DNA from: Patiria pectinifera | Taxonomy: Eukaryota; Echinodermata; Asteroidea; Valvatida; Asterinidae | Reading direction: 5' to 3' | Assembly: GCA_029964075.1 (NCBI GenBank) | Contig: CM057147.1 | Coordinates: 14,963,513-15,027,512 of the forward strand | Length of the DNA: 64,000 nt | Shown: positions 1 to 64,000 of the stretch, piece by piece | How the letters are laid out: each line of letters starts with the position of its first letter | Numbering within the stretch: position 1 is the stretch's first letter | The notes under the pieces: generated by a model | Databases searched by the model: none | The model's input: only the letters and a program-made list of their open reading frames with translations | Told to the model about the DNA's origin: nothing | Made by a program: the position numbers and the translations under genes

Positions 1-339
1 ATAGATGTCCCAAACGGGATGTGGAAAAAATATGTGAAAACTCTGAGGAGAAGTGTGGATAGAGAAAAGAAAATCTTAACGAAAAGAAGTGCTTTTTTTC
101 AGCTGGTGCGTTGATTTGAAAAATGTGAAATATAAAAAAAAATTAAAGCATATTCTTGATTTAGAGAAAAGAACACTGGAAGAAATATATTCCTACTCAT
201 ACACAAAATCTGAAGTTCCAGTTTTCTGGGGGGGGGTATTTAGTTGTTGTTTTTCACACAAACCATACAACTTAAAAATTCATAAATAAAATATTCACTT
301 TGCTCAAAACACAGACAGTACATCTGTAATCTGTCCCGA

Positions 340-622
340 CCTTCGGATGGGACGTAAAGCCGTAGGTCCCGTGTGTTGTGTAATGCACTTTAAGGAGCAA
401 TAACACTTATTGCTAAGAGAAGGGGTTCGCCCCAGTGGCAGTGGCTGCAATATGCGCCGCAGTACCTTGTAAACCCCTATAAGGTGTTACACAATGGGTC
501 TCATATTTCTCATAAACTTTAATTACCTTTCTTTATTAATAGACATAATTTCCAGTGCCTTGAGTACCTACTTGTTGGTAGATAAGAGCGCTATAAGACT
601 CCGGTATTATTATATTATTAAT
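340..622 (+). mobile_element. SINE-like dispersed repeat, copy 1
   Basis: A block starting 'ccttcggatgggacgtaaag' and ending near 'gactccggtattatt' recurs at 47,585-47,874 with the same order of internal landmarks (gtaggtcccgtgtg, gctgcaatatgcgcc, cataaactttaattacc, cgccttgagtacc). The AT-rich microsatellite-like 3' end and the clean insertion of the second copy point to a SINE 3' body without a visible tRNA-like head. Family assignment is inference. Confidence 0.6.
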
Positions 623-645
623 ACACTTCTTAGTGCCTATCTGAC

Positions 646-784
646 CTTCTTTAATTGCCTTGGCAGCCCTTTCCAGAAACAACTGTTTCTCTGGGTCGGA
701 CAGGTCAGTGAACTTTGACACGTGACTCTCAGTCAGTTGCTGTTGAATGGCTTGGTTCAGCTCCTCGGTCAAGACCTTCCACTC
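646..784 (-). CDS. candidate internal exon of an unidentified gene
   Basis: On the minus strand an open stretch starts just after an acceptor-like 'tttctag' (exon from 784) and runs to a donor-like AAG/GTCAGA (646). It reads EWKVLTEELNQAIQQQLTES and continues with VSKFTDLSDPEKQLFLERAA and KAIKE. The low-complexity-free, helical, Glu/Lys/Gln-rich composition looks like real protein rather than a chance frame, and the neighbouring 340-622 SINE would lie in its flanking intron. I do not recognise the family and no partner exon is visible in the window. If real, the gene would be transcribed away from B3GLCT, with the rest of it left of position 1. The donor is not a strong consensus, so the 3' edge is uncertain. 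Confidence 0.45.
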
Positions 785-1020
785 CTAGAAATACGGGGCA
801 AAATAATAATAATGTCAACATAATACTTATTAATATTATTGTCACCATGGCATGTTCATCGATAAGAAAACTGTCACCTTCAGAAATGCAATATGGTTAT
901 GTACCTAGGACTCTACCATGTCCAAATGTTAAAAAAAGGTGATTCGTAGAGTCCTAGTTACTCAGACTAGTTGTTAGGCCTACTTCTCAACCAGTGCAGA
1001 GTACGGAAACTCCCGGGGTA

Positions 1021-1464
1021 ATCGTGTAGTGTAGGGCCCAGTTCCTATAAGGGAACAAAATCCACTTTAAAATTATCGGACCTACCAAACTAGTTGGCGA
1101 CATTCTCAATAAACAGGTATGTCATAGATAGAGGGAAGGGTTTTGATTTTTTTGAGGGAAAATTGGGGGTAAAATGACGATGACAGCGCAGCGACAACAC
1201 GCGACACGAAAATAAAGATGGCGATCACCACGCGATGTACCGTGAGCATGCACGGCGTGCTGAATCGCAAGGCACCAACCGTGCAGGAAAATCGTGATTT
1301 CTACCCCAATAATCTGTTCAAAATTGCAAAACGAGTGACATTAGAATTGAGAAAAGTCTGTTTTTGATTGTACAGGTACAGGTGATTTTTGAGCAATAAA
1401 AAACATTTTTGACTCTAATTTGATCAAAACAAAAACAGGGGCCCTACACTGCTTCACGATCGCC
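1021..1464 (+). mobile_element. MITE with AGTGTAGGGCCC terminal inverted repeats, copy 1
   Basis: The left end AGTGTAGGGCCC (from 1028) is matched inverted by GGGCCCTACACT (to 1450), and the inversion extends outward to 'atcgtgt' and 'cacgatcgcc'. A second copy with the same interior (ctaccaaactagttggcgac, gggggtaaaatgacga, gatcaaaacaaaa) lies at 25,914-26,364. About 440 bp and no coding capacity, hence a non-autonomous DNA transposon. Target-site duplication is not clear. Confidence 0.7.
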
Positions 1465-1614
1465 ACTCCCAAAAAAGGTTCCACTGCCTTTGTTTTACCA
1501 TGGAGGAATAAGAATACCTGATGTGTTTCAAGCTACAAAGTAAACAATACAAAACTACATAGACCTAGTGCACGTACGAGCATTAACATGATTAATGATG
1601 TTGCGTAAAAGGAA

Positions 1615-2660
1615 TGGGTTTTGGGGCGACTGTGTCAGTCCTTTTGCATGGGCAGTGGGGCTGTTGTGCCCATTCTTGAAAATCACGCATTCTCGAGAAT
1701 GGGCGCGCATTCTTAAGAATGAGCGCCCATTCTTAAGAACGAGCACGCGTTCTTTAGAATGAGCGCTCATTCTTAAGATTGGGTGGGAATATCACGTGCA
1801 CAATTTATGAATTTTGCCCAATCTTAACAAACATTGCACGACATAATTATTTTAAATGAATTGTATAGCGGTTAAAAGGGAAACAATTCATATAAAGAGG
1901 AAAGAAAATGTTCCATGCTTCTGTACTCGTATAACTACGATAATTTGAATCAAATTAAACCTGTTATTATTGCTTTTTTCTGCCCACTATGGGAAGTTTT
2001 GTAATAACGGAGGACTGGGAACTAGTCTGGGAAGTGTTTTGTTTAGGCTAGACAAGTTACAAGTCCCTGCATGTATCATATGCGTGCCACGAAAAAAAAG
2101 ATGTCCAGAAGCTGCCAAAATTGCTCTTTTGACTAGATAGAATCCAGCTCTGCGACGTTAAGGTGGGGTGTGAACAATAAATTGGTGGCAATTTAAATGG
2201 GAAATAGCATTAGCACTATGGGATGTCGCAGTATTCATTCTCATTCTTCACATTCTTCATTCTTACGTCCCCCCCCCCACCCCCCCCCGCTTTTATTATC
2301 CCAAATATTAGAATTCTTTGCACTAGTATTATTATGCCTCTTATTTTTTCCAGGTCCCCCCCCCCATATCAATACGCCTATAGATACTTATCATATCCAC
2401 TCTACTTTTCAGCGCCTTGCATTGCAATCAGTGAACGAGGATGCAGCTAGACTTGCCAAGCGCAGCCGGTGCTCGGCATCGACAAGACCGTTATCTTGTC
2501 GCGCATTCTCAAGAATGTGCGCCCAATCTGGAAGAGTTATTTTTTGCCAAGATTGAGCAAGGATCCAGTTGCACATTCTCAAGAATGTGCCTGCCCATTC
2601 TCGAGAATGCGTGATTTTCAAGAATGGGCACAACAGGGCGACTTGACCAAAATCATCATC
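1615..2660 (+). mobile_element. foldback element with ends built of palindromic CATTCTYRAGAATG repeats
   Basis: The left end (about 1,665-1,785) carries repeated units such as gcgcattcttaagaatgagc. The right end (about 2,505-2,640) carries the same type in inverted order. The segments 'tgttgtgcccattcttgaaa' at left and 'tttcaagaatgggcacaaca' at right are reverse complements, and homology extends to 'gggcgact' beyond. The middle holds C-rich tracts and no gene. Confidence 0.6.
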
Positions 2661-2819
2661 TCATTTTTCGACAGAATATTAACTGAAAATAAAGTGCGAA
2701 TCATGCAAAACTTTACAATTTTTACAACACGATAACAATTTCAGATTGCTTCTTGTACAAATACACATATGAATAACAAAATATACTAACATCTGTCTGT
2801 ACAATTTCACTTTTACAAT

Positions 2820-2999
2820 CGAGCAACCAGCGCGGATGCGCAGATTTCACTGGAGCCGCCATGTTGTTTACACCTGCCAACCAAGTCAGCGCGATGGCAC
2901 ATACAATTCTATTGGTCGAATGAGGAATTGGGGGTACATGTAAGCCAATGAACGTCCTCGTTTAATACCGTGCGTAATCAAATTGGGACGAACAAAAAC
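2820..2999 (+). promoter_or_regulatory. B3GLCT proximal promoter region
   Basis: Immediately upstream of the start codon. It contains two CCAAT-type boxes, one inverted (attggt near 2,911) and one direct (gccaat near 2,944), and a YY1-type site in reverse orientation at 2,855-2,865 (gccgccatgtt). A second YY1-like site overlaps the start codon (2,997-3,007). No TATA box is seen. Function is inferred from motif matches only. Confidence 0.4.
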
Positions 3000-5900
3000 A
3001 TGGCCGCCTCCATTGTCGCTTTCGTCGGTCTGATCACGGGTAAGAAATTGTGAAATAAGTTGTAATCGACCAATTTTTACAATACTTCTGACATACAGAA
3101 CTATTGCTTGAGTATTTTTTCACATTTAGATTCACACATTTGTTCATTTTTTATTTATTCAAGGTGTTTTTGCGGCAACTTTTGATCCATATTTCCCCCG
3201 TGATTTGACTGTTGCTGAACCGGACTTGGAGGTTAGTCTTGTTTCAGCCGCCTGGCGCATGCCCGGTTTTGCAGTTTCATCTTTAATAATAAATGCATTT
3301 TATAACCCATTTAAATGGGTTATAAAATCGCAACCAAAGTAGGCCCCCTAGTCTTATTTATATCTTTGCTTTTCTTGTGTCCAGATCATTGTGTGAATTC
3401 CTGCACCCCCTCCCTGCGCTTAGCGGAAACAGGTCAACTCGTACGCGAACCAACTCGTACGCGAGACAACTCGTACACGGATTGGTCAACTCGTACGCGA
3501 GACAACTCGTACGCCAGCCAACTCGTATGCAAGACAACTCGTACGCGGACCAACTCGTACGCGAACCAACTCGTACGCCAGGCAACTCGTACGCGGACCA
3601 AAATAAGCAAATTTAAATTGAACGATGTTTACGATCGCCAAAAGTTTACCCACAATGCCAAAGTTATCGATTCATCACAGTACACAGTTCGATATTGTAT
3701 GACTGAATAACTATGATTGTAGCCATATGTATTTTCAACAGTTTAAATTCCATAAATGCAACGATGTCAAGTTCAAAAGTTTCAATGATACAAAAAAACA
3801 TGATCCATTTTAATTGCGACCGATGTGTAGTGCAATGCTGCGGCATGCGCTTCCAACCACGCAGCTAGTGTGGAGAATTTGTCAAGACGTACAACGATTT
3901 GATTTACACATAGCGCGGGGCCACGCAATATGTATTGTTGGAAGTCTACAAATGCAGCGGACATTATACGATTTAAATTCTCACTACGTGGCAATATCTT
4001 GTCGTATAGCGTACGGTGTGAGCCAGGATCAGACATCGACAGTGTGCGAGTGGTCCGGGAAAACAAATCATAACTTTTTTGTTATGAGCAAAAAAAGCTG
4101 ATTTAAAACTGAATTAATTGGGACCACTCAGTAACACAAAATTATCCCCTTAACTTAAGAAAAAAAGAATGTGCCGGACAACTGACCGACCCTAATTTCC
4201 TACACGCCCGAACCAATGGTTTCAGTCTAGTCTATACTCACGCGTACGAGTTGGCTCGCGTATGAGTAGGTCCGCGTACGAGTTATCACGCGTACGAGTT
4301 TGTCCGTGTACGAGTTGTCCTGCGTACGAGTTGGTCGCGTACGAGTTGGCTCGCGTACGAGCTGACCTGTATTCTGCTTAGCCCCCCCCCCACTCCCCCT
4401 CCCCCCCTTTAATACTAGCCTGGGTTAGAACTTACATGGTCAGAAGATTAGCAAATGTGTTATGAAATATATGTGGTATCTGAAATATACATTCATTAAT
4501 TCCCCAACCTTTACACAAACCCCCTCAACCCCCCTTTTTTCCACCTAGACCTCCCCTCAAGTATGGCCCCCCTCTCTTTTCCCCACTTAAACCCCTCCTG
4601 TTCAATGGGACATTTTGAAAATTTATCAGATTCAGCTTGAGTAACTCCAGCTCCAATGCTTATCGCTAATGCGATGAGCATTGGAGCTGGAGTTACTCAA
4701 GCTATATCAGCTACTTCATTTAAATTTGCCCCGTTGTACTTCTTCTGATGTTGAAGTACACTGATTCCGTCAAATGTCATATAAACTTAATGTAGGCCTA
4801 CTTATGCAAACTTATACTATATGCAAATTAGTTTATACTTTGTCATTTTTTTCAGGGACATCATGCTACCACAGGGGAAGATATTGTGTTTGTTATTCGT
4901 AGCCAGCAGGCAAGTCCTCATGATCAGTGGGCTAAACAAGCCAAGGCAGACATAAAACAGCAGTATCGTATCTTGAACTTGGTAAGTCTTGGCCACAGGT
5001 CACAGGCTTAGATTCACATGATTCAGATGTCACCTTCTGATTTAAGGAAAATTATCCAAAACATGGGCAGGAATTTTTTAAAATTTGAACACATACTCTA
5101 TTATTCTCCTCCCAAAGTTTCAAAAGACAACACAGATTTGTTTCCCTGCCTGATCTGAACATCAGATAAAATCTAGAGGTTTCCGGGTTTTTTTATTTGC
5201 ACAACAGTAAAAAGTCCCAAAGTATGGAAGTTTAAACCATTGTTCTTTCTTTCTTATTTCAGGGCAACCCACAAGTTATTTTACTGCATCAACAGTATGA
5301 GTTTAGCGGTGTGTGGACAATTCTGCCTCTGTTACCTGAGTATGTATAATTGACCTTTCCTTGGAAAATATCACAAAAGACTAGTGTTCTCACATCTCCA
5401 GTAATATCTGGGATAAACTGCAGAAACAGTTAATATCCACAGAAGGCTTGTTGTATCAGGTGATTTCTTGCTCAATGTCAAGAATCATCCCAAAATGAAG
5501 TTAACAGTTTGTAATCATTAATACTGTCTCCTGAAGATTTTGGGAAAATTGTTCAGAATCTTGCAACTATTGACTAATTTAATGGGCTTATTTCTGACCA
5601 ACTTTTCCACAACTGATCCCCGACATCTAACCCTCCTATGCAAACATACATTCTGTGTCAAGTTGTCCTTTCAAAATCAATCAAGTGACTGTTTTCAACA
5701 GTTCAGAGCTCCCAGCCTACATAAAGCAGGATTGACTGGCTGTGACTGTTGATGAGACTTGATACTGTGCTTTGAGTGCAGGTGATTGAAAAGACAGCTG
5801 TGCAACCAGTTTCCTGCTTTTGTCTGTTGACTGAATTCGACTGTCACAGTGCTTGCTTGAAATATGATCTGACTGTTGGTGACTAGCCTAAAAAGTGTAA

Positions 5901-8900
5901 AAGTGCATGGCAGGGGAAGTGGATGGAATTTTTGACAGTCTACGACTGTTTATACAGCAGAAGGGTTAAAAGATGACTCCTTGTTTTGAGGTTTAACATG
6001 TAAAAATTGTTTCCATGAAATCAGTGCAGGCAGGAATTTATTTCAGGGAACTGCTATCAAGCACACATGTTATTTTGCTCAGGCAAGAAGTTTAACTGGG
6101 CCAAGAAAAAAAATGGTCAACTTATAAAATGCAAAATAAAAGACAACAAATGTAATTAGCAATATGCAAAGCAACACTCAGTAGCATGTTACAAATAAGG
6201 TTAGACAGATGAGAAGCAAGTGTGTTTGCATCAAGCAACTAAATAAAGTCCAGTGCAATCCAGTCTTATACACGTAAAGTTAGCATTGTTTGTAAAGAAA
6301 TTTCCATATCTGGTACACAGTACCCTGTGGAGACATGTGCATAATAGGAAACAAAAGATTGTATACGTCTCCGCAGGGCAATTTCTATAGGTGAATACGT
6401 CTCCACAAGGTTTTCACGAAATAGATATATGGATTTTACTCAAAAACTAGGAATTTCCAAGGTGTGTTGATCCGTCGCAAATTGAAGTATTTAATGTAAG
6501 GGATATTAAGTCCGAATTTCAGCCCAGGAAAGTAATTCTGGTTAAAGTAGGAGCATTTTGAAACTACACTTTCAAACTGGAAAACAAATCAGAGGGATGA
6601 CCACAGGTATTAGTACACGAGAATAAAGAAATGACTCCACAAGGATACAAATTCCAGTATGCGTGTTCATCTTCCTCACACCACCTCCTTTTTCTCATCA
6701 AGATTACATCACTGTAAACTCACAACAGACTTTGTTTTTCATATTTCAAACCAATTTTGTAAAGATTGAATGAGGATTTTGGCCAGGCCAAATGGTTATT
6801 CTTCTGTGAGGAACAGACTCGAGTCAGCGTCCATGGTCTGCTGCAAGTTCTCACCAAGTATAATCCACAGCAGGTATTCATTCACTTTTTCTCAATTTTT
6901 TTGCTGGTTTTTGTAAGATTTCCAAATTTAAATTTTGAATTTGAAGGGATTATTTTTATGAAACTGGGTTGTATCAGTTCTGTGGTGTTGGATTTGTTTA
7001 ATACCACAATATGTTTCTCTGCTTGGAGTCTTTAAGTCTTTGGCTCTGTTACTGAGTAGTACACTTCAAACGTCAACCGCCAAATAAAGCATCACAGTTT
7101 TTTTATTGATGGACATGTGAGGTGCCATCTTATGATCTTTTCTTTCACCTGTACATGTACAAAAATGTAACTACACTAAATTTCGGGACCATCTCCCTCA
7201 GAACAATGTAGGGTTTACTGGCTTGTGAAATTACAGGCAAACGCTGACCAGATATTTTTTAGTTCAGAGTGAACCCATAATTGAAGATTTCTTCAACTAT
7301 CTTTGGAATATACATTAAAAAAAAATGATAAAATCCATCTGACAGTATTTAAGTTTACGTTTAAGTCTTTAAAGCAGCATTTGTCAATCTGAACAAAAAT
7401 TTAACTATGCTTTGTTATACATGTATTTTGTGTTATCCTCAGGAGTGGTTTTTAGGCCGTGCTTTACAAGACCGAGCAGCCTCTGTCATCCATCACTACC
7501 GTTTCCATGACGACCCTTCCAAGTTCTCCTACCCTGACTTTGAGGCAGGCTGGCTCATCAGTACTGGTCTTTTGCGCAGGTAATTCAAATCACAACAAGA
7601 CAAATTTTGCTTTTGCCGACTTTCACATTTATAAAAGAAAAGTGTTTATTCAGAGAATTTTGGGATGCAGAAATGTTTATTAACATTCTTGGGAAATACG
7701 ACAGCTGTATTGCTTAAAATTGTTTGGACTATTTGTATCAAAAAGAAATTTGGCATTCAAACATGTAATTTAAAACCAATCAGCAAAATAATCATTTTGG
7801 TTTCGGGCCAAAAAACAAGGTATCCTGAAACATCTGTTAATGTTTATGTTAATATTTATGTAAACGATTATTTTTTTTCCCTGAAGTCTTTGTGTCCAGA
7901 GTACAAGTATTTACACACAAAGCTGCAAGGATTTCAAATGCTGTTCTATTTTGTCCTTTTACAGCCTTGCAGACAGATGGGAAGATGAGGAACATCGAAT
8001 GGATTTCTCCATTGATGTCAAACACGAGGTAAAATATTTGGAATAACCTGGTTCAGGATTTTTTTATGTGGATATCATAAATCCTTCAAAATATGTCACA
8101 GTGTTCACGTGGGCAAAGAATAGAGCATTCTGTTAAAAATGGTTGTGTTCAGTTTTGGAAATGATTAGTCTGTAATTCAAAGACTGTTTCAACTTGGATT
8201 TTTTTTTCTAATTTCTATTGCTTCAAATTTCCAACTTGATTGAGCAGGCCGATGTTTTGTTTCCTTTTCAGTTGGCGTATTACATATGGAATGATGGTAA
8301 TGGCACCAGACTGACAGCCCTGCTTTCCCTATGTGCTGGAAATGTTGAGGGGAACCCTGTGCCTAGGTCTGACAGTGAGATCAGGAAAGCACTGAACAAG
8401 GCAATACCAGATGGTCCCCGGGAGGAGGATGGGTGTGTCTCCGCCCACCCAAAGGGGCTACCTACTTGTGTAAGTTCAGTCATAGCCTATCAGGCTGCAG
8501 TTAAAGGTAATATATAACATTTGCAAACATCAAAAAACAAAAGTACGAAAATATTATGCATAACCTTACTTGACTGTAAGTGAATAATAGTTTCAAACAT
8601 CTTGTGACATCATGGCACCTGGTGTGCTGTTATTTTAAAGTAAATGGAATTTTCGTATCAACTTCCAACAATGGTCAGCTGACCATTGTTGAAAAAACTG
8701 ATTTTTTTTTCAAATACTACCCGCAATTCACCAAACTGAGTTTGTCCAGATTTTGTTTGCAATCGGTTACCCATCCATGAACTTGAAGGGGTGCAAGCCA
8801 GCTATTATCACTTATGTACTTTTCAAGTTGTGGAATTTTAAACACAACCACCATTTCAAAGTTCTGTCCACGGATCACAAAAAAGGTAAGTGTTCTTGCA

Positions 8901-11900
8901 GCAAAACGAAACACTTCACACACATTCCTATGTGATTTGGTTTCGTTTTGCTGAAAGAACACTTACCTTCTTGTGATCAGTGAACAGAACTTTAAAACGG
9001 TGGTTGTGTTTAAAATTCCGTAACTTGAAAACTACATGAGTGGTTGGAATGATTCTTGTACTGAAAGAAAGCTTACGAATTTGGCTTTCATATCCTAGAT
9101 TTTGAAAGTGCTTCATGCAGAACTTCACTAAAACATTGGTCTCGACATTTGGGGTGTTTTTTTTCAGTTCAGTTTTGGATTTTACCAGATTGATAAGATA
9201 TTGAATTTCACATCTTATATTGTGTTTTCATGTGTACAGGGAGAGGCCGTTCCAAAGGAAGACATTCTATTTGCAGTGAAGACGTGCAAGAAGTTTCACA
9301 AGGACAGAGGTATTTCATTACAGATAAAGACAAATGAAATAATACTGCAACTATCGCTCTTGATCACTAACGTCTTGAGCCGAGACTACGTGCGCGCGTG
9401 TTTAGAACATTTTGCACACTGCGCGCATGTGCACCTGATAGGGTTGGACGCACAGTTGTAATTTGCCTACAAAGATGGCTGTCTATGAGAGGGGTCTATA
9501 ACTTGTGACTTGACTAGGGACTGGATGACTTGTGATTGATGTTTAAAGCTGGAGTCCATCATTTGCAGCTATCCAAAAACTAACTGACGTAATTATTGTT
9601 GAAAAACATACTTGGTTGAAAGATAGTAATGGGACTAAACTCCCCGTGAAATTATTCTTTCTGGCAACCTGTCATTTTGAAGAAATCAACGAAAGAAGGC
9701 CTTTCCAACGGTACGTCTTAAGAAGCACCATTAGAAATTTCCGTTTCTAGTTCGTTTTTTTTTATTCGGCGAAGCGCGCGCAAGTGTTGACATGACGCAC
9801 ACACGCTCGTGGTTGCTATAATTCGTCGGATCAGTGCGCGACATCGCGTAGCTGCAATAGGCTTGGTGAGAACGTGGCTCGGAGGCTGAATTCAGGCCCG
9901 ATTCAAAACATGATTCAGCAACTTTTGATTTGAAATCGAGATCCTAGAATGTTGTTTTTCTCGAAATATACAGCTGAAGCTGAGCTGGAACTGCATCATG
10001 TTAGTTGTTGAGCACCCTTCTTTAGATTTTGAGCACTTTTGTTGCTTCAAATGAACAAAATGCACAAATTACAAATGATGGACTATATCTTTAACTCCAC
10101 TACAACACTGTCCTAGTACTACCAAATGAATGGACTAGTAGTCTCTTTGTCAACAACTGTCAATTCATTAATTTTGTTTCTCTTTCCAGTGCCCATCGTA
10201 CAGAAAACCTGGGGCAAGCATACCAGCCACATCGTCTTTGTCAGCGACGTCCAAGACGACACCATACCCACCATTGCATCTGGAGTGCCCAACACTGAGA
10301 GAGGCAAGTAAACACACCAAAAGTCTGATGTTAAAATAACACCCGTTTTAAGATATTCCTAAAGTACAAGATCTGGGTCGTATATGGTCAAAACGGTGTG
10401 GAAAATCAGGCCCAAGTTAAGGAATGGCGGCTATTTACAGAAAAACGGTCAAAACCTAGTTTGTCCACGTCTATGGCAGTCATGCAGACCTAATTACAAC
10501 TATTGCAGTTCTTTGTGCGTACAGTGCTATTGTGTTGACCATATCTCATAGACGTGCGTTTGGACAAACTGGTTTTTGACCATCTTTCTTTAGACCATCG
10601 CCACTTCTTAATTTAGGCTTTATTTTCAGCGCCGTTTTCACCATATATCACAAAGATGCTGTAGTTTAGGAATATTTTCAAACAATTTTAACATGTCTCC
10701 CCAGTTCCCAAAAATCTACGTCTGAAAAAGTGTACACATTTTTTTTGACCACCCTGTACACACACATAAATCTCAAGTCCTCGCAATGCAGTTGCATGTC
10801 CTCCATGTCAAGTGACCGACTATTCGCTGAATTTTATTTTTGTTCCGTGATTCTTTTACCCTGACTTGTGATTTGACTTGTCACTGACTGATAATAATGT
10901 CAGATAATGCAGATATCATACGCTGTGCAAAAAGCTGCAAACTTCTTGGTGGCTCTGGCATAAACTTTGTATGATTCTCCGTTTGATATACTTCAGGACA
11001 CTGTGGCAAGCTGTTTGCCATCTTTGAGATATTCAACTCCCAGCCTGAATACCGTAAATACTCCTGGCTGGTGGTAGCTGATGATGATACTATACTCGGG
11101 TAAGACTCCTCATCACTAATGTAATAAAGACGGTGACAAATCACACATTTAAACATTCAAAAGAAAGAAAATCTAAATCTGTTTACAAATGTTTAAACGA
11201 AACCTGAATTATAGAAAAGGGACCTACATTCATGTGATCTTCGTTTGAGTTGAACATCGCTTGAAAAAGAGAAAGAAAAGAAAAAGAGGCGCGAAGTCAT
11301 AGTGGTGTAAATTTAATGGGTTGGGGGTGGGACAAAATGTCCCTTCCCCCTCTTAAACTGATAAATTGAGAATATGTTGAGAAATACAAGAATTTTTTGG
11401 GACAAATATGTTTTGCCCCCCTCTAGAAAAAAATCCTGGCGACGCCCATGTACATAGCACAAATAGTTAACGATGTTTCAAATCTATTTAATTTACAAAA
11501 CCTGCATCACAGTGCTTGATTATATTTGAGGTACAGAAAGTGAAGTTTTTCAACGACTGCCGGTCTGCAGACGTAATGGGCAGGCAGCAGCCTTTGTGAA
11601 ATGGCTAAAAGTTTAAACAGTTCTTAAAATATTTGCTAAACGTTTACAAACAATTAAACGCAGAGTTACATCCTTAGAACGTAATCACAATCACTATGTC
11701 AAACAAAATCACCACCATCGACATGGTATTAAACATCATCTTTTACAATTCCAGGAAGCTAGCATCATGAATAAGAATTAAATTTTTCTTTTCTGTCTGT
11801 AACAGTGTAGCCAGATTGCGAGCACTCTTATCTTGCTACAATGCCAAGAAGCTGGTATTTCTGGGTGAGCGGTACGGCTATGGACATCTCAAGCTGGGCT

Positions 11901-14342
11901 GGGGCTATGACTACCTCACAGGGGGTGGTGGGTAAGTTTGAAATACCTGTAAGCGTATTCTTTTAAACTGTATCATCTGTGAACTGTAGGAGTATCCAAA
12001 CACTTGGAATGCTTGGAACATTCTGTCAGGAACACTGCTTTTTCCAATTTCAAAAAAATAGTTGCTGTTTCATTGTGAACAGCATGAAATGCTGGGTGGT
12101 CCCATATTAGAATGCTGGTCTAGAGGCCCGTATACGGACTTGAAAAAAACCTCATTCACTAAGAAACCAATTTGTTCCCATTTGGGAAAACAGTCAATAC
12201 AGAATGGGAACGTTACAAGTTTTCAGACAGTTCGCTATGGAAAGTGATGTCCCAAAGACGGTCGAAACCCTCCCAAAATTTTTCTTTGGGAAAACAAATG
12301 TTCTTGGGTGTAACTGTCAATTTTGCATTTGATCTCATTATTAAGTGCTGAGCATAATCTTCTTATACAAGAATACTGCAACAGAAGTGAAGTACTTTAG
12401 GGCACCCAGCTTTTCGCTGCAGTGTACCCTGCCAATAGAGTAACATAAAAGTCTACACAATACTTTTATAGTTTATATTGTTCATTACGTAAACCATCAA
12501 CTTAAAAGCCAATTATTAGATATAAACAAAGTTTGGAAGAAAAATAAATGGAAAGTCCAAATGCCTGTGTTACACATACAGCGTGCAAGCGGTTACATGG
12601 TCCCGGGCCAAATAAGTTATCAAGTGCCAGATTCATTATAATATTACATTTCCAAAAATTTTGAAAAACATCTTTTTTCCTATTTCTGTCTCGTCAGAAT
12701 GGTCTTCAGTCGCGCTGGTATACAGCAACTTCTAGCCACAGGCTGCAAGTGCAACAAAGACGAAGACCCTGACGACATGATATTTGGGATGTGCACCAAG
12801 CGACACGACATGCCTATCACCCATTCACCACTCTTTCACCAGGTCAGTTATAATAGGGCAGATCAAGGAGGTTGGGAGTTGACACACAGTACATGTAACA
12901 AAACTTAGCTTTTCAACAAAAGAGAAGAAAAATGACACTATTTTGAACCTCTCCCACATGGTAAGACTTAAAATCTTGAAACTGAAGCCAACAGCCAAAG
13001 GCAGAGACAAAGCCAAATCATAGACAAACCTTGTCTTTAACCACTTCGCGCCAGGTTTATTTTTGCCAAATTCTCCTGACGACGGGCAGAGCATACAGTT
13101 CGAAACGTTGAGTCCCTCCTGTTCTTTTCAGAACCACACATACTCACAAAAGAGATTTATTCACATGGTGCAACCGCAAACTTATCTTGTCTTAGTATCT
13201 TTCCACCATACAAACCTTCAAATCTCATTTTGCCAAAAATGTCAAACTTTTCAAAAGGCGAAATTTCCAAGCCAACTTCTGATATACAGCCAAATGCCAC
13301 AGATACTGATTTGCAAGAGTGATTTCAACAGTATTTTTACAATATTTCTTGCCGAAACTTCATATGTTGCAATACTCTGGGGTGTGCACTGGAGCGTAAA
13401 TTGTAGAATAGGCCGTGCAGGACGGCCCACACAACAGTCAGCACATGGTCCGCCTCCACAGACTACATGGACTTTGTGTACATACAAAAGGCACAAGAAT
13501 CTGGTACATGGTAACCTGTGGAGACATGGGTATAATAGGGAACAAAAGATTGAAAACATCTCCACAGGGCAATTTCTGTAGGTGAATACGTCTCCACATG
13601 ATTATCACGAAATAGATATATAGATTTTACTCAAAAACTAGGCATTTCCTAGGTGTGTTGATCCGTCGCAAATTGAAGTATTTTATGTAAGGAATATTAA
13701 GTCTGAATTTCAGCCCAGGAAATTAATTCTGGTTATAAAAATATGAGCGTTTTGAAGCTACATTTTCAAACTCGAAAACTTTATTTAGTACACGAGAACA
13801 ACGAAATGACTCCACAAGGATACAAATGCCAGTATTACGGATAAGTGTGTTTAGAGGTCACCCTGTGGCGAGTCGAGGCAATCTTGATGCCTTAACCCGT
13901 CAGCCGTGCCTGTGCACAAAAACAGCCAGTGCGTGTTGGCATGGCCTCCGGTGCAAACTAAAAGGGTCGGGGGGGGGGGGGGATCCCCCCTTGGCATCTC
14001 AATCTCCACTTGGGTCTTTGAGTATAAAGCTTTACTAACATTAATATGCACTAATGAATGGAATATGATTTAAGCCCTTCATCAAATTGCCATTGGTGTT
14101 GGTTTTTTCATCAATATCCATGACCATATTAATATTCAGTACTCATCAATATTCATGTTATTCCCTACTACCAGGCCCGCCCCTCGGACTACGCAGTAGG
14201 CTACCTCCAGCACCAGACCCCTGTCTCCTTCCACAAGCACCTGAATGCAGACCCGCTGGCAGTCTACAGGGATTGGTTCAAACATGCCGACGAGGTGGAC
14301 TCCAGAACACATGGGGCACAGGGAGAGAGGGAGGAGTTATGA
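3000..14342 (+). CDS. B3GLCT: beta-1,3-glucosyltransferase (B3GLCT/B3GALTL-like), 14 coding exons
   Basis: Exons: 3000-3039, 3164-3231, 4856-4981, 5263-5339, 6765-6873, 7443-7579, 7965-8028, 8272-8469, 9240-9309, 10190-10303, 10997-11099, 11806-11931, 12698-12842, 14175-14342. All phases join, giving 514 residues (human about 498). The family adds glucose beta-1,3 to O-fucose on thrombospondin repeats in the ER. Seen: a hydrophobic leader ([20 protein letters not shown]), [38 protein letters not shown], a VVADDDT catalytic metal-binding triad (D363-D365), [45 protein letters not shown], and a C-terminal REEL that fits ER retention. Exon 8 has a longer, divergent hydrophilic stretch (about residues 225-270) than the vertebrate protein. 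Intron 10 uses a GC donor. Introns hold many repeats. Start chosen because it opens the signal peptide. Confidence 0.96.
3298..3327. repeat. perfect 30-bp palindrome in B3GLCT intron 1
   Basis: Positions 3298-3312 (ttttataacccattt) are followed at once by their exact reverse complement (3313-3327), with no spacer. It lies between exon 2 and the foldback element. No function known. Confidence 0.9.
3419..4379 (+). mobile_element. foldback (TU/FB-type) element with tandemly repeated inverted ends
   Basis: The left end (3,430-3,600) is about ten degenerate copies of a 16-17 bp unit, caactcgtacgcgaac. The right end (about 4,238-4,370) is the same unit inverted (gttggctcgcgtacgag). The outermost 'gcttagcggaaacaggtca' at left and 'tgacctgtattctgcttagc' at right are imperfect inverted matches, so the element is about 960 bp. 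The roughly 640 bp middle is unique and AT-rich. This architecture is that of sea-urchin TU and Drosophila FB foldback elements. It sits in B3GLCT intron 2 (3,232-4,855). Confidence 0.75.
4634..4703. repeat. long perfect hairpin in B3GLCT intron 2
   Basis: A 27-bp arm (4634-4660, starting agcttgagtaactccagctc) is exactly inverted at 4677-4703. The 16-nt spacer itself contains atcgc-taat-gcgat, so after one mismatch the stem extends by five more pairs to a four-base loop. It could be a short MITE or a structured intronic RNA; nothing in the sequence decides. Confidence 0.85.
5650..5975 (+). repeat. dispersed repeat family A, copy in B3GLCT intron 4
   Basis: Shared with 24,455-24,770, with landmarks in the same order: aagttgtcctt, aaaatcaatcaagtgac, cccagcctacataaagcagg, gtgcttgcttga, atatgatctgactg, ggtgactagcct. 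About 320 bp, no ORF. Class unknown. Confidence 0.7.
6318..6660 (+). repeat. dispersed repeat family B, copy in B3GLCT intron 4
   Basis: Shared with 13,505-13,835: ctgtggagacatg, gggcaatttct, gtgaatacgtctccaca, cacgaaatagatatat, gtgttgatccgtcgcaaatt, atttcagcccagga, atgactccacaaggatac. About 340 bp, noncoding. Both copies lie in introns of the same gene and in the same orientation. Confidence 0.75.
8503..8800 (+). mobile_element. fragment of TTAA-flanked MITE family
   Basis: Begins just after exon 8 with 'ttaaaggtaatatataacat', resembling the termini of the elements at 58,844 and 60,251. It shares interior blocks with them in reverse order (cttacttgactgtaagtgaa, atcatggcacctggtgtgct). The far end is interrupted by the inverted repeat at 8,803-9,046. 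Confidence 0.5.
8803..9046 (+). mobile_element. foldback repeat in B3GLCT intron 8
   Basis: An arm of about 105 bp (8,803-8,910; ggaattttaaacacaaccac, aaggtaagtgttctt, cagcaaaacgaaac) is repeated inverted at 8,938-9,046 with a spacer of about 30 bp. Each arm contains 'aaggtaagtg', a perfect donor-like sequence, one on each strand. Noncoding. Confidence 0.65.
10350..10752 (+). mobile_element. foldback MITE in B3GLCT intron 10
   Basis: Left-half blocks (attcctaaagtacaagatct, gtatatggtcaaaacgg, aaaatcaggcc, cggtcaaaaccta) reappear inverted in the right half (taggaatatt, ccgttttcaccatatat, ggtttttgaccat), with a centre near 10,510. The right end finishes 'gaccaccctgta'. About 400 bp, no ORF. Confidence 0.6.
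11270..11455 (+). mobile_element. 5'-truncated copy of the 17,276 hAT-like MITE
   Basis: Shares with 17,380-17,558 the run aaaaagaggcgcg, gtggtgtaaatt, gacaaaatgtccc, gttgagaaatacaag, tgcccccctctagaaaaa, and the terminal 'cctggcgacgcccatg'. Only the right terminus is present here. In B3GLCT intron 11. Confidence 0.65.
13060..13230 (+). repeat. hammerhead-like repeat, copy A
   Basis: Core at 13,076-13,105: CTGACGA, then a GGGCAG-agcata-CAGTTC stem with one mismatch, then GAAAC. Downstream is a short hairpin around ttcttttcagaa and the tail 'gatttattcacatggtg'. The same order occurs at 17,800-17,960 and, inverted, at 63,620-63,810. The core resembles the CUGANGA / stem II / GAAA part of hammerhead ribozymes; catalysis is not shown. 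Confidence 0.5.
13505..13835 (+). repeat. dispersed repeat family B, copy in B3GLCT intron 13
   Basis: Second copy of the 6,318-6,660 repeat, same strand, with small indels (for example 'taaaaatatgag' here against 'taaagtaggag' there). Just upstream, 13,317-13,415 is a further block of about 95 bp shared with 16,932-17,030 (gagtgatttcaacagtattt ... gtgcactggagcg). Confidence 0.75.
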
Positions 14343-14567
14343 TGGTCAGTGCCCTTGGTCCTTATCACATTGAGATGATTGCAATTAAAGTTTGGTTACT
14401 AGGATAGCATTTTAACTAGACCCATTTTTAAAGAAGAATCTGAGATTGGGACACGGAGTAATTCTCTAGCTTAAATTCAATCCCAATTCATTAATTTTTT
14501 TAGCAAAAGTAAAAATGTGCTAATTTAGGTAGCCTTCATGCATCTGCAATGAATTTTCCAATTTCCT
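14343..14567 (+). other. B3GLCT 3' flank with possible poly(A) signal
   Basis: An ATTAAA hexamer at 14,384-14,389 lies 42 bp after the stop codon and is the nearest poly(A)-signal variant. No transcript evidence exists here, so the end of the 3' UTR is open. Confidence 0.3.
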
Positions 14568-14793
14568 CAATTCGGGTGATTCACAATGTAGTGCACCACC
14601 AAGAGTTTGCCGTGGAGAGTCCATTTTTCAAGTTTACGGTCGACAAAACATGGCCCATTTGAGCGAGTGTCACTAGACAACTTGAGCTAATTTGAAACAG
14701 ATTGGGCAAAGCGTTCTGCCGCCTTACAAAAAACACCATATTGATAAAAAGAATTTCAAATGTCCCGCGCTGCATTGTGAATCGCCCAAATTG
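14568..14793 (+). mobile_element. MITE with CAATTYGGGYGATTCACAATG ends
   Basis: The left end 'caattcgggtgattcacaa' and the right end 'ttgtgaatcgcccaaattg' are inverted with two mismatches over about 20 bp. The 226 bp body is noncoding. Target-site duplication is ambiguous because the ends themselves contain aatt. Confidence 0.65.
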
Positions 14794-15046
14794 TTGCTGT
14801 GTAGTCCCATCAACATTTTATTTGTATGCCGATAACTAGCTCTTCAGTATAATATGTGTGTGCAAAATGGCTGTCATTAAGAATGTTGTCTTTTTTAAAA
14901 TAATTGTGAATATCAAATCAAATCTTGCCAAGTAACCACATTTGCAATCCAAGTCATTTTATTTTCTTTCAAAGTAATAGCTTTGTAGCGCACATAAGAA
15001 TATACCAATTCACTTTTGTCAATCTTAGTAAGTAAAGGTTTTCCTT

Positions 15047-15267
15047 AGGGCCTGTCTCAAGTCATATCCGGGACGAGTTTAGACAGGTAGAATCGTTCAC
15101 TTTGTCCAGAAGAAGCTCTGCATTTGTCCTGGACATGTTCCGGGGAAATTTTCATTTAGCAACTGCTTGACTCGCCAATACTGCAAACCTTATCCTGCAA
15201 CTTATACCCGATACGATGTTTGCAACTTGTTCGGAAGTTGTGCCGGGTATGAATTGAGACGGGCCCT
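15047..15267 (+). mobile_element. MITE with AGGGCCYGTCTCAA ends
   Basis: Left 'agggcctgtctcaagtcata' is inverted at right as 'tatgaattgagacgggccct', and the match runs on into ccgg. About 220 bp with no ORF. The flanks are tt on both sides, with possible TTA duplication, which would fit a PIF/Harbinger type; the exact class is undecided. Confidence 0.6.
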
Positions 15268-15278
15268 TTAGTAGTCCA

Positions 15279-15751
15279 GCACCCGATTTCAAGAAGCGCT
15301 GCGACGAGTCGCAACCCGAGTTACCGTGACGAAGTGTTTTACACGTTGCCCCTCATGACGCGTCTTATCATCCATTTCACAAGCTTGCGATGTGTTGAAC
15401 ACGTCGTAAATTCCTTGACAATGGCTTAAAATGGGTCGCAAGTTACGACGTGTCTAGTGGTCATGGCAAAATAAGAAGCGTCCTTTTCTTAGCCAGTTTT
15501 ATGCCGTAAAAATACATAAAAGAGACTATAATACCGAGACAATGTGTGTAAAGTTGAATATCTGACGACTATTTACTGTACACTGAATAAATTCATTTTT
15601 GTGCTATAAATACACCTACGTTGCATCGCACTTATGTGTTTTGTGAAATGGATCGCAGGACACGTCGCAGCTGCGACGCATCGTAGGGATACGACGCGTC
15701 ACAGCGCTGCGATGCATTGGAAGTTACAATGAGTTTCGTGAAATCGGGTGC
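15279..15751 (+). mobile_element. MITE with GCACCCGATTTCA ends, CpG-rich subterminal repeats
   Basis: Left gcacccgatttcaagaa is inverted at right as ttcgtgaaatcgggtgc. Subterminal DNA is full of gcgacg/cgtcgc words. The stretch actatttactgtaca ... gtgctataaatacaccta matches a diverged copy in the other orientation at 60,836-61,110. Confidence 0.6.
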
Positions 15752-16931
15752 AGGGCAGATAATTACTGCATAATTATTTTTGTATTTGGGGGCATTTCAT
15801 TATGGACACCTTGGACATACGTGCTGCAATTGAAATGTAGATAGAAAAAAATAGGCTGTTGGATGTTAACTTTGATGCGGTGAATGAAATTAACTTTTTA
15901 ATCTACAGGTTGTGTGCAGGTCCTGATCTATATTTTTAACAAAAATATCACAAGATTCAGAAAGTCAGGCCTGGCATCAGAACTAAGAAATTAATTGGAT
16001 TTTGAGAATCTTTTAGCTGGTATAACTGCCTATTAATTCCGTTTTTAATCAGATAAGGTTATTTTATTTCACTGAGTGGTGGAGTTTTACAGCACATTTT
16101 AACTACTACGCATAAATCATTAATGAAATACTAAAACCAATGTTGTTATAGCAGCTTCTCCCAACAAAAGTTGGACATGTGACACTTTTTGTAAACAAGG
16201 TCCTATTAGACTGGAGACATGACCTCATTAATGAGGATGGGTAATACCCTCACAGCATCTGGGATTTCATTGGTAGTCATTCTGTAACGATGTGAACTTC
16301 CCTGTGATTCGATTGGCCTAATTCTCAAGTATTCCCACATGTGCAATGCAGTGTCTATGCGCACTTGCATAAATGTTTAAATTAAGGGTCAGAGGTCATC
16401 GGGACCATTTTGTTCTGGTCGTGCTCTGACTGATGTTGGGACTAGGGTCACATGTTCTCTCTATGTTTAAAGTTTATGACAATATGGCTGATATTTTTGC
16501 AATTTTTAAACAACAGTAACATATAGTAACAGTATCACTAAGACGTTTTCAGGGTGTTTTATAGAAAGAAATAGTTTGTTCAGGTGTTTTATAAAATAAC
16601 ATAGTTTTATTATTACAATTCATGTTTACATAAAGATTTTATAAGTGTACTGTTGGTATTTTTCAAATAAAATGTGGGTAGAGATTTTGTACACCGGGTA
16701 GGATACAAGCACTTCAAAAAGGACTTTAACATTTGGTGTGACTAAACGCTGTTTATCTTTCATATGGTAAAGTTTATATTTTTGAGTGAATAAAGCATGG
16801 GAGGTTCTTGTTTCAACAAATTAGTGTTTTATGAATCTTTTTTTTTTAATCGGAGTTTTATTTCACCCTTTAGTATTCACGCAACTTATGAAAAAAATAA
16901 AGACATCAATCCCTCCCAGACGCCCTTCTGG

Positions 16932-17030
16932 AGTGATTTCAACAGTATTTGTATGATATTTCTTGCCGAAACCTCATATGTTTCAATACTCCGAGGTGTG
17001 CACTGGAGCGCAAATTGTACAACAATAGCC
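16932..17030 (+). repeat. about 95-bp dispersed block
   Basis: Matches 13,317-13,415 (gagtgatttcaacagtattt, tttcttgccgaaac, gtgcactggagcg). Otherwise 15,752-17,275 is AT-rich intergenic DNA in which I see no gene. Confidence 0.55.
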
Positions 17031-17275
17031 CCCCCCCCCCTCAGGTGACCTTGTGACGACAGAGAACAGTCAGCAACTGACTTCTCAGGATCAAGCTGCA
17101 CCTGAGGTACGACCGTCGGAAACATTTCAGTCACCAATTTTTTTGCGACTTGAGTGCAACTGCGACAATTTTAAGATATGGTCGGCATCAGTAGGCGCTA
17201 AAAAAAATAACAGTTGCAAAAGTAGAGAAATTAGGAATGTGTTCCAGACAGGCGGGATCAATCTGATTCTATGGT

Positions 17276-17558
17276 CATGGGCGTCGCGAGGGGGGGGGCA
17301 AGGGGGGGCACTTGCCCCCCCCCCCCCCTGGAAAAGGGAAAAAAAAAAAAAAAAAAGAAAAAAAGAAAAAAAAAAAAAGAAAAAGAGGCGCGGAGACAAA
17401 GTGGTGTAAATTAAATGAGTTGGGGGGGGGGGGGGGGGGCAAAATGTCCCTGCCCCCCTCTAAAACTGATAAATCGAGAATGTGTTGAGAAATACAAGCA
17501 TTTTTTGGCAAAAAAATTTTTTTGCCCCCCTCTAGAAAAAATCCTGGCGACGCCCATG
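17276..17558 (+). mobile_element. hAT-like MITE with intact 8-bp target-site duplication
   Basis: Ends CATGGGCGTCGC (17,276) and GCGACGCCCATG (to 17,558) are inverted. They are flanked by an exact direct repeat TCTATGGT at 17,268-17,275 and 17,559-17,566. An 8-bp duplication is the hallmark of hAT transposons. The interior is long G, C and A homopolymers and no coding sequence. A fragment lies at 11,270-11,455. Confidence 0.8.
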
Positions 17559-17799
17559 TCTATGGTGTAGCTGATCAACGTGGGGAAGAGTTTTCATTAG
17601 GAAGAAAAATCTGTTTGTACAATACAGGTCTCAAGAGAATTTTTGAATTAGGAATGCCAAAAGAGAAGCTCAAACAGAGCTCTCGGTGGCGTTAAATAAC
17701 ATACAAGTAAAACAATTTACTCATTTTTGGGAGAGACTATCCAGTATCTTATTGCCAATATCCAATGTTACAATTTAAGATCCTTTAGTTTAGTTTAGA

Positions 17800-17960
17800 T
17801 CTCCTGAAGACGGTCAGAGCATACTGACCGGAACGTCGAGTTTATACCTCTGGTTCTTTTCAGAACCATTCTCATAGTTGAGAAATTATTCGCACATGGT
17901 GTTTCCGCAAACCTTTCATTATTTAGTATCTCCACCATGCAAAGCCTCAAATCTTACTTA
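17800..17960 (+). repeat. hammerhead-like repeat, copy B
   Basis: Core at 17,814-17,840: CTGAAGA, a perfect six-pair stem GGTCAG-agcata-CTGACC, then GGAAC (GAAAC in the other copies). It is followed by ctggttcttttcagaacc, a five-pair hairpin, and the tail 'attcgcacatggtg'. Same order of parts as copies A and C. Confidence 0.5.
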
Positions 17961-17966
17961 TCCTTC

Positions 17967-19286
17967 AGTTAGGACAATCGCAGTTAAATAAAAAGTTTGA
18001 GACACCTTCTAGGACAAGTCGTATGATCGTGTCTATACTGCGGAATCGTTGTTGCAAAAATTGCTGTTTTTTTTGCCAACAGTTCCGTCCTGGTGCAAGC
18101 TTTGTCATGCATTGATAAGCCAAATTAATCCCATTACGTACATGGGTGTCACAGACAGAGCGGTGAACTGATTGCACCCCAAAAAACATTGAAATGTTAA
18201 ATTATAACAGTAGAAGAAATCCTAAACTTTATATCAGTGAAAAAATCGCCGTTGTTGATGCAGAAACATCAATACTGGTCAGGTAAAGCTGATCTAAAAG
18301 TGGAGGAAAAATTGTTCAAAAAGGTTCCCAAATCTATTTACTGATCTCAATTTCTAGAAATCCTTACAAAATGTTATTTCACGAGTAGTTGAACACGAAT
18401 GTCATTGAAATATATTCCAAATTTCAGCTTAATCTGTTGTTGCAAACGCTTGTGTTTCACCTTGAACTATCACCAAGGTAAATTTCGACTCAGATTTTCA
18501 GTGCCGGGCAAAACAACACATGGTCTATACCACGGCCAAATTTGGCTGCAACAGTGACTACCGTGTTATTAGCATTAAATATCATTAGCGCGACTCGGTG
18601 GACTTTGCGCGAGTCTCAGTATCGACCAATGCAAGCCTGCCAAAACGGTTGACATTAATTAATTAATAAGTCATGAGGGGGGGGGTCGTACAAATTCTGC
18701 ACTGCACACCATAATATGAATAGGAAACTGATTAACATTAGTGAGGCTTGAAAAGATTGACAAATATTGCAAACACCATTTGTTACAGCTTTGAAAAATG
18801 GGCATACCCAAGCCTATTTTTCCAATTTTATTGAAAAAAAATGAACATGTCGAAACGAGTTTTAGCACATACTTAGATCATTACGAGGGAATCAAACCCT
18901 GAAAGATGCATGAAGATACGGTCTTCAAAATGGGAGAAATTGAATGATCTTCAAAGATTTTGCCTGTGAACATCAAAATGTCTGTGTAGTGGTAATTTGC
19001 GCGTGTTTCATTCAAAATAAAGTATTACGTAAGCCTTACAAATCAGCCTTTGCAACCGTAAGGCTAGATAATGTATATTGCATGTACATGTACATGTACT
19101 TATTCTCATGTATTCTCATTCTCAACTTAATATACAAGAACAGGTAACACGTTCCATGAGCTTGGTACAATATACCTCCTCCGTGACTAAATTCTGATTC
19201 AGTTTTTCCTCGCAAGCTTAATCTCCAAGTCCTTATAAAGTTTTTCTGTAAACTTGCAGACAGCACTGAGCTGACCGACATCTAAG
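17967..19286. other. intergenic DNA, no gene seen
   Basis: AT-rich sequence with scattered short frames only. A 'tacatgtacatgtac' run near 19,085 and a poly-G run near 18,676 are the only simple-sequence features noted. Confidence 0.6.
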
Positions 19287-20080
19287 CATACAGCACTCCA
19301 GACAGGGCTCTGGATAGCCCGACTGCGTCTGGCCGTACAGTACTATCGCAAGCTCTGTAGTACGGCCAGACACCCGATGCTTCCACAGAGACTGAATTTT
19401 GTTGGCCGCCGATGTAGCAATTTTGCTACATCTTTCGATCGCGATTATCTTTTCATCCAGGACACAAATTTCCAAAGTTAAGGTTCGTAGTCGTAGAGCA
19501 ACTCATACCTTTTCGAAAAAACGTTGTTTGGTCTCAATATTTTCATCCATCTGGCCACAAGACGAATTTCAGTCATCAGATTCCACAAATATCGTCCCCC
19601 ATGCGATCCCCCATGCGATTTCAAAATGGCGGCCGCGCTGTAATGTATGCAATATGCAGGCGCGCCCGCGCAAACTCATGAATATGCATAAACAGTCTGT
19701 GACGTGTGACCTCGTGTTTTTGTACGTGCGTGCGGCGGGGCCGTTGGTCCAAAAACACGAGGTCACACGTCATAGACTGTTTATGCATATTCATGAGTTA
19801 GCGCGGGCGCGCCTGCATATTGCATACATTACAGCGCGGCCGCCATTTTGAAATCGCATGGGGATATTTGTGGAATCTGATGACTGAAATTCCTTGTGGC
19901 CAGATGGATGAAAATATTGAGACCAAACAACGTTTTCGAGGTATGAGTTGCTCTCACGAACAACTTTGAAATTTGTCCTGGATGAAAAGATAATCGCGAA
20001 AGATGTAGCAAAATCGCTACATCGGCCAACAAAATTCAGTCTCTGTGGAAGCATCGGGCTAGGCTCTGGAGTGCTCTGAA
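19287..20080 (+). mobile_element. large foldback element carrying YY1-type sites in both arms
   Basis: Arms of about 350 bp (19,375-19,725 and 19,750-20,060) are inverted around a centre near 19,738: ccacagagactgaattttgt / acaaaattcagtctctgtgg, and aacgttgtttggtctcaata / tattgagaccaaacaacgtt. The left arm has an extra small hairpin (gtctggccgtac ... gtacggccagac, 19,327-19,371) that is absent at right. Both arms contain CAAAATGGCGGC (19,622-19,633 and inverted 19,839-19,850). No ORF of TE type. Confidence 0.75.
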
Positions 20081-20863
20081 ACATGCAAAACTAAATCAGG
20101 CCCAATTTACTCACAGTTTAGCCAGCAAATTTCTCAAAAAACTCCACTGGGGCAAAGAAAATGTCCTCAGTATTTCACCAACCAAGTTTGCAGACTCAAT
20201 TCAATTTTAAAAGGAGACATTTCTTCAATATTTTGCACATGAGAGGGAAGTCAAGTGATTCCAAAATGGGGCTAAATACTAGACTGGTACATGACCTACC
20301 ATGGTCCAACTATTTGAAAAGACTGACCTCTTCATTCAGTGTCAATAGTCTGGTGGCTTGACTATAGAGAAATGTGTAGTAAATTGAGACTAGTTCCCGC
20401 TTCAAGCCACATGTTTCTTAAATTCTTTTGGCACAGTTGATTGATGCAATACTGAAGCTGTGTTGGACTGGTTGTTTTAGGTGCCAGTCTATTTTCTTGT
20501 TTTGCATGTTTTCAATACCTTAAGTTTTGGGACTCTCATACACAGTATTGAGAGTCCCAAATTTTCGGACTAACAGCACTCATAGCTTAAGTTACTTGAC
20601 ACTGTGATCAAAGGGTAATACCATCACCCACAAAATGTACTGGTATATTCAAAATAAAAATTGTATACATGGGTGTAATCTTGCTCATTTACAACAAAGC
20701 TTGCCCCAAAAATCTGTCAAGACTCAAGGAGGGTGGGTTTAACAGATATGGACGGGGTGGGCTAACCCCCCCCCCCCCCCCACCACAAACCACCCCTATA
20801 TTTGAAACTCTGCAGTTGCTGAACTATGATACTCAGATAATACTTCAGGGTAATCCAGCCAAA

Positions 20864-23800
20864 TCATTTCTTTCGTTGCCGTGGTCGCACCTTCTTGTAT
20901 ACAGTCTCTGGCTTGCCTTCGCACTGTGCCGCATATCTTGCCAACGTGAATAAATAATCACTCAACCTGTGCCGAGAAGATAAGAATACATGCAAGATAG
21001 GATGGGTAGATCTGAGGGGCGGGGCAATGTGATGGCCATGGGGGAGGGGCTTCACTGAACCCAGGAATTTACAGGCTGCACATAAACTTGTCAAATTTAT
21101 CCAAGCGAGTTCACAACATTTTATGTAGTTCTTACCTGTTTAAGTATTTTCCCACGTTTGGTTCGATTTCATTCTTTATCACCAAAGGAGTAATCCTGGC
21201 AAAAATGAGACAAAAAAGTAAAAGCACTTTTCCAATAAAATCATAGAAACAGCTGTGTTTAGTTGGAAAATACTGAGAGCAATAGTACCAAAAAATGGTG
21301 AAATTGATTTAACAATAGAACAAATTTACTATTTTTATCCATTTTTCCAAGTGTTCACTTTACAAAAAACAATACTCATCATTTAAAGGCTTGTACAACA
21401 ATATCTCTGCTGAAACTATCATTATAAAAAGAGTGATGTTAAATTTAGTAACAAAGTGTTCCGGGAAAAAAAACACATCAAAATGCTAACAAAGATTTTA
21501 ATTCGGTTCTGTCCTCCTGTTTCAAAAATGACAGTAAAAACTTGGGGCAATTACGTAAAATCCAACATACGTCCGACCACATGATTTTAATGTACAAGGT
21601 CATTAAAGTGGAGATGGTACATTAGTTTGGTCTGTAATTGTTTTCTACTCATTAGATGTCACGTATTAGTGATGTACATATCACATTCCCTTTTCCAACA
21701 GTAGCTCATTAAAGTGTCTGACATGTATGTCTGAATTTACAGGACTGCTCTTTGGAACTTCAGAATTGTTTTCGCTGTACCTTCTCTCTGCCCTGCGACA
21801 CACGGATCTTGCAATGTGTAGCGATGCACTGGCCTTACCACCAGACTGCAATGAAAGAAACATAAAAGAAACTTGATTGGCTAACACAAAATAGCTTATT
21901 TTGATGCAGGAGCCAATAGGGTGCAAGTAGACATCAATGTCAATACAGGTGTGTCAAAACTGCTACAAGCTACTTCTTCGAATCTTTGTTTTTGGCACTG
22001 CATGCCAGCATTCGGAATAAACTTCAACAAGCGGAATGCCTATAAAACACATACAAATTAAAGCTTGTATTTGGTATTTGGCCTTTTCTATTTAACAGGG
22101 GGCACGTGTGATATAGGAATCGTGACTCATGATCAGAGGGTCAGGGGTTCGAATCTAGCTGCTGGCAATATGTTGTGTCCTTGGGCAAGCCACTTCACCC
22201 CCACTTGCCTCTCTCCTCCCAGGAGTATAAACGGGTACCGGCATTAGCTGGGGAGAAACCTACGATGGACTAGCATCCCATTATACTCTCAATCATTTCA
22301 TGCCAGTGAAACCGGAGATAAATGCCGGCATGACGAGCCATATTGGCTTGTGACAGATTTTACTATTTAACACCAGGAAAGTTATGCAAACTAAAACTGC
22401 TATAGTACACCAATCAATACATATCCATAAGATGAAATTTGCGTCGGGGTGATGTAAATTTAATATCGGGTTTTGCCCTTCACCGACGTATAAACACTGT
22501 ATACCTCACGAGAGAAAGTTAAAAAAAACTCACTAGGTTGGGACTCGAACCCAAAAAGGAATTGCACTAGAAAGCAGGATGTCGTATTTTATCCAACTTT
22601 CACTAGGGAGGTAGCACACCGAGTATACAGCGTTTATACGTCGGTGAAGGGCAAAACCTAATGTTTACGTACAAATTACATGAGCAAGAAACAGATTTGC
22701 AAAATAGTATTTGGGAAAATGTTTTGGTAACACTTACTGGTAAGATAAAGTTCTTGAGTGGAGGTAGCTGGTTTGTATATTCATCAATCCATGTCTCTAG
22801 CGTCTCTACACACGCTCCATCAAATGCCATCACATCTGAAGTGAAAAAGGTTCCACAAAACCTTGATTAATATACAGGCCCACTTACGGCTGGATTGACC
22901 TTTAAAAAACAAAACAAAAACTTCTCAATTGTCAATTGTCCAAGAAGTTACTCAGCAATTTGCAAAGTTGGTTACGGGTACCCGATCCCATAATCTGGAA
23001 CCGGTTCCCGACATCAGCGGTCGGGTACTCGGCAACCTCGTCCCCAGGGTGTCGAGCAGTACACGCCCACCACTACCTGCTCTTTCACCCTGGTATTAGA
23101 TCATTTGCATGTGCAAGATTTTTGAACACGTATGCCAATGAGGAATAGTCTGGTGCCTGCATGTGCGTTACATTAGCATTTGTTTTTGTATGCAGTGTCT
23201 GGGGTATCGCGCCGTGAGTTATCAAAACGTGATTTTTGTGGAAGTTAAAATGTTACAATCTGGCCCGCCAATATGCAGTATCACATTTCATATTTATATG
23301 AGCAAACTGGAAAGAAAAGGAGTATTATTGAGAAGGCATGGACGTTATAATTACAATAATCGTGAAAACACGTAATGCACGTTGGAAATAACAACACCAA
23401 CTGCACGATATAAATCCATTTCTAGCAAATTGCGGTATCGAATTAGGATACAGGAAGAAAGTTTCCTATCCAGGGCTAACTATTGGAAACGAGGTTGGAA
23501 ATGAAGTAAGCACTGGGGACGAGGTTGAGTACTTGGGTGCCTGGTTCCGATGCACACCCCTAATCTCAACAGTCAGTTAACATCCACAAAGCACAAGTGA
23601 GAAATTGACGGACATTATTCAAACTTACTGAGCTGATTGGGCGATGCGAGGCTTCTGGGCGTGGCTATGTTGGAGCCAGCATCTAGCAAGAGACATTGGA
23701 TCTAAACAGGCAAAAATAAAAAAAAATTAATATAACAATTAACATAATTTAACATATACAGGGTGGTCCCAAAAAAACATAACCTCATACTTTCACTACC

Positions 23801-26657
23801 CTCAAACCACCTGTACCATGCATGGAGAATCTTTTAGAAGAATTATGATACCAAAATATCCCGATTCGGTCCAGTAGTTTTTGCTGCGGAGCCTATTTTG
23901 TGAGGCACACTTCTTTCATGTGGGTATTATTACATAACAATCCCTCTATCAATAGTATCAATTACAATATAAGTCAAATTCCCGGGCACGGTTTAGTAAT
24001 TCATCGGGACAAAAATGACCCCACCTTGCTTCACAAAATAGGCTCGAGAAAAAAACTACTAGACCAAAACGGGCGACCTTGGTTTAATTTTTCTTCTGAA
24101 AAGATTCTCCATGCATTGGCATATGTGGTTTGAGTCAAATATCAGTGCATATATGCAATATAAAAGTGGCCCATATGAACTTACTCAAATGTGGTCGCCC
24201 AAATTGTCAATTTCATTATTTTAGTGGGTGCTACCACCAGTGGAGCTTTCCAGAATGTAGGAGGAGTGATATCTTTCTTTGTTCAGAACAAACTCAGACA
24301 AAACCAACCAACCTCGTGAAGCTGTTGATCAAAGGAGAGTTTGCCATCAGCACAGAACTCCCTGGCGAGCCTGTTGCAAACAAAGACAGAAAACTGTATT
24401 AAAGAGTGCAATTTGTTGTTCATTGACCCGTCTATGTAAAAAAAAAAAAAATGCATTCTCTGCCAAGTTGTCCTTGCAGTCAAAATCAATCAAGTGACCG
24501 TTTCAACCCTTAAGAATTCCCAGCCTACATAAAGCAGGATTGACTGCCTTGGACTGCTTAAGTAACTTGATACAGCTATGCTTTGACTCCGGGTGAGTGA
24601 TAAAACAGCTGTGACCACAACTTGCCTGCTTTGTCTGTTGACCCAGTTTGACTAGACAAAGTGCTTGCTTGACATATGATCTGACTGCTGGTGACTAGCC
24701 TTTGTTGAAAGTTTAGCAGGGCAAGTGGAAGTGAATTTTGAGCGTCCATGACTGCTTAAATAGCAGGGGGGGGGGGCATTCACTGGACACAAACTAATAA
24801 TGTAGATTTTAAAGATGCGTTCCCCGTGCAATTTCTTGCAGGGCGGGTCATTTGTGCGTGAAACTAAATTGAAAGCCCTTTCTCAGAGGGGTGTAAATGC
24901 CCGTCGATGCACTAGCTGTTCTAAAACTCTACATCAAAGTCATTGAGGATGCCAGCTCACAAAAACTGTTACCTAATTTCAAGCATTACAAACTTGTTAA
25001 CGACATAAATCGCTCAAGTCTTGAGCTTTTACCCGATGGCAGATGAAAGTTCATCAGTGGCTCCTAGAGCTTCAAATATCTCGTCGTCTTTTGGCCGACG
25101 ATCACCGGCAATGGTTACAGAAGTTCCTGGACAAAAAATATGAATGAACAGTAATCAAAAAATAATTCTCTTGCAAATAAATTTGATAGAATGCAGGCAC
25201 GAGGGCCTTTGGAAATATGATATACTAATCAAAATAACAAATAATAGATTGGTTCATGACAAAGTATCGGATGTACCTTGTTTTAAATATAAACGAGGAC
25301 AACTTTCAGAAAGAGTTTTTCCCACGTGAAATGAAGTACCAGTACATGTAAATCATTTGGTCGAGATAAAAACAACCAATTGTTCATCACTGAAGATGAC
25401 ACCAAATGGTCTAGCCAAGTTTGAGCGATAGCCTATACTATTAAAAATAGTTACCTTTGTCTCCAGTTCTTGTGTAGATCTTAGGAAGTTTGACTTCTTG
25501 AGTGCTGAACTCAGAATAAAAAAATAAATAAAAGATAGGCAGAATTTAAATATTGGGCAGCGCAGTATTATTATTTATTAACATGGTGCAATTGAGTTAC
25601 AAACGGATGCCAAAAAAGGATCTGGAAATAATACGAAAACTGGAGAGTTGAACACTTGCGTATCATTTTTTATTTCTTATTGACACGGTGAGTGTTTGTT
25701 ACGCAGTCAGAATGTGAAAATAAATTTGGTAACAAGTGCTACCGTTGTGAGTAAATCTGATAGTGTGGCCTTTAGTTACGGAGGTAGTCCAGTATTTTTT
25801 ATAGGCCACACTTATGGGGCTAGGGGTACGACTATGAATGAAAATGGTCAAAAAAATATTGGTAATGTGTATGATCCTAGGACCCTACTATCGCCCGACC
25901 ATCTCCAAATGTTGGCGATCGTGTAGTGTAGGGCCTGGTCCTATTAAGGGAACAAAATCCACTTTAAAATTATTTGACCTACCAAACTAGTTGGCGACAT
26001 TCTCAATAAACAGGTATGTCATAGATAGAGGGGAGGGTTTTGATTTTTTTTAAGGGAAATTTGGGGGTAAAATGACGATCACAGCGCGGCAACAACACAC
26101 AACCCGAAAATAAAGATGGCGATCACCGCGCGATGTACCGTGAGCACGCACGGCACGCTGGATCGCAAGGCACAAACCGCGCAGGAAAATCGTGATTTCT
26201 ACCCCAAGAACATGAAGAATCTGTTCAAAATTGCAAAACAGGTGTCAATTTAAAATTGAGAAAAGTCTGCTTTTGATTGTAAAGGTGACTTTTGAGCAAT
26301 AACAAACCATTTTTTACTCTAATTTGATCAAAACAAAACAGGGGCCCTACACTTCAAGATTGCCAACAGAACAGGCCCTACATCCCCGCCTACCTGTCTA
26401 CTGCACAGCTGCAACCTGCAAGATCGCGCATTTACGCGCATAGCCTAGGCCTAGGCCTAGTATTTTTTATTCTCTAAGTTACTGTCTCTTAATGTAAACC
26501 ACTGTAACAATCACCTGCAACACATCCGCCCGTTCAACGACAGCTTAGCAATAAGTGCAGGACAACAGCATCTTGTTGACGATGGCACTAAGCACAAAAA
26601 ATGCTTTGAAACTATTCCTACTCTTCGAGCAAGACTACGGCTAATGGGCGCCGCCAT
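20864..26657 (-). CDS. MMAB: cob(I)yrinic acid a,c-diamide adenosyltransferase, mitochondrial (MMAB-like), 9 exons
   Basis: Exons in coding order: 26657-26515, 25504-25455, 25126-25033, 24370-24313, 23701-23629, 22835-22738, 21845-21781, 21195-21136, 20966-20864. The phases join to 247 residues (human 250). The family makes adenosylcobalamin in mitochondria for methylmalonyl-CoA mutase. Seen: a basic leader without acidic residues ([20 protein letters not shown]), [12 protein letters not shown] (54-65), [20 protein letters not shown] with [26 protein letters not shown] with [14 protein letters not shown], the CRRAERR nucleotide-binding motif (188-194), and [16 protein letters not shown] near the C-terminus. 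All introns are GT-AG. The start codon lies inside a YY1-type site. Introns carry a SINE, two MITEs and dispersed repeat A. Confidence 0.96.
22083..22350 (+). mobile_element. tRNA-derived SINE in MMAB intron 6
   Basis: The head has a B-box (gggttcgaatct, near 22,146). It is followed by tgtccttgggcaagccactt and ctctctcctcccaggagtat, blocks that recur in the SINE at 61,395-61,770, then agcatcccatta and atgccggcatgacgagcca. It is antisense to MMAB. Confidence 0.7.
22468..22659 (+). mobile_element. MITE with about 40-bp inverted ends and an internal tRNA-like B-box
   Basis: Left 'gggttttgcccttcaccgac' and right 'gtcggtgaagggcaaaacct' are inverted and the match continues through gtataaac-ctgtatac. 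In the middle, on the minus strand, is tgggttcgagtccca, which contains an exact pol III B-box. A right-half fragment lies at 29,200-29,290 in PIPOX intron 7. Confidence 0.7.
23757..24190 (+). mobile_element. foldback MITE in MMAB intron 4
   Basis: Left blocks (catgcatggagaatcttttagaag, split here as catgcatggag and aatcttttagaag; agtagtttttgctgcgg; agcctattttgtgaggca) reappear inverted at right (tgcttcacaaaataggct, aaaaactactaga, aagattctccatgcat). The left terminus begins 'cagggtggtcccaaaa', as in Tc1/mariner-type ends; the right terminus is degraded. Confidence 0.6.
24455..24770 (+). repeat. dispersed repeat family A, copy in MMAB intron 3
   Basis: Second copy of the 5,650-5,975 block, same strand, followed by a poly-G run. 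Noncoding. Confidence 0.7.
25914..26364 (+). mobile_element. MITE with AGTGTAGGGCC ends, copy 2
   Basis: Left ggcgatcgtgtagtgtaggg and right 'ggggccctacact' plus 'tcaagattgcc'. The interior matches 1,021-1,464 closely. It lies in MMAB intron 1, about 150 bp from exon 1. Confidence 0.75.
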
Positions 26658-26660
26658 GTT
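26650..26660 (-). promoter_or_regulatory. YY1-type site over the MMAB start codon
   Basis: On the coding strand AACATGGCGGC matches the YY1 consensus (AAnATGGCGGC) and includes the ATG. Such sites over a start codon are known in TATA-less housekeeping promoters; binding here is inference. Confidence 0.5.
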
Positions 26661-26689
26661 TGAGTGCGACCTCTCGTGCCTCCCGTCCG

Positions 26690-26956
26690 TATAAATAGCA
26701 CTTGGCGAACGTCGTTTGTCAAGCCTAGTCTTCATTTTGAGTTCGGCTCTTGGCATTTTTTTTTTGCCCTCGATCTTCTAATTCGCCTCCGATCTTTACT
26801 CATTCAGTGTATCTGATACAACTGTTTTGTTAGTTTCTCATTGGAGACTCCTCAATTGTGTTTTGTCCACACAAACATAAATTTATTTTATTTATTCCTT
26901 CGGACCTACGAGACTTCTCAATGATGAATCCCGAATCGAATCGAGGCCAAGCTTTG
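26690..26956 (+). promoter_or_regulatory. TATA box and possible divergent first exon
   Basis: TATAAATA at 26,690-26,697 on the plus strand lies 33 bp from the MMAB start and points away from it. About 230 bp downstream two in-frame ATGs (26,921) begin MMNPESNRGQAL and reach a strong donor (TTTG/GTAAGT, exon edge 26,956) in phase 0. No following exon is recognised. It could be a divergent gene start or a retroelement LTR remnant. Confidence 0.35.
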
Positions 26957-27409
26957 GTAAGTGGCCAAGGGAGGGGGGGGGGGGGGCTGCAGGCGGTGCA
27001 AACCTTGGGTATTTGATGATTGAATGTCGTGGCCTTACATATGACAAATCATATTTGTGTGACATCATTACTCATTATTACAGAACCTTATTGATTTGGG
27101 GACCGGGAAAGTAGAATTTATCAATGAAATCAGCAACAATCCATTTTTTTTATGTTGACTGAAATTAATCACCATCAGTCTAAAAACAAATGGCCGGGGG
27201 AGAAAAAACGAGTATTTCCAATTACATCTCATGACAAAGATTCTGTTTTGGTCATGATCATTTCTTTTATTAAGTATTTCGCAGAATTATACAAAATATA
27301 TCAGTATTTATATTGGACAAACAATATATTTGACAAACAAAATTGGAAGACAATTTGTTGGCGGTGCCACTTTGGTGAATTCCAAAGGTTTTAAAGTACA
27401 ACACTTGCA

Positions 27410-27605
27410 CACATAAAGACAAAACTACCAAATTATTATGCAATAGGTTACTTGACTGTAAGTGAATAATAGTCTCAAGCATCCTGTGAAATCATGGCAT
27501 CTGGTGTGTTGTTATTTTCAAGAAAAGTGGAATTTTTGCTTCAATTTCCAACCATAGTTTCTGAAAATTACACCAAAAGCAAATGTTGTATATTACCTTT
27601 AACAT
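27410..27605 (+). mobile_element. fragment of TTAA-flanked MITE family
   Basis: Inverted relative to the 58,844 and 60,251 copies: acaaaactaccaaattatta, cttgactgtaagtgaataat, catggcatctggtgtg, ending 'gcaaatgttgtatattacct'. It lies between MMAB and PIPOX. The rest of 27,000-28,752 is AT-rich with no recognised gene. Confidence 0.5.
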
Positions 27606-28752
27606 CCAAAAATTCAATATCAATTTCCATTCGTACAGAAACCGGCATCAAACAAATTACCTCTATGATGCTATTCATAACAGACATGAGCAAATCAAAT
27701 TTTGCAGTGTATTTTCATTTTGATTTAACCATGAAATCACATTTATTAACAAATCTTCATGAACATAATTTCCAAACCAATTTTTGCAATAAATGTTCCT
27801 TTACTCAAAAAAAATATATAATTTCAGGAAATACAATGCACATCTCATTCTTTTGTCAGCAAGTTCATATATACTTGAAAACTGTAATTTATTTATAATG
27901 GATTGGTTAAAAAAACACATTAAAATAATGGTCTATATCTTTTTTTTAATGCCATATTTACTTCTCGTAAACACACTTAAAATATGGAGCTATTAAAATA
28001 CTTTTGAATACAATTAAGTTTTCTATCAGCATGTTGTCTCTTTGTTGCATAAGTGAGGTATATGTAGTAAAAGAATATAATCAATAATTTGAAAATGAGC
28101 CAGAAAAATCCCCCCTCCCAAAAATTTGCGAATGCATAAATGTTTATTCAAAACAAATACCTATTTCACGAGTAGAGTTTCAAAGTCACACAAACAATTA
28201 CATTTTTTATTTGTCCAACTCACAGCATGACCAGCCCCCTCAACGCCCCCCACCCCCCACCTGGTGACGAGTTCCGCTCAGAAATAAAAAATTAAAAAAT
28301 AACAAAACTACCAAAACTGCCAAAAACCAAAATCAACTTTTGATGGCCCACCCCAATCCCCCTTAAGATCTCGCCTTCAAGTTATAAACAGGAGCAAATT
28401 TGATTCAAAGAGTCGGGGGGAAAGTGGCAAGGAAATGCCTCAGATTGAACCACATAGCGTCAAAAGCAATGCAGAGAAAGAAGAGATTCTTGAGTACAAG
28501 TACTTCAACACATGAAAACAAAAAAGTATCAGTATGAGCACGAGTACGAGTACTTCCACACCATGAACACTGGTGAATCCCCTTGGCAGAGTATTAGGGT
28601 TAATATTGCTTTCCAAATCAGGCACTAAGAGGCTGTGGCTTTGTTTTTATCATTAGCAGCCCACAGTGAGTATCCATAGCCACACACAACAATGATCATT
28701 TTGGCATGGCTCATGAATAGTTATGAATTGTTTCTTAACTGAGCTCCTAGGT

Positions 28753-31700
28753 CTACAACTTGGCCAGCGGTCCGTTGGGAAATCGACCCAGCCTGAAAGG
28801 TGAAAGGTCGTAGCTGGGCTTGGTCTGCATAGCCAGTTCACTCAGGACCTTACCCACTACGGGAGCCAGTTTGAAGCCGTGACCTGTGGGCGGGGGGAAT
28901 TTAAAAAAGAAAAGTGAAAGTAACTTTCTCAGCCGAACTGTCTCGTATATCCCTTTTAACAATTCACTTCCTGGTTGCCTGGGACACTGTAAATAGCTTT
29001 CAATAAGAAATGTTTAAGCGATGGAACTTTTCATCATTTCACAATGACAAAAAACACATTGCTCTACACTTCATTGTTTTGCTAAGTTCCATAATTCTAA
29101 ATGTGAGTTAAGCAGGGTTCGACTTTAGCGGTAGTCCGCTAGCCAAATGCTAGTCAAAACAGCGGCGGGCTAGTCAAACTGGTCCTAAGTATTTTGGTCC
29201 TTATTTTTTTTTTTTTCCAACTTTCACTCGGGAGGTAACACACTGAGTATACAGTGTTTAAAAACGTCGGTGAAGGGCAAAACCTAATTTGATTTGGTCC
29301 TAAGTAGCACGGCTGGCGAGTCAAAAATTATTGGGCTACGGCAAAGAGAAAAGGGCAGGAAGAAATAAATCATTAATTTCAGAAAGCAAACCTGTATCAA
29401 TATTTGTGTATACAGTCGAGTCTCGTTATAACAAACTCGTTCGGACCTAGCCAAACTGTTTGTTATATCAGAATTTTGTATTAAGAGGAACATCAGTCCC
29501 ATTCATTGTGCATATAAATGCACAGTCGGGACCAAGGCTTTGTGTTTGTTATAACCAGAATTTTGTATTAACAGAGTTTGTACTAACGAGAGTCGACTGT
29601 AATTTTATTAACTATTTAGGGTTGAATTATTTGATCTGTTTATCAAAAACACTGACAAGATTGCCTCGGGATACACGTTTTACATGCATGCACATTGTTG
29701 TTTATGAGAAAAACATGTGGCCTAGTGCAAATGCCCTCCAGACTCTGCCCTCTGGACTCTACTGTTAACAATCCTACAAACACCAAAACACATATTGTGG
29801 TTTTGACTTATCTGGGAGTATTAGGGTTAGGCCAAAAAAAAATAATAGTTCTGCTTCCGATTACATGCCTTTCAAAAATAGGGTCGGTCGGTCGGAAATT
29901 TGGTTTTTTTTGCCATTTTTTTTATGCAGATTTAATGGGGTATTCAATTATATACGAAGTTTTTAGCCTGAACTATTTCCATTGCACTACGAAAGCTATA
30001 CACGAAATGGCAACAAAGAGTGAATAAAAACTACCTTTAATTATTGCAAATATATTTACGTTCAATAATTTCGGAAAATAATGGAAAATTCAGGTCGTTC
30101 GCACCATATGCTCAATGCTAGTCAAGACGTGGGGAGCTGGCCAAAACTTTGAGGTGTGTGATGCGTGCGTGTGTGGCGAGCGGCCCACCATGGGCCGACA
30201 GACAGGTCAAAAATGTTGGGAAACACGCGGCGTGTATCACTCCAAATACGAGTAGTGCGATCTCAAAATGAACTCTTGAACACAGAAAATACATACACAG
30301 ACAAGCTAGATCAATTCTGTAAATTAACTTGCAAAAATGTTCTTTCTCAATCGGTGTTTTCTTGGCATTTTTACGATGTCGAATCCGACCAGTTGACAGT
30401 GGCCTGCACTGCTAGCGTGCTATCGGTCGCATAGCTATGGACTGGTTACCGCATTTTCATCATGTCTTCGAAATTGGCCCCTGCGCGGCGTGGCGGGAAC
30501 CAGTCGTCGCCACGTGATTATAGTCGCCGTGACATCGCATTGCGAAGTAGCTATATCGCGAAGCGAATTTGTAAAAATAACGGAGGTTTCTTTTGAAAAA
30601 AAGCGAATGTAAGTAAGAAAACAAATAAATACAAGCATTTTTTTTATGCAAAAGGGTTGTTGAGAGGTATTTTGTGAAGATAGAAAAGACAACAAAATTT
30701 CATTTTTATTTATTCAATCTTTTTTTTTTTTCTTTTTTTTTAATTGCCGATAAAATTTTTAGGGTCGCAGCCTAAAAATAGGGTCGGTCGGGTAACCAAA
30801 AGCAGAACTATTCTTTCTTTTTTTGCCTTCAGGCAGGGTTATGCAGAAGTATTGAAACTGTCAGTTTACAGAATTTGTTATTACATTTTCGGTACAAGAG
30901 AGGCACTTCGATACGCCTAACAACCTTTTTTTTTTTAAACAAATTCAGCGAAAGTCAAAGAACATGGAAGACACTACTCACCTGAAAAGCCACAGCCAAT
31001 GACTATATTGTGGAAGTTGGGATGGGTGTCCAGGAAAAAACTTTCGTCTGGAGTGAACTGCAAGGCGGGAAACAAAATCACCAAAAAATGTGTTTTATAT
31101 ACTGTTAGTTGGCTCCTTTCTTTAACCCTAACCGCCCTGAATCCTTCAAAATCCTCTTTGTAAAAGTGGAGGAATTTGGAGGATTGAGGTTACAAGGCAA
31201 AAGTGCGTTACTGATTTTGTAGGATGCACTTTGTCAAGGTCTTGGGCCAGACCTTATGTTGTTTTTGCTCAGCCATGCATAAATACATGTATAGGCCTGG
31301 ATTATGCTTGAAATCCTCCGTACTGCTCTAGGATGTCACTGGCCAAGCCTCAACATATTGACAGTCACTGCTGCAGGATTCAGGCAGGATTCAGGTAGTG
31401 GTCACCCCTCCACAGACCATATGCAAGAAAAAATGGAGGAATTTGCAGGATTGAGGCTATGCTATTTTTCCATGAGGCCAATTGGAGGATTTTGCAGGAT
31501 TGAGGCTACATCCTAGCAAAAAGGCCTAGGGAGGTAGGCTTAATCAAGATGCTGTGGCTATCCAATATTATAAGTATTTCATGGCTTCTGACATGTGCCC
31601 AAAGTAGAAAGAAATGGACAAATTTGGAATGGAGGCCGAGTTGGTAGGGCACAGGTAATGCATTTCATGGGCCGGATGTTCAAATCTCACTTTTGTCAAG

Positions 31701-34700
31701 TTTTCATCCTCAAGTTTGAAAGCTGCTTCATTTTTTACAATTAAATTTTTAAGTAAAATACCAGATCTTGCCAATTTCTTTCCACATATTTGGTATGGAA
31801 AGCACAATCTGTCACTTTTGTTTTTTCTTTTTTAACCCTAACTCCCTACTGTCTTTTACTAAGTACTGGACCGAGTCTGCCAAAATCCATCAATCACACT
31901 GCTTCCAATGCATGCTTTGCTTCAGGCCTCCAGGCCCAAGTCCATCATACTCCGTCAATATTTAGTTAAACCAGGCCTGCAGGACCAAGTCCCCCAAAAT
32001 CCACCAAAATGGGAGGGGGGGGGGAAGAGTGGATTTTTATGCAGTTGGGGAGGTTAGGGTGAAATGAGAAATTTATAGAAACGAAGATCTTACTGTGTAC
32101 ATGCAGGTTTCCACGACGACAGGCACATCCTCCAACCCAGGGAAATATTGTCGGGCAAACGATCGGATTTTCTCCATGTGGACGTGACGATCGGCTAACA
32201 GGACGTCTCTCTTGTCTGGGTCGCAAACCTCGTGCTCGGTGTGATCACATAGCTGCATTGACCAATCAAAACACATCTTTTACAGATTCTTAATCGTGAT
32301 TGGTTGAGACAAGGTAACAGGTGTATAAATCTTTGGGAACTTGTTACAATCGGGAGTCAACAGTCAACAATGCCGATATCTGCTGTAAGTCGTCATTTTG
32401 ACGACTTACATGAATGGTATGCACACATGATTCATTGCACTAATTGGCTTCGATTTACCCTGGATTATCTCCTTAATGCTTGAGTTGAATCCAGCAAATT
32501 AATCCTCAAATTGTATCATCACGTTTGGGGTACTGATAGAGGAGACCACGATACACACATGTATGTACATGCACAGTAACGAATTAAATGCGTGCGTGGT
32601 CCAGTATATACCACGCACGCATTGACTGCAGCAGTAGTCATTCAATAAGACGATCCCCAGAATGGACAAAGCGCATGCGTACAGCCTAGAGGGGGTACTG
32701 GTATTGATATGCTCACGATGTATATGCGATGTATGCAGTAGGACACCCTTTTTCGACACCGATGCATGCAGCGATCACGGGCCGTGCAAAACCACTTTTT
32801 ACTCGACACTTTGCCAACCCCAGAACAGGAAGTCGATGCCAATGCGTGATTTGTTGAATGCCGACTTACACAAAGGATTTTGTAATGCTTTTTATGGAAA
32901 GGGGACCGAGAGTAACACGACGACTTGAGCGAAATGGCGACTTATAAAAGCCGACTTAGAAATAAAAAATTCAATGGAAATGCATTATGGACAATCGGGA
33001 CTTTAGTCAGACGGCCGACTTGAGCAATTTGACGAGTTGTACGATGTCGGTTTAGCCGGAGATTACTGTAGATGTGGCGTGTCAGATTGGGGTAATTCCG
33101 TAAATTCGGACGTACATGTCAGACACTTTTATGAGCTGCTGTTGGGAAAGTGAATGTGATACACCTACTGAGAAGAAAATAATTGCAGACCAAACTAAGG
33201 TACACCACTACCTTAACGCCCTTGCACATGTACATCATGTGGTCGGACGTAACATGAATTTTACGGAATTGCCCATAGACAGACTTAACACAACAGAAAG
33301 ACGGATGGGACTCGAACGAACAAACCACTTCAAGCCCAGGGTACTCCTGACTAGGCAGGGCATAGGTGTGAAGTGTCCGATAGGGAGACTGAACAATAAC
33401 AAATAAACCAACCGACAGATGATGGGACTTGGACAAACAAACCTTGACAGACAGACAGACAGACAGGGTATAAAGACTGATGGGGTTTGGACAACAACAA
33501 AAAACTTCACAAGAACCAGTTACTCCTCGCTCGGATGAGTGGGGTATCAGGCTTGAACAACAAGAGACACACAGATGGGCCCAGGACAAACAAACCTTGA
33601 TAAGTCCTGGGTACTCCTCGCTGGGCACTGCATAGGTATTGTCTCCTTTAGTGTAAGCGATGACAGCAGGCATATCATCAAAGGTACCAGGCTTTTTGGG
33701 CTTCCAGTAGCACACATCTAGTCTCCAGGGCTGGGGACAAAACAAAACAATCAACAGGAATTGGTATCTCTTTGTCCTATCCGCTCCGTTCACAAGTACC
33801 CCCTCACCGGCAAAGAAAGCACAGTTGGGGGTGACCGACCGACACCATCTTGCCCGACTGCAATTTTGCCGCGACGCGCGGCCGCACCATGTACCACTGC
33901 GTGTACATAGTACAAATCACCTGGTGTACGTGCGTCACACGAGGAACGGTGCGCGTCTACCAGCTAAATGTCCCGCCCATGGGACGTCGTTGCTAGGTAA
34001 AAGAGCGCCCTCTTTTGATGACGGAGCCCTTAGGTGACCCAAAGTTCTCTGGTGTTTACAACTGTAAACCTGATTGAATAAAATCAACTTTGGCATTGGC
34101 AGTTTCCCCTGTACCTAACGGTATTATTTTTTTTCTTCACAATTAAGTGACATTTTCTGTCCTTACAGGTAACTGCATCTGTCCCCACTGGTACTTTATA
34201 GATCTTTACTGGTAACCTTATCTTTCCTCACTGGTAACCCTATTTGTCCTCAATACAACCGTTTCTGTCCTCACTTGTAACCATTTCTATACTCACTGGT
34301 AACCATTTCTGTCCTCACTGGTAACCACGTCTGTCCTCAGTGGTAACCATTTCTGTCCTCAGTGGTAACCATGTCTGTCCTCAGTGGTAACCATTTCTGT
34401 CCTACATGTAAGTGGTAACCAATTCCATCCTCAATGGTAACCACGTCTAACTTCAGTGGTAACCATTTCTGTCCTCACTGGTAACCATTTCTGTCCTCAC
34501 TGGTAACCATTGCTGTCCTCACTGGTAACCATTTCTGTCCTCACTGGTAACCATTTCTGTCCTCACAGGTAATCATATCCTCACCATTTTTGTCCTCACT
34601 GGTAACCATTTCTGTCCACACTGGTAACCATTTCTGTCCTCACTGGTAACCATTTCTGTCCTCACTGGTAACCATTTCTGTCCTCACTGGTAAACATTTC

Positions 34701-37700
34701 TGTCCTCACTGGTAACCATTTCTGTCCTCACAGGTAATCATATCCTCACCATTTTTGTCCTCACTGGTAACCATTTCTGTCCACACTGGTAAACATTTCT
34801 GTCCTCACAGGTAATCATATCCTCACCATTTTTGTCCTCACTGGTAACCATTTCTGTCCTCATTGGTACTCATTTCTGTCCTCACAAATCGGGAAAATAA
34901 ACTCTGTAAGGATTCTGTATGTCACTTCATGTTCTTTTAGATTAGATGAAATATTACAGAGCCTGAAATTCTCCTTTAACGCATACATGTATTGTCAAAG
35001 GCAAAACCAAGTAAGTGTCTTGCCCAAGGACTTGTGTCCAATGATCAAATGGGCTCAGTGCGCAAATGAGAGAGGGCGCTAATTTACCACATTCTAGAGC
35101 CTCGGGACGGGGCCCTTCGCGTACTGGTTCACGCGCATATGGCGCAAAGTACGCACGACTTGTTTTATGCTGAATGTACACAAGGCCATAGCGTCTTCGC
35201 GGGAGCATCACGCGTCATCAGCAATGCCTCTGAATGTCAGGCGAAGCTGTCTCCCCCAACTCTCCCTTCCGTACCGTTGAGGGGGTACTTGTGCATGGAG
35301 CCCATCTGCCGGATTCAAGCTCACAATATGCAGAATTAACACGGGAAATGACAGACCAAAAAAAGGCCACAACATTACACAAGACAAGAGGGAGGAATTC
35401 CACTAGGCGAAGAATCTTTCCTCTCAATTTATTTGGAGGTGGGTCTTTTTCTTTTACCTTGAGAGGCGGGTCTAGTCCCAGAGGTCTGAGTATCTTAGAG
35501 GCCCAGGGTCCTGGAGTCAAGACGACACTCTTGCATCGGTAGTGGGCTCTGTTGGTCACGACGATCGGAGTTGTTCCTGGCAAGATCTGAAGGACTTGGT
35601 CGCTGTCATGTATGGTGCCCCCGTAATGCTGAAATTGTTTCTGGTGACGGAGAAGAATACATTGAAGTAGTAAACAAAAATATTCACGCCATGCATTAAC
35701 CTAAAATTAATTGGAAGACAGTAACAGTATGAAGGGGATCAAAGGAGTTTAGGGGCGTAAATTGGTACTTTTGGCCATCAGGAGTAAATTAGTTTTGGGG
35801 ATGTTAAAATGGGCCTTAAGTTTGCACATTTCGTCACCGTTTTGACGAGGTGACGAATCTGTTTGGAGAAAATCGCGTTTGAAGTTGGTCAGTTTTTCAA
35901 ACTGCAACTTTTATATCACATATACAACTGATGCGATAGCCCAGTAATTAAATAGCCACCCCCAAAAAATCTGTTTTCACAAAATCATGCTAAATTAGGA
36001 GACATAAATCACTAAAGAAATTCGTCAAAACGGAAATTCTACTTGGTCACAAAAAATGTAGCACTGTATGTTTGCACACAGCGCACGTGCATATAAATTA
36101 CATACATTTTAGAATGCAGATTCCTCACTTCCTCAAACACAAATCGTGAAGGCTACATAAATCTCAATATAGCACACGTGTAAAATCAATGAGACTAATT
36201 GACGAATACAGATTCATTCTTCCTTTCGTCAAAACGAAAAACCGAGTGTGTAGCACTTTCCTTACCTTTCCCTTATTTTCATTCACACGTACTCTTATGT
36301 AACAGTTTTTTTTTGTTGTTTGTATTTTTACTTTTTTGTGTTTATAAGTTTGGTTGACAGTAACTGATTTTCGTTTAGAATGAAAAATATAACACTGTTC
36401 ATGTACAGCCGTTTCTCTTTATTCGTATTTATTAACCCTAACGTACCTGAATCCATCAAAATCCACACCCCTGTTACGGGGGATTTCGGTGGATTCAGGA
36501 TACCTCCATATTGCACAAACTGGGGGATTTTGATGGATTCAGGATTGTTAGCCTAGCGGAACTGCAGAATTTTGATGGATTCAGGATACCTCTATATTGA
36601 GCCGTTGGGGGACTTTCGCGGATTCAGGATCTCAACAGATTTACTCCCGGCTAACTGGTGGATTCTGATGGACTCACTGGCCATCAACATCTTTTTGCAT
36701 GGCAAAATTGATAGATTTTGGCGGATTCAGGATACTTTCTAGTAAAAGAGCCCCAGGGGTTAGGGTAAATGATTTTTTTTTAACTGCGGAGGGGTTGCTT
36801 TTAAGCAGTTTTAAAAAACAATTCTGGCTTGTCCCATACCTGCATGGCTTGCAAGCATTTGTCAGCCAGCAAGACTCCCCCGTCGTGCTCAATCAGTCCT
36901 CGAGTGTCGTCCGAGACTTCAATCCCAGGGTACTTCTGATTGATCTCCGGCCCCGTCAGCCGGGTGTAGGTGTGGTTGATGGAGTCCAGGGCTCGCTGCA
37001 TGTTATCCAGGCTTTTGTACGGCGGTTCAGCGAAGGCAAGCAAGCCATCTTTCCTACAAGTTCAGGAAAGAACATAGAGCTTTATTAAATTACGAGAGAG
37101 CTAACTCTTCATTCTTGCGCGCAGAGAAGCTTTGAAGCCGCTCTGGGCGCAGACATTTTGAATTTATGTGCGTGTTTTAGAACACAATCAAAAAAGATGG
37201 ATTGAATTTTAAAAGTGTACTCTAAATGCAACGCGCAAGTAGAAGATATGCAAACAACTTAAGCGCGCCATGAAGTTAAAAAAAACCACGTCATGGCGTA
37301 AAGCATCTACAGTGGAGGGACGAAAAAAATACCTAGGGAGCTAGGGTTAATGTTGTTCCTGGTAGGTTGGTTCAGGCCCCATCAAAGTCTAAAAAGCAAT
37401 TGTAGGGCCAGGGGACCAGTAACACGTTGCACTAAATAGTCTGTTCACAGAAATAAAGATATACAATAAAGAATACCAGGCTATGTCCTATAAACCAAGT
37501 AGGCCTATTTGTGGCTAGGGCTCAGTTTTGCTGTCGACATAGCACAGTAAAAAGCCACAGCCACAGACGACAATGCCTATTTTGGACGTGGTCTACTGCT
37601 CACATACTCCTAGAACTATGTGGCTCCACGTAGCGGAGCCTCATAGAGTTAGAACCCCGCAAAATTGTTGTCAACACAAAACACTAATTAAGTACAAAAA

Positions 37701-39288
37701 CGTCCATCCCAACTAAGCTTTTTCCCACAGAACCGCTGCACAGTTTGCCCCTAAACTCCGTACAATACCTCATGACATACTCACGTTATGTGCACCAAAC
37801 AAACATCGGTGGATTCTGTCGGTTTTTCAGCAAAAATGATGAAAAATATGCCCTTTCCGCACTGAGCCAACCTGACACTTGAAACGTGCACGCGCGCAGA
37901 ATGATCGCAGTCATTTTCGGTTCGATCGCTCGGAGCGCGCCGCGGGGGGTATGGTGTAGGAGCGGAACGATAGTATGCGCATGCGTACAAGTGCAAGTAC
38001 GTACCCCCCGCGGCGCGCTCCGAGCGATCGAACCCGAAAATGACTGCGATCATTCTGCGCGCGTGCACGTTTCAAGTGTCAGGTGACGTTTTTGTACTTG
38101 ATTAGTGTTTTGTGCTGACAACAATTTTGCGGGGTTCTGAATCTATGAGGCTCCACTACTTGGAGCCTCATAGTTCTAGGAGTAGTCTACTGCTACAGGC
38201 AAGCCTACCTATACAGCCTCGTGTTGGTTTCGTTTTCGAGCTCAGCCCATATCTTGAAGCATTCCGGCATCATCCGGGCAAAGTGTTCCTGTGCGTAGGC
38301 ATAGCGAGTGATGCGAGAATGACCGCAGGAACTGCCTCGACTGTGGCCAAGAGGGAACTAAAGTGTAACCAAACAAAATTCATGAACAATAAAAATGTGC
38401 CCATTCTGTATGAAGTCTAGTTTAAAAAAAAATAATAATGGGGCAGGTGCTTTGGTTGGGGCGGGCGGGGGCGATCACAAGTATATAATTGGTACATTTT
38501 GGTAATAGCTCTCCACAGGTAATCCTTACTTTTAGGACACCTCTATTTTGTCCGAGTTCTGTTCAAAACTGACTTTTGCAGATGACTGTCCAGTACCAAA
38601 GTGACTTTTGCAGGCTAAAGCAGTCTTTTTTTCTTCAAACTCATGTTAGTTGTAATTTTGAAAGCACTTTCAAAGAAAATGTGACTAAATTCTACCTTTT
38701 TTTGCAGTTCACCATCTTGCTTTTTTAATATATTTTCTGTTTGTCACTGTCGTCTTTTACCCCTCATAAATCAAAGCCCTGCCCTCTTTCTACAAAATTA
38801 AACCTGCTGATATTCAAGAGGTGTCATTGCCAACTGTTCACATGTGTCAAGAAATATCAGAATGTCACTTTTGAGTGTTATTTAGTCAGCTGTTTTGGTG
38901 AGTTTTTAACCTTATATAGGAAAGGGGTCCTAAACTTGCTAAAGTATTGCAATGAAGACTTCGTCCAACCTGGGCTAGGATATAATTATATTATTTCCCC
39001 ATGAATTCCAAAGTTTCTAAACAGGGGGCACAGGTCGATGTGGGCAATGGCACAGTCCTCGACTCGAGCAGTGGGCCTGGGCCAGCTGGCAACAGACCGG
39101 GGCTACGCCCCCGTCATTGCCCGTGGCACGGTGACGTTGTTACCCATTCGACCTCGAAAACTAACTTGCTCAAGAAGCAGCGTATCTTGTCCTTTTTTAG
39201 CCAGGTGATAGGCTGTAGAAGATCCTTCAATTCCAGCTCCGACTACCACACAATCGTACAACTTGGAACCTTCGTGTAAATCAGACAT
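28753..39288 (-). CDS. PIPOX: peroxisomal sarcosine/pipecolate oxidase (PIPOX-like), 8 coding exons
   Basis: Exons in coding order: 39288-39166, 38357-38209, 37053-36840, 35640-35458, 33730-33596, 32252-32094, 31057-30982, 28883-28753. The phases join to 389 residues (human 390). The family is a flavoenzyme oxidising sarcosine, L-pipecolate and L-proline in peroxisomes, releasing hydrogen peroxide. Seen: an N-terminal FAD Rossmann motif [11 protein letters not shown] (G17-x-G-x-x-G22), [66 protein letters not shown] with Cys318 at the site that binds FAD covalently in monomeric sarcosine oxidase, [30 protein letters not shown], and a C-terminal AKL peroxisome signal. The start ATG at 39,288 gives a short leader before the Rossmann strand. 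Introns contain a minisatellite, foldbacks and a partial copy of exon 5. Confidence 0.96.
29200..29290 (+). mobile_element. right-half fragment of the 22,468 MITE
   Basis: Shares tccaactttcactcgggagg, gagtatacagtgttta and cgtcggtgaagggcaaaacc with the MITE right end. In PIPOX intron 7. Confidence 0.6.
29829..30827 (+). mobile_element. about 1-kb MITE-like element in PIPOX intron 7
   Basis: The left end ggccaaaaaaaaataatagt-tctgctt is matched inverted by aagcagaactatt ... ttttttgcc at right. Next to each end lies aaaaatagggtcggtcgg in the same (direct) orientation. The interior has 'cgattata'/'catcgcattgcgaag' type unique DNA and no recognisable protein. Confidence 0.5.
31122..31515 (+). repeat. 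TTAACCCTAAC-type element with 'ggattgagg' iterations
   Basis: Starts 'tttaaccctaaccgccctga' and contains repeated ggaggatt/gcaggattgaggcta words. Relatives lie at 31,831-32,062 and 36,433-36,766. All are in PIPOX introns. Confidence 0.5.
31831..32062 (+). mobile_element. TTAACCCTAAC-ended element
   Basis: Left 'tttaaccctaactcccta', right 'ggaggttagggtgaaa', inverted. The interior has ccaaaatccaccaaaat and a G-run. About 230 bp, in PIPOX intron 6 next to exon 6. Confidence 0.5.
33331..33382 (-). pseudogene. partial duplicate of PIPOX exon 5
   Basis: On the minus strand it reads [17 protein letters not shown], against [15 protein letters not shown] plus intron in the true exon 5 end (33,596-33,640). 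A second, poorer echo with cgaggagtaac lies at 33,513-33,545. No acceptor is seen before it and the exon 5 donor is altered, so it is probably an unused copy left by tandem duplication inside intron 5. Confidence 0.55.
34145..34890. repeat. 22-bp minisatellite in PIPOX intron 4
   Basis: More than 30 degenerate copies of tttctgtcctcactggtaac-ca. Some units form a higher-order block with 'ggtaatcatatcctcaccat' that occurs three times (about 34,567, 34,733 and 34,809). On the PIPOX sense strand each unit reads ttaccagtgagg, giving serial acceptor-like (ttaccag) and donor-like (gtgagg) words. Confidence 0.9.
34985..35095 (-). mobile_element. SINE fragment
   Basis: On the minus strand 'gtccttgggcaagacactta' matches the SINE core seen at 22,083 and 61,395. 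The rest is too diverged to delimit. In PIPOX intron 4. Confidence 0.4.
36433..36766 (+). mobile_element. TTAACCCTAAC-ended element with 'gatggattcaggat' iterations
   Basis: Left 'attaaccctaacgtacctga' and right 'ggggttagggtaaa' are inverted. Between them ggattttgatggattcagga recurs about five times with decay. It ends roughly 75 bp before PIPOX exon 3. Confidence 0.6.
37607..38182 (+). mobile_element. near-complete palindromic element in PIPOX intron 2
   Basis: The ends CTCCTAGAACTATG and CATAGTTCTAGGAG are flanked by TA on both sides, which fits a Tc1/mariner-type target. The arms (attaagtacaaaaacgtc, agaatgatcgcagtcatttt, gatcgctcggagcgcgccgc) are inverted almost to the centre near 37,960. 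A direct repeat gtctactgct (37,591 and 38,185) also flanks the element. Its right edge is 26 bp from the exon 2 donor. Confidence 0.75.
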
Positions 39289-41312
39289 TTCCACCTTTTT
39301 TAAGGAAGACTTTTAGAAAATCCGGACCGCTGTCAAGTGTGTCATCAACGTTCATGCAATCAACATTCAACACGCACCGCCGCGCCGACGTCTAATTATT
39401 AAATAATGCAACTCGGCAAAGAAGGCAGGAATCCAACCCTGCATTCGGTGGTGCCAGCCTATACTCTTTAGAAGAAGTTTAACTTTTTTACCTCATAAAA
39501 TGAACATTGAGGCGAAAATGAGGAGGGTCGATCCTACTCTACACCATTCTACACAGTACAAAAACTCATGCATAGTGCATAGATTATACACGGGGAACTA
39601 AATACTACAGTTATTAAAATGTGCACAAAAGAAAAGGCTGATTTTTAGGACGGTCGAGATCCGAGCAGGTCGCCAATTATATAAGGGGGGGGGGGCCTGG
39701 TGGGGCCTTGGCGAGCAATTGCCCCCCCTCCAAGGCAAAAGCCATACATGTGTATTTTTGTATTTTTATGGTAGTGGGCCCCCCTAGTTAGTACTATGCC
39801 CCCCCCCCCCCCGCCCCGACGCTCAGGGCTGGCGACCGCGTTAAGTTTAGGATCCGAGACTACCACAGGCATATAACGTGACAGTCATATGTTTAGGGGG
39901 AAAAATGGGGGGTGAAGACCAGGACAGGAATCCAACCACGACCCTCCATTTAGAAAAGAAAAAGAAAACTTTTCTGCTATAAAATTCGAATCCGACTTAA
40001 AGAAAAAATAGTTATTCGGGGAAAAAAATCAAAAACTTTCTATTTAACTCTAGATCAACTCTAGATCATATCTCGCAAGGCGTTTGAAATTTTAATTTAA
40101 TGCACCTAGTATATATTTCCTGAGTTGTTGCCCAAAAACGAGTTTATTTCAACATTACAATTTCATCCAGTGATTTGTCATGATGACTGTGTGACAAAAT
40201 GAGATTTAATTTTATAAGAACCCGTCAAACTAAAAAAAAAAAAATAATATCACTGAAACAAGCATAGTATTTTAACGCGAAAAACTAATACAAACCGAAT
40301 TTGAATGAAAAAAAGTGGAGCAGCCTCGACTACATGGGCGCGTGCGCGTTCCTTCACTAACCCCTGGCCGTGATGTACACGCAGACGATGCTACTGCGCG
40401 CGCATTTCGAAAATTGCACGCCGAGCGCGCCCATAATGCGCTCGCGTGCTTTGCACGTCACGTCAAAACTGCGCGATGCATGTACGATATGGATTATGGC
40501 AGCCTCGTTTTTCGCTAAAAAGGACCCTGTATCTAACTGCGGTTGTAAAGGGACGAAAGGGGTATGTACCTTTAATACAAATCTTTGCTAAATAACGCAA
40601 CGTCCAAACCTTATGTTTGAAAGCATTCATTCTTCAAAAACACAAAAGATGGCGTCGGCGCGTAAAACCATACCATACACAGACCCATATACACAGACTG
40701 GATAGGACATGTGCGTCCGAACAGCGTCTGCGCGCGTGTTTTTTGAAAAGGGTAAAGAACACAATTTCGCATTCGAGTTGGGTACACTTTCGAACGGAGG
40801 ATTAAAAAATGAAGTTGGGTTTTCTTCAGTGTTCTATAAAACAAAGAACTTCAGCAAAGCCGTAGCAAAAACCACCAGCTGCAGGACGATATCGAGACGC
40901 ACGAAAATGGAGAACTTCACGGAGGGATGGAATTGGATGTATCATCCATTGAATGGAACATGCGATGTGATAGGCATCTGAGAGTTTGACTTAATCAATT
41001 CTTACGATGTGGAACTGTTAACATTGATTGATTTTGTTTTTGGAAAGAAGCTGTGGAGTTCAATGCAAGTATCTTCATGAGTTCCCAAGATGACTGTCAC
41101 ATTATTGACAGTTGGTATGGTGAAGAAAGTAATGAGTACTTGTACGGCTTGAAATTATATTGTGCACGCCATTATATAAGATTACTAGCTATAGCCATAT
41201 ACACCTTCATTTTCGCTCACAAAAAAACGATTCCCATTACACTTACAATTTCAGAAGTATAGCTAAATATTCAATTATCAACAAGACCGTGCGAAGCTCG
41301 AATTATTCTTGA
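39289..41312. other. PIPOX upstream DNA, no gene seen
   Basis: No TATA box or second gene is recognised. 39,650-39,835 has poly-G/poly-C tracts. 40,080-40,315 resembles half of the satellite monomer (cagtgatttgtcatgatgac, gagatttaattttataagaa, cccgtcaaac) and marks the outer edge of that repeat family. 40,320-40,740 is CpG-rich. Confidence 0.5.
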
Positions 41313-44300
41313 GTTACTTCGGAAACCTAATTGTTTATTTTTGTTCAATAGTGCAACATCCGCACCAATATTCTTCTATTAAATAGAGGGCGCGCCACAT
41401 AAAAAGTGGTCTCGATAATATTATCCACCACCAAACTCGTTTGGGGGGGGGGCAACAACTCCACAAATACAACATGTTTTCAATTGAATTTTCGTCTAGT
41501 GATTTATCCATATGTTTTACATTACGAAATTTAATTTCATAAGAAACCGTCAAACAATGAAGCAGTATTGACCGTAACAATACAGTGTTTTATTAAGCGC
41601 AACATAATTATGCAATCCGAATGAAAATCAATTCGTATTTTTCGCGTGTAAAACGATCATATTATTTTTATCGTTGGACTGTTTCTCATGATATTCAATA
41701 CACCTCTGTTACACATCGTGGAAATGAATTGCACGACATTTCAGGTTAATACATTTTGTATTTCTTGAGTTATTCATCGGAAACTGAGTTGTTAGTTTTG
41801 TTCAATAGTGCAGCATCCGCACTAATATCTTTATTTAGTTAGATGGCGCCCCACATGAATAGTGGACTCGATAATTATCCACCACCAAACTCGGTTGGGG
41901 GCAACAACTCAAGAAATACAACATGTTCTGTATTGAATTTTTGTGTGGTGATTTGTCCATATGTTTAACATTGCGAAATTTAGTTTCACAAAAAACCGTC
42001 AAAAAATGAAGCAATATTGACCGTAACAATACAGTGTTATAAGCGCGACCAATGTAATTCGAATAAAAATCATTGTGGATTTTTAGCGTGTTAAACACTA
42101 CATTGTTACGATCATATTATTTTTATCGTTGGACTGTTTCCTCATGATATTCAATACACCTCTGTTACACATCATGGAAATGAATTGCACGAAATTTTAG
42201 GTTAATACATTTTGTATTTCTTGAGTTATTCATCGGAAACTGAGTTGTTAATTTTGTTCAATAGTGCAGCATCCGCACCAATATCTTTATTTAATAGAGG
42301 GCGCGCCACATAAATAGTGGTCTGGATAATTATCCACCACCAAACGCTGTTGGGGGGCAACAACTCCAGAAATACAAGATGTTTTGTATTGAATTTTTGT
42401 GTGGTGATTAGTCCATATGTTTAACATTGCGAAATTTAATTTCACAGGAAACCGTCAAAAAATGAAGCAATATTGACCGTAACAATACAGTGTTATAAGC
42501 GTGACCAATGCAATCCGAATGAAAATCAATGTGTATTTTTCGTGTGTTAAACACTACATTGTTACGATCATATTATTTTTATCGTTGGACTGTTTCTCAT
42601 GATATTCAATACACCTCTGTTAAACATCGTGGAAATGAATTGCACGAAATTTCAGGTTAATACATTTTGTATTTCTTGAGTTATTCATCGGAAACTGAGT
42701 TGTTAGTTTTGTTCAATAATATCTTTATTTAGTTAATAGATGGCGCCCCACATAAATAGTGGTCTCAGTAATTATCCACCACCAAACTCGGTTGGGGGGG
42801 GGGGTAACAACTCCAGAAATACAAGATGTTTTGTATTGAATTTTTGTGTGGTGATTTGTCCATATGTTTAACATTACGAAATTTAATTTCACAAGAACCC
42901 GTCAAAAATGAAGCAATATTGACTGTAACAATACAGTGTTATAAGCGCGACCAATGCAATCCGAATGAAAATCAATGTGGATTTTTAGCGTGTTAAACAC
43001 TACATTGTTACGATCATATTATTTTTATCGTTGGACTGTTTCTCATGATATTCAATACCCCTCTGTTACACATCGTGGAAATGAATTGCACGAAATTTCA
43101 GTTTAATACATCTTGTATTTCTTGAGTTATTCATCGGAAACTGAGTTGTTAGTTTTGTTCAATAGTGCAGCATCCGCACTAATATCTTTATTTAGTTAAT
43201 AGATGGCGCCCCACATAAATAGTGGACTCGATAATTATCCACCACCAAACTCGGTTGGGGGCAACAACTCCAGAAATACAAGATGTTTTGTATTGAATTT
43301 TTGTGTGGTGATTTGTCCATATGTTTAACATTGCGAAATTTAATTTCACAAGAAACCGTCAAAAATTGAAGCAATATTGACCGTAACAATACAGTGTCAT
43401 AAGCGCGACAAATGCGTTCCGAATGAAAATCAATGTGACTGTATTTTTTCGCGTGTAAAACACTACATTGTTACGATCATATTATTTTTATCGTTGGACT
43501 GTTTCTCATGATATTCAATACACCTCTGTTACACATCGTGGAAATGAATTGCACGAAATTTCAGGTTATCACATTTTGTATTTCTTGAGTTATTCATCGG
43601 AAACTGAGTTGTAAGTTTTGTTCAATAGTACAGCATCCGCACCAATATCTTTTTTTAGTTGATAGAGGGCGCCCCACATAAATAGTGGTCTCGATAAATA
43701 TCCACCACCAAACTCGTTTGGGGGGGGGGGGGGCAACAACTCCAGAAATACAAGATATTTTGTATTGAATGTTTGTGTGGTGATTTGTCCATATGTTTAA
43801 CATTACGAAATTTAATTTCATGACAAACTGTCAAAAAAAATGAAGCAATATTGACCGTAACAATACAGTGTCATAAGCGCGACCAATGCAATCCGAATGA
43901 AAATCAATGTGTATTTTTCGCGTGTTAAACACTACATAGTTACGATCATATTATTTTTATCGTTGGACTGTTTCTCATGATATTCAATACACCTCTGTTA
44001 CACATCGTGGAAATGAATTGCACGACATTTCAGTTCAATACATTTTGTATTTCTTGAGTTATAAATCGGAAACTGAGTTGTAAGTTTTGTTCAATGGTGC
44101 AGCGTCCGCACTAATATCTTTATTCCGTTAATAGATGGCGCCCCACATAAATAGTGGACTCGATAATTATCCACCACCAAACTCGGTTGGGGGGCAACAA
44201 CTCAAGAAATACAAGATGTTTTGTATTGAATTTTTGTGTGGTGATTTGTCCATATGTTAACATTACGAAATTTAATTTCATGACAAACCGTCAAAAAATA

Positions 44301-46500
44301 AAGCAATATTGACCGTAACAATACAGTGTTATAAGCGCGACCAATGCAATCCGAATGAAAATTAATGTGTATTTTTCGTGTGTTAAACACTATATTGTTA
44401 CGATCATATTATTTTCATCGTTGGACTGTTTCTCATGATATTCAATACACCTCTGTTACACATCGTGGAAATGAATTGCACGAAATTTCAGTTTAATACA
44501 TCTTGTATTTTTTGAGTTATTCATCGGAAACTGAGTTGTTAGTTTTGTTCAATAGTGCAGCATCCGCACCAATATCTTTATTTAGTTAATAGATGGCGCC
44601 CCACATAAATAGTGGTCTCGATAATTATTCACCACCAAACTCGTTTGGGGGGCAACAACTCCAGAAATACAACATGTTCTGTATTGAATTTTTGTGTGGT
44701 GATTTGTCCATATGTTTAACATTGCGAAATTTAATTTCACAAGAAACCGTCAAAAAATGAAGCAATATTGACCGTAACAATACAGTGTTATAAGCGCGAC
44801 CAATGCAATCCGAATGAAAATCAATGTGTATTTTTCGCGTGTTAAACACTACATTGTTACGATCATATTATTTTTATCGTTGGACTGTTTCTCATGATAT
44901 TCAATACCCCTCTGTTACACATCGTGGAAATTAATTGCACGAAATTTCAGTTTAATACATCTTGTATTTCTTGAGTTATTCATCGCAAACTGAGTTGTAA
45001 GTTTTGGTCAATAGTGCAGCATCCGCACCAATATCTTTATTTAATAGAGGGCGCGCCACATAAATAGTGGTCTGGATAATTATCCACCACCAAACTCGTT
45101 TGGGGGGCAACAACTCCAGAAATACAAGATGTTTTGCATTGAATTTTTGTGTGGTGATTTGTCCATATGTTTAACATTACGAAATTTAATTTCATGACAA
45201 ACCGTCAAAAAATAAAGCAATATTGATCGTAACAATACAGTGTTATAAGCGCGACCAATGCAATCCGAATGAAAATCAATGTGTATTTTTCGCGTGTTAA
45301 ACACTACATTGTTACGATCATATTATTTTTATCGTTGGACTGTTTCTCATGATATTCAATACACCTCTGTTACACATCGTGGAAATGAATTGCACGAAAT
45401 TTCAGGTTAATACATTTTGTATTTCTTGAGTTATTCATCGGAAACTGAGTTGTTAGTTTTGTTCAATAGTGCAGCATCCGCACCAATATCTTTATTTAAT
45501 AGAGGGCGCGCCACATAAATAGTGGTCTGGATAATTATCCACCACCAAACTCGTTTGGGGGGCAACAACTCCAGAAATACAAGATGTTTTGTATTTAATT
45601 TTTGTGTGGTGATTTGTCCATATGTTTAACATTGCGAAATTTAATTTCATGACAAACCGTTAAAAAATGAAGCAATATTGACCGTAACAATACAGTGTTA
45701 TAAGCGCGACCAATGCAATCCGAATGAAAATCAATGTGTATTTTTAGCATGTTAAACACTTCATTGTTACGATCATATTATTTTTATCGTTGGACTGTTT
45801 CTCATGATATTCAATACACCTCTGTTACACATCGTGGAAATGAATTGCACGACATTTCAGTTTAATACATCTTGTATTTCTTGAGTTATTCATCGGAAAC
45901 TGAGTTGTTAGTTTTGTTCAATAGTGCAGCATCCGCACTAATATCTTTATTTAGTTAATAGATGGCGCCCCACATAAATAGTGGTCTGGATAATTATTCA
46001 CCACCAAACTCGTTTGGGGGGCAACAACTCCAGAAATACACGATGTTTTGTATTGAATTTTTGTGTGGTGATTTGTCCATATGTTTAACACCACGAAATT
46101 AATTAATTTCATGACAAACCGTCAAAAAATAAAGCAATATCGATCGTAACAATACAGTGTTATAAGCGCGACCAATGCAATCCGAATGAAAATCAATGTG
46201 TATTTTTCGCGTGTTAAACACTACATTGTTACGATCATATTATTTTTATCGTTGGACTGTTCCTCATGATATTCAATACACCTCTGTTACACATCGTGGA
46301 AATGAATTGCACGAAATTTCAGGTTATTAAATTTTGTATTTCTTGAGTTATTCATCGGAAACTGAGTTGTTAGTTTTGTTCAATAGTGCAGCCGCACCAA
46401 TATCTTTATTTAATAGATGGCGCGCCACATAAATAGTGGTCTCGATAATTATCCGTCACCAAACTCGTTTGGGGGGCAACAACTAAATACAAGATATCTT
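41313..46500 (+). repeat. satellite array, about 11 copies, about 457-bp period
   Basis: The landmark gaaatgaattgcacga recurs at 41721, 42177, 42632, 43078, 43541, 44010, 44468, 44927 (variant), 45382, 45837 and 46299, a spacing of 446-469 bp. Each monomer holds gagggcgcgccacataaata, a short G-run, gtgtggtgatttgtccatat, aaccgtcaaaaaatgaagca and ttgttacgatcatattattt. Each monomer is also a diverged inverted repeat of itself (tttaatacatcttgtatttc against gaaatacaagatgttttgta). The short open frames are by-products of the repeat. Confidence 0.92.
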
Positions 46501-46639
46501 AAACTGAATTTTCGTCTAGTCATTTGTTCATTCGGATTGCAATTGTCTCGCTTAAAACACTGTTTTGTTGCGGTCAATATTGCTTCATTGTTTGACGGTT
46601 TCTTGTGAAATTAAATTTTGTAGTGTTAAACACATGGAA

Positions 46640-46900
46640 AAATCACTAGTTGATTAAAACCGTCAAACAACAACTGAAAGGTTTTTTTGGAGAAAGGGTG
46701 CGCTAAATACACACTGTATTACATCTTTCCAATAACTTTTCTTTAATTGTGAACATTCCCAACAAATGTGATTCGTAAAATCGGAAAACGAAATAAAACA
46801 AAGCCCCTCACTCTTAAAACGGGAAAGAGAAGATTGAAAAACAAAGTCATGTGGAACACAAGAATGAACATTATTGAATCTCGTATCAAGACAGTAATCG
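46640..46900 (+). repeat. direct repeat flanking the palindrome, left copy
   Basis: aaaccgtcaaacaac, ggagaaagggtgcgctaaat, acacactgtattacatcttt, ttaaaacgggaaa and caaagtcatgtggaacacaa are repeated in the same orientation at 56,612-56,860. A more diverged relative lies inside the arms near 50,210-50,445. Confidence 0.75.
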
Positions 46901-47229
46901 TGCGCGCGTGCCTGTTCTAAGTAGAGGGCGCACCACATATATAGTGGTCTCCGCGAAGCATCTCCTTGCGGATGCTGCACTATTCAACAAAAAGATCACA
47001 CTCGTTTCCGATCAACAACTCAAGAAATACTAGGTGTATTAAATTCAAATGTCGTGCACTGATTTTCCACGATGTGTAACATGAGGAGTTTGAATATAAT
47101 AATAGACCGCCAAACAATAACAATAATATGATCGTAACAATGTAGTGTTTTAAACACGAATTGACTTTTATTCGGATTGTAGGGCCTACCTGTCTATGGC
47201 GTGTCAAACATTGCAATATTCAATATTTT

Positions 47230-47570
47230 GCAATATATATGTTGGATGCTCAATATGTGTTTGTTATCTTTTACATTTATGTGCGATGTTCAATATAAGT
47301 GTGCGATGTTTTTCATTATTTGCGCGGTGTTTCATATATTTGTGCGATGTTTTACAATATATGTGCGATGTTCAATATATGTGTGCGATGTTTTACATTT
47401 ATATGCGATTTTCAATTTATATGTGCGATGTTTGTGACGATATATAATTATGTGCGATGTTTTCAATATTATGTTCGATTTTTTGCATTAAATGTGCGAT
47501 GTTTTTCGATACAATTGTGTGTGTTGTTTTACAATATATTTGCGATATTCTCAAATATGTGAGCAATGTT
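47230..47570 (+). repeat. 'tgtgcgatgtttt' short tandem array, left arm
   Basis: About 14 degenerate units of 20-25 bp built on tgtgcgatgttttacaatat. Inverted counterpart at 55,600-55,990. Frames through it read repeated Cys-Ala/Val-Met/Arg-Phe words, which I take as a by-product of the repeat. Confidence 0.85.
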
Positions 47571-47584
47571 TTACACATATGTTT

Positions 47585-47874
47585 CCTTCGGATGGGACGT
47601 AAAGCCGTAGGTCCCGTGTGTTGTGTAATGCACGTTAAAGAACCCAGTAACACTTATCGCTAAGAGAAGGGGTTTGCCCCGGTGTTTCTGGCAGTGGCTG
47701 CAATATGCGCCGCTGTACCTTGTAAACCATTATAAGGTGCTACATAATGGGTCTCATATTTCTCATAAACTTTATTTACCTTTCTTTAATAATAGACATA
47801 ATTTCCAGCGCCTTGAGTACCTAATTGTTGGTAGATACGTGCGCTATATAAGACTCCGATATTATTATTAATAT
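47585..47874 (+). mobile_element. SINE-like repeat, copy 2, inserted in the left arm only
   Basis: Flanked by an exact 7-bp direct repeat TATGTTT (47,578-47,584 and 47,875-47,881). The matching place in the right arm (about 55,645-55,670) has the uninterrupted sequence. The body matches 340-622. Confidence 0.8.
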
Positions 47875-48359
47875 TATGTTTGACATTTCGAGCTATTTGT
47901 ATTCGATGTTTCATCAGTATGTTTGCACACGATCTTTTGCAATATGCATTTGATGTTTCCCTTTTCATTCGATGTTTCGTTAAGAGTCAAAGTCTGGTTA
48001 CTAATAGACCGCGAAAGTCTGACTATTTTGCCTAAAGTCAGTGTATGAGACGTCAGGGGATCGCGTAAAGTGATTAGAGCCAGACCTAAACGGTAAAAAC
48101 CGGAATTGTGGGTAATACTTCAAGCATACGGAATGCCGGCTGCGTTTTTCATTGTTTGGGCAGTACCCCCAGCTGTGCCTGTACTACCCATAGTGTTATG
48201 TGCATCATCTATGCACTGAGGAGTGCATGACACATGGTCTGAGCTCCAAGGCCGATGTGCACCTGTCCCGTTTAATGATGCAGTTACCTGATAATTTGTT
48301 AGCATAAGCTGATGTAAAATTGGGCAAAATTAGATGTTAATGAAAAAAAAATCAAATTG

Positions 48360-49050
48360 TAAGGGGTTAACCTTGCATTTTTTTTTTACAAAATCGGGAA
48401 AAATCAGATGTTTCTGGAAAATTGCAGATTGTATGGGGTTAGATGTTTATGAAACTTTTCAAATTGTAAGGGGTGAACATCATGATTGCATATTTTAGCG
48501 AAATTGGGCGAAATCAAATGTTTCCGAAAAAATTCAGATGAAAGGGATTATCCTTGCTTTTTTAGTGAAATTTGGCAAAGTTAGATGTTTATGAAAAATT
48601 TCAAATTATAAGGGGTTAACCTTGCATTTTTTAAGCGAAATTGGGGGGAAAATCTGATGTTTCTGGAAAATTGCAGATTATAAGGGGTTAACCTTGCTTT
48701 TTGAATAAGATTGGGAAAAATGAGATGTTTATGAAAAAAAGTTCAAATTGTAAGGGGTTAACCTTGCATTTTGTTTTAGCAAAATTATAGGACACAATCA
48801 GATGATTCTGGAAAATTGCAGATTGTAAGGGCTTAACCCTGTATTTCTAGCAAAATTGGGCAAAAAGAAATGTTTATGAAAAATTTTAAATTGTAAGAGG
48901 TGTACCTTGTATATTTAGTAAAATTTGGCAAAATCAGATTTGTATGAAAAATCTAAAATGGTAAGGGGTTAACCTTGCTTTTTTAGCAAAATTTGGAGCA
49001 TATTTTACTAAAATTGCCGGGGCAAAATCAGATGCTTCTAAAAAAATCCA
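48360..49050 (+). repeat. 70-75-bp 'aaggggttaacc' array, left outer block
   Basis: Units alternate between a type with tttatgaaaaatttcaaatt and a type with tttctggaaaattgcagatt, each ending gtaaggggttaaccttgc. Inverted counterpart at 54,470-55,200. Confidence 0.85.
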
Positions 49051-49493
49051 GATGTAAAGTTTCCACAAAAACAGCTGTTGAAAAAGAGCCCAATGTTGAA
49101 CTTTACTGAGTCTGAGGTCTATGGAGGGGACCATCCTTATTTCAACTCCCGGAGATTCGCTGACAGTCTCTATTTTTCTTTTTAAGAAAGTCGAAATAGC
49201 TGAAGAGGGAGGTGAGAATCTATATGTGCCCAGATACAAAGAGTAGAAATCTACGCGTCTGCCTTTTGAAAATACACAATTGCGGTGTTCATTGTTGCGT
49301 AATGATCCGCCTAGCACACGACTTTTTTGCACGTTAGGCTGTGTTATGCAGCTTCCTAACAAACCAAACACACTGGGCTCATTATATCGACTTGTTTTTA
49401 CCCATTAAGGTAAAGCAAATGGACCCTGTAATCTTCCTCGCGCGTTTGCTCACCTATAAAGACAACTTTTCTCAGTTTAAGGAAAATTCTAAG

Positions 49494-49568
49494 GTAACAA
49501 AATGGCCGAGTGGTTACGATTCGTCGTCCACGGTTAGCGGGGTCCCGGGTTCGAATCCCGCTGCTGTC
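49494..49568 (+). tRNA. tRNA-like sequence (pseudo-tRNA or SINE head), left arm
   Basis: Exact pol III A-box TGGCCGAGTGG (49,503-49,513) and B-box GGTTCGAATCC (49,548-49,558) at tRNA spacing, with a T-run after it. A T-arm forms (cggg-ttcgaat-cccg), but the acceptor strands pair poorly and no clean anticodon stem is found, so a working tRNA is unlikely. Near-identical inverted copy at 53,965-54,040. Confidence 0.5.
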
Positions 49569-49634
49569 TTTTTGGTTTTTAACGTATGAGTTCAATTATT
49601 CACTATAAGAGATTTAATTTCCTGTCGTAAAGTA

Positions 49635-49935
49635 CCAACAGTACCTTAGCTTAATCGGTAAGCACTGCTGCTGGTACTGTCCGCGAGTTCCAGGTTGGCG
49701 CCTTCGTACAGGTTCAGGGCATGTGGTCCACTCGGAGGATCAGGGCTTAGGGGCCGCCCTGTTCCTCCCTTAGCTCTTTGCTTTTACATGGTGCCTGGCC
49801 CTCCGGGGTTATATGGATGGATAGGGAAGGAAGTGTGTATTGGTCGGGGACGCCGAGACCCCGGAAGAGAACTAAGGGATCGGCTGGGGCATTGTTATGG
49901 CTCAGACCGATCCCTGAAAGCTTGACTAGCACATA
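49635..49935 (+). repeat. GC-richer module of the left arm
   Basis: Begins with tagcttaatcgg, an A-box-like word (49,646-49,657), followed by ggccctccggggttatatgg, ggggacgccgagaccccgga and ggctcagaccgatccctgaa. The inverted copy at 53,600-53,900 is nearly base-identical: a 61-residue frame is the same in both. Composition differs sharply from the AT-rich arms. Confidence 0.75.
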
Positions 49936-50455
49936 ACTTTTTGATTTTTTTTACCCTCTATCTTTTATACTTTGGTTTAGTTTGATATCTACAGCTGCTC
50001 GGCAGGTCTACGGGTAGTATCAAAATTGAAACAAAGGTGTATGTCATAAATCGATGAATATTTCATAATTGACTATAATCAAAACGGAGTTTCGTTTAAT
50101 CAATTTGACTATCATTATATAATGACGCGATTGCCAATTGACGTAAGAAACGCCATAAATTATACAGGGAAAGAATAAAGATGTACATTGTAATATAAAT
50201 ATTATTTATACATCTTTCAAATAACGTGTCTTTAATTGTGAGCATTCCAAACAACACAGTAATTCGCAATAGTAATATGCCCCTATGTGTGAAATATTTT
50301 TTGATTGACTATGAGCATTCCATACGAATGAGTTAATTCGCAAAATATAGCAACAACAAAAGAGAAAGGAAAAAGAGAAAATTCCTTTACCCTAAAAACT
50401 GGAAAAATAATTTGTTTTAAAAAAGTCAAATGGGACACTTCATGTATTGATTTAA

Positions 50456-53083
50456 CAGTTTGCAAGGGGTTAACCTTACATTTTAGCGAAATTGGGAAAA
50501 ATCAGATCTTTCTGGAAAATTTCAGATTGTAAGGGGTTAACCTTGCTTTTGTAGTAAAATTTGGCAAAATAAGATGTGTATGAAAAATTTCAAATTGTAA
50601 GGGGTTAACCTTTCTTTTTTAGTAAAATTGGGAAAATTTAAATGTTTATGAAAAATTTCAAATTGTCAGTGGTTAACCTTGCATTTTTTAGCAAAATAGG
50701 GCAAAATCAGGTGTTTATGGAAAATTTCAGATGGTAAGGGGTTAACTTTGCATTTTTAGCAAAATTGGGCAAAATCAGATTTGTATGAAAAATCAAAAAT
50801 TGTAACGGGTTAACCTTGCCAAATTAGGGCAAAATCAGATGTTTCTGGAAAATTGCAGATTGAAAGGGGTTAACCTTGCTTTTTTAAGCGAAATTGGGAA
50901 AAATCAGATGTTTTTGGAAAATTGCAGATTGTAAGGGGTTAACTTGTCATTTTTAGCATAACTGGGCAATATCAGATTTATATGAAACATCTCAAATTGT
51001 AAGGGGTGATCCTTGTATTTTTAGCGGAAACTTTACATCTGGATTTTTTAGAAGCATCTGATTTTCCCCAATTTTAGTAAAATATGCTCCAAATTTTGCT
51101 AAAAAAGCAAGGTTAACCCCTTACCATTTTAGATTTTTCATACAAATCTGATTTCGCCAAATTTTGCTAAATATACAAGGTACACCTCTTACAATTTAAA
51201 ACATTTTCATAAACATTTCTTTTTGCCCAATTTTGCTAAAAATACAAGTTTAAGCCCTAACAATCTGCAATTTTCCAGAATCATCGGACAATTTGAATTT
51301 TTTTCATGAACATCTAATTAATTTTTCCCAATCTTATTCACAAAGCAAGGTAAACCCCTTACAATCCGCAATTTTCCCAATTTCGCTTAATAAATGCAAG
51401 GTTAACTCATTATTATTTGAAATTTGTCATAAACTTCTAACTTTGCCTAATTTCACTAAAAAAGCAAGGATAATCCCTTACATCTGAAATTTTCCAAAAC
51501 ATCTGATTTTGCCTTATTTTGCTAAAACAAATGCAATCTTAACCACTTACAATTTGAAATTTTTCATAAACATCTAATTTTACCAAATTTCACTAAAGAA
51601 AAAAGTAAGGTTAATTCCTTACATCGGAATTTTTTTCAGAAACATCTGATTTTGCCCAATTTTGCTAATATATGCAAGGTTCACCCCTTACAATTTGAGA
51701 TTTTTCATAAAAATCTCATTTTGCCAAATTTTGCTTAAAATGCAAGGTTAACCCCTTTCAATCTGCAATTTTCCAGAAACATCTGATTTTGCCCTAATTT
51801 GGCAAAGGTTAACCCCTTACAATGTTTTGATTTGTCATACAAATCAGATTTTTCCCAATTTTGCTAAAAAATGCAAGGTTAACCCCTAACAATTTGAAAT
51901 TTTTCATTCACATGTAAATTCGCCCAATTTTACTAAAAAAGCAAGGTTAACCCCCTTACATCTGATTTTGCCCAATTTTGCAAAAAATGCAAGGTTCACC
52001 GCTTACAATTTGAGATTTTTCATAAAAATCTGATATTGCCCAGTTTTGCTAAAAATGCCAGGTTAACCCCTTTCAATCTGCAATTTTCCAGAAACATCTG
52101 ATTTTGCCCTCATTGGGCAAAGGTTAACCTCTTATAATTTTTGATTTTTCATACAAATCTGATTTTTCCCAATTTTGCTAAAAATGCAAGGTGAACCCCT
52201 TACAATCTGACATTTTCCAAAACACATGATTTTGCCCTATTTTGCAAAAAAATGCAAGGTTCACCCCTTACAATTTTAGATTTTTCATAAACATCTAAAT
52301 GTTCCCAATTTTACTAAAAAAGCAAGCTTAACACCTTACAATTTGAAATTTTTCATACACATCTTATTTTGCCAAATTTTACTACAAAAGCAAGGTTAAT
52401 CCCTTACAATCTGAAATTTTTTCATATAAATCTGATATTGCCCAGTTATGCTAAAAATGCCAAGTTAACCCCTAACAATCTTCAATTTTCAAGAAACATC
52501 TGATTTTTCCCAATTTCGCTTAAAAAAAGCAAGGTTAACCCCTTTCAATCTGCAATTTTCCAGGAACATCTGATTTTGCCCTAATTTGGCAAGGTTAACC
52601 CCTTACAATTTTTGATTTTGCATACAAATCTGATTTTGCCCAATTTTGCTAAAACTGCAAAGTTAACCCCTTACAATCTGAACATTTTCCATAAACACCT
52701 GATTTTGCCCTATTTTGCTCAAAAATGCAAGGTTAACCACTGACAATTTGAAATTTTTCATAAACATTTAAATTTTCCCAATTTTACTTATAAAGCAAGA
52801 TTAACACCTTACAATTTGAAATTTTTCATACACATCTTATTTTGCCAAATTTTACTACAAAAGCAAGGTTAACCCCTTACAATCTGAAATTTTCCAGAAA
52901 GATCTGATTTTACCCAATTTCGCTAAAAAATGCAAGGTTCACCCCTTACAATTTGAAATGTTTCATAAACATCTAAACTTTACTAAAAATGCAAGGTTAA
53001 CCCCTTACAAGCTGCAATTTTTCAGAAACATCTGATTTTTCCCAATTTTGCTAAAATGTAAGGTTAACCCCTTGCAAACTGTT
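50456..53083. repeat. central 70-75-bp array, with strand switch at about 51,025
   Basis: Left of about 51,025 the units read gtaaggggttaacc. To the right they read ggttaaccccttac up to 53,083. Pairing is seen between 50,500-51,020 and 52,410-52,910. 51,025-51,300 is a direct copy of 54,465-54,740. Confidence 0.85.
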
Positions 53084-53599
53084 AAATCAATACATGAAGT
53101 GTCCCATTTGATTTTTTTTTTTAATTATTTTTCCAGTTTTTAGGGTAAAGGAATTTTCTCTTTTTTTTCTCTTTTGTTGTTGCTATATTTTGCGAATTAA
53201 CTAATTCGTATGGAATGCTCATAGTCAATCAAAGAATATTTCACACATAGGCGCATATTACTATTGCGAATTACTGTGTTGTTTGGAATGCTCACAATTA
53301 AAGACACGTTATTTGAAAGATGTATCAATAATATTTATATTACAATATACATCTTTATTCTTTCCCGGTATAATTTATGGCATTTCTTACGTCAATTGGC
53401 AATCGCGTCATTATATAATGATAGTCAAATTGATCAAACGAAACTCCGTTTTGATTATAGTCAATTATGAAATATTCATTGATTTATGACATACACCTTT
53501 GTTTCAATTTTGATACTACCCGTAGACCTGCCGAGCAGCTGTAGATATCAAACTAAACCAAAGTATAAAAGATAGAGGGTAAAAAAAATTAAAAAGTTA

Positions 53600-53900
53600 T
53601 GTGCTAGTCAAGCTTTCAGGGATCGGTCTGAGCCATAACAATGCCCCAGCCGATCCCTTAGTTCTCTTCCGGGGTCTCGGCGTCCCCGACCAATACACAC
53701 TTCCTTCCCTATCCATCCATATAACCCCGGAGGGCCAGGCACCATGTAAAAGCAAAGAGCTAAGGGAGGAACAGGGCGGCCCCTAAGCCCTGATCCTCCG
53801 AGTGGACCAAATGCCCTGAACCTGTACGAAGGCGCCAACCTGGAACTCGCGGACAGTACCAGCAGCAGTGCTTACCGATTAAGCTAAGGTACTGTTGGTA
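53600..53900 (-). repeat. GC-richer module of the right arm
   Basis: Inverted partner of 49,635-49,935, with only scattered differences (for example a Cys/Phe-level change in one frame). High identity against diverged neighbours suggests recent duplication or arm-to-arm gene conversion. Confidence 0.75.
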
Positions 53901-53964
53901 CTTTACGACAGGAAATTAAATCTCTTATAGTGAATAATTGAACTCATACGTTAAAAACCAAAAA

Positions 53965-54040
53965 GACAGCAGCGGGATTCGAACCCGGGACCCCGCTAAC
54001 CGTGGACGACGAATCGTAACCACTCGGCCATTTCGTTACC
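53965..54040 (-). tRNA. tRNA-like sequence, right arm
   Basis: Inverted partner of 49,494-49,568, with A-box (inverted at 54,020-54,030) and a one-base variant of the B-box (GGATTCGAACC on the plus strand, 53,975-53,985). Same weak acceptor stem, so pseudo-tRNA or SINE head is the better reading. Confidence 0.5.
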
Positions 54041-54469
54041 TTAGAATTTTCCTTAAACTGAGAAAAGTTGTCTTTATAGGTGAGCAAACGCGCCAGGAAG
54101 ATTACTGGGTCTTTTTGCTTTACCTTAATGGGTAAAAACAAGTCGATATAATGAGCCCAGTGTGTTTGGTTTGTTAGGAAGCTGCATAACACAGCCTAAT
54201 GTGCAAAACAGTCGTGCAAGGCGGATCATTACGCAACAATGAACACCGCAATTGTGTATCTTCAAAAGGCAGACGCGTAGATTTCTACTGTTTGTATCTC
54301 GGCACATACAGATTCTCACCTCCCTCTTCATCTATTTCGATTTTCTCAAAAAGAAAAATAGAGACTGTCAGCGAATCTCCGGGAGTTGAAATAAGGAGTC
54401 GTCCCCTCAATAGACCTCAGACTCAGTAAAGTTCAACATTTGGCTCTTTTTCAACAGCTGTTTTTGCGG

Positions 54470-55200
54470 AAACTTTACATCTGGATTTTTTAGAAGCATC
54501 TGATTTTGCCCCGGCAATTTTAGTAAAATATGCTCCAAATTTTGCTAAAAAAGCAAGGTTAACCCCTTACCATTTTAGATTTTTCATACAAATCTGATTT
54601 TGCCAAATTTTACTAAATATACAAGGTACACCTCTTACAATTTAAAATTTTTCATAAACATTTCTTTTTGCCCAATTTTGCTAGAAATACAAGGTTAAGC
54701 CCTAACAATCTGCAATTTTCCGAATCATCTGATTGTGTCCTATTTTGCTTTTAAAAAAATGCAAGGTTAACCCCTTACAATTTGAATTTTTTTTGATGAA
54801 CATCTAATTTTTCCCAATCTTATTCAAAAAGTAAGTTTAACCCCTTACAATCTGCAATTTTCCAGAAACATTTGATTTTTTCCCATTTTCGCTTTAAAAA
54901 AATGCGAGGTTAACCCCTTTCAATTTGAAAGTTTTCGTAACATCTAACTTTGCAAAATTTCACTAAAAAAGCAAGGTTAATCCCTTACATCTGAAATTTT
55001 TCGGAAACATCTGATTTTGCCCAATTTCGCTAAAATATGCAATGTTCACCCCTTACAATTTGAAATGTTTCATAAACATCTAACCCCATACAATCTGCAA
55101 TTTTCCAGAAACATCTGGATTTTTCCCGATTTTGCTAAAAAAAATGCAAGGTTAACCCCTTACAATTTGATTTTTTTTTCATAAACATCTACTCTTGCCC
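54470..55200 (-). repeat. 70-75-bp 'ggttaacccctt' array, right outer block
   Basis: Inverted partner of 48,360-49,050, beginning gcggaaactttacatctgga at the inner edge. Confidence 0.85.
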
Positions 55201-55599
55201 AATTTTACATTCAGCTTATGCTAACAAATTATCAGGTAACTGGATCATTAAACGGGACAGGTGCACATCGGCCTTGGAGCTCAGACCATGTGTCATGCAC
55301 TCCTCAATGCATAGATGATGCACATAACACTATGGGTAGTACGCCTGTACTGTGGGTAGTACAGGCACAGCTGGGGGTACTGCCCAAACAATGATGAACG
55401 CGCATTGTGTATGCTTAAACAATTACCCACAATTCCGGTGTTTACCGTTTAGGTCTGGCTCTAATCACTTTACGCGATCCCCTGACGTCTCATACACTGA
55501 CTTTAGGCAAAAATAGTCAGACTTTCGCGGTCTAGTAACCAGACTTTGACTCTTAACGATACACCGAATGAAAAGGGAAACATCAAATGCATATTGCAA

Positions 55600-55990
55600 A
55601 AGATCGAATGCAAACATACCGATGAAACATCGAATACAAATAGCTCGAAATGTCAAACACATGTGTAAAACATAGCTAACATATTTGAGAATATCGCAAA
55701 TATATTGTAAAACAACACACACAATTGTATCGAAAAACATCGCACATTTAATGCAAAAAATCGAACATAATATTGAAAACATCGCACTTATATATCGTCA
55801 CAAACATCGCACAAATAAATTGAAAATCGCACATAAATGTAAAACATCGCACACATATAATGAACATCGCACATATATTGTAAAACATCGCACAAATATA
55901 TTAAACATCGCGCAAATAATGAAAAACATCGCACACTTATAATGAGTTATATTGAACATCGCACATAAATGTAAAAGATAACAAGCACAT
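55600..55990 (-). repeat. 'aaaacatcgcaca' short tandem array, right arm
   Basis: Inverted partner of 47,230-47,570 (units such as atattgtaaaacatcgcaca). Confidence 0.85.
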
Positions 55991-56611
55991 ATTGAACATC
56001 CAACATATATATTGCAAAATATTGAATATTGCAACGTTTGACACGCCATACCTGTCGCGCTTAAAACACTGCATTGTTTCTACCATAATAGCTTCATTAT
56101 TTGACGGTTTCTTACGAAATTAAATCTCGTAATGTTAAACATGATGACAAATATGTGTACAAAATTTCAGTTAAGTACACTTTGTATTTCTTGAGGTTTG
56201 GCTGGAATACCAGTTTGATCGTTTTGTTCAATAGCACAGCATCCGTGTATGGAGATGTTTTGCGGAGACCACTAGTTATGTGGCGCGCCCTCTATAAAAA
56301 AAAAAGTTCTGTATTAGGCAGACCACTGTAATCCCCTCTGTATGCTTAAATTCACAAATTTGATCGAGCAACCCGATGGCGTAGGGTTCTCATTATGGAC
56401 ACTGTAACACTATGATATTTAATTTTATGGGAAACCATCAAATAATAAAAACAAAATAATATGACCGAAACAATAATTTAGTAATTTAAACGCAACATCC
56501 ATAGAAAACTAATAGGCCTACACTGGGCAATAACCCGAGCCACCAGGCCCAGCTGTATTACGTAAGTTTAAGTTCGGCCAGTGATCGGTCTTGATTCGTC
56601 ACATGAGCTGA

Positions 56612-56860
56612 TTTAATTTCGTGAGAAACCGTCAAACAACTGAAAGTTTCTTTGGAGAAAGGGCGCTCTAAATACACACTGTATTACATCTTTCCAATAA
56701 TTTTTCTTGAATTGTGAACATTCCCAAGAAATGTAGTAATTCGCAAAATAGGAAAACGAAAGAAAACAAAGCCCTTCTCCCTTAAAACGGGAAATACAAG
56801 ATTGAAAAACAAAGTCATGTGGAACACAAGAATGTACATTAAGGATTGAATTGAACCAAA
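56612..56860 (+). repeat. direct repeat flanking the palindrome, right copy
   Basis: Same orientation as 46,640-46,900, unlike the inverted arms that both copies enclose. Confidence 0.75.
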
Positions 56861-58243
56861 ATCCATTACATGGGGCTTTTATGGACTTGCTTTCTACTGT
56901 CATTGACATGCAGGCGCGGATCCTTGGGCGGTTTGGGGATCGAACCCCTCCCTGCTCCGACACAACATGTACAAAGTAAAGCTATTCTGCAGCGGTTATT
57001 GTGCATCTGACGGGCCTGACTGGCCCAACCCCCACCCCACCCCCACCCCCGCAAAAGTTCATATAGATCCGCCTCTAATAAATAGAGGGGGAGGATGCAC
57101 TGTGGGCACATTTCAAATGGCTACAGATTTTAAGAGCGAGCCAGGCGGGGAAAATTGACCAAAGTGAGCACCCACCGAAAATTGACCAATATAAGGCCAA
57201 AAAAAAAAGTCTCCGAAATCTGGAATGCGCGCGCGTCGCCATAGCCATGCGCGTCGGCAAAATGAAAAAGTTTTTTTTTTCAATACAAGATGATGTTTCA
57301 AAACCGCCAAACTCACTGGTTTGACTGGAATTCTGCTGCTGCACACATTTTTTTTAGAAGGTTATGATCGAGAATAAGATTTATGTGGCCTCTCTGACTC
57401 TACATATTGCACTAGTTTAGTCGGGCACCATTTGGCAGTCATCAGCAGCCATTCAGCCAAAAAAAAAAAAAAAAAAAAAAAACCACGTAAAAAAAAAAAA
57501 AAAGCCGCACCATTTTTTGGGGGGCAATATCCATTCCACCAGGAGACTTGGAGACTAAGCACCCTAGCTAAGTTTCCTATAAAAATTGAAATTAAAAAAA
57601 CAAAGTAAGCAAAATGAAATGATTGAATACTGGACAAAAAGTTGTTCTTAAGAATTCAGAAAGATGTTTATGAAAAGTTTGTAAATGGAGACATGTGAAG
57701 TAATGTTGCAGTCACGTGGTAGTGGTTGGACGGCATCCATAAGGATGAAATAGCCCCGAACTTGACCAAAAGTATGGTGTTCCATATGTGCCATCGGCGT
57801 TGCATTTTGCTCTTTCACCAGAGCTTATTGTGTAAATCGCATTTTTTTTTTTAGCAAGTTGCACAATTAAGGTGAGATTTAATTTAAAAGGAAATTGACA
57901 TCTTAACCTCAATCAAATGGAACTAAAGAGTGCAGGACATCAAACTACACAAAAACAAAACAGCCGAAACACTACAGAATTTACCTGTTTCAATAAAAAT
58001 TTAATACAAACTTTTCTGATTTTGAAAAACGAGAGAGTATTTTGAAACCTCTTAAAGCAGGAAGCAATGTTTCAGCATGCAATACAAATGCTCATTAGAA
58101 CCATAGGAAAATCTATAAAATTATGCCATGCATAGTACATTGTCGGACAAACTGGTTTCGTGACAAATTTCTATAGCTCAGCAAATTCTATAGCAATAAT
58201 TTCCATACTCGGATGTTGATAGTATAAAATGTACATAACACAA
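56861..58243. other. no gene seen; homopolymer tracts
   Basis: Contains a C-rich tract near 57,030, a short CpG patch near 57,225, and poly-A tracts at 57,459-57,481 and 57,489-57,503. No frame with protein-like composition. Confidence 0.5.
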
Positions 58244-58244
58244 C

Positions 58245-58745
58245 AAACAAATTTTTTTTTTTTTTGAAAGGTGAACTAATTTTACATTTCAAACCAATAA
58301 AAACATTGTTCCTAAAAACTTCATTAAGATATAGTAATGTTTTTTTCTTCATAAAAATGGCGCAATGTATTCACTTGCATGTATAATATATTAAATATGT
58401 GGACTGTTTTAAGTAATCCTGCAAAATGATTTTTGGTTTGAAAAGGTGAACTAATTTTAAATTTGAAACCAATAAAATAATTGTTCCTAAAAACTTCATA
58501 AAGATATGGTAATTTTTTTTTCTTCACAAAAATGGCACAAAGTATTTACTTACATGTATAATATATTAAATATGTGGACTGTTTTAAGTAATCCTGCAAA
58601 ATGATTATTTTTTTGGAAAGGTGAACTAGTTTTAAATTTGAAACCAATAAAATAATTGTTCCTAAAAACTTCATAAAGATATGGTAATTTCTTCATAAAA
58701 ATGTCACAAAGTAAAATATGTGGACTGTTTTAAGTAATCCTTTAA
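58245..58745 (+). repeat. 176-bp tandem repeat, about 2.8 copies
   Basis: aaaggtgaactaattttaaa, aataaaataattgttcctaa, aaacttcataaagatatggt and tgtggactgttttaagtaat recur at 58,265, 58,441 and 58,617. The last copy has an internal deletion. Confidence 0.85.
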
Positions 58746-58843
58746 AATTATCAAGAAACTGACACAAGTTTCAGGGGGAAAATTAGACAGATGCACCCAG
58801 GATGCAATCATCTTGAATTAAACATTAAAAACTGGCTAATTAA

Positions 58844-59389
58844 AAGGGAATGTACAACATTTGCTTTTGCTGCAAGTTTCAGAAATGGATGGATTGGAGT
58901 TTTTTTAATTTTATAGCAAATAATGTTACGCTGACTTGTTTGAAGTTGTGCGTTCTTAGATGCTGGGAAAACCAAGAAAAACAATCATGTTCCTGTGGTC
59001 TGGTTCCCTGACCCTACTTAAGATGAAACGGAGCAATTTATACACGTCAGGGAATTTTAAGGTCAGGAAACCAGTCCAGCTGGCTTGTACCTGTTCATAG
59101 GTATGTGTAATCGATTGCACTGAAACAAGATAAGGACTGACTAAATATGGTAAATTGGGGACAGTATTTGAAAAAAATTAACTGTTTTTTCCCCAAGGCT
59201 GGCTGGCCGACCATCGTTGGAAATTGATACCGAAAATACCACTTTTCAAGTCTTGAAAATGACAGCACACCAGGTGCCATGATTTCACAGGATGCTTTAG
59301 ACTGTCATTCACTGACAGTCCAGTAAGGTACATTTCATAATAATTTGGTAGTTTTGTTTTTTAAAGTTTGCAAATGTTGTATATTCCCT
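58844..59389 (+). mobile_element. TTAA-flanked MITE, copy 1
   Basis: TTAA on both sides (58,840-58,843 and 59,390-59,393). The ends aagggaatgtacaacatttg and caaatgttgtatattccct are inverted. The interior (ctggttccctgac, gctggcttgtacc, aggtgccatgatttcacagg) matches 60,251-60,764. TTAA target choice fits piggyBac-type mobilisation. Confidence 0.7.
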
Positions 59390-60250
59390 TTAAATGACAC
59401 AAGTCCAGCAAATCAATTCAGAAGTTGAATGGCCTCTAAAAATAAAGAAACTTCATAAGTTCATATATAAAAATTAAAATTCATATTCTCATAAAATTGG
59501 ATACTAGGTTAGTACTGTTGTCAAAACATTCCGAAAAATTACCAGGAATACTTTAATAATTTAAATTTATAATGATAATTCATATTTGATCTAAATACAT
59601 TTTCATGTTGTAAAATGATGGGTTTGGTTTGGGCAAGATTACACGATATACCAATGTTTAAAACATTTCCCAACTTGTATTTGTCTCTCTTCTGAATACC
59701 TCTTTCAATCAAATACTTCATACAATTGAGAATGACATAAAAGGACGCCAATATTACAAATCAAAATGCTTTGTAAGCTACAAAGAATACCCAACCTAAG
59801 ATTGGCTCACTATCTCAACCACTAAGAAACTTAGTAAAATTTAAATTTTTCGGCATTAACTCAGATACTTTCGATACGATTTCTTTTGAAGCGTTTCACA
59901 GCCTCTGGCGAATACAGCACTTTCAATTTTAAAATTTTACATTTTTTGTTTCGTTTTAATTTCTTTGAGTCGTCTGCATGCTTTTGAGGAAGCGCTTTTT
60001 AAAGTACTTACATAAACCACAAAGTGAGACTGACAAGGACCATTATAAAAATTAAGTTGAACAACGGTAACAACCGGGAAGGGTTTGCACCCGACAAAAT
60101 GTAGCCTTTAGTCAATGCCCCTGCGGCTAACCGCACACCTGACGCACCCCGGATACTGGCACGTAAAAAGACTAGCACGAGCGGCAAAGTGCTAGTCATT
60201 TTACATACCAATATGCGGGGTGCCTCACATGTCCGTGGGCCTTGACTTAA

Positions 60251-60764
60251 AGGGAATATACATCATTTGCTTTTGCTGTAATTTTCAGAAATGGATGGAA
60301 TTGGGGGGTTGGAAATATATAGCAAATATAGTTACACTGACTTTTTTGAGGGTTTTGGGTGTGAAAATGCTATAAAAACCAAGAAAAACAATCGTTTTCC
60401 TGTAGTCTGGTTCCCTGACTCCATATTAGAAGAAACAGAGCAGTTTACATACATTGGGGAATTGTAAGTCAGGGAACCGATCTAGCTGGCTTGTACCCGT
60501 TCATAGGTGTGTAATTGATTGCAAACAAGTGCGATGGTCAATTGGGGCAAGTATTTGAAAAAAAGCCAGTTTTTTCCAACGCTGGTCGGCCGACCAGCGT
60601 TGGAAATTGATACAAAAATACCACTTTTCTTGAAAATGACAGTATACCAGGTGCCATGATTTTACAGGATGCTTTACACTGTCATTCACTAACAGTCCAG
60701 CAAGGTATTTCAAAATGATTTGGTAGTTTTATTTTTTGATGTTTGCAAATGTTGTATTTTCCCT
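60251..60764 (+). mobile_element. TTAA-flanked MITE, copy 2
   Basis: TTAA at 60,247-60,250 and 60,765-60,768. The ends agggaatatacatcatttgc and gcaaatgttgtattttccct are inverted. Internal palindrome ccaacgctggtcggccgacc-agcgttgg near 60,590. Confidence 0.75.
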
Positions 60765-60835
60765 TTAAGGCTAGACAACAAAGGCTAGACAATATGGGAA
60801 CTGCCAACATAGGCCTAGATCGTTGGTAGAGCACC

Positions 60836-61110
60836 CTACACCCGGTTTCATGAAACTCTTACATTTACGACGCATTGCAGCACTGTGACGCGTTGTATGC
60901 ATATACGATCTGTCCCACGAGTCCTGTGATTCATTTCACAAAACTCGTCGTAAGTGTGATGCGTCCTAGGTGTATTTATAGTACAATACAGTGACTGTTA
61001 TATGTATTTATTCAATGTACAGTAAATAGTTGTCTGATATTCAGCAATGAGTTGTCGGATTTCCTTTCGAAAAGTTTTTAAAACGTAAAACAAAAATGGC
61101 AGACGTTTAC
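60836..61110 (-). mobile_element. diverged copy of the 15,279 MITE
   Basis: The end cacccggtttcatgaaac resembles gcacccgatttcaagaa. Shared: cgcattgcagcactgtgacg, tgtatttatagtac and gtacagtaaatagttgtctg (inverted relative to the first copy). Confidence 0.5.
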
Positions 61111-61394
61111 GGAACGCAAGCTCGCGGTGGACTGTTAGCTAATGAGAAATTTCACCTGCAATATTCAAGGCCAATTCGTATTTGCTCATTTTCTATCTAT
61201 TTTCATCTATTTGAAAAGCAAGGGTGTGCAAGGCGCAATACAAAGGGTGAAATTATCTTCCAGGTTTGGCAGCTAGATACAAATGCAAGTGCAGAAGTCA
61301 AAATTTAACAACATTCTTTGTAATCGTGCATGTCACTTTCTTTTTCAAATTAGAAAATAATAATAATAAACAGTTTATAAATCCTTGCTTGCTT

Positions 61395-61770
61395 GCTTGT
61401 GGCGGCCATCACACATGACGATTGGCTTATAAATAAATGCTTATAAAGCGCATTTCAAGGTCCCAATATACTGTACAAGAGTCATTGTTACCCCTGCTCA
61501 ATGGGCCAATGAAACATTCCAAATACAATCTCAGCTCCCTGGGGAGTATTGCTGCCATTTTGGCACAAAGCAGCTAAAATCAATCACAATAACCATCTCT
61601 GCCCTCACAGGCACCCATTTACTCCTGGGCGGAGAGAAGCAATGAGTGACAAAGTGCCTTGTTCAGGGGCACATGCACCATGACCCCAGGCTGGACTCGA
61701 ACCCACAACCTGCAGAATTACCTGCAGAACATGAATTCAATGCTCAAAACCACAAGGCCACGACACCATT
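61395..61770 (-). mobile_element. tRNA-derived SINE
   Basis: On the minus strand: an A-box-like tggccttgtgg, an exact B-box (gggttcgagtcc), then ccctgaacaaggcactttgt, ctctccgcccaggagtaaat and a tail gcgctttataagcatttatt. The block around cccaggagta is shared with the 22,083 SINE. Appears full length, about 370 bp. Confidence 0.75.
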
Positions 61771-62035
61771 TACGTTTTTAAGATAGATTTTCCAAAAAAC
61801 ACTATCTGGTGCCACAGCTATATTGCCCAATTTGATCTACATGAAAGTTCACTGCGTAATATAATTTGTTCCAAACATCTTGGTTTACATGATATTGATA
61901 GCCTGTACAGCCAAGCCATTAATTGCTACTTCATGGTAACTAATTAATGTTTGAGTATAAATTCATTGACCATCTAAGTTGTTCAAGAGGAAATATACGC
62001 TTGTTTTGAGTATCATGTAACCCAGGTTCCTTTCT

Positions 62036-62191
62036 CGATGAGAAATCTTTCAGTTTACTTTCCAAAAAATATATTATTTCATTCCTTTTATTACTTTAAA
62101 TCAAATGCTTTTCTCCATTCTCGGTGAGAAATCTTTTAGTATACTTTCCAAAAAATATATTATTTCATTCCTTTTATTACTTTAAATCAAA
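62036..62191 (+). repeat. 86-bp tandem duplication
   Basis: gagaaatctttcagtttact to ttactttaaatcaaat is repeated once, 86 bp on, with a few changes. Lies about 200 bp past the stop codon of the last gene, possibly in its 3' UTR. Confidence 0.85.
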
Positions 62192-62395
62192 TTTTTTTTT
62201 TTTTTAAATAGGTTTCATCTTTTCTTTTTGATTTGTGGCTCTAGAGGATTTAATTTTTTTTTATGGAAGTAAACTCCAGAAAGCATTCATTTGACGATCG
62301 ACCGATGCATGTGTGACAGTTGAATTTTGTGTAATGAAAAGCGAGCACTCTTTAGCACCTCATTGGAATTATTCATTAGCACTCTTTCCATATGA

Positions 62396-62990
62396 TCACA
62401 TCTCCACTTCGATTTCCTCACTGTCATTGTTGTTGATGAGCACTTTAGGGGCATCAGTGCTTGACCCCTGACCTATAGCCTCCACTCCAGCCGCCTTCCT
62501 GTCCACCATCGTTATCTCCTCGACAGCGATGCTACTATTGCTGTTGTTGCTGTTATTGCGGCTGATTGGTCGGCCACTCGCAGCGGTGGTCGCAACCGTG
62601 GGGGCGCTGTTCAAGTCCGGGCCGCACAGCGATGCGATGTCGTGACCGACTTCGATGAGCTGTTTGCTCTCCGTCCGCACGCATGTCATCCTCTCCCGCT
62701 GTTTAAACGGTTCCTTCGTGGAGACTTCGAAGATGGGGCCCGAGTAGCTCTTGCGCCGCTGGGCGTCTTCGCGGGGCTTCTCCTCCGGCACCAGACTATT
62801 CTCGTGTTTCGGTGGGACCGGCTCAGGGGCTGCGCTGAGAGAGCGCCCTCTTTGGTCTGCAGTTGGCACCACCAGCGTTGGGATGTCCGGAACGGGTTGC
62901 GCGGGTTTCTCTAGAAATTCCCACGTGGTTTCATCCTCGGGTGCGGAGGACGATTTGGCGTTGTTTTTGCCGCGGAAAAGAAATGAAAAC
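62396..62990 (-). CDS. terminal coding exon of an unidentified gene
   Basis: Open from an acceptor (gtttttccag, exon starts at 62,990 in phase 2) to a TGA ending at 62,396, giving 197 residues. It begins RFSFLFRGKNNAKSS, a basic-aromatic start. It goes on through a Pro/Glu-rich, Ser-rich hydrophilic region (ETTWEFLEKPAQPVPDIP, RKSYSGPIFEVSTKEPF, QLIEVGHDIASL), an Asn/Ser run (SRNNSNNSNSSIAVEEIT), and an acidic end EEIEVEM. GC-rich codon use stands out from the AT-rich surroundings. It has no membrane segment or enzyme motif and looks like the disordered cytosolic tail of a larger protein, perhaps a membrane protein; I do not recognise it. Earlier exons must lie beyond 64,000. Confidence 0.75.
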
Positions 62991-63619
62991 CTGGAAAAAC
63001 ATCGGGGAAACAAAAACTCATTATAATTTCAAGAGGATTATTAAGGCTAAGATGGTAAAGTAACAAAACAATTCAACGTCGACTTGACGAAGTGACATAA
63101 CTGTAAATTTGAGATTTTTGGATATTCTTACATTTTATGATGTCCTGTACATATGAATTACCAATTTTCAAGACACAAAATTGTACCGTTCGTTAAAATA
63201 CGCTAATTGCACAAAGTGGCGAATGTGCAGCAGCTCAGTTTTTTGTTTTTGACAAAGTGACCTGCTCTATTTTTCACTCAGTCCCACTGATTTACATGTA
63301 AGCTAGCCTTTTACATTTGTGCAAGCCTCTACGATTTGCATTTTGACAAAGTGACAAACAAGCCTTAAAAAATATATAAATTTTATATATGCGCTCCCAG
63401 TGAATCTGTGTACAAACATACACTACGTACGAGTGCCGAATGTGACCATGCTCTAATTTTTCCGTTTTGACAAAGTGATGAATGTACTTTTTAATTACTA
63501 TGTCCTTAATTAAACGTGCTGTTATGAAAATGGAGACAAGGCAAGGCTATTTAACAACAGGGCTATCGCATCAGTTATATATTTTTCAACTTTTGAAAAA
63601 GTATATAAGACAAGATAAG
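62991..63619. other. intron of the last gene, no other gene seen
   Basis: AT-rich DNA in which 'gacaaagtgac' and similar words (tgacgaagtgac, gacaaagtgatga) recur about every 80-120 bp up to 63,910, hinting at a decayed repeat. Confidence 0.45.
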
Positions 63620-63810
63620 TTTGCGGTGACACCATGTGAATAAATCTCTTTTGTGAGTATGTGTGGTTCTGAAAAGAACCGGAGGGTTTCGAACAGTATG
63701 CTCTGCCCGTCGTCAGGAGAATGAGATTTATTCAGAGAGATTTATTCACATGGTGTCACTGCAAACTTATCTTGTTTAAGTATCTTTCCACCATGCAAAC
63801 CTTCAAATCT
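63620..63810 (-). repeat. hammerhead-like repeat, copy C, with inverted flanks
   Basis: Minus-strand core at 63,716-63,686: CTGACGA, stem GGGCAG-agcata-CTGTTC (six pairs with G-U), GAAAC. It is followed by ccggttcttttcagaacc. The core is enclosed by inverted gtgacaccatgtgaataaat and atttattcacatggtgtcac. Confidence 0.55.
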
Positions 63811-64000
63811 TAAAAAGTACATAAACACACAATTTGAAAAATCAACCAACTATAGATGTGATTTTCTCAAAACTTAGTTCTGCTGATGCGTCGACAGATA
63901 CGTCACTTTGTCAAAATGGTGTCAGAATTAATACTGACTTCCTGATTTTTGGGACACTTTGTGCAAAAATGTCTGAAGACTCTTTGCTGGATGAAATGTC

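Follow-up and report, generated by a model that had tools for sequence, protein, structure and literature searches.

FB of Drosophila and TU of the sea urchin have long inverted ends whose outer part is built of tandem repeats, which likens them, by description only, to the element analysed here; their target-site duplications measure 9 bp (FB) and 8 bp (TU). Foldback elements have mostly been assigned to the Mutator superfamily (PMC4079207), with Galileo, of the P superfamily, as an exception (PMC3573991). As described in the latter source, the inverted ends of Galileo are longest in those copies that lack a transposase frame, and its arms lengthen via tandem repeats and recruited internal sequence (PMC3573991). 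Termini of the form TA..TA with a duplication of usually 6 bp are reported as the signature of IS3EU (PMC10045372). A search of one literature library found no giant palindromic element of the kind described below, nothing closer than Tetris and Galileo, and no work joining a foldback element with IS3EU.

The window, i.e., the whole stretch of 64,000 nucleotides of Patiria pectinifera DNA that was analysed, holds a palindrome in which an earlier note saw a giant foldback element delimited by TAGAGGGCGC termini (46918..56332). The large inverted duplication is real: positions 47877-50949 align with 55659-52587 in a single hit (92.5% identity, 3,112 aligned columns), and identity between the arms, computed without gaps over five blocks, is 85-98%, four of the five lying at 96-98%. 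The ends, however, had been misplaced. The mobile unit spans 47195-56050, starts with TATGGCGTGTCAAAC, closes with the inverse of this sequence and is flanked by a perfect 6-bp target-site duplication, CCTGTC. Its termini are TA..TA (TATGGCG...CGCCATA), and the tips of the element family read TATGGCGTG...CACGCCATA. The boundary is sharp, as GGCGTGTCAAAC occurs at the identical point in 26 of 30 outer-arm loci, window copy included, and the flanks of these 26 loci differ except in four duplicate pairs.

Long inverted repeats make up most of the element and contain internal tandem repeats, which is the structure of a foldback transposon (Table 1). The two different tandem arrays noticed earlier are indeed present, one of ~20/41 bp near the ends and one of 68 bp inside. 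The inversion centre had been put at about 51.7 kb; instead, exact matches to a 9-mer from the 68-bp repeat lie on the forward strand at 11/11 sites up to 50935 and on the reverse strand at 17/17 sites from 51112, so that the orientation turns near 51.03 kb. The extra 290 bp of the left arm (47585-47874) are bordered by a 7-bp direct repeat, TATGTTT (47578-47584 and 47875-47881), and are putatively SINE-like, judging from an ATT-rich tail. The 68-bp repeat also contains a candidate conserved box, in a comparison that is biased because its units were chosen by that very box.

Table 1. Features of the window copy and of its insertion site (positions in the window; a dot marks features given without strand).
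Feature	Position	Strand	Remarks
Complete non-autonomous foldback element	47195..56050	.	8,856 bp, TATGGCGTGTCAAAC...GTTTGACACGCCATA; sharp boundary, ends and duplication
Target-site duplication, left copy	47189..47194	.	CCTGTC
Target-site duplication, right copy	56051..56056	.	CCTGTC
Left arm	47195..50949	+	holds extra 290-bp insertion 47585-47874
Right arm	52587..56050	-	
Subterminal tandem array, left	47231..47582	+	unit ~20/41 bp (ATGTGCGATGTTT...)
Subterminal tandem array, right	55734..55945	-	
Putative SINE-like insertion, left arm only	47585..47874	.	absent from right arm
68-bp tandem array, outer block, left arm	48313..49044	+	
68-bp tandem array, outer block, right arm	54487..55210	-	
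Inner core, left arm	49045..50455	+	97.5% to right arm
Inner core, right arm	53082..54486	-	
Central 68-bp tandem array	50456..53081	.	orientation turn ~51030
T-arm/B-box-like hairpin CGGGTTCGAATCCCG	49546..49560	+	Rfam tmRNA T-arm, 12.4 bits vs gathering 47; mirror 53973-53987
Left half of older TAGAGGGCGC MITE (split target)	46922..47194	+	empty-site join aligns with MITE copies
Right half of older TAGAGGGCGC MITE	56057..56294	-	

Further copies, for which the earlier note had proposed a search together with an inspection of their duplications, were found genome-wide, and most of those read carry target-site duplications. The 15-base terminus has 148 exact copies in the whole genome (72 forward, 76 reverse), and a 22-mer of the inner core has 358 with at most one mismatch (170 and 188); reversed-pattern controls gave 0 in both cases. 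We read 25 of the 28 inward terminus pairs of less than 20 kb found among the 100 terminus places listed, copy A included: 20 have perfect 6-bp duplications, two have one mismatch, one has a duplication of 8 bp and two have none. In a subset of 20 pairs, the corresponding numbers are 17 perfect, two with one mismatch and one of 8 bp. Perfect 6-bp duplications flank the window copy, copies A (C14, 8,391 bp) and C (C21, 11,922 bp), L072 and L074; at L073 and L075 the ends match and the 6-bp flanks do not, and the copy at C18:10.68 has an 8-bp duplication. A 12.2-kb element (C2:1664336-1676571) with the duplication GGTGCG differs from the window element over 2.5 kb in its middle. Shorter relatives retain identical ends, their inverted ends measuring ~0.65 kb, and the internal repeat also exists as free arrays in the same genome. 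Common termini, target-site duplications and dispersed copies, i.e., the marks of transposition in a foldback transposon, are all present. The genome was also probed with positions 49317-50379 of the left-arm inner core. Among the 100 core arms listed, 31 inward pairs of at most 16 kb were found, more than expected by chance (mean of 10.8 and maximum of 21 in 10,000 strand shuffles), and 38/100 arms lie outside inward pairs of less than 16 kb.

As to the earlier statement that the palindrome lacks coding capacity, it has 15 stop-to-stop frames of at least 80 aa, and no transposase was seen in the frames tested. The longest window frame (156 aa), the sole one of the 15 scanned, had no Pfam match at E<=1; across 17 short frames there were 0 Pfam families at this threshold, and P/THAP, integrase and polymerase genes were likewise absent there. 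Four frames of L123 compared with Pfam gave three without match and one with a sub-cutoff match of 13.9 bits. Genome searches with the IS481 and rve_3 models, in which 68/2,155 and 150/1,269 candidates, respectively, were scored, returned mainly frames whose length would suit LTR-type polyproteins. Within the long-frame hits of these searches and the frames compared with Pfam, no autonomous copy was seen. The pol III-like modules reported earlier fared poorly: ARAGORN found 0 tRNA genes, and Rfam returned a single 15-base T-arm hairpin below threshold. Box A is kept in 35/36 arms and box B in 36/36, yet retention in 34 or more arms is found for 47% of all 11-mers, so that the conservation of the boxes is not special. 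A structured RNA in the core was also rejected, as the fold of 49640-49940 is no stronger than those of shuffled sequences (z -1.17; 14/100 shuffles as good).

That the palindrome is instead a TAGAGGGCGC-bounded element, as originally proposed, is extremely improbable. The sequence does start at 46922, its inverse does end at 56294, and at a second locus, L017, TAGAGGGCGC-type sequence lies outside the arm. There, however, this sequence belongs to a 455-bp tandem array that runs in the opposite orientation and abuts an arm truncated ~80 bp before the terminus, and the motif is missing from 28/30 outer-arm loci in the stretch compared at each. The outer stretches of the window copy are 76-77% alike (77% for the MITE halves), against 96-98% for four of the five arm blocks. 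When the flanks are rejoined to reconstruct the empty site, they align across the junction with 6/7 MITE loci compared, and uninterrupted copies of this MITE occur elsewhere in the genome. We thus reject TAGAGGGCGC as the ends of the element: the boundary lies elsewhere, the MITE is continuous across the empty site, and the TAGAGGGCGC termini are those of an older, palindromic MITE into which the foldback element inserted. It is also very unlikely that the palindromes reflect assembly artefacts or segmental duplication, i.e., inverted joins or the spread of chromosomal blocks without transposition. Some neighbourhoods are duplicated, with flanks 94-97% alike between copies (L031/L020 and L027/L034 on C18, L014/L018 on C14, L030/L038 on C2) and identical flanking bases at C8:7.40/7.79 and C10:11.10/11.25; still, the subset of 20 terminus pairs comes from 18 different sites, of which 15 show a perfect 6-bp duplication. 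The window copy does not look like one read falsely joined to itself, with its private insertion in one arm and arms that differ by 2.5-15% depending on the block. Of the outcomes that the earlier note would have counted as refutation, a lack of further copies and a lack of a target-site duplication were not borne out, and the different insertion sites and the private insertion speak against the third, a false inverted join.

The number of copies, the sharp termini that they share and their target-site duplications support the earlier idea of a giant non-autonomous foldback element, and we conclude that the window palindrome is very probably such a DNA transposon, with a transposase supplied in trans, most likely from the IS3EU/GingerRoot group. 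This assignment, made from the TA..TA ends and the 6-bp duplication, is provisional because no autonomous partner was found. Polintons, by comparison, have AG..CT termini. It is less likely that the element belongs to a different superfamily, as a P/Galileo-like, Mutator-like or Polinton-derived foldback that shows 6-bp duplications by happenstance. In favour of this alternative, Galileo and Tetris (the latter provisionally Mutator) are described with identical architecture (PMC3573991, PMC4079207) and that Polinton duplications are also reported as 6 bp (PMC10045372). Against it, 19/20 pairs have a 6-bp duplication (two with one mismatch), compared with 8-10 bp for Tetris (PMC4079207), and the TA..TA termini agree with those reported for IS3EU and, in most cases, GingerRoot (PMC10045372). 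The earlier remark that the element fits no named family can therefore be softened, as its ends match the IS3EU/GingerRoot signature and its architecture that of Galileo/Tetris.

If the palindrome is a foldback transposon of this kind, its mobility would depend on a DDE/integrase-like transposase from another locus, most likely of IS3EU/GingerRoot type, that binds the TATGGCGTG tip, and probably also the ~20-bp subterminal repeats, excises the unit and reinserts it with a 6-bp stagger. The arms may have grown from inverted ends of ~0.65 kb, the size seen in the shorter relatives, as internal sequence (the inner core and the 68-bp repeats) was recruited into both of them, the arrays expanding through unequal exchange; the window copy would then have inserted into the older MITE and received the SINE-like insertion later. 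The best-scoring inner arms are ~98% alike, and the high-copy family is probably young, a judgement made on 36 arms, most of which come from the 40 best of 830 candidates, a biased sample. Of ten presumed same-element arm pairs, two consist of arms that match each other best in both directions (pair A is one of them once L057, the same place as the left arm of A, is set aside; L056/L051, which lie 20 kb apart, may belong to more than one element), so within-copy arm conversion is not a general pattern. Among the matches listed, core copies form Mb-scale clusters, with outliers on C9 and C10. One could speculate, with considerable doubt, that some dozen chromosomes each have one or a few Mb-scale domains, plausibly pericentromeric, in which the giant palindromic subfamily is kept by preference or to which it is targeted, and that it moves satellite-like 68-bp repeats about there, which would make it the first IS3EU-type foldback radiation shaping such regions.

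A large foldback family with IS3EU-type ends would show that this architecture arose independently in another integrase lineage. More than 20 copies with duplications, short relatives and free arrays in one genome allow a direct test of arm lengthening and of sequence sharing between transposons and satellites, and the tight clustering and duplicated neighbourhoods make the family a candidate for ectopic recombination and inversions. The window element shares TA..TA termini and 6-bp duplications with IS3EU/GingerRoot as reported (PMC10045372). Autonomous members of that superfamily are marked by an IS3/IS481-like DDE transposase; no transposase was seen in the tested frames of the window element and its relatives. 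Galileo of Drosophila, as described, resembles it in its long, internally repetitive inverted ends and in the uneven spread of copies along chromosomes, but its ends reach only ~1.26 kb, compared with more than 3 kb here, and its transposase is known, that of the window family having not been found in the frames tested (PMC3573991). Tetris of Drosophila virilis is, in its description, likewise a non-autonomous foldback whose ends contain tandem repeats; these repeats also occur as free satellite arrays, a related MITE exists and no transposase was found. Tetris differs in having three structurally complete copies, against more than 20 measured here, and duplications of 8-10 bp (PMC4079207). 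Such Mutator/Tetris-type duplications do not characterise the window family, with its 6 bp. The foldback type is thus already known; what is new is the arm length, the duplication type and the clustering.

The palindrome in the window belongs to a transposon family. The earlier note had claimed a large inverted duplication, which self-comparison of the window bears out: without gaps, the two arms are 97.2% identical over the terminus and 20-bp array, 96.5% in the outer unique part, 95.9% in the outer 68-bp block, 97.5% in the inner core and 85.1% in the inner 68-bp block. A 9-mer from the 68-bp repeat, matched exactly, has all 11 of its sites left of 51.0 kb on the + strand and all 17 right of 51.1 kb on the - strand. 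We searched the genome (613.5 Mb, 1,020 contigs; the window is C19:14963513-15027512) for the further copies and target-site duplications that the note had proposed looking for, and both occur at many loci. The exact 15-base terminus is found 72+76 times (reversed control, 0), and the first 100 places listed contain 28 inward pairs less than 20 kb apart, of which 25 were read (C6:13.89, C14:21.26 and C14:30.78, of 18.9-19.4 kb, were left out). Among 20 pairs of 6.4-19.9 kb there are 17 perfect 6-bp duplications, two with one mismatch and one of 8 bp; two pairs repeat another's site (C8:7.40/7.79; C10:11.10/11.25), leaving 18 independent sites. The pairs read include copy A (8,391 bp, perfect duplication CCGTAC) and four short ones, with perfect duplications in L072 (2,937 bp) and L074 (3,905 bp) and none found in L073 and L075. 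Copy C (C21, 11,922 bp, AGTGTC) and the window copy, both perfectly duplicated, lie beyond the 100 places listed. That the element is a foldback transposon as such is highly probable, at the least.

Features of the window and related loci (contig positions where a contig is named)
Feature	Position	Size or copies	Remarks
Window element	47195-56050	8,856 bp	boundary TATGGCGTGTCAAAC; CCTGTC on both flanks
455-bp tandem array	41306-46484	11.3 copies	related to TAGAGGGCGC MITE
Free 68-bp array L081	C2:7255700-7258900		one orientation
Free 68-bp array L082	C1:17166700-17168400		one orientation
Unit with window-element termini	C2:1664336-1676571	12.2 kb	perfect duplication GGTGCG; L123 = 2.5 kb of its middle
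Small, second foldback-like structure	3431-4367		two inverted arms of 16-bp repeats (CAACTCGTACGCGAGC), ~640 bp apart
Minisatellite	34208-34886		22-bp unit ACTGGTAACCATTTCTGTCCTC
Histone 3' UTR stem-loop	63640-63685, minus strand		40.5 bits; fits an animal genome

The ends differ from those first proposed. An outer-arm probe gave 30 loci (30 of 40 scored places; 199 candidates), and 26 of them, the window copy included, share the single sharp boundary TATGGCGTGTCAAAC, with CAT for TAT in one. It was not seen in L012, L017, L021 and L029: L021 has it with one mismatch, the terminus of the L029 element falls just beyond the locus edge, and the L017 arm is cut ~80 bp short. The motif TAGAGGGCGC, previously taken for the palindrome's termini, marks instead the ends of the target MITE, and within the stretches compared such sequence lies outside the arm at two loci of 30, namely in the window copy and at L017. 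At L017 it is a 455-bp tandem array in opposite orientation, to which the L037 flank has short matches. The window's outer TAGAGGGCGC stretches share 77% identity, and the window flanks, joined across the insertion, form one continuous alignment over the junction (77-81%) with six of seven MITE loci compared out of 85 matches (L002, L003, L004, L005, L007 and L008; L006 does not). An older palindromic MITE is thus the target into which the giant element inserted.

The 68-bp motif occurs 1,732+1,203 times in the genome (control, 0). The free arrays L081 and L082 run in one orientation, show no element termini within the stretches read and are 71-76% like the element's repeats among the matches listed; element and satellite thus have a common source, whichever arose first. 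Matches spaced like the 455-bp array recur elsewhere (e.g., C21 21.73 Mb, C13 12.33 Mb and, on C14, next to L017); this array is probably a MITE-derived satellite.

A core 22-mer with at most one mismatch occurs 170+188 times (control, 0). The median pairwise identity among 36 core arms (one place sampled twice) is 98.3%. The best 40 of 830 candidates supplied 30 of these arms, so the whole family may be older. Core arms are clustered. Of 100 listed, spanning C1 to C14:21.5 Mb, 62 are arranged as 31 inward-facing pairs less than 16 kb apart (shuffling the strands gave 10.8 on average and at most 21 in 10,000 rounds), 38 lie outside such pairs, and neighbouring pairs face outward four times. 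Collapsed to 69 elements, and with the lengths of C6 and C12 guessed, 64 lie within 1 Mb of another (24.0 expected, and at most 44 in 2,000), filling 15 of 70 five-Mb bins against 42.8 expected. Another motif, listed completely (n=44), falls on 13 contigs and in 19 five-Mb bins, chiefly in the core-hit domains. Several observations count against a plain centromeric explanation: the matches listed include no core hit on C4, C7, C11 or C12, outliers lie on C9 and C10, and C14 hits spread over >10 Mb. Segmental duplication also contributes: four locus pairs, with members roughly 130-430 kb apart, share flanks 94-97% alike (L031/L020 and L027/L034 on C18, L014/L018 on C14, L030/L038 on C2). On C18 the two pairs are nested, with inversion about a point near 11.58 Mb, and the shared flanks would reflect either a large inverted duplication or uncollapsed assembly haplotypes.

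The window element has 15 stop-to-stop frames of at least 80 aa, the longest (156 aa) without a match in a Pfam scan; Pfam gave nothing on 17 frames, and four frames of the 12.2-kb relative yielded a single 13.9-bit match, below cutoff. This relative, whose interior includes 2.5 kb unlike the window element, is a possible lead to an autonomous partner. Four others (L072, L073, L077, L078) retain ~650 bp of the outer arm around a common interior (main matches 88-92%) unrelated to the window element, and L074 combines the same ends with 68-bp repeats and part of the core in a single orientation only. These relatives suggest that arms would grow by pulling internal sequence inward, the direction of change being unproven.

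Foldback elements and their ties to MITEs and satellites are already published (PMC4079207); among the papers listed by our literature searches there was no comparable giant palindrome, and no publication joined 'foldback element' with 'IS3EU'. The family shares TA..TA ends and the usual 6-bp duplication with IS3EU and mostly also GingerRoot, as PMC10045372 describes them. We lean towards transposition in trans by a predicted IS3EU/GingerRoot-like enzyme, which would move the element; genome searches for such transposases matched chiefly long-frame integrases, besides some shorter-frame hits. The arm growth suggested for this family is a feature of Galileo, whose arms, according to PMC3573991, grow by internal sequence drawn in.
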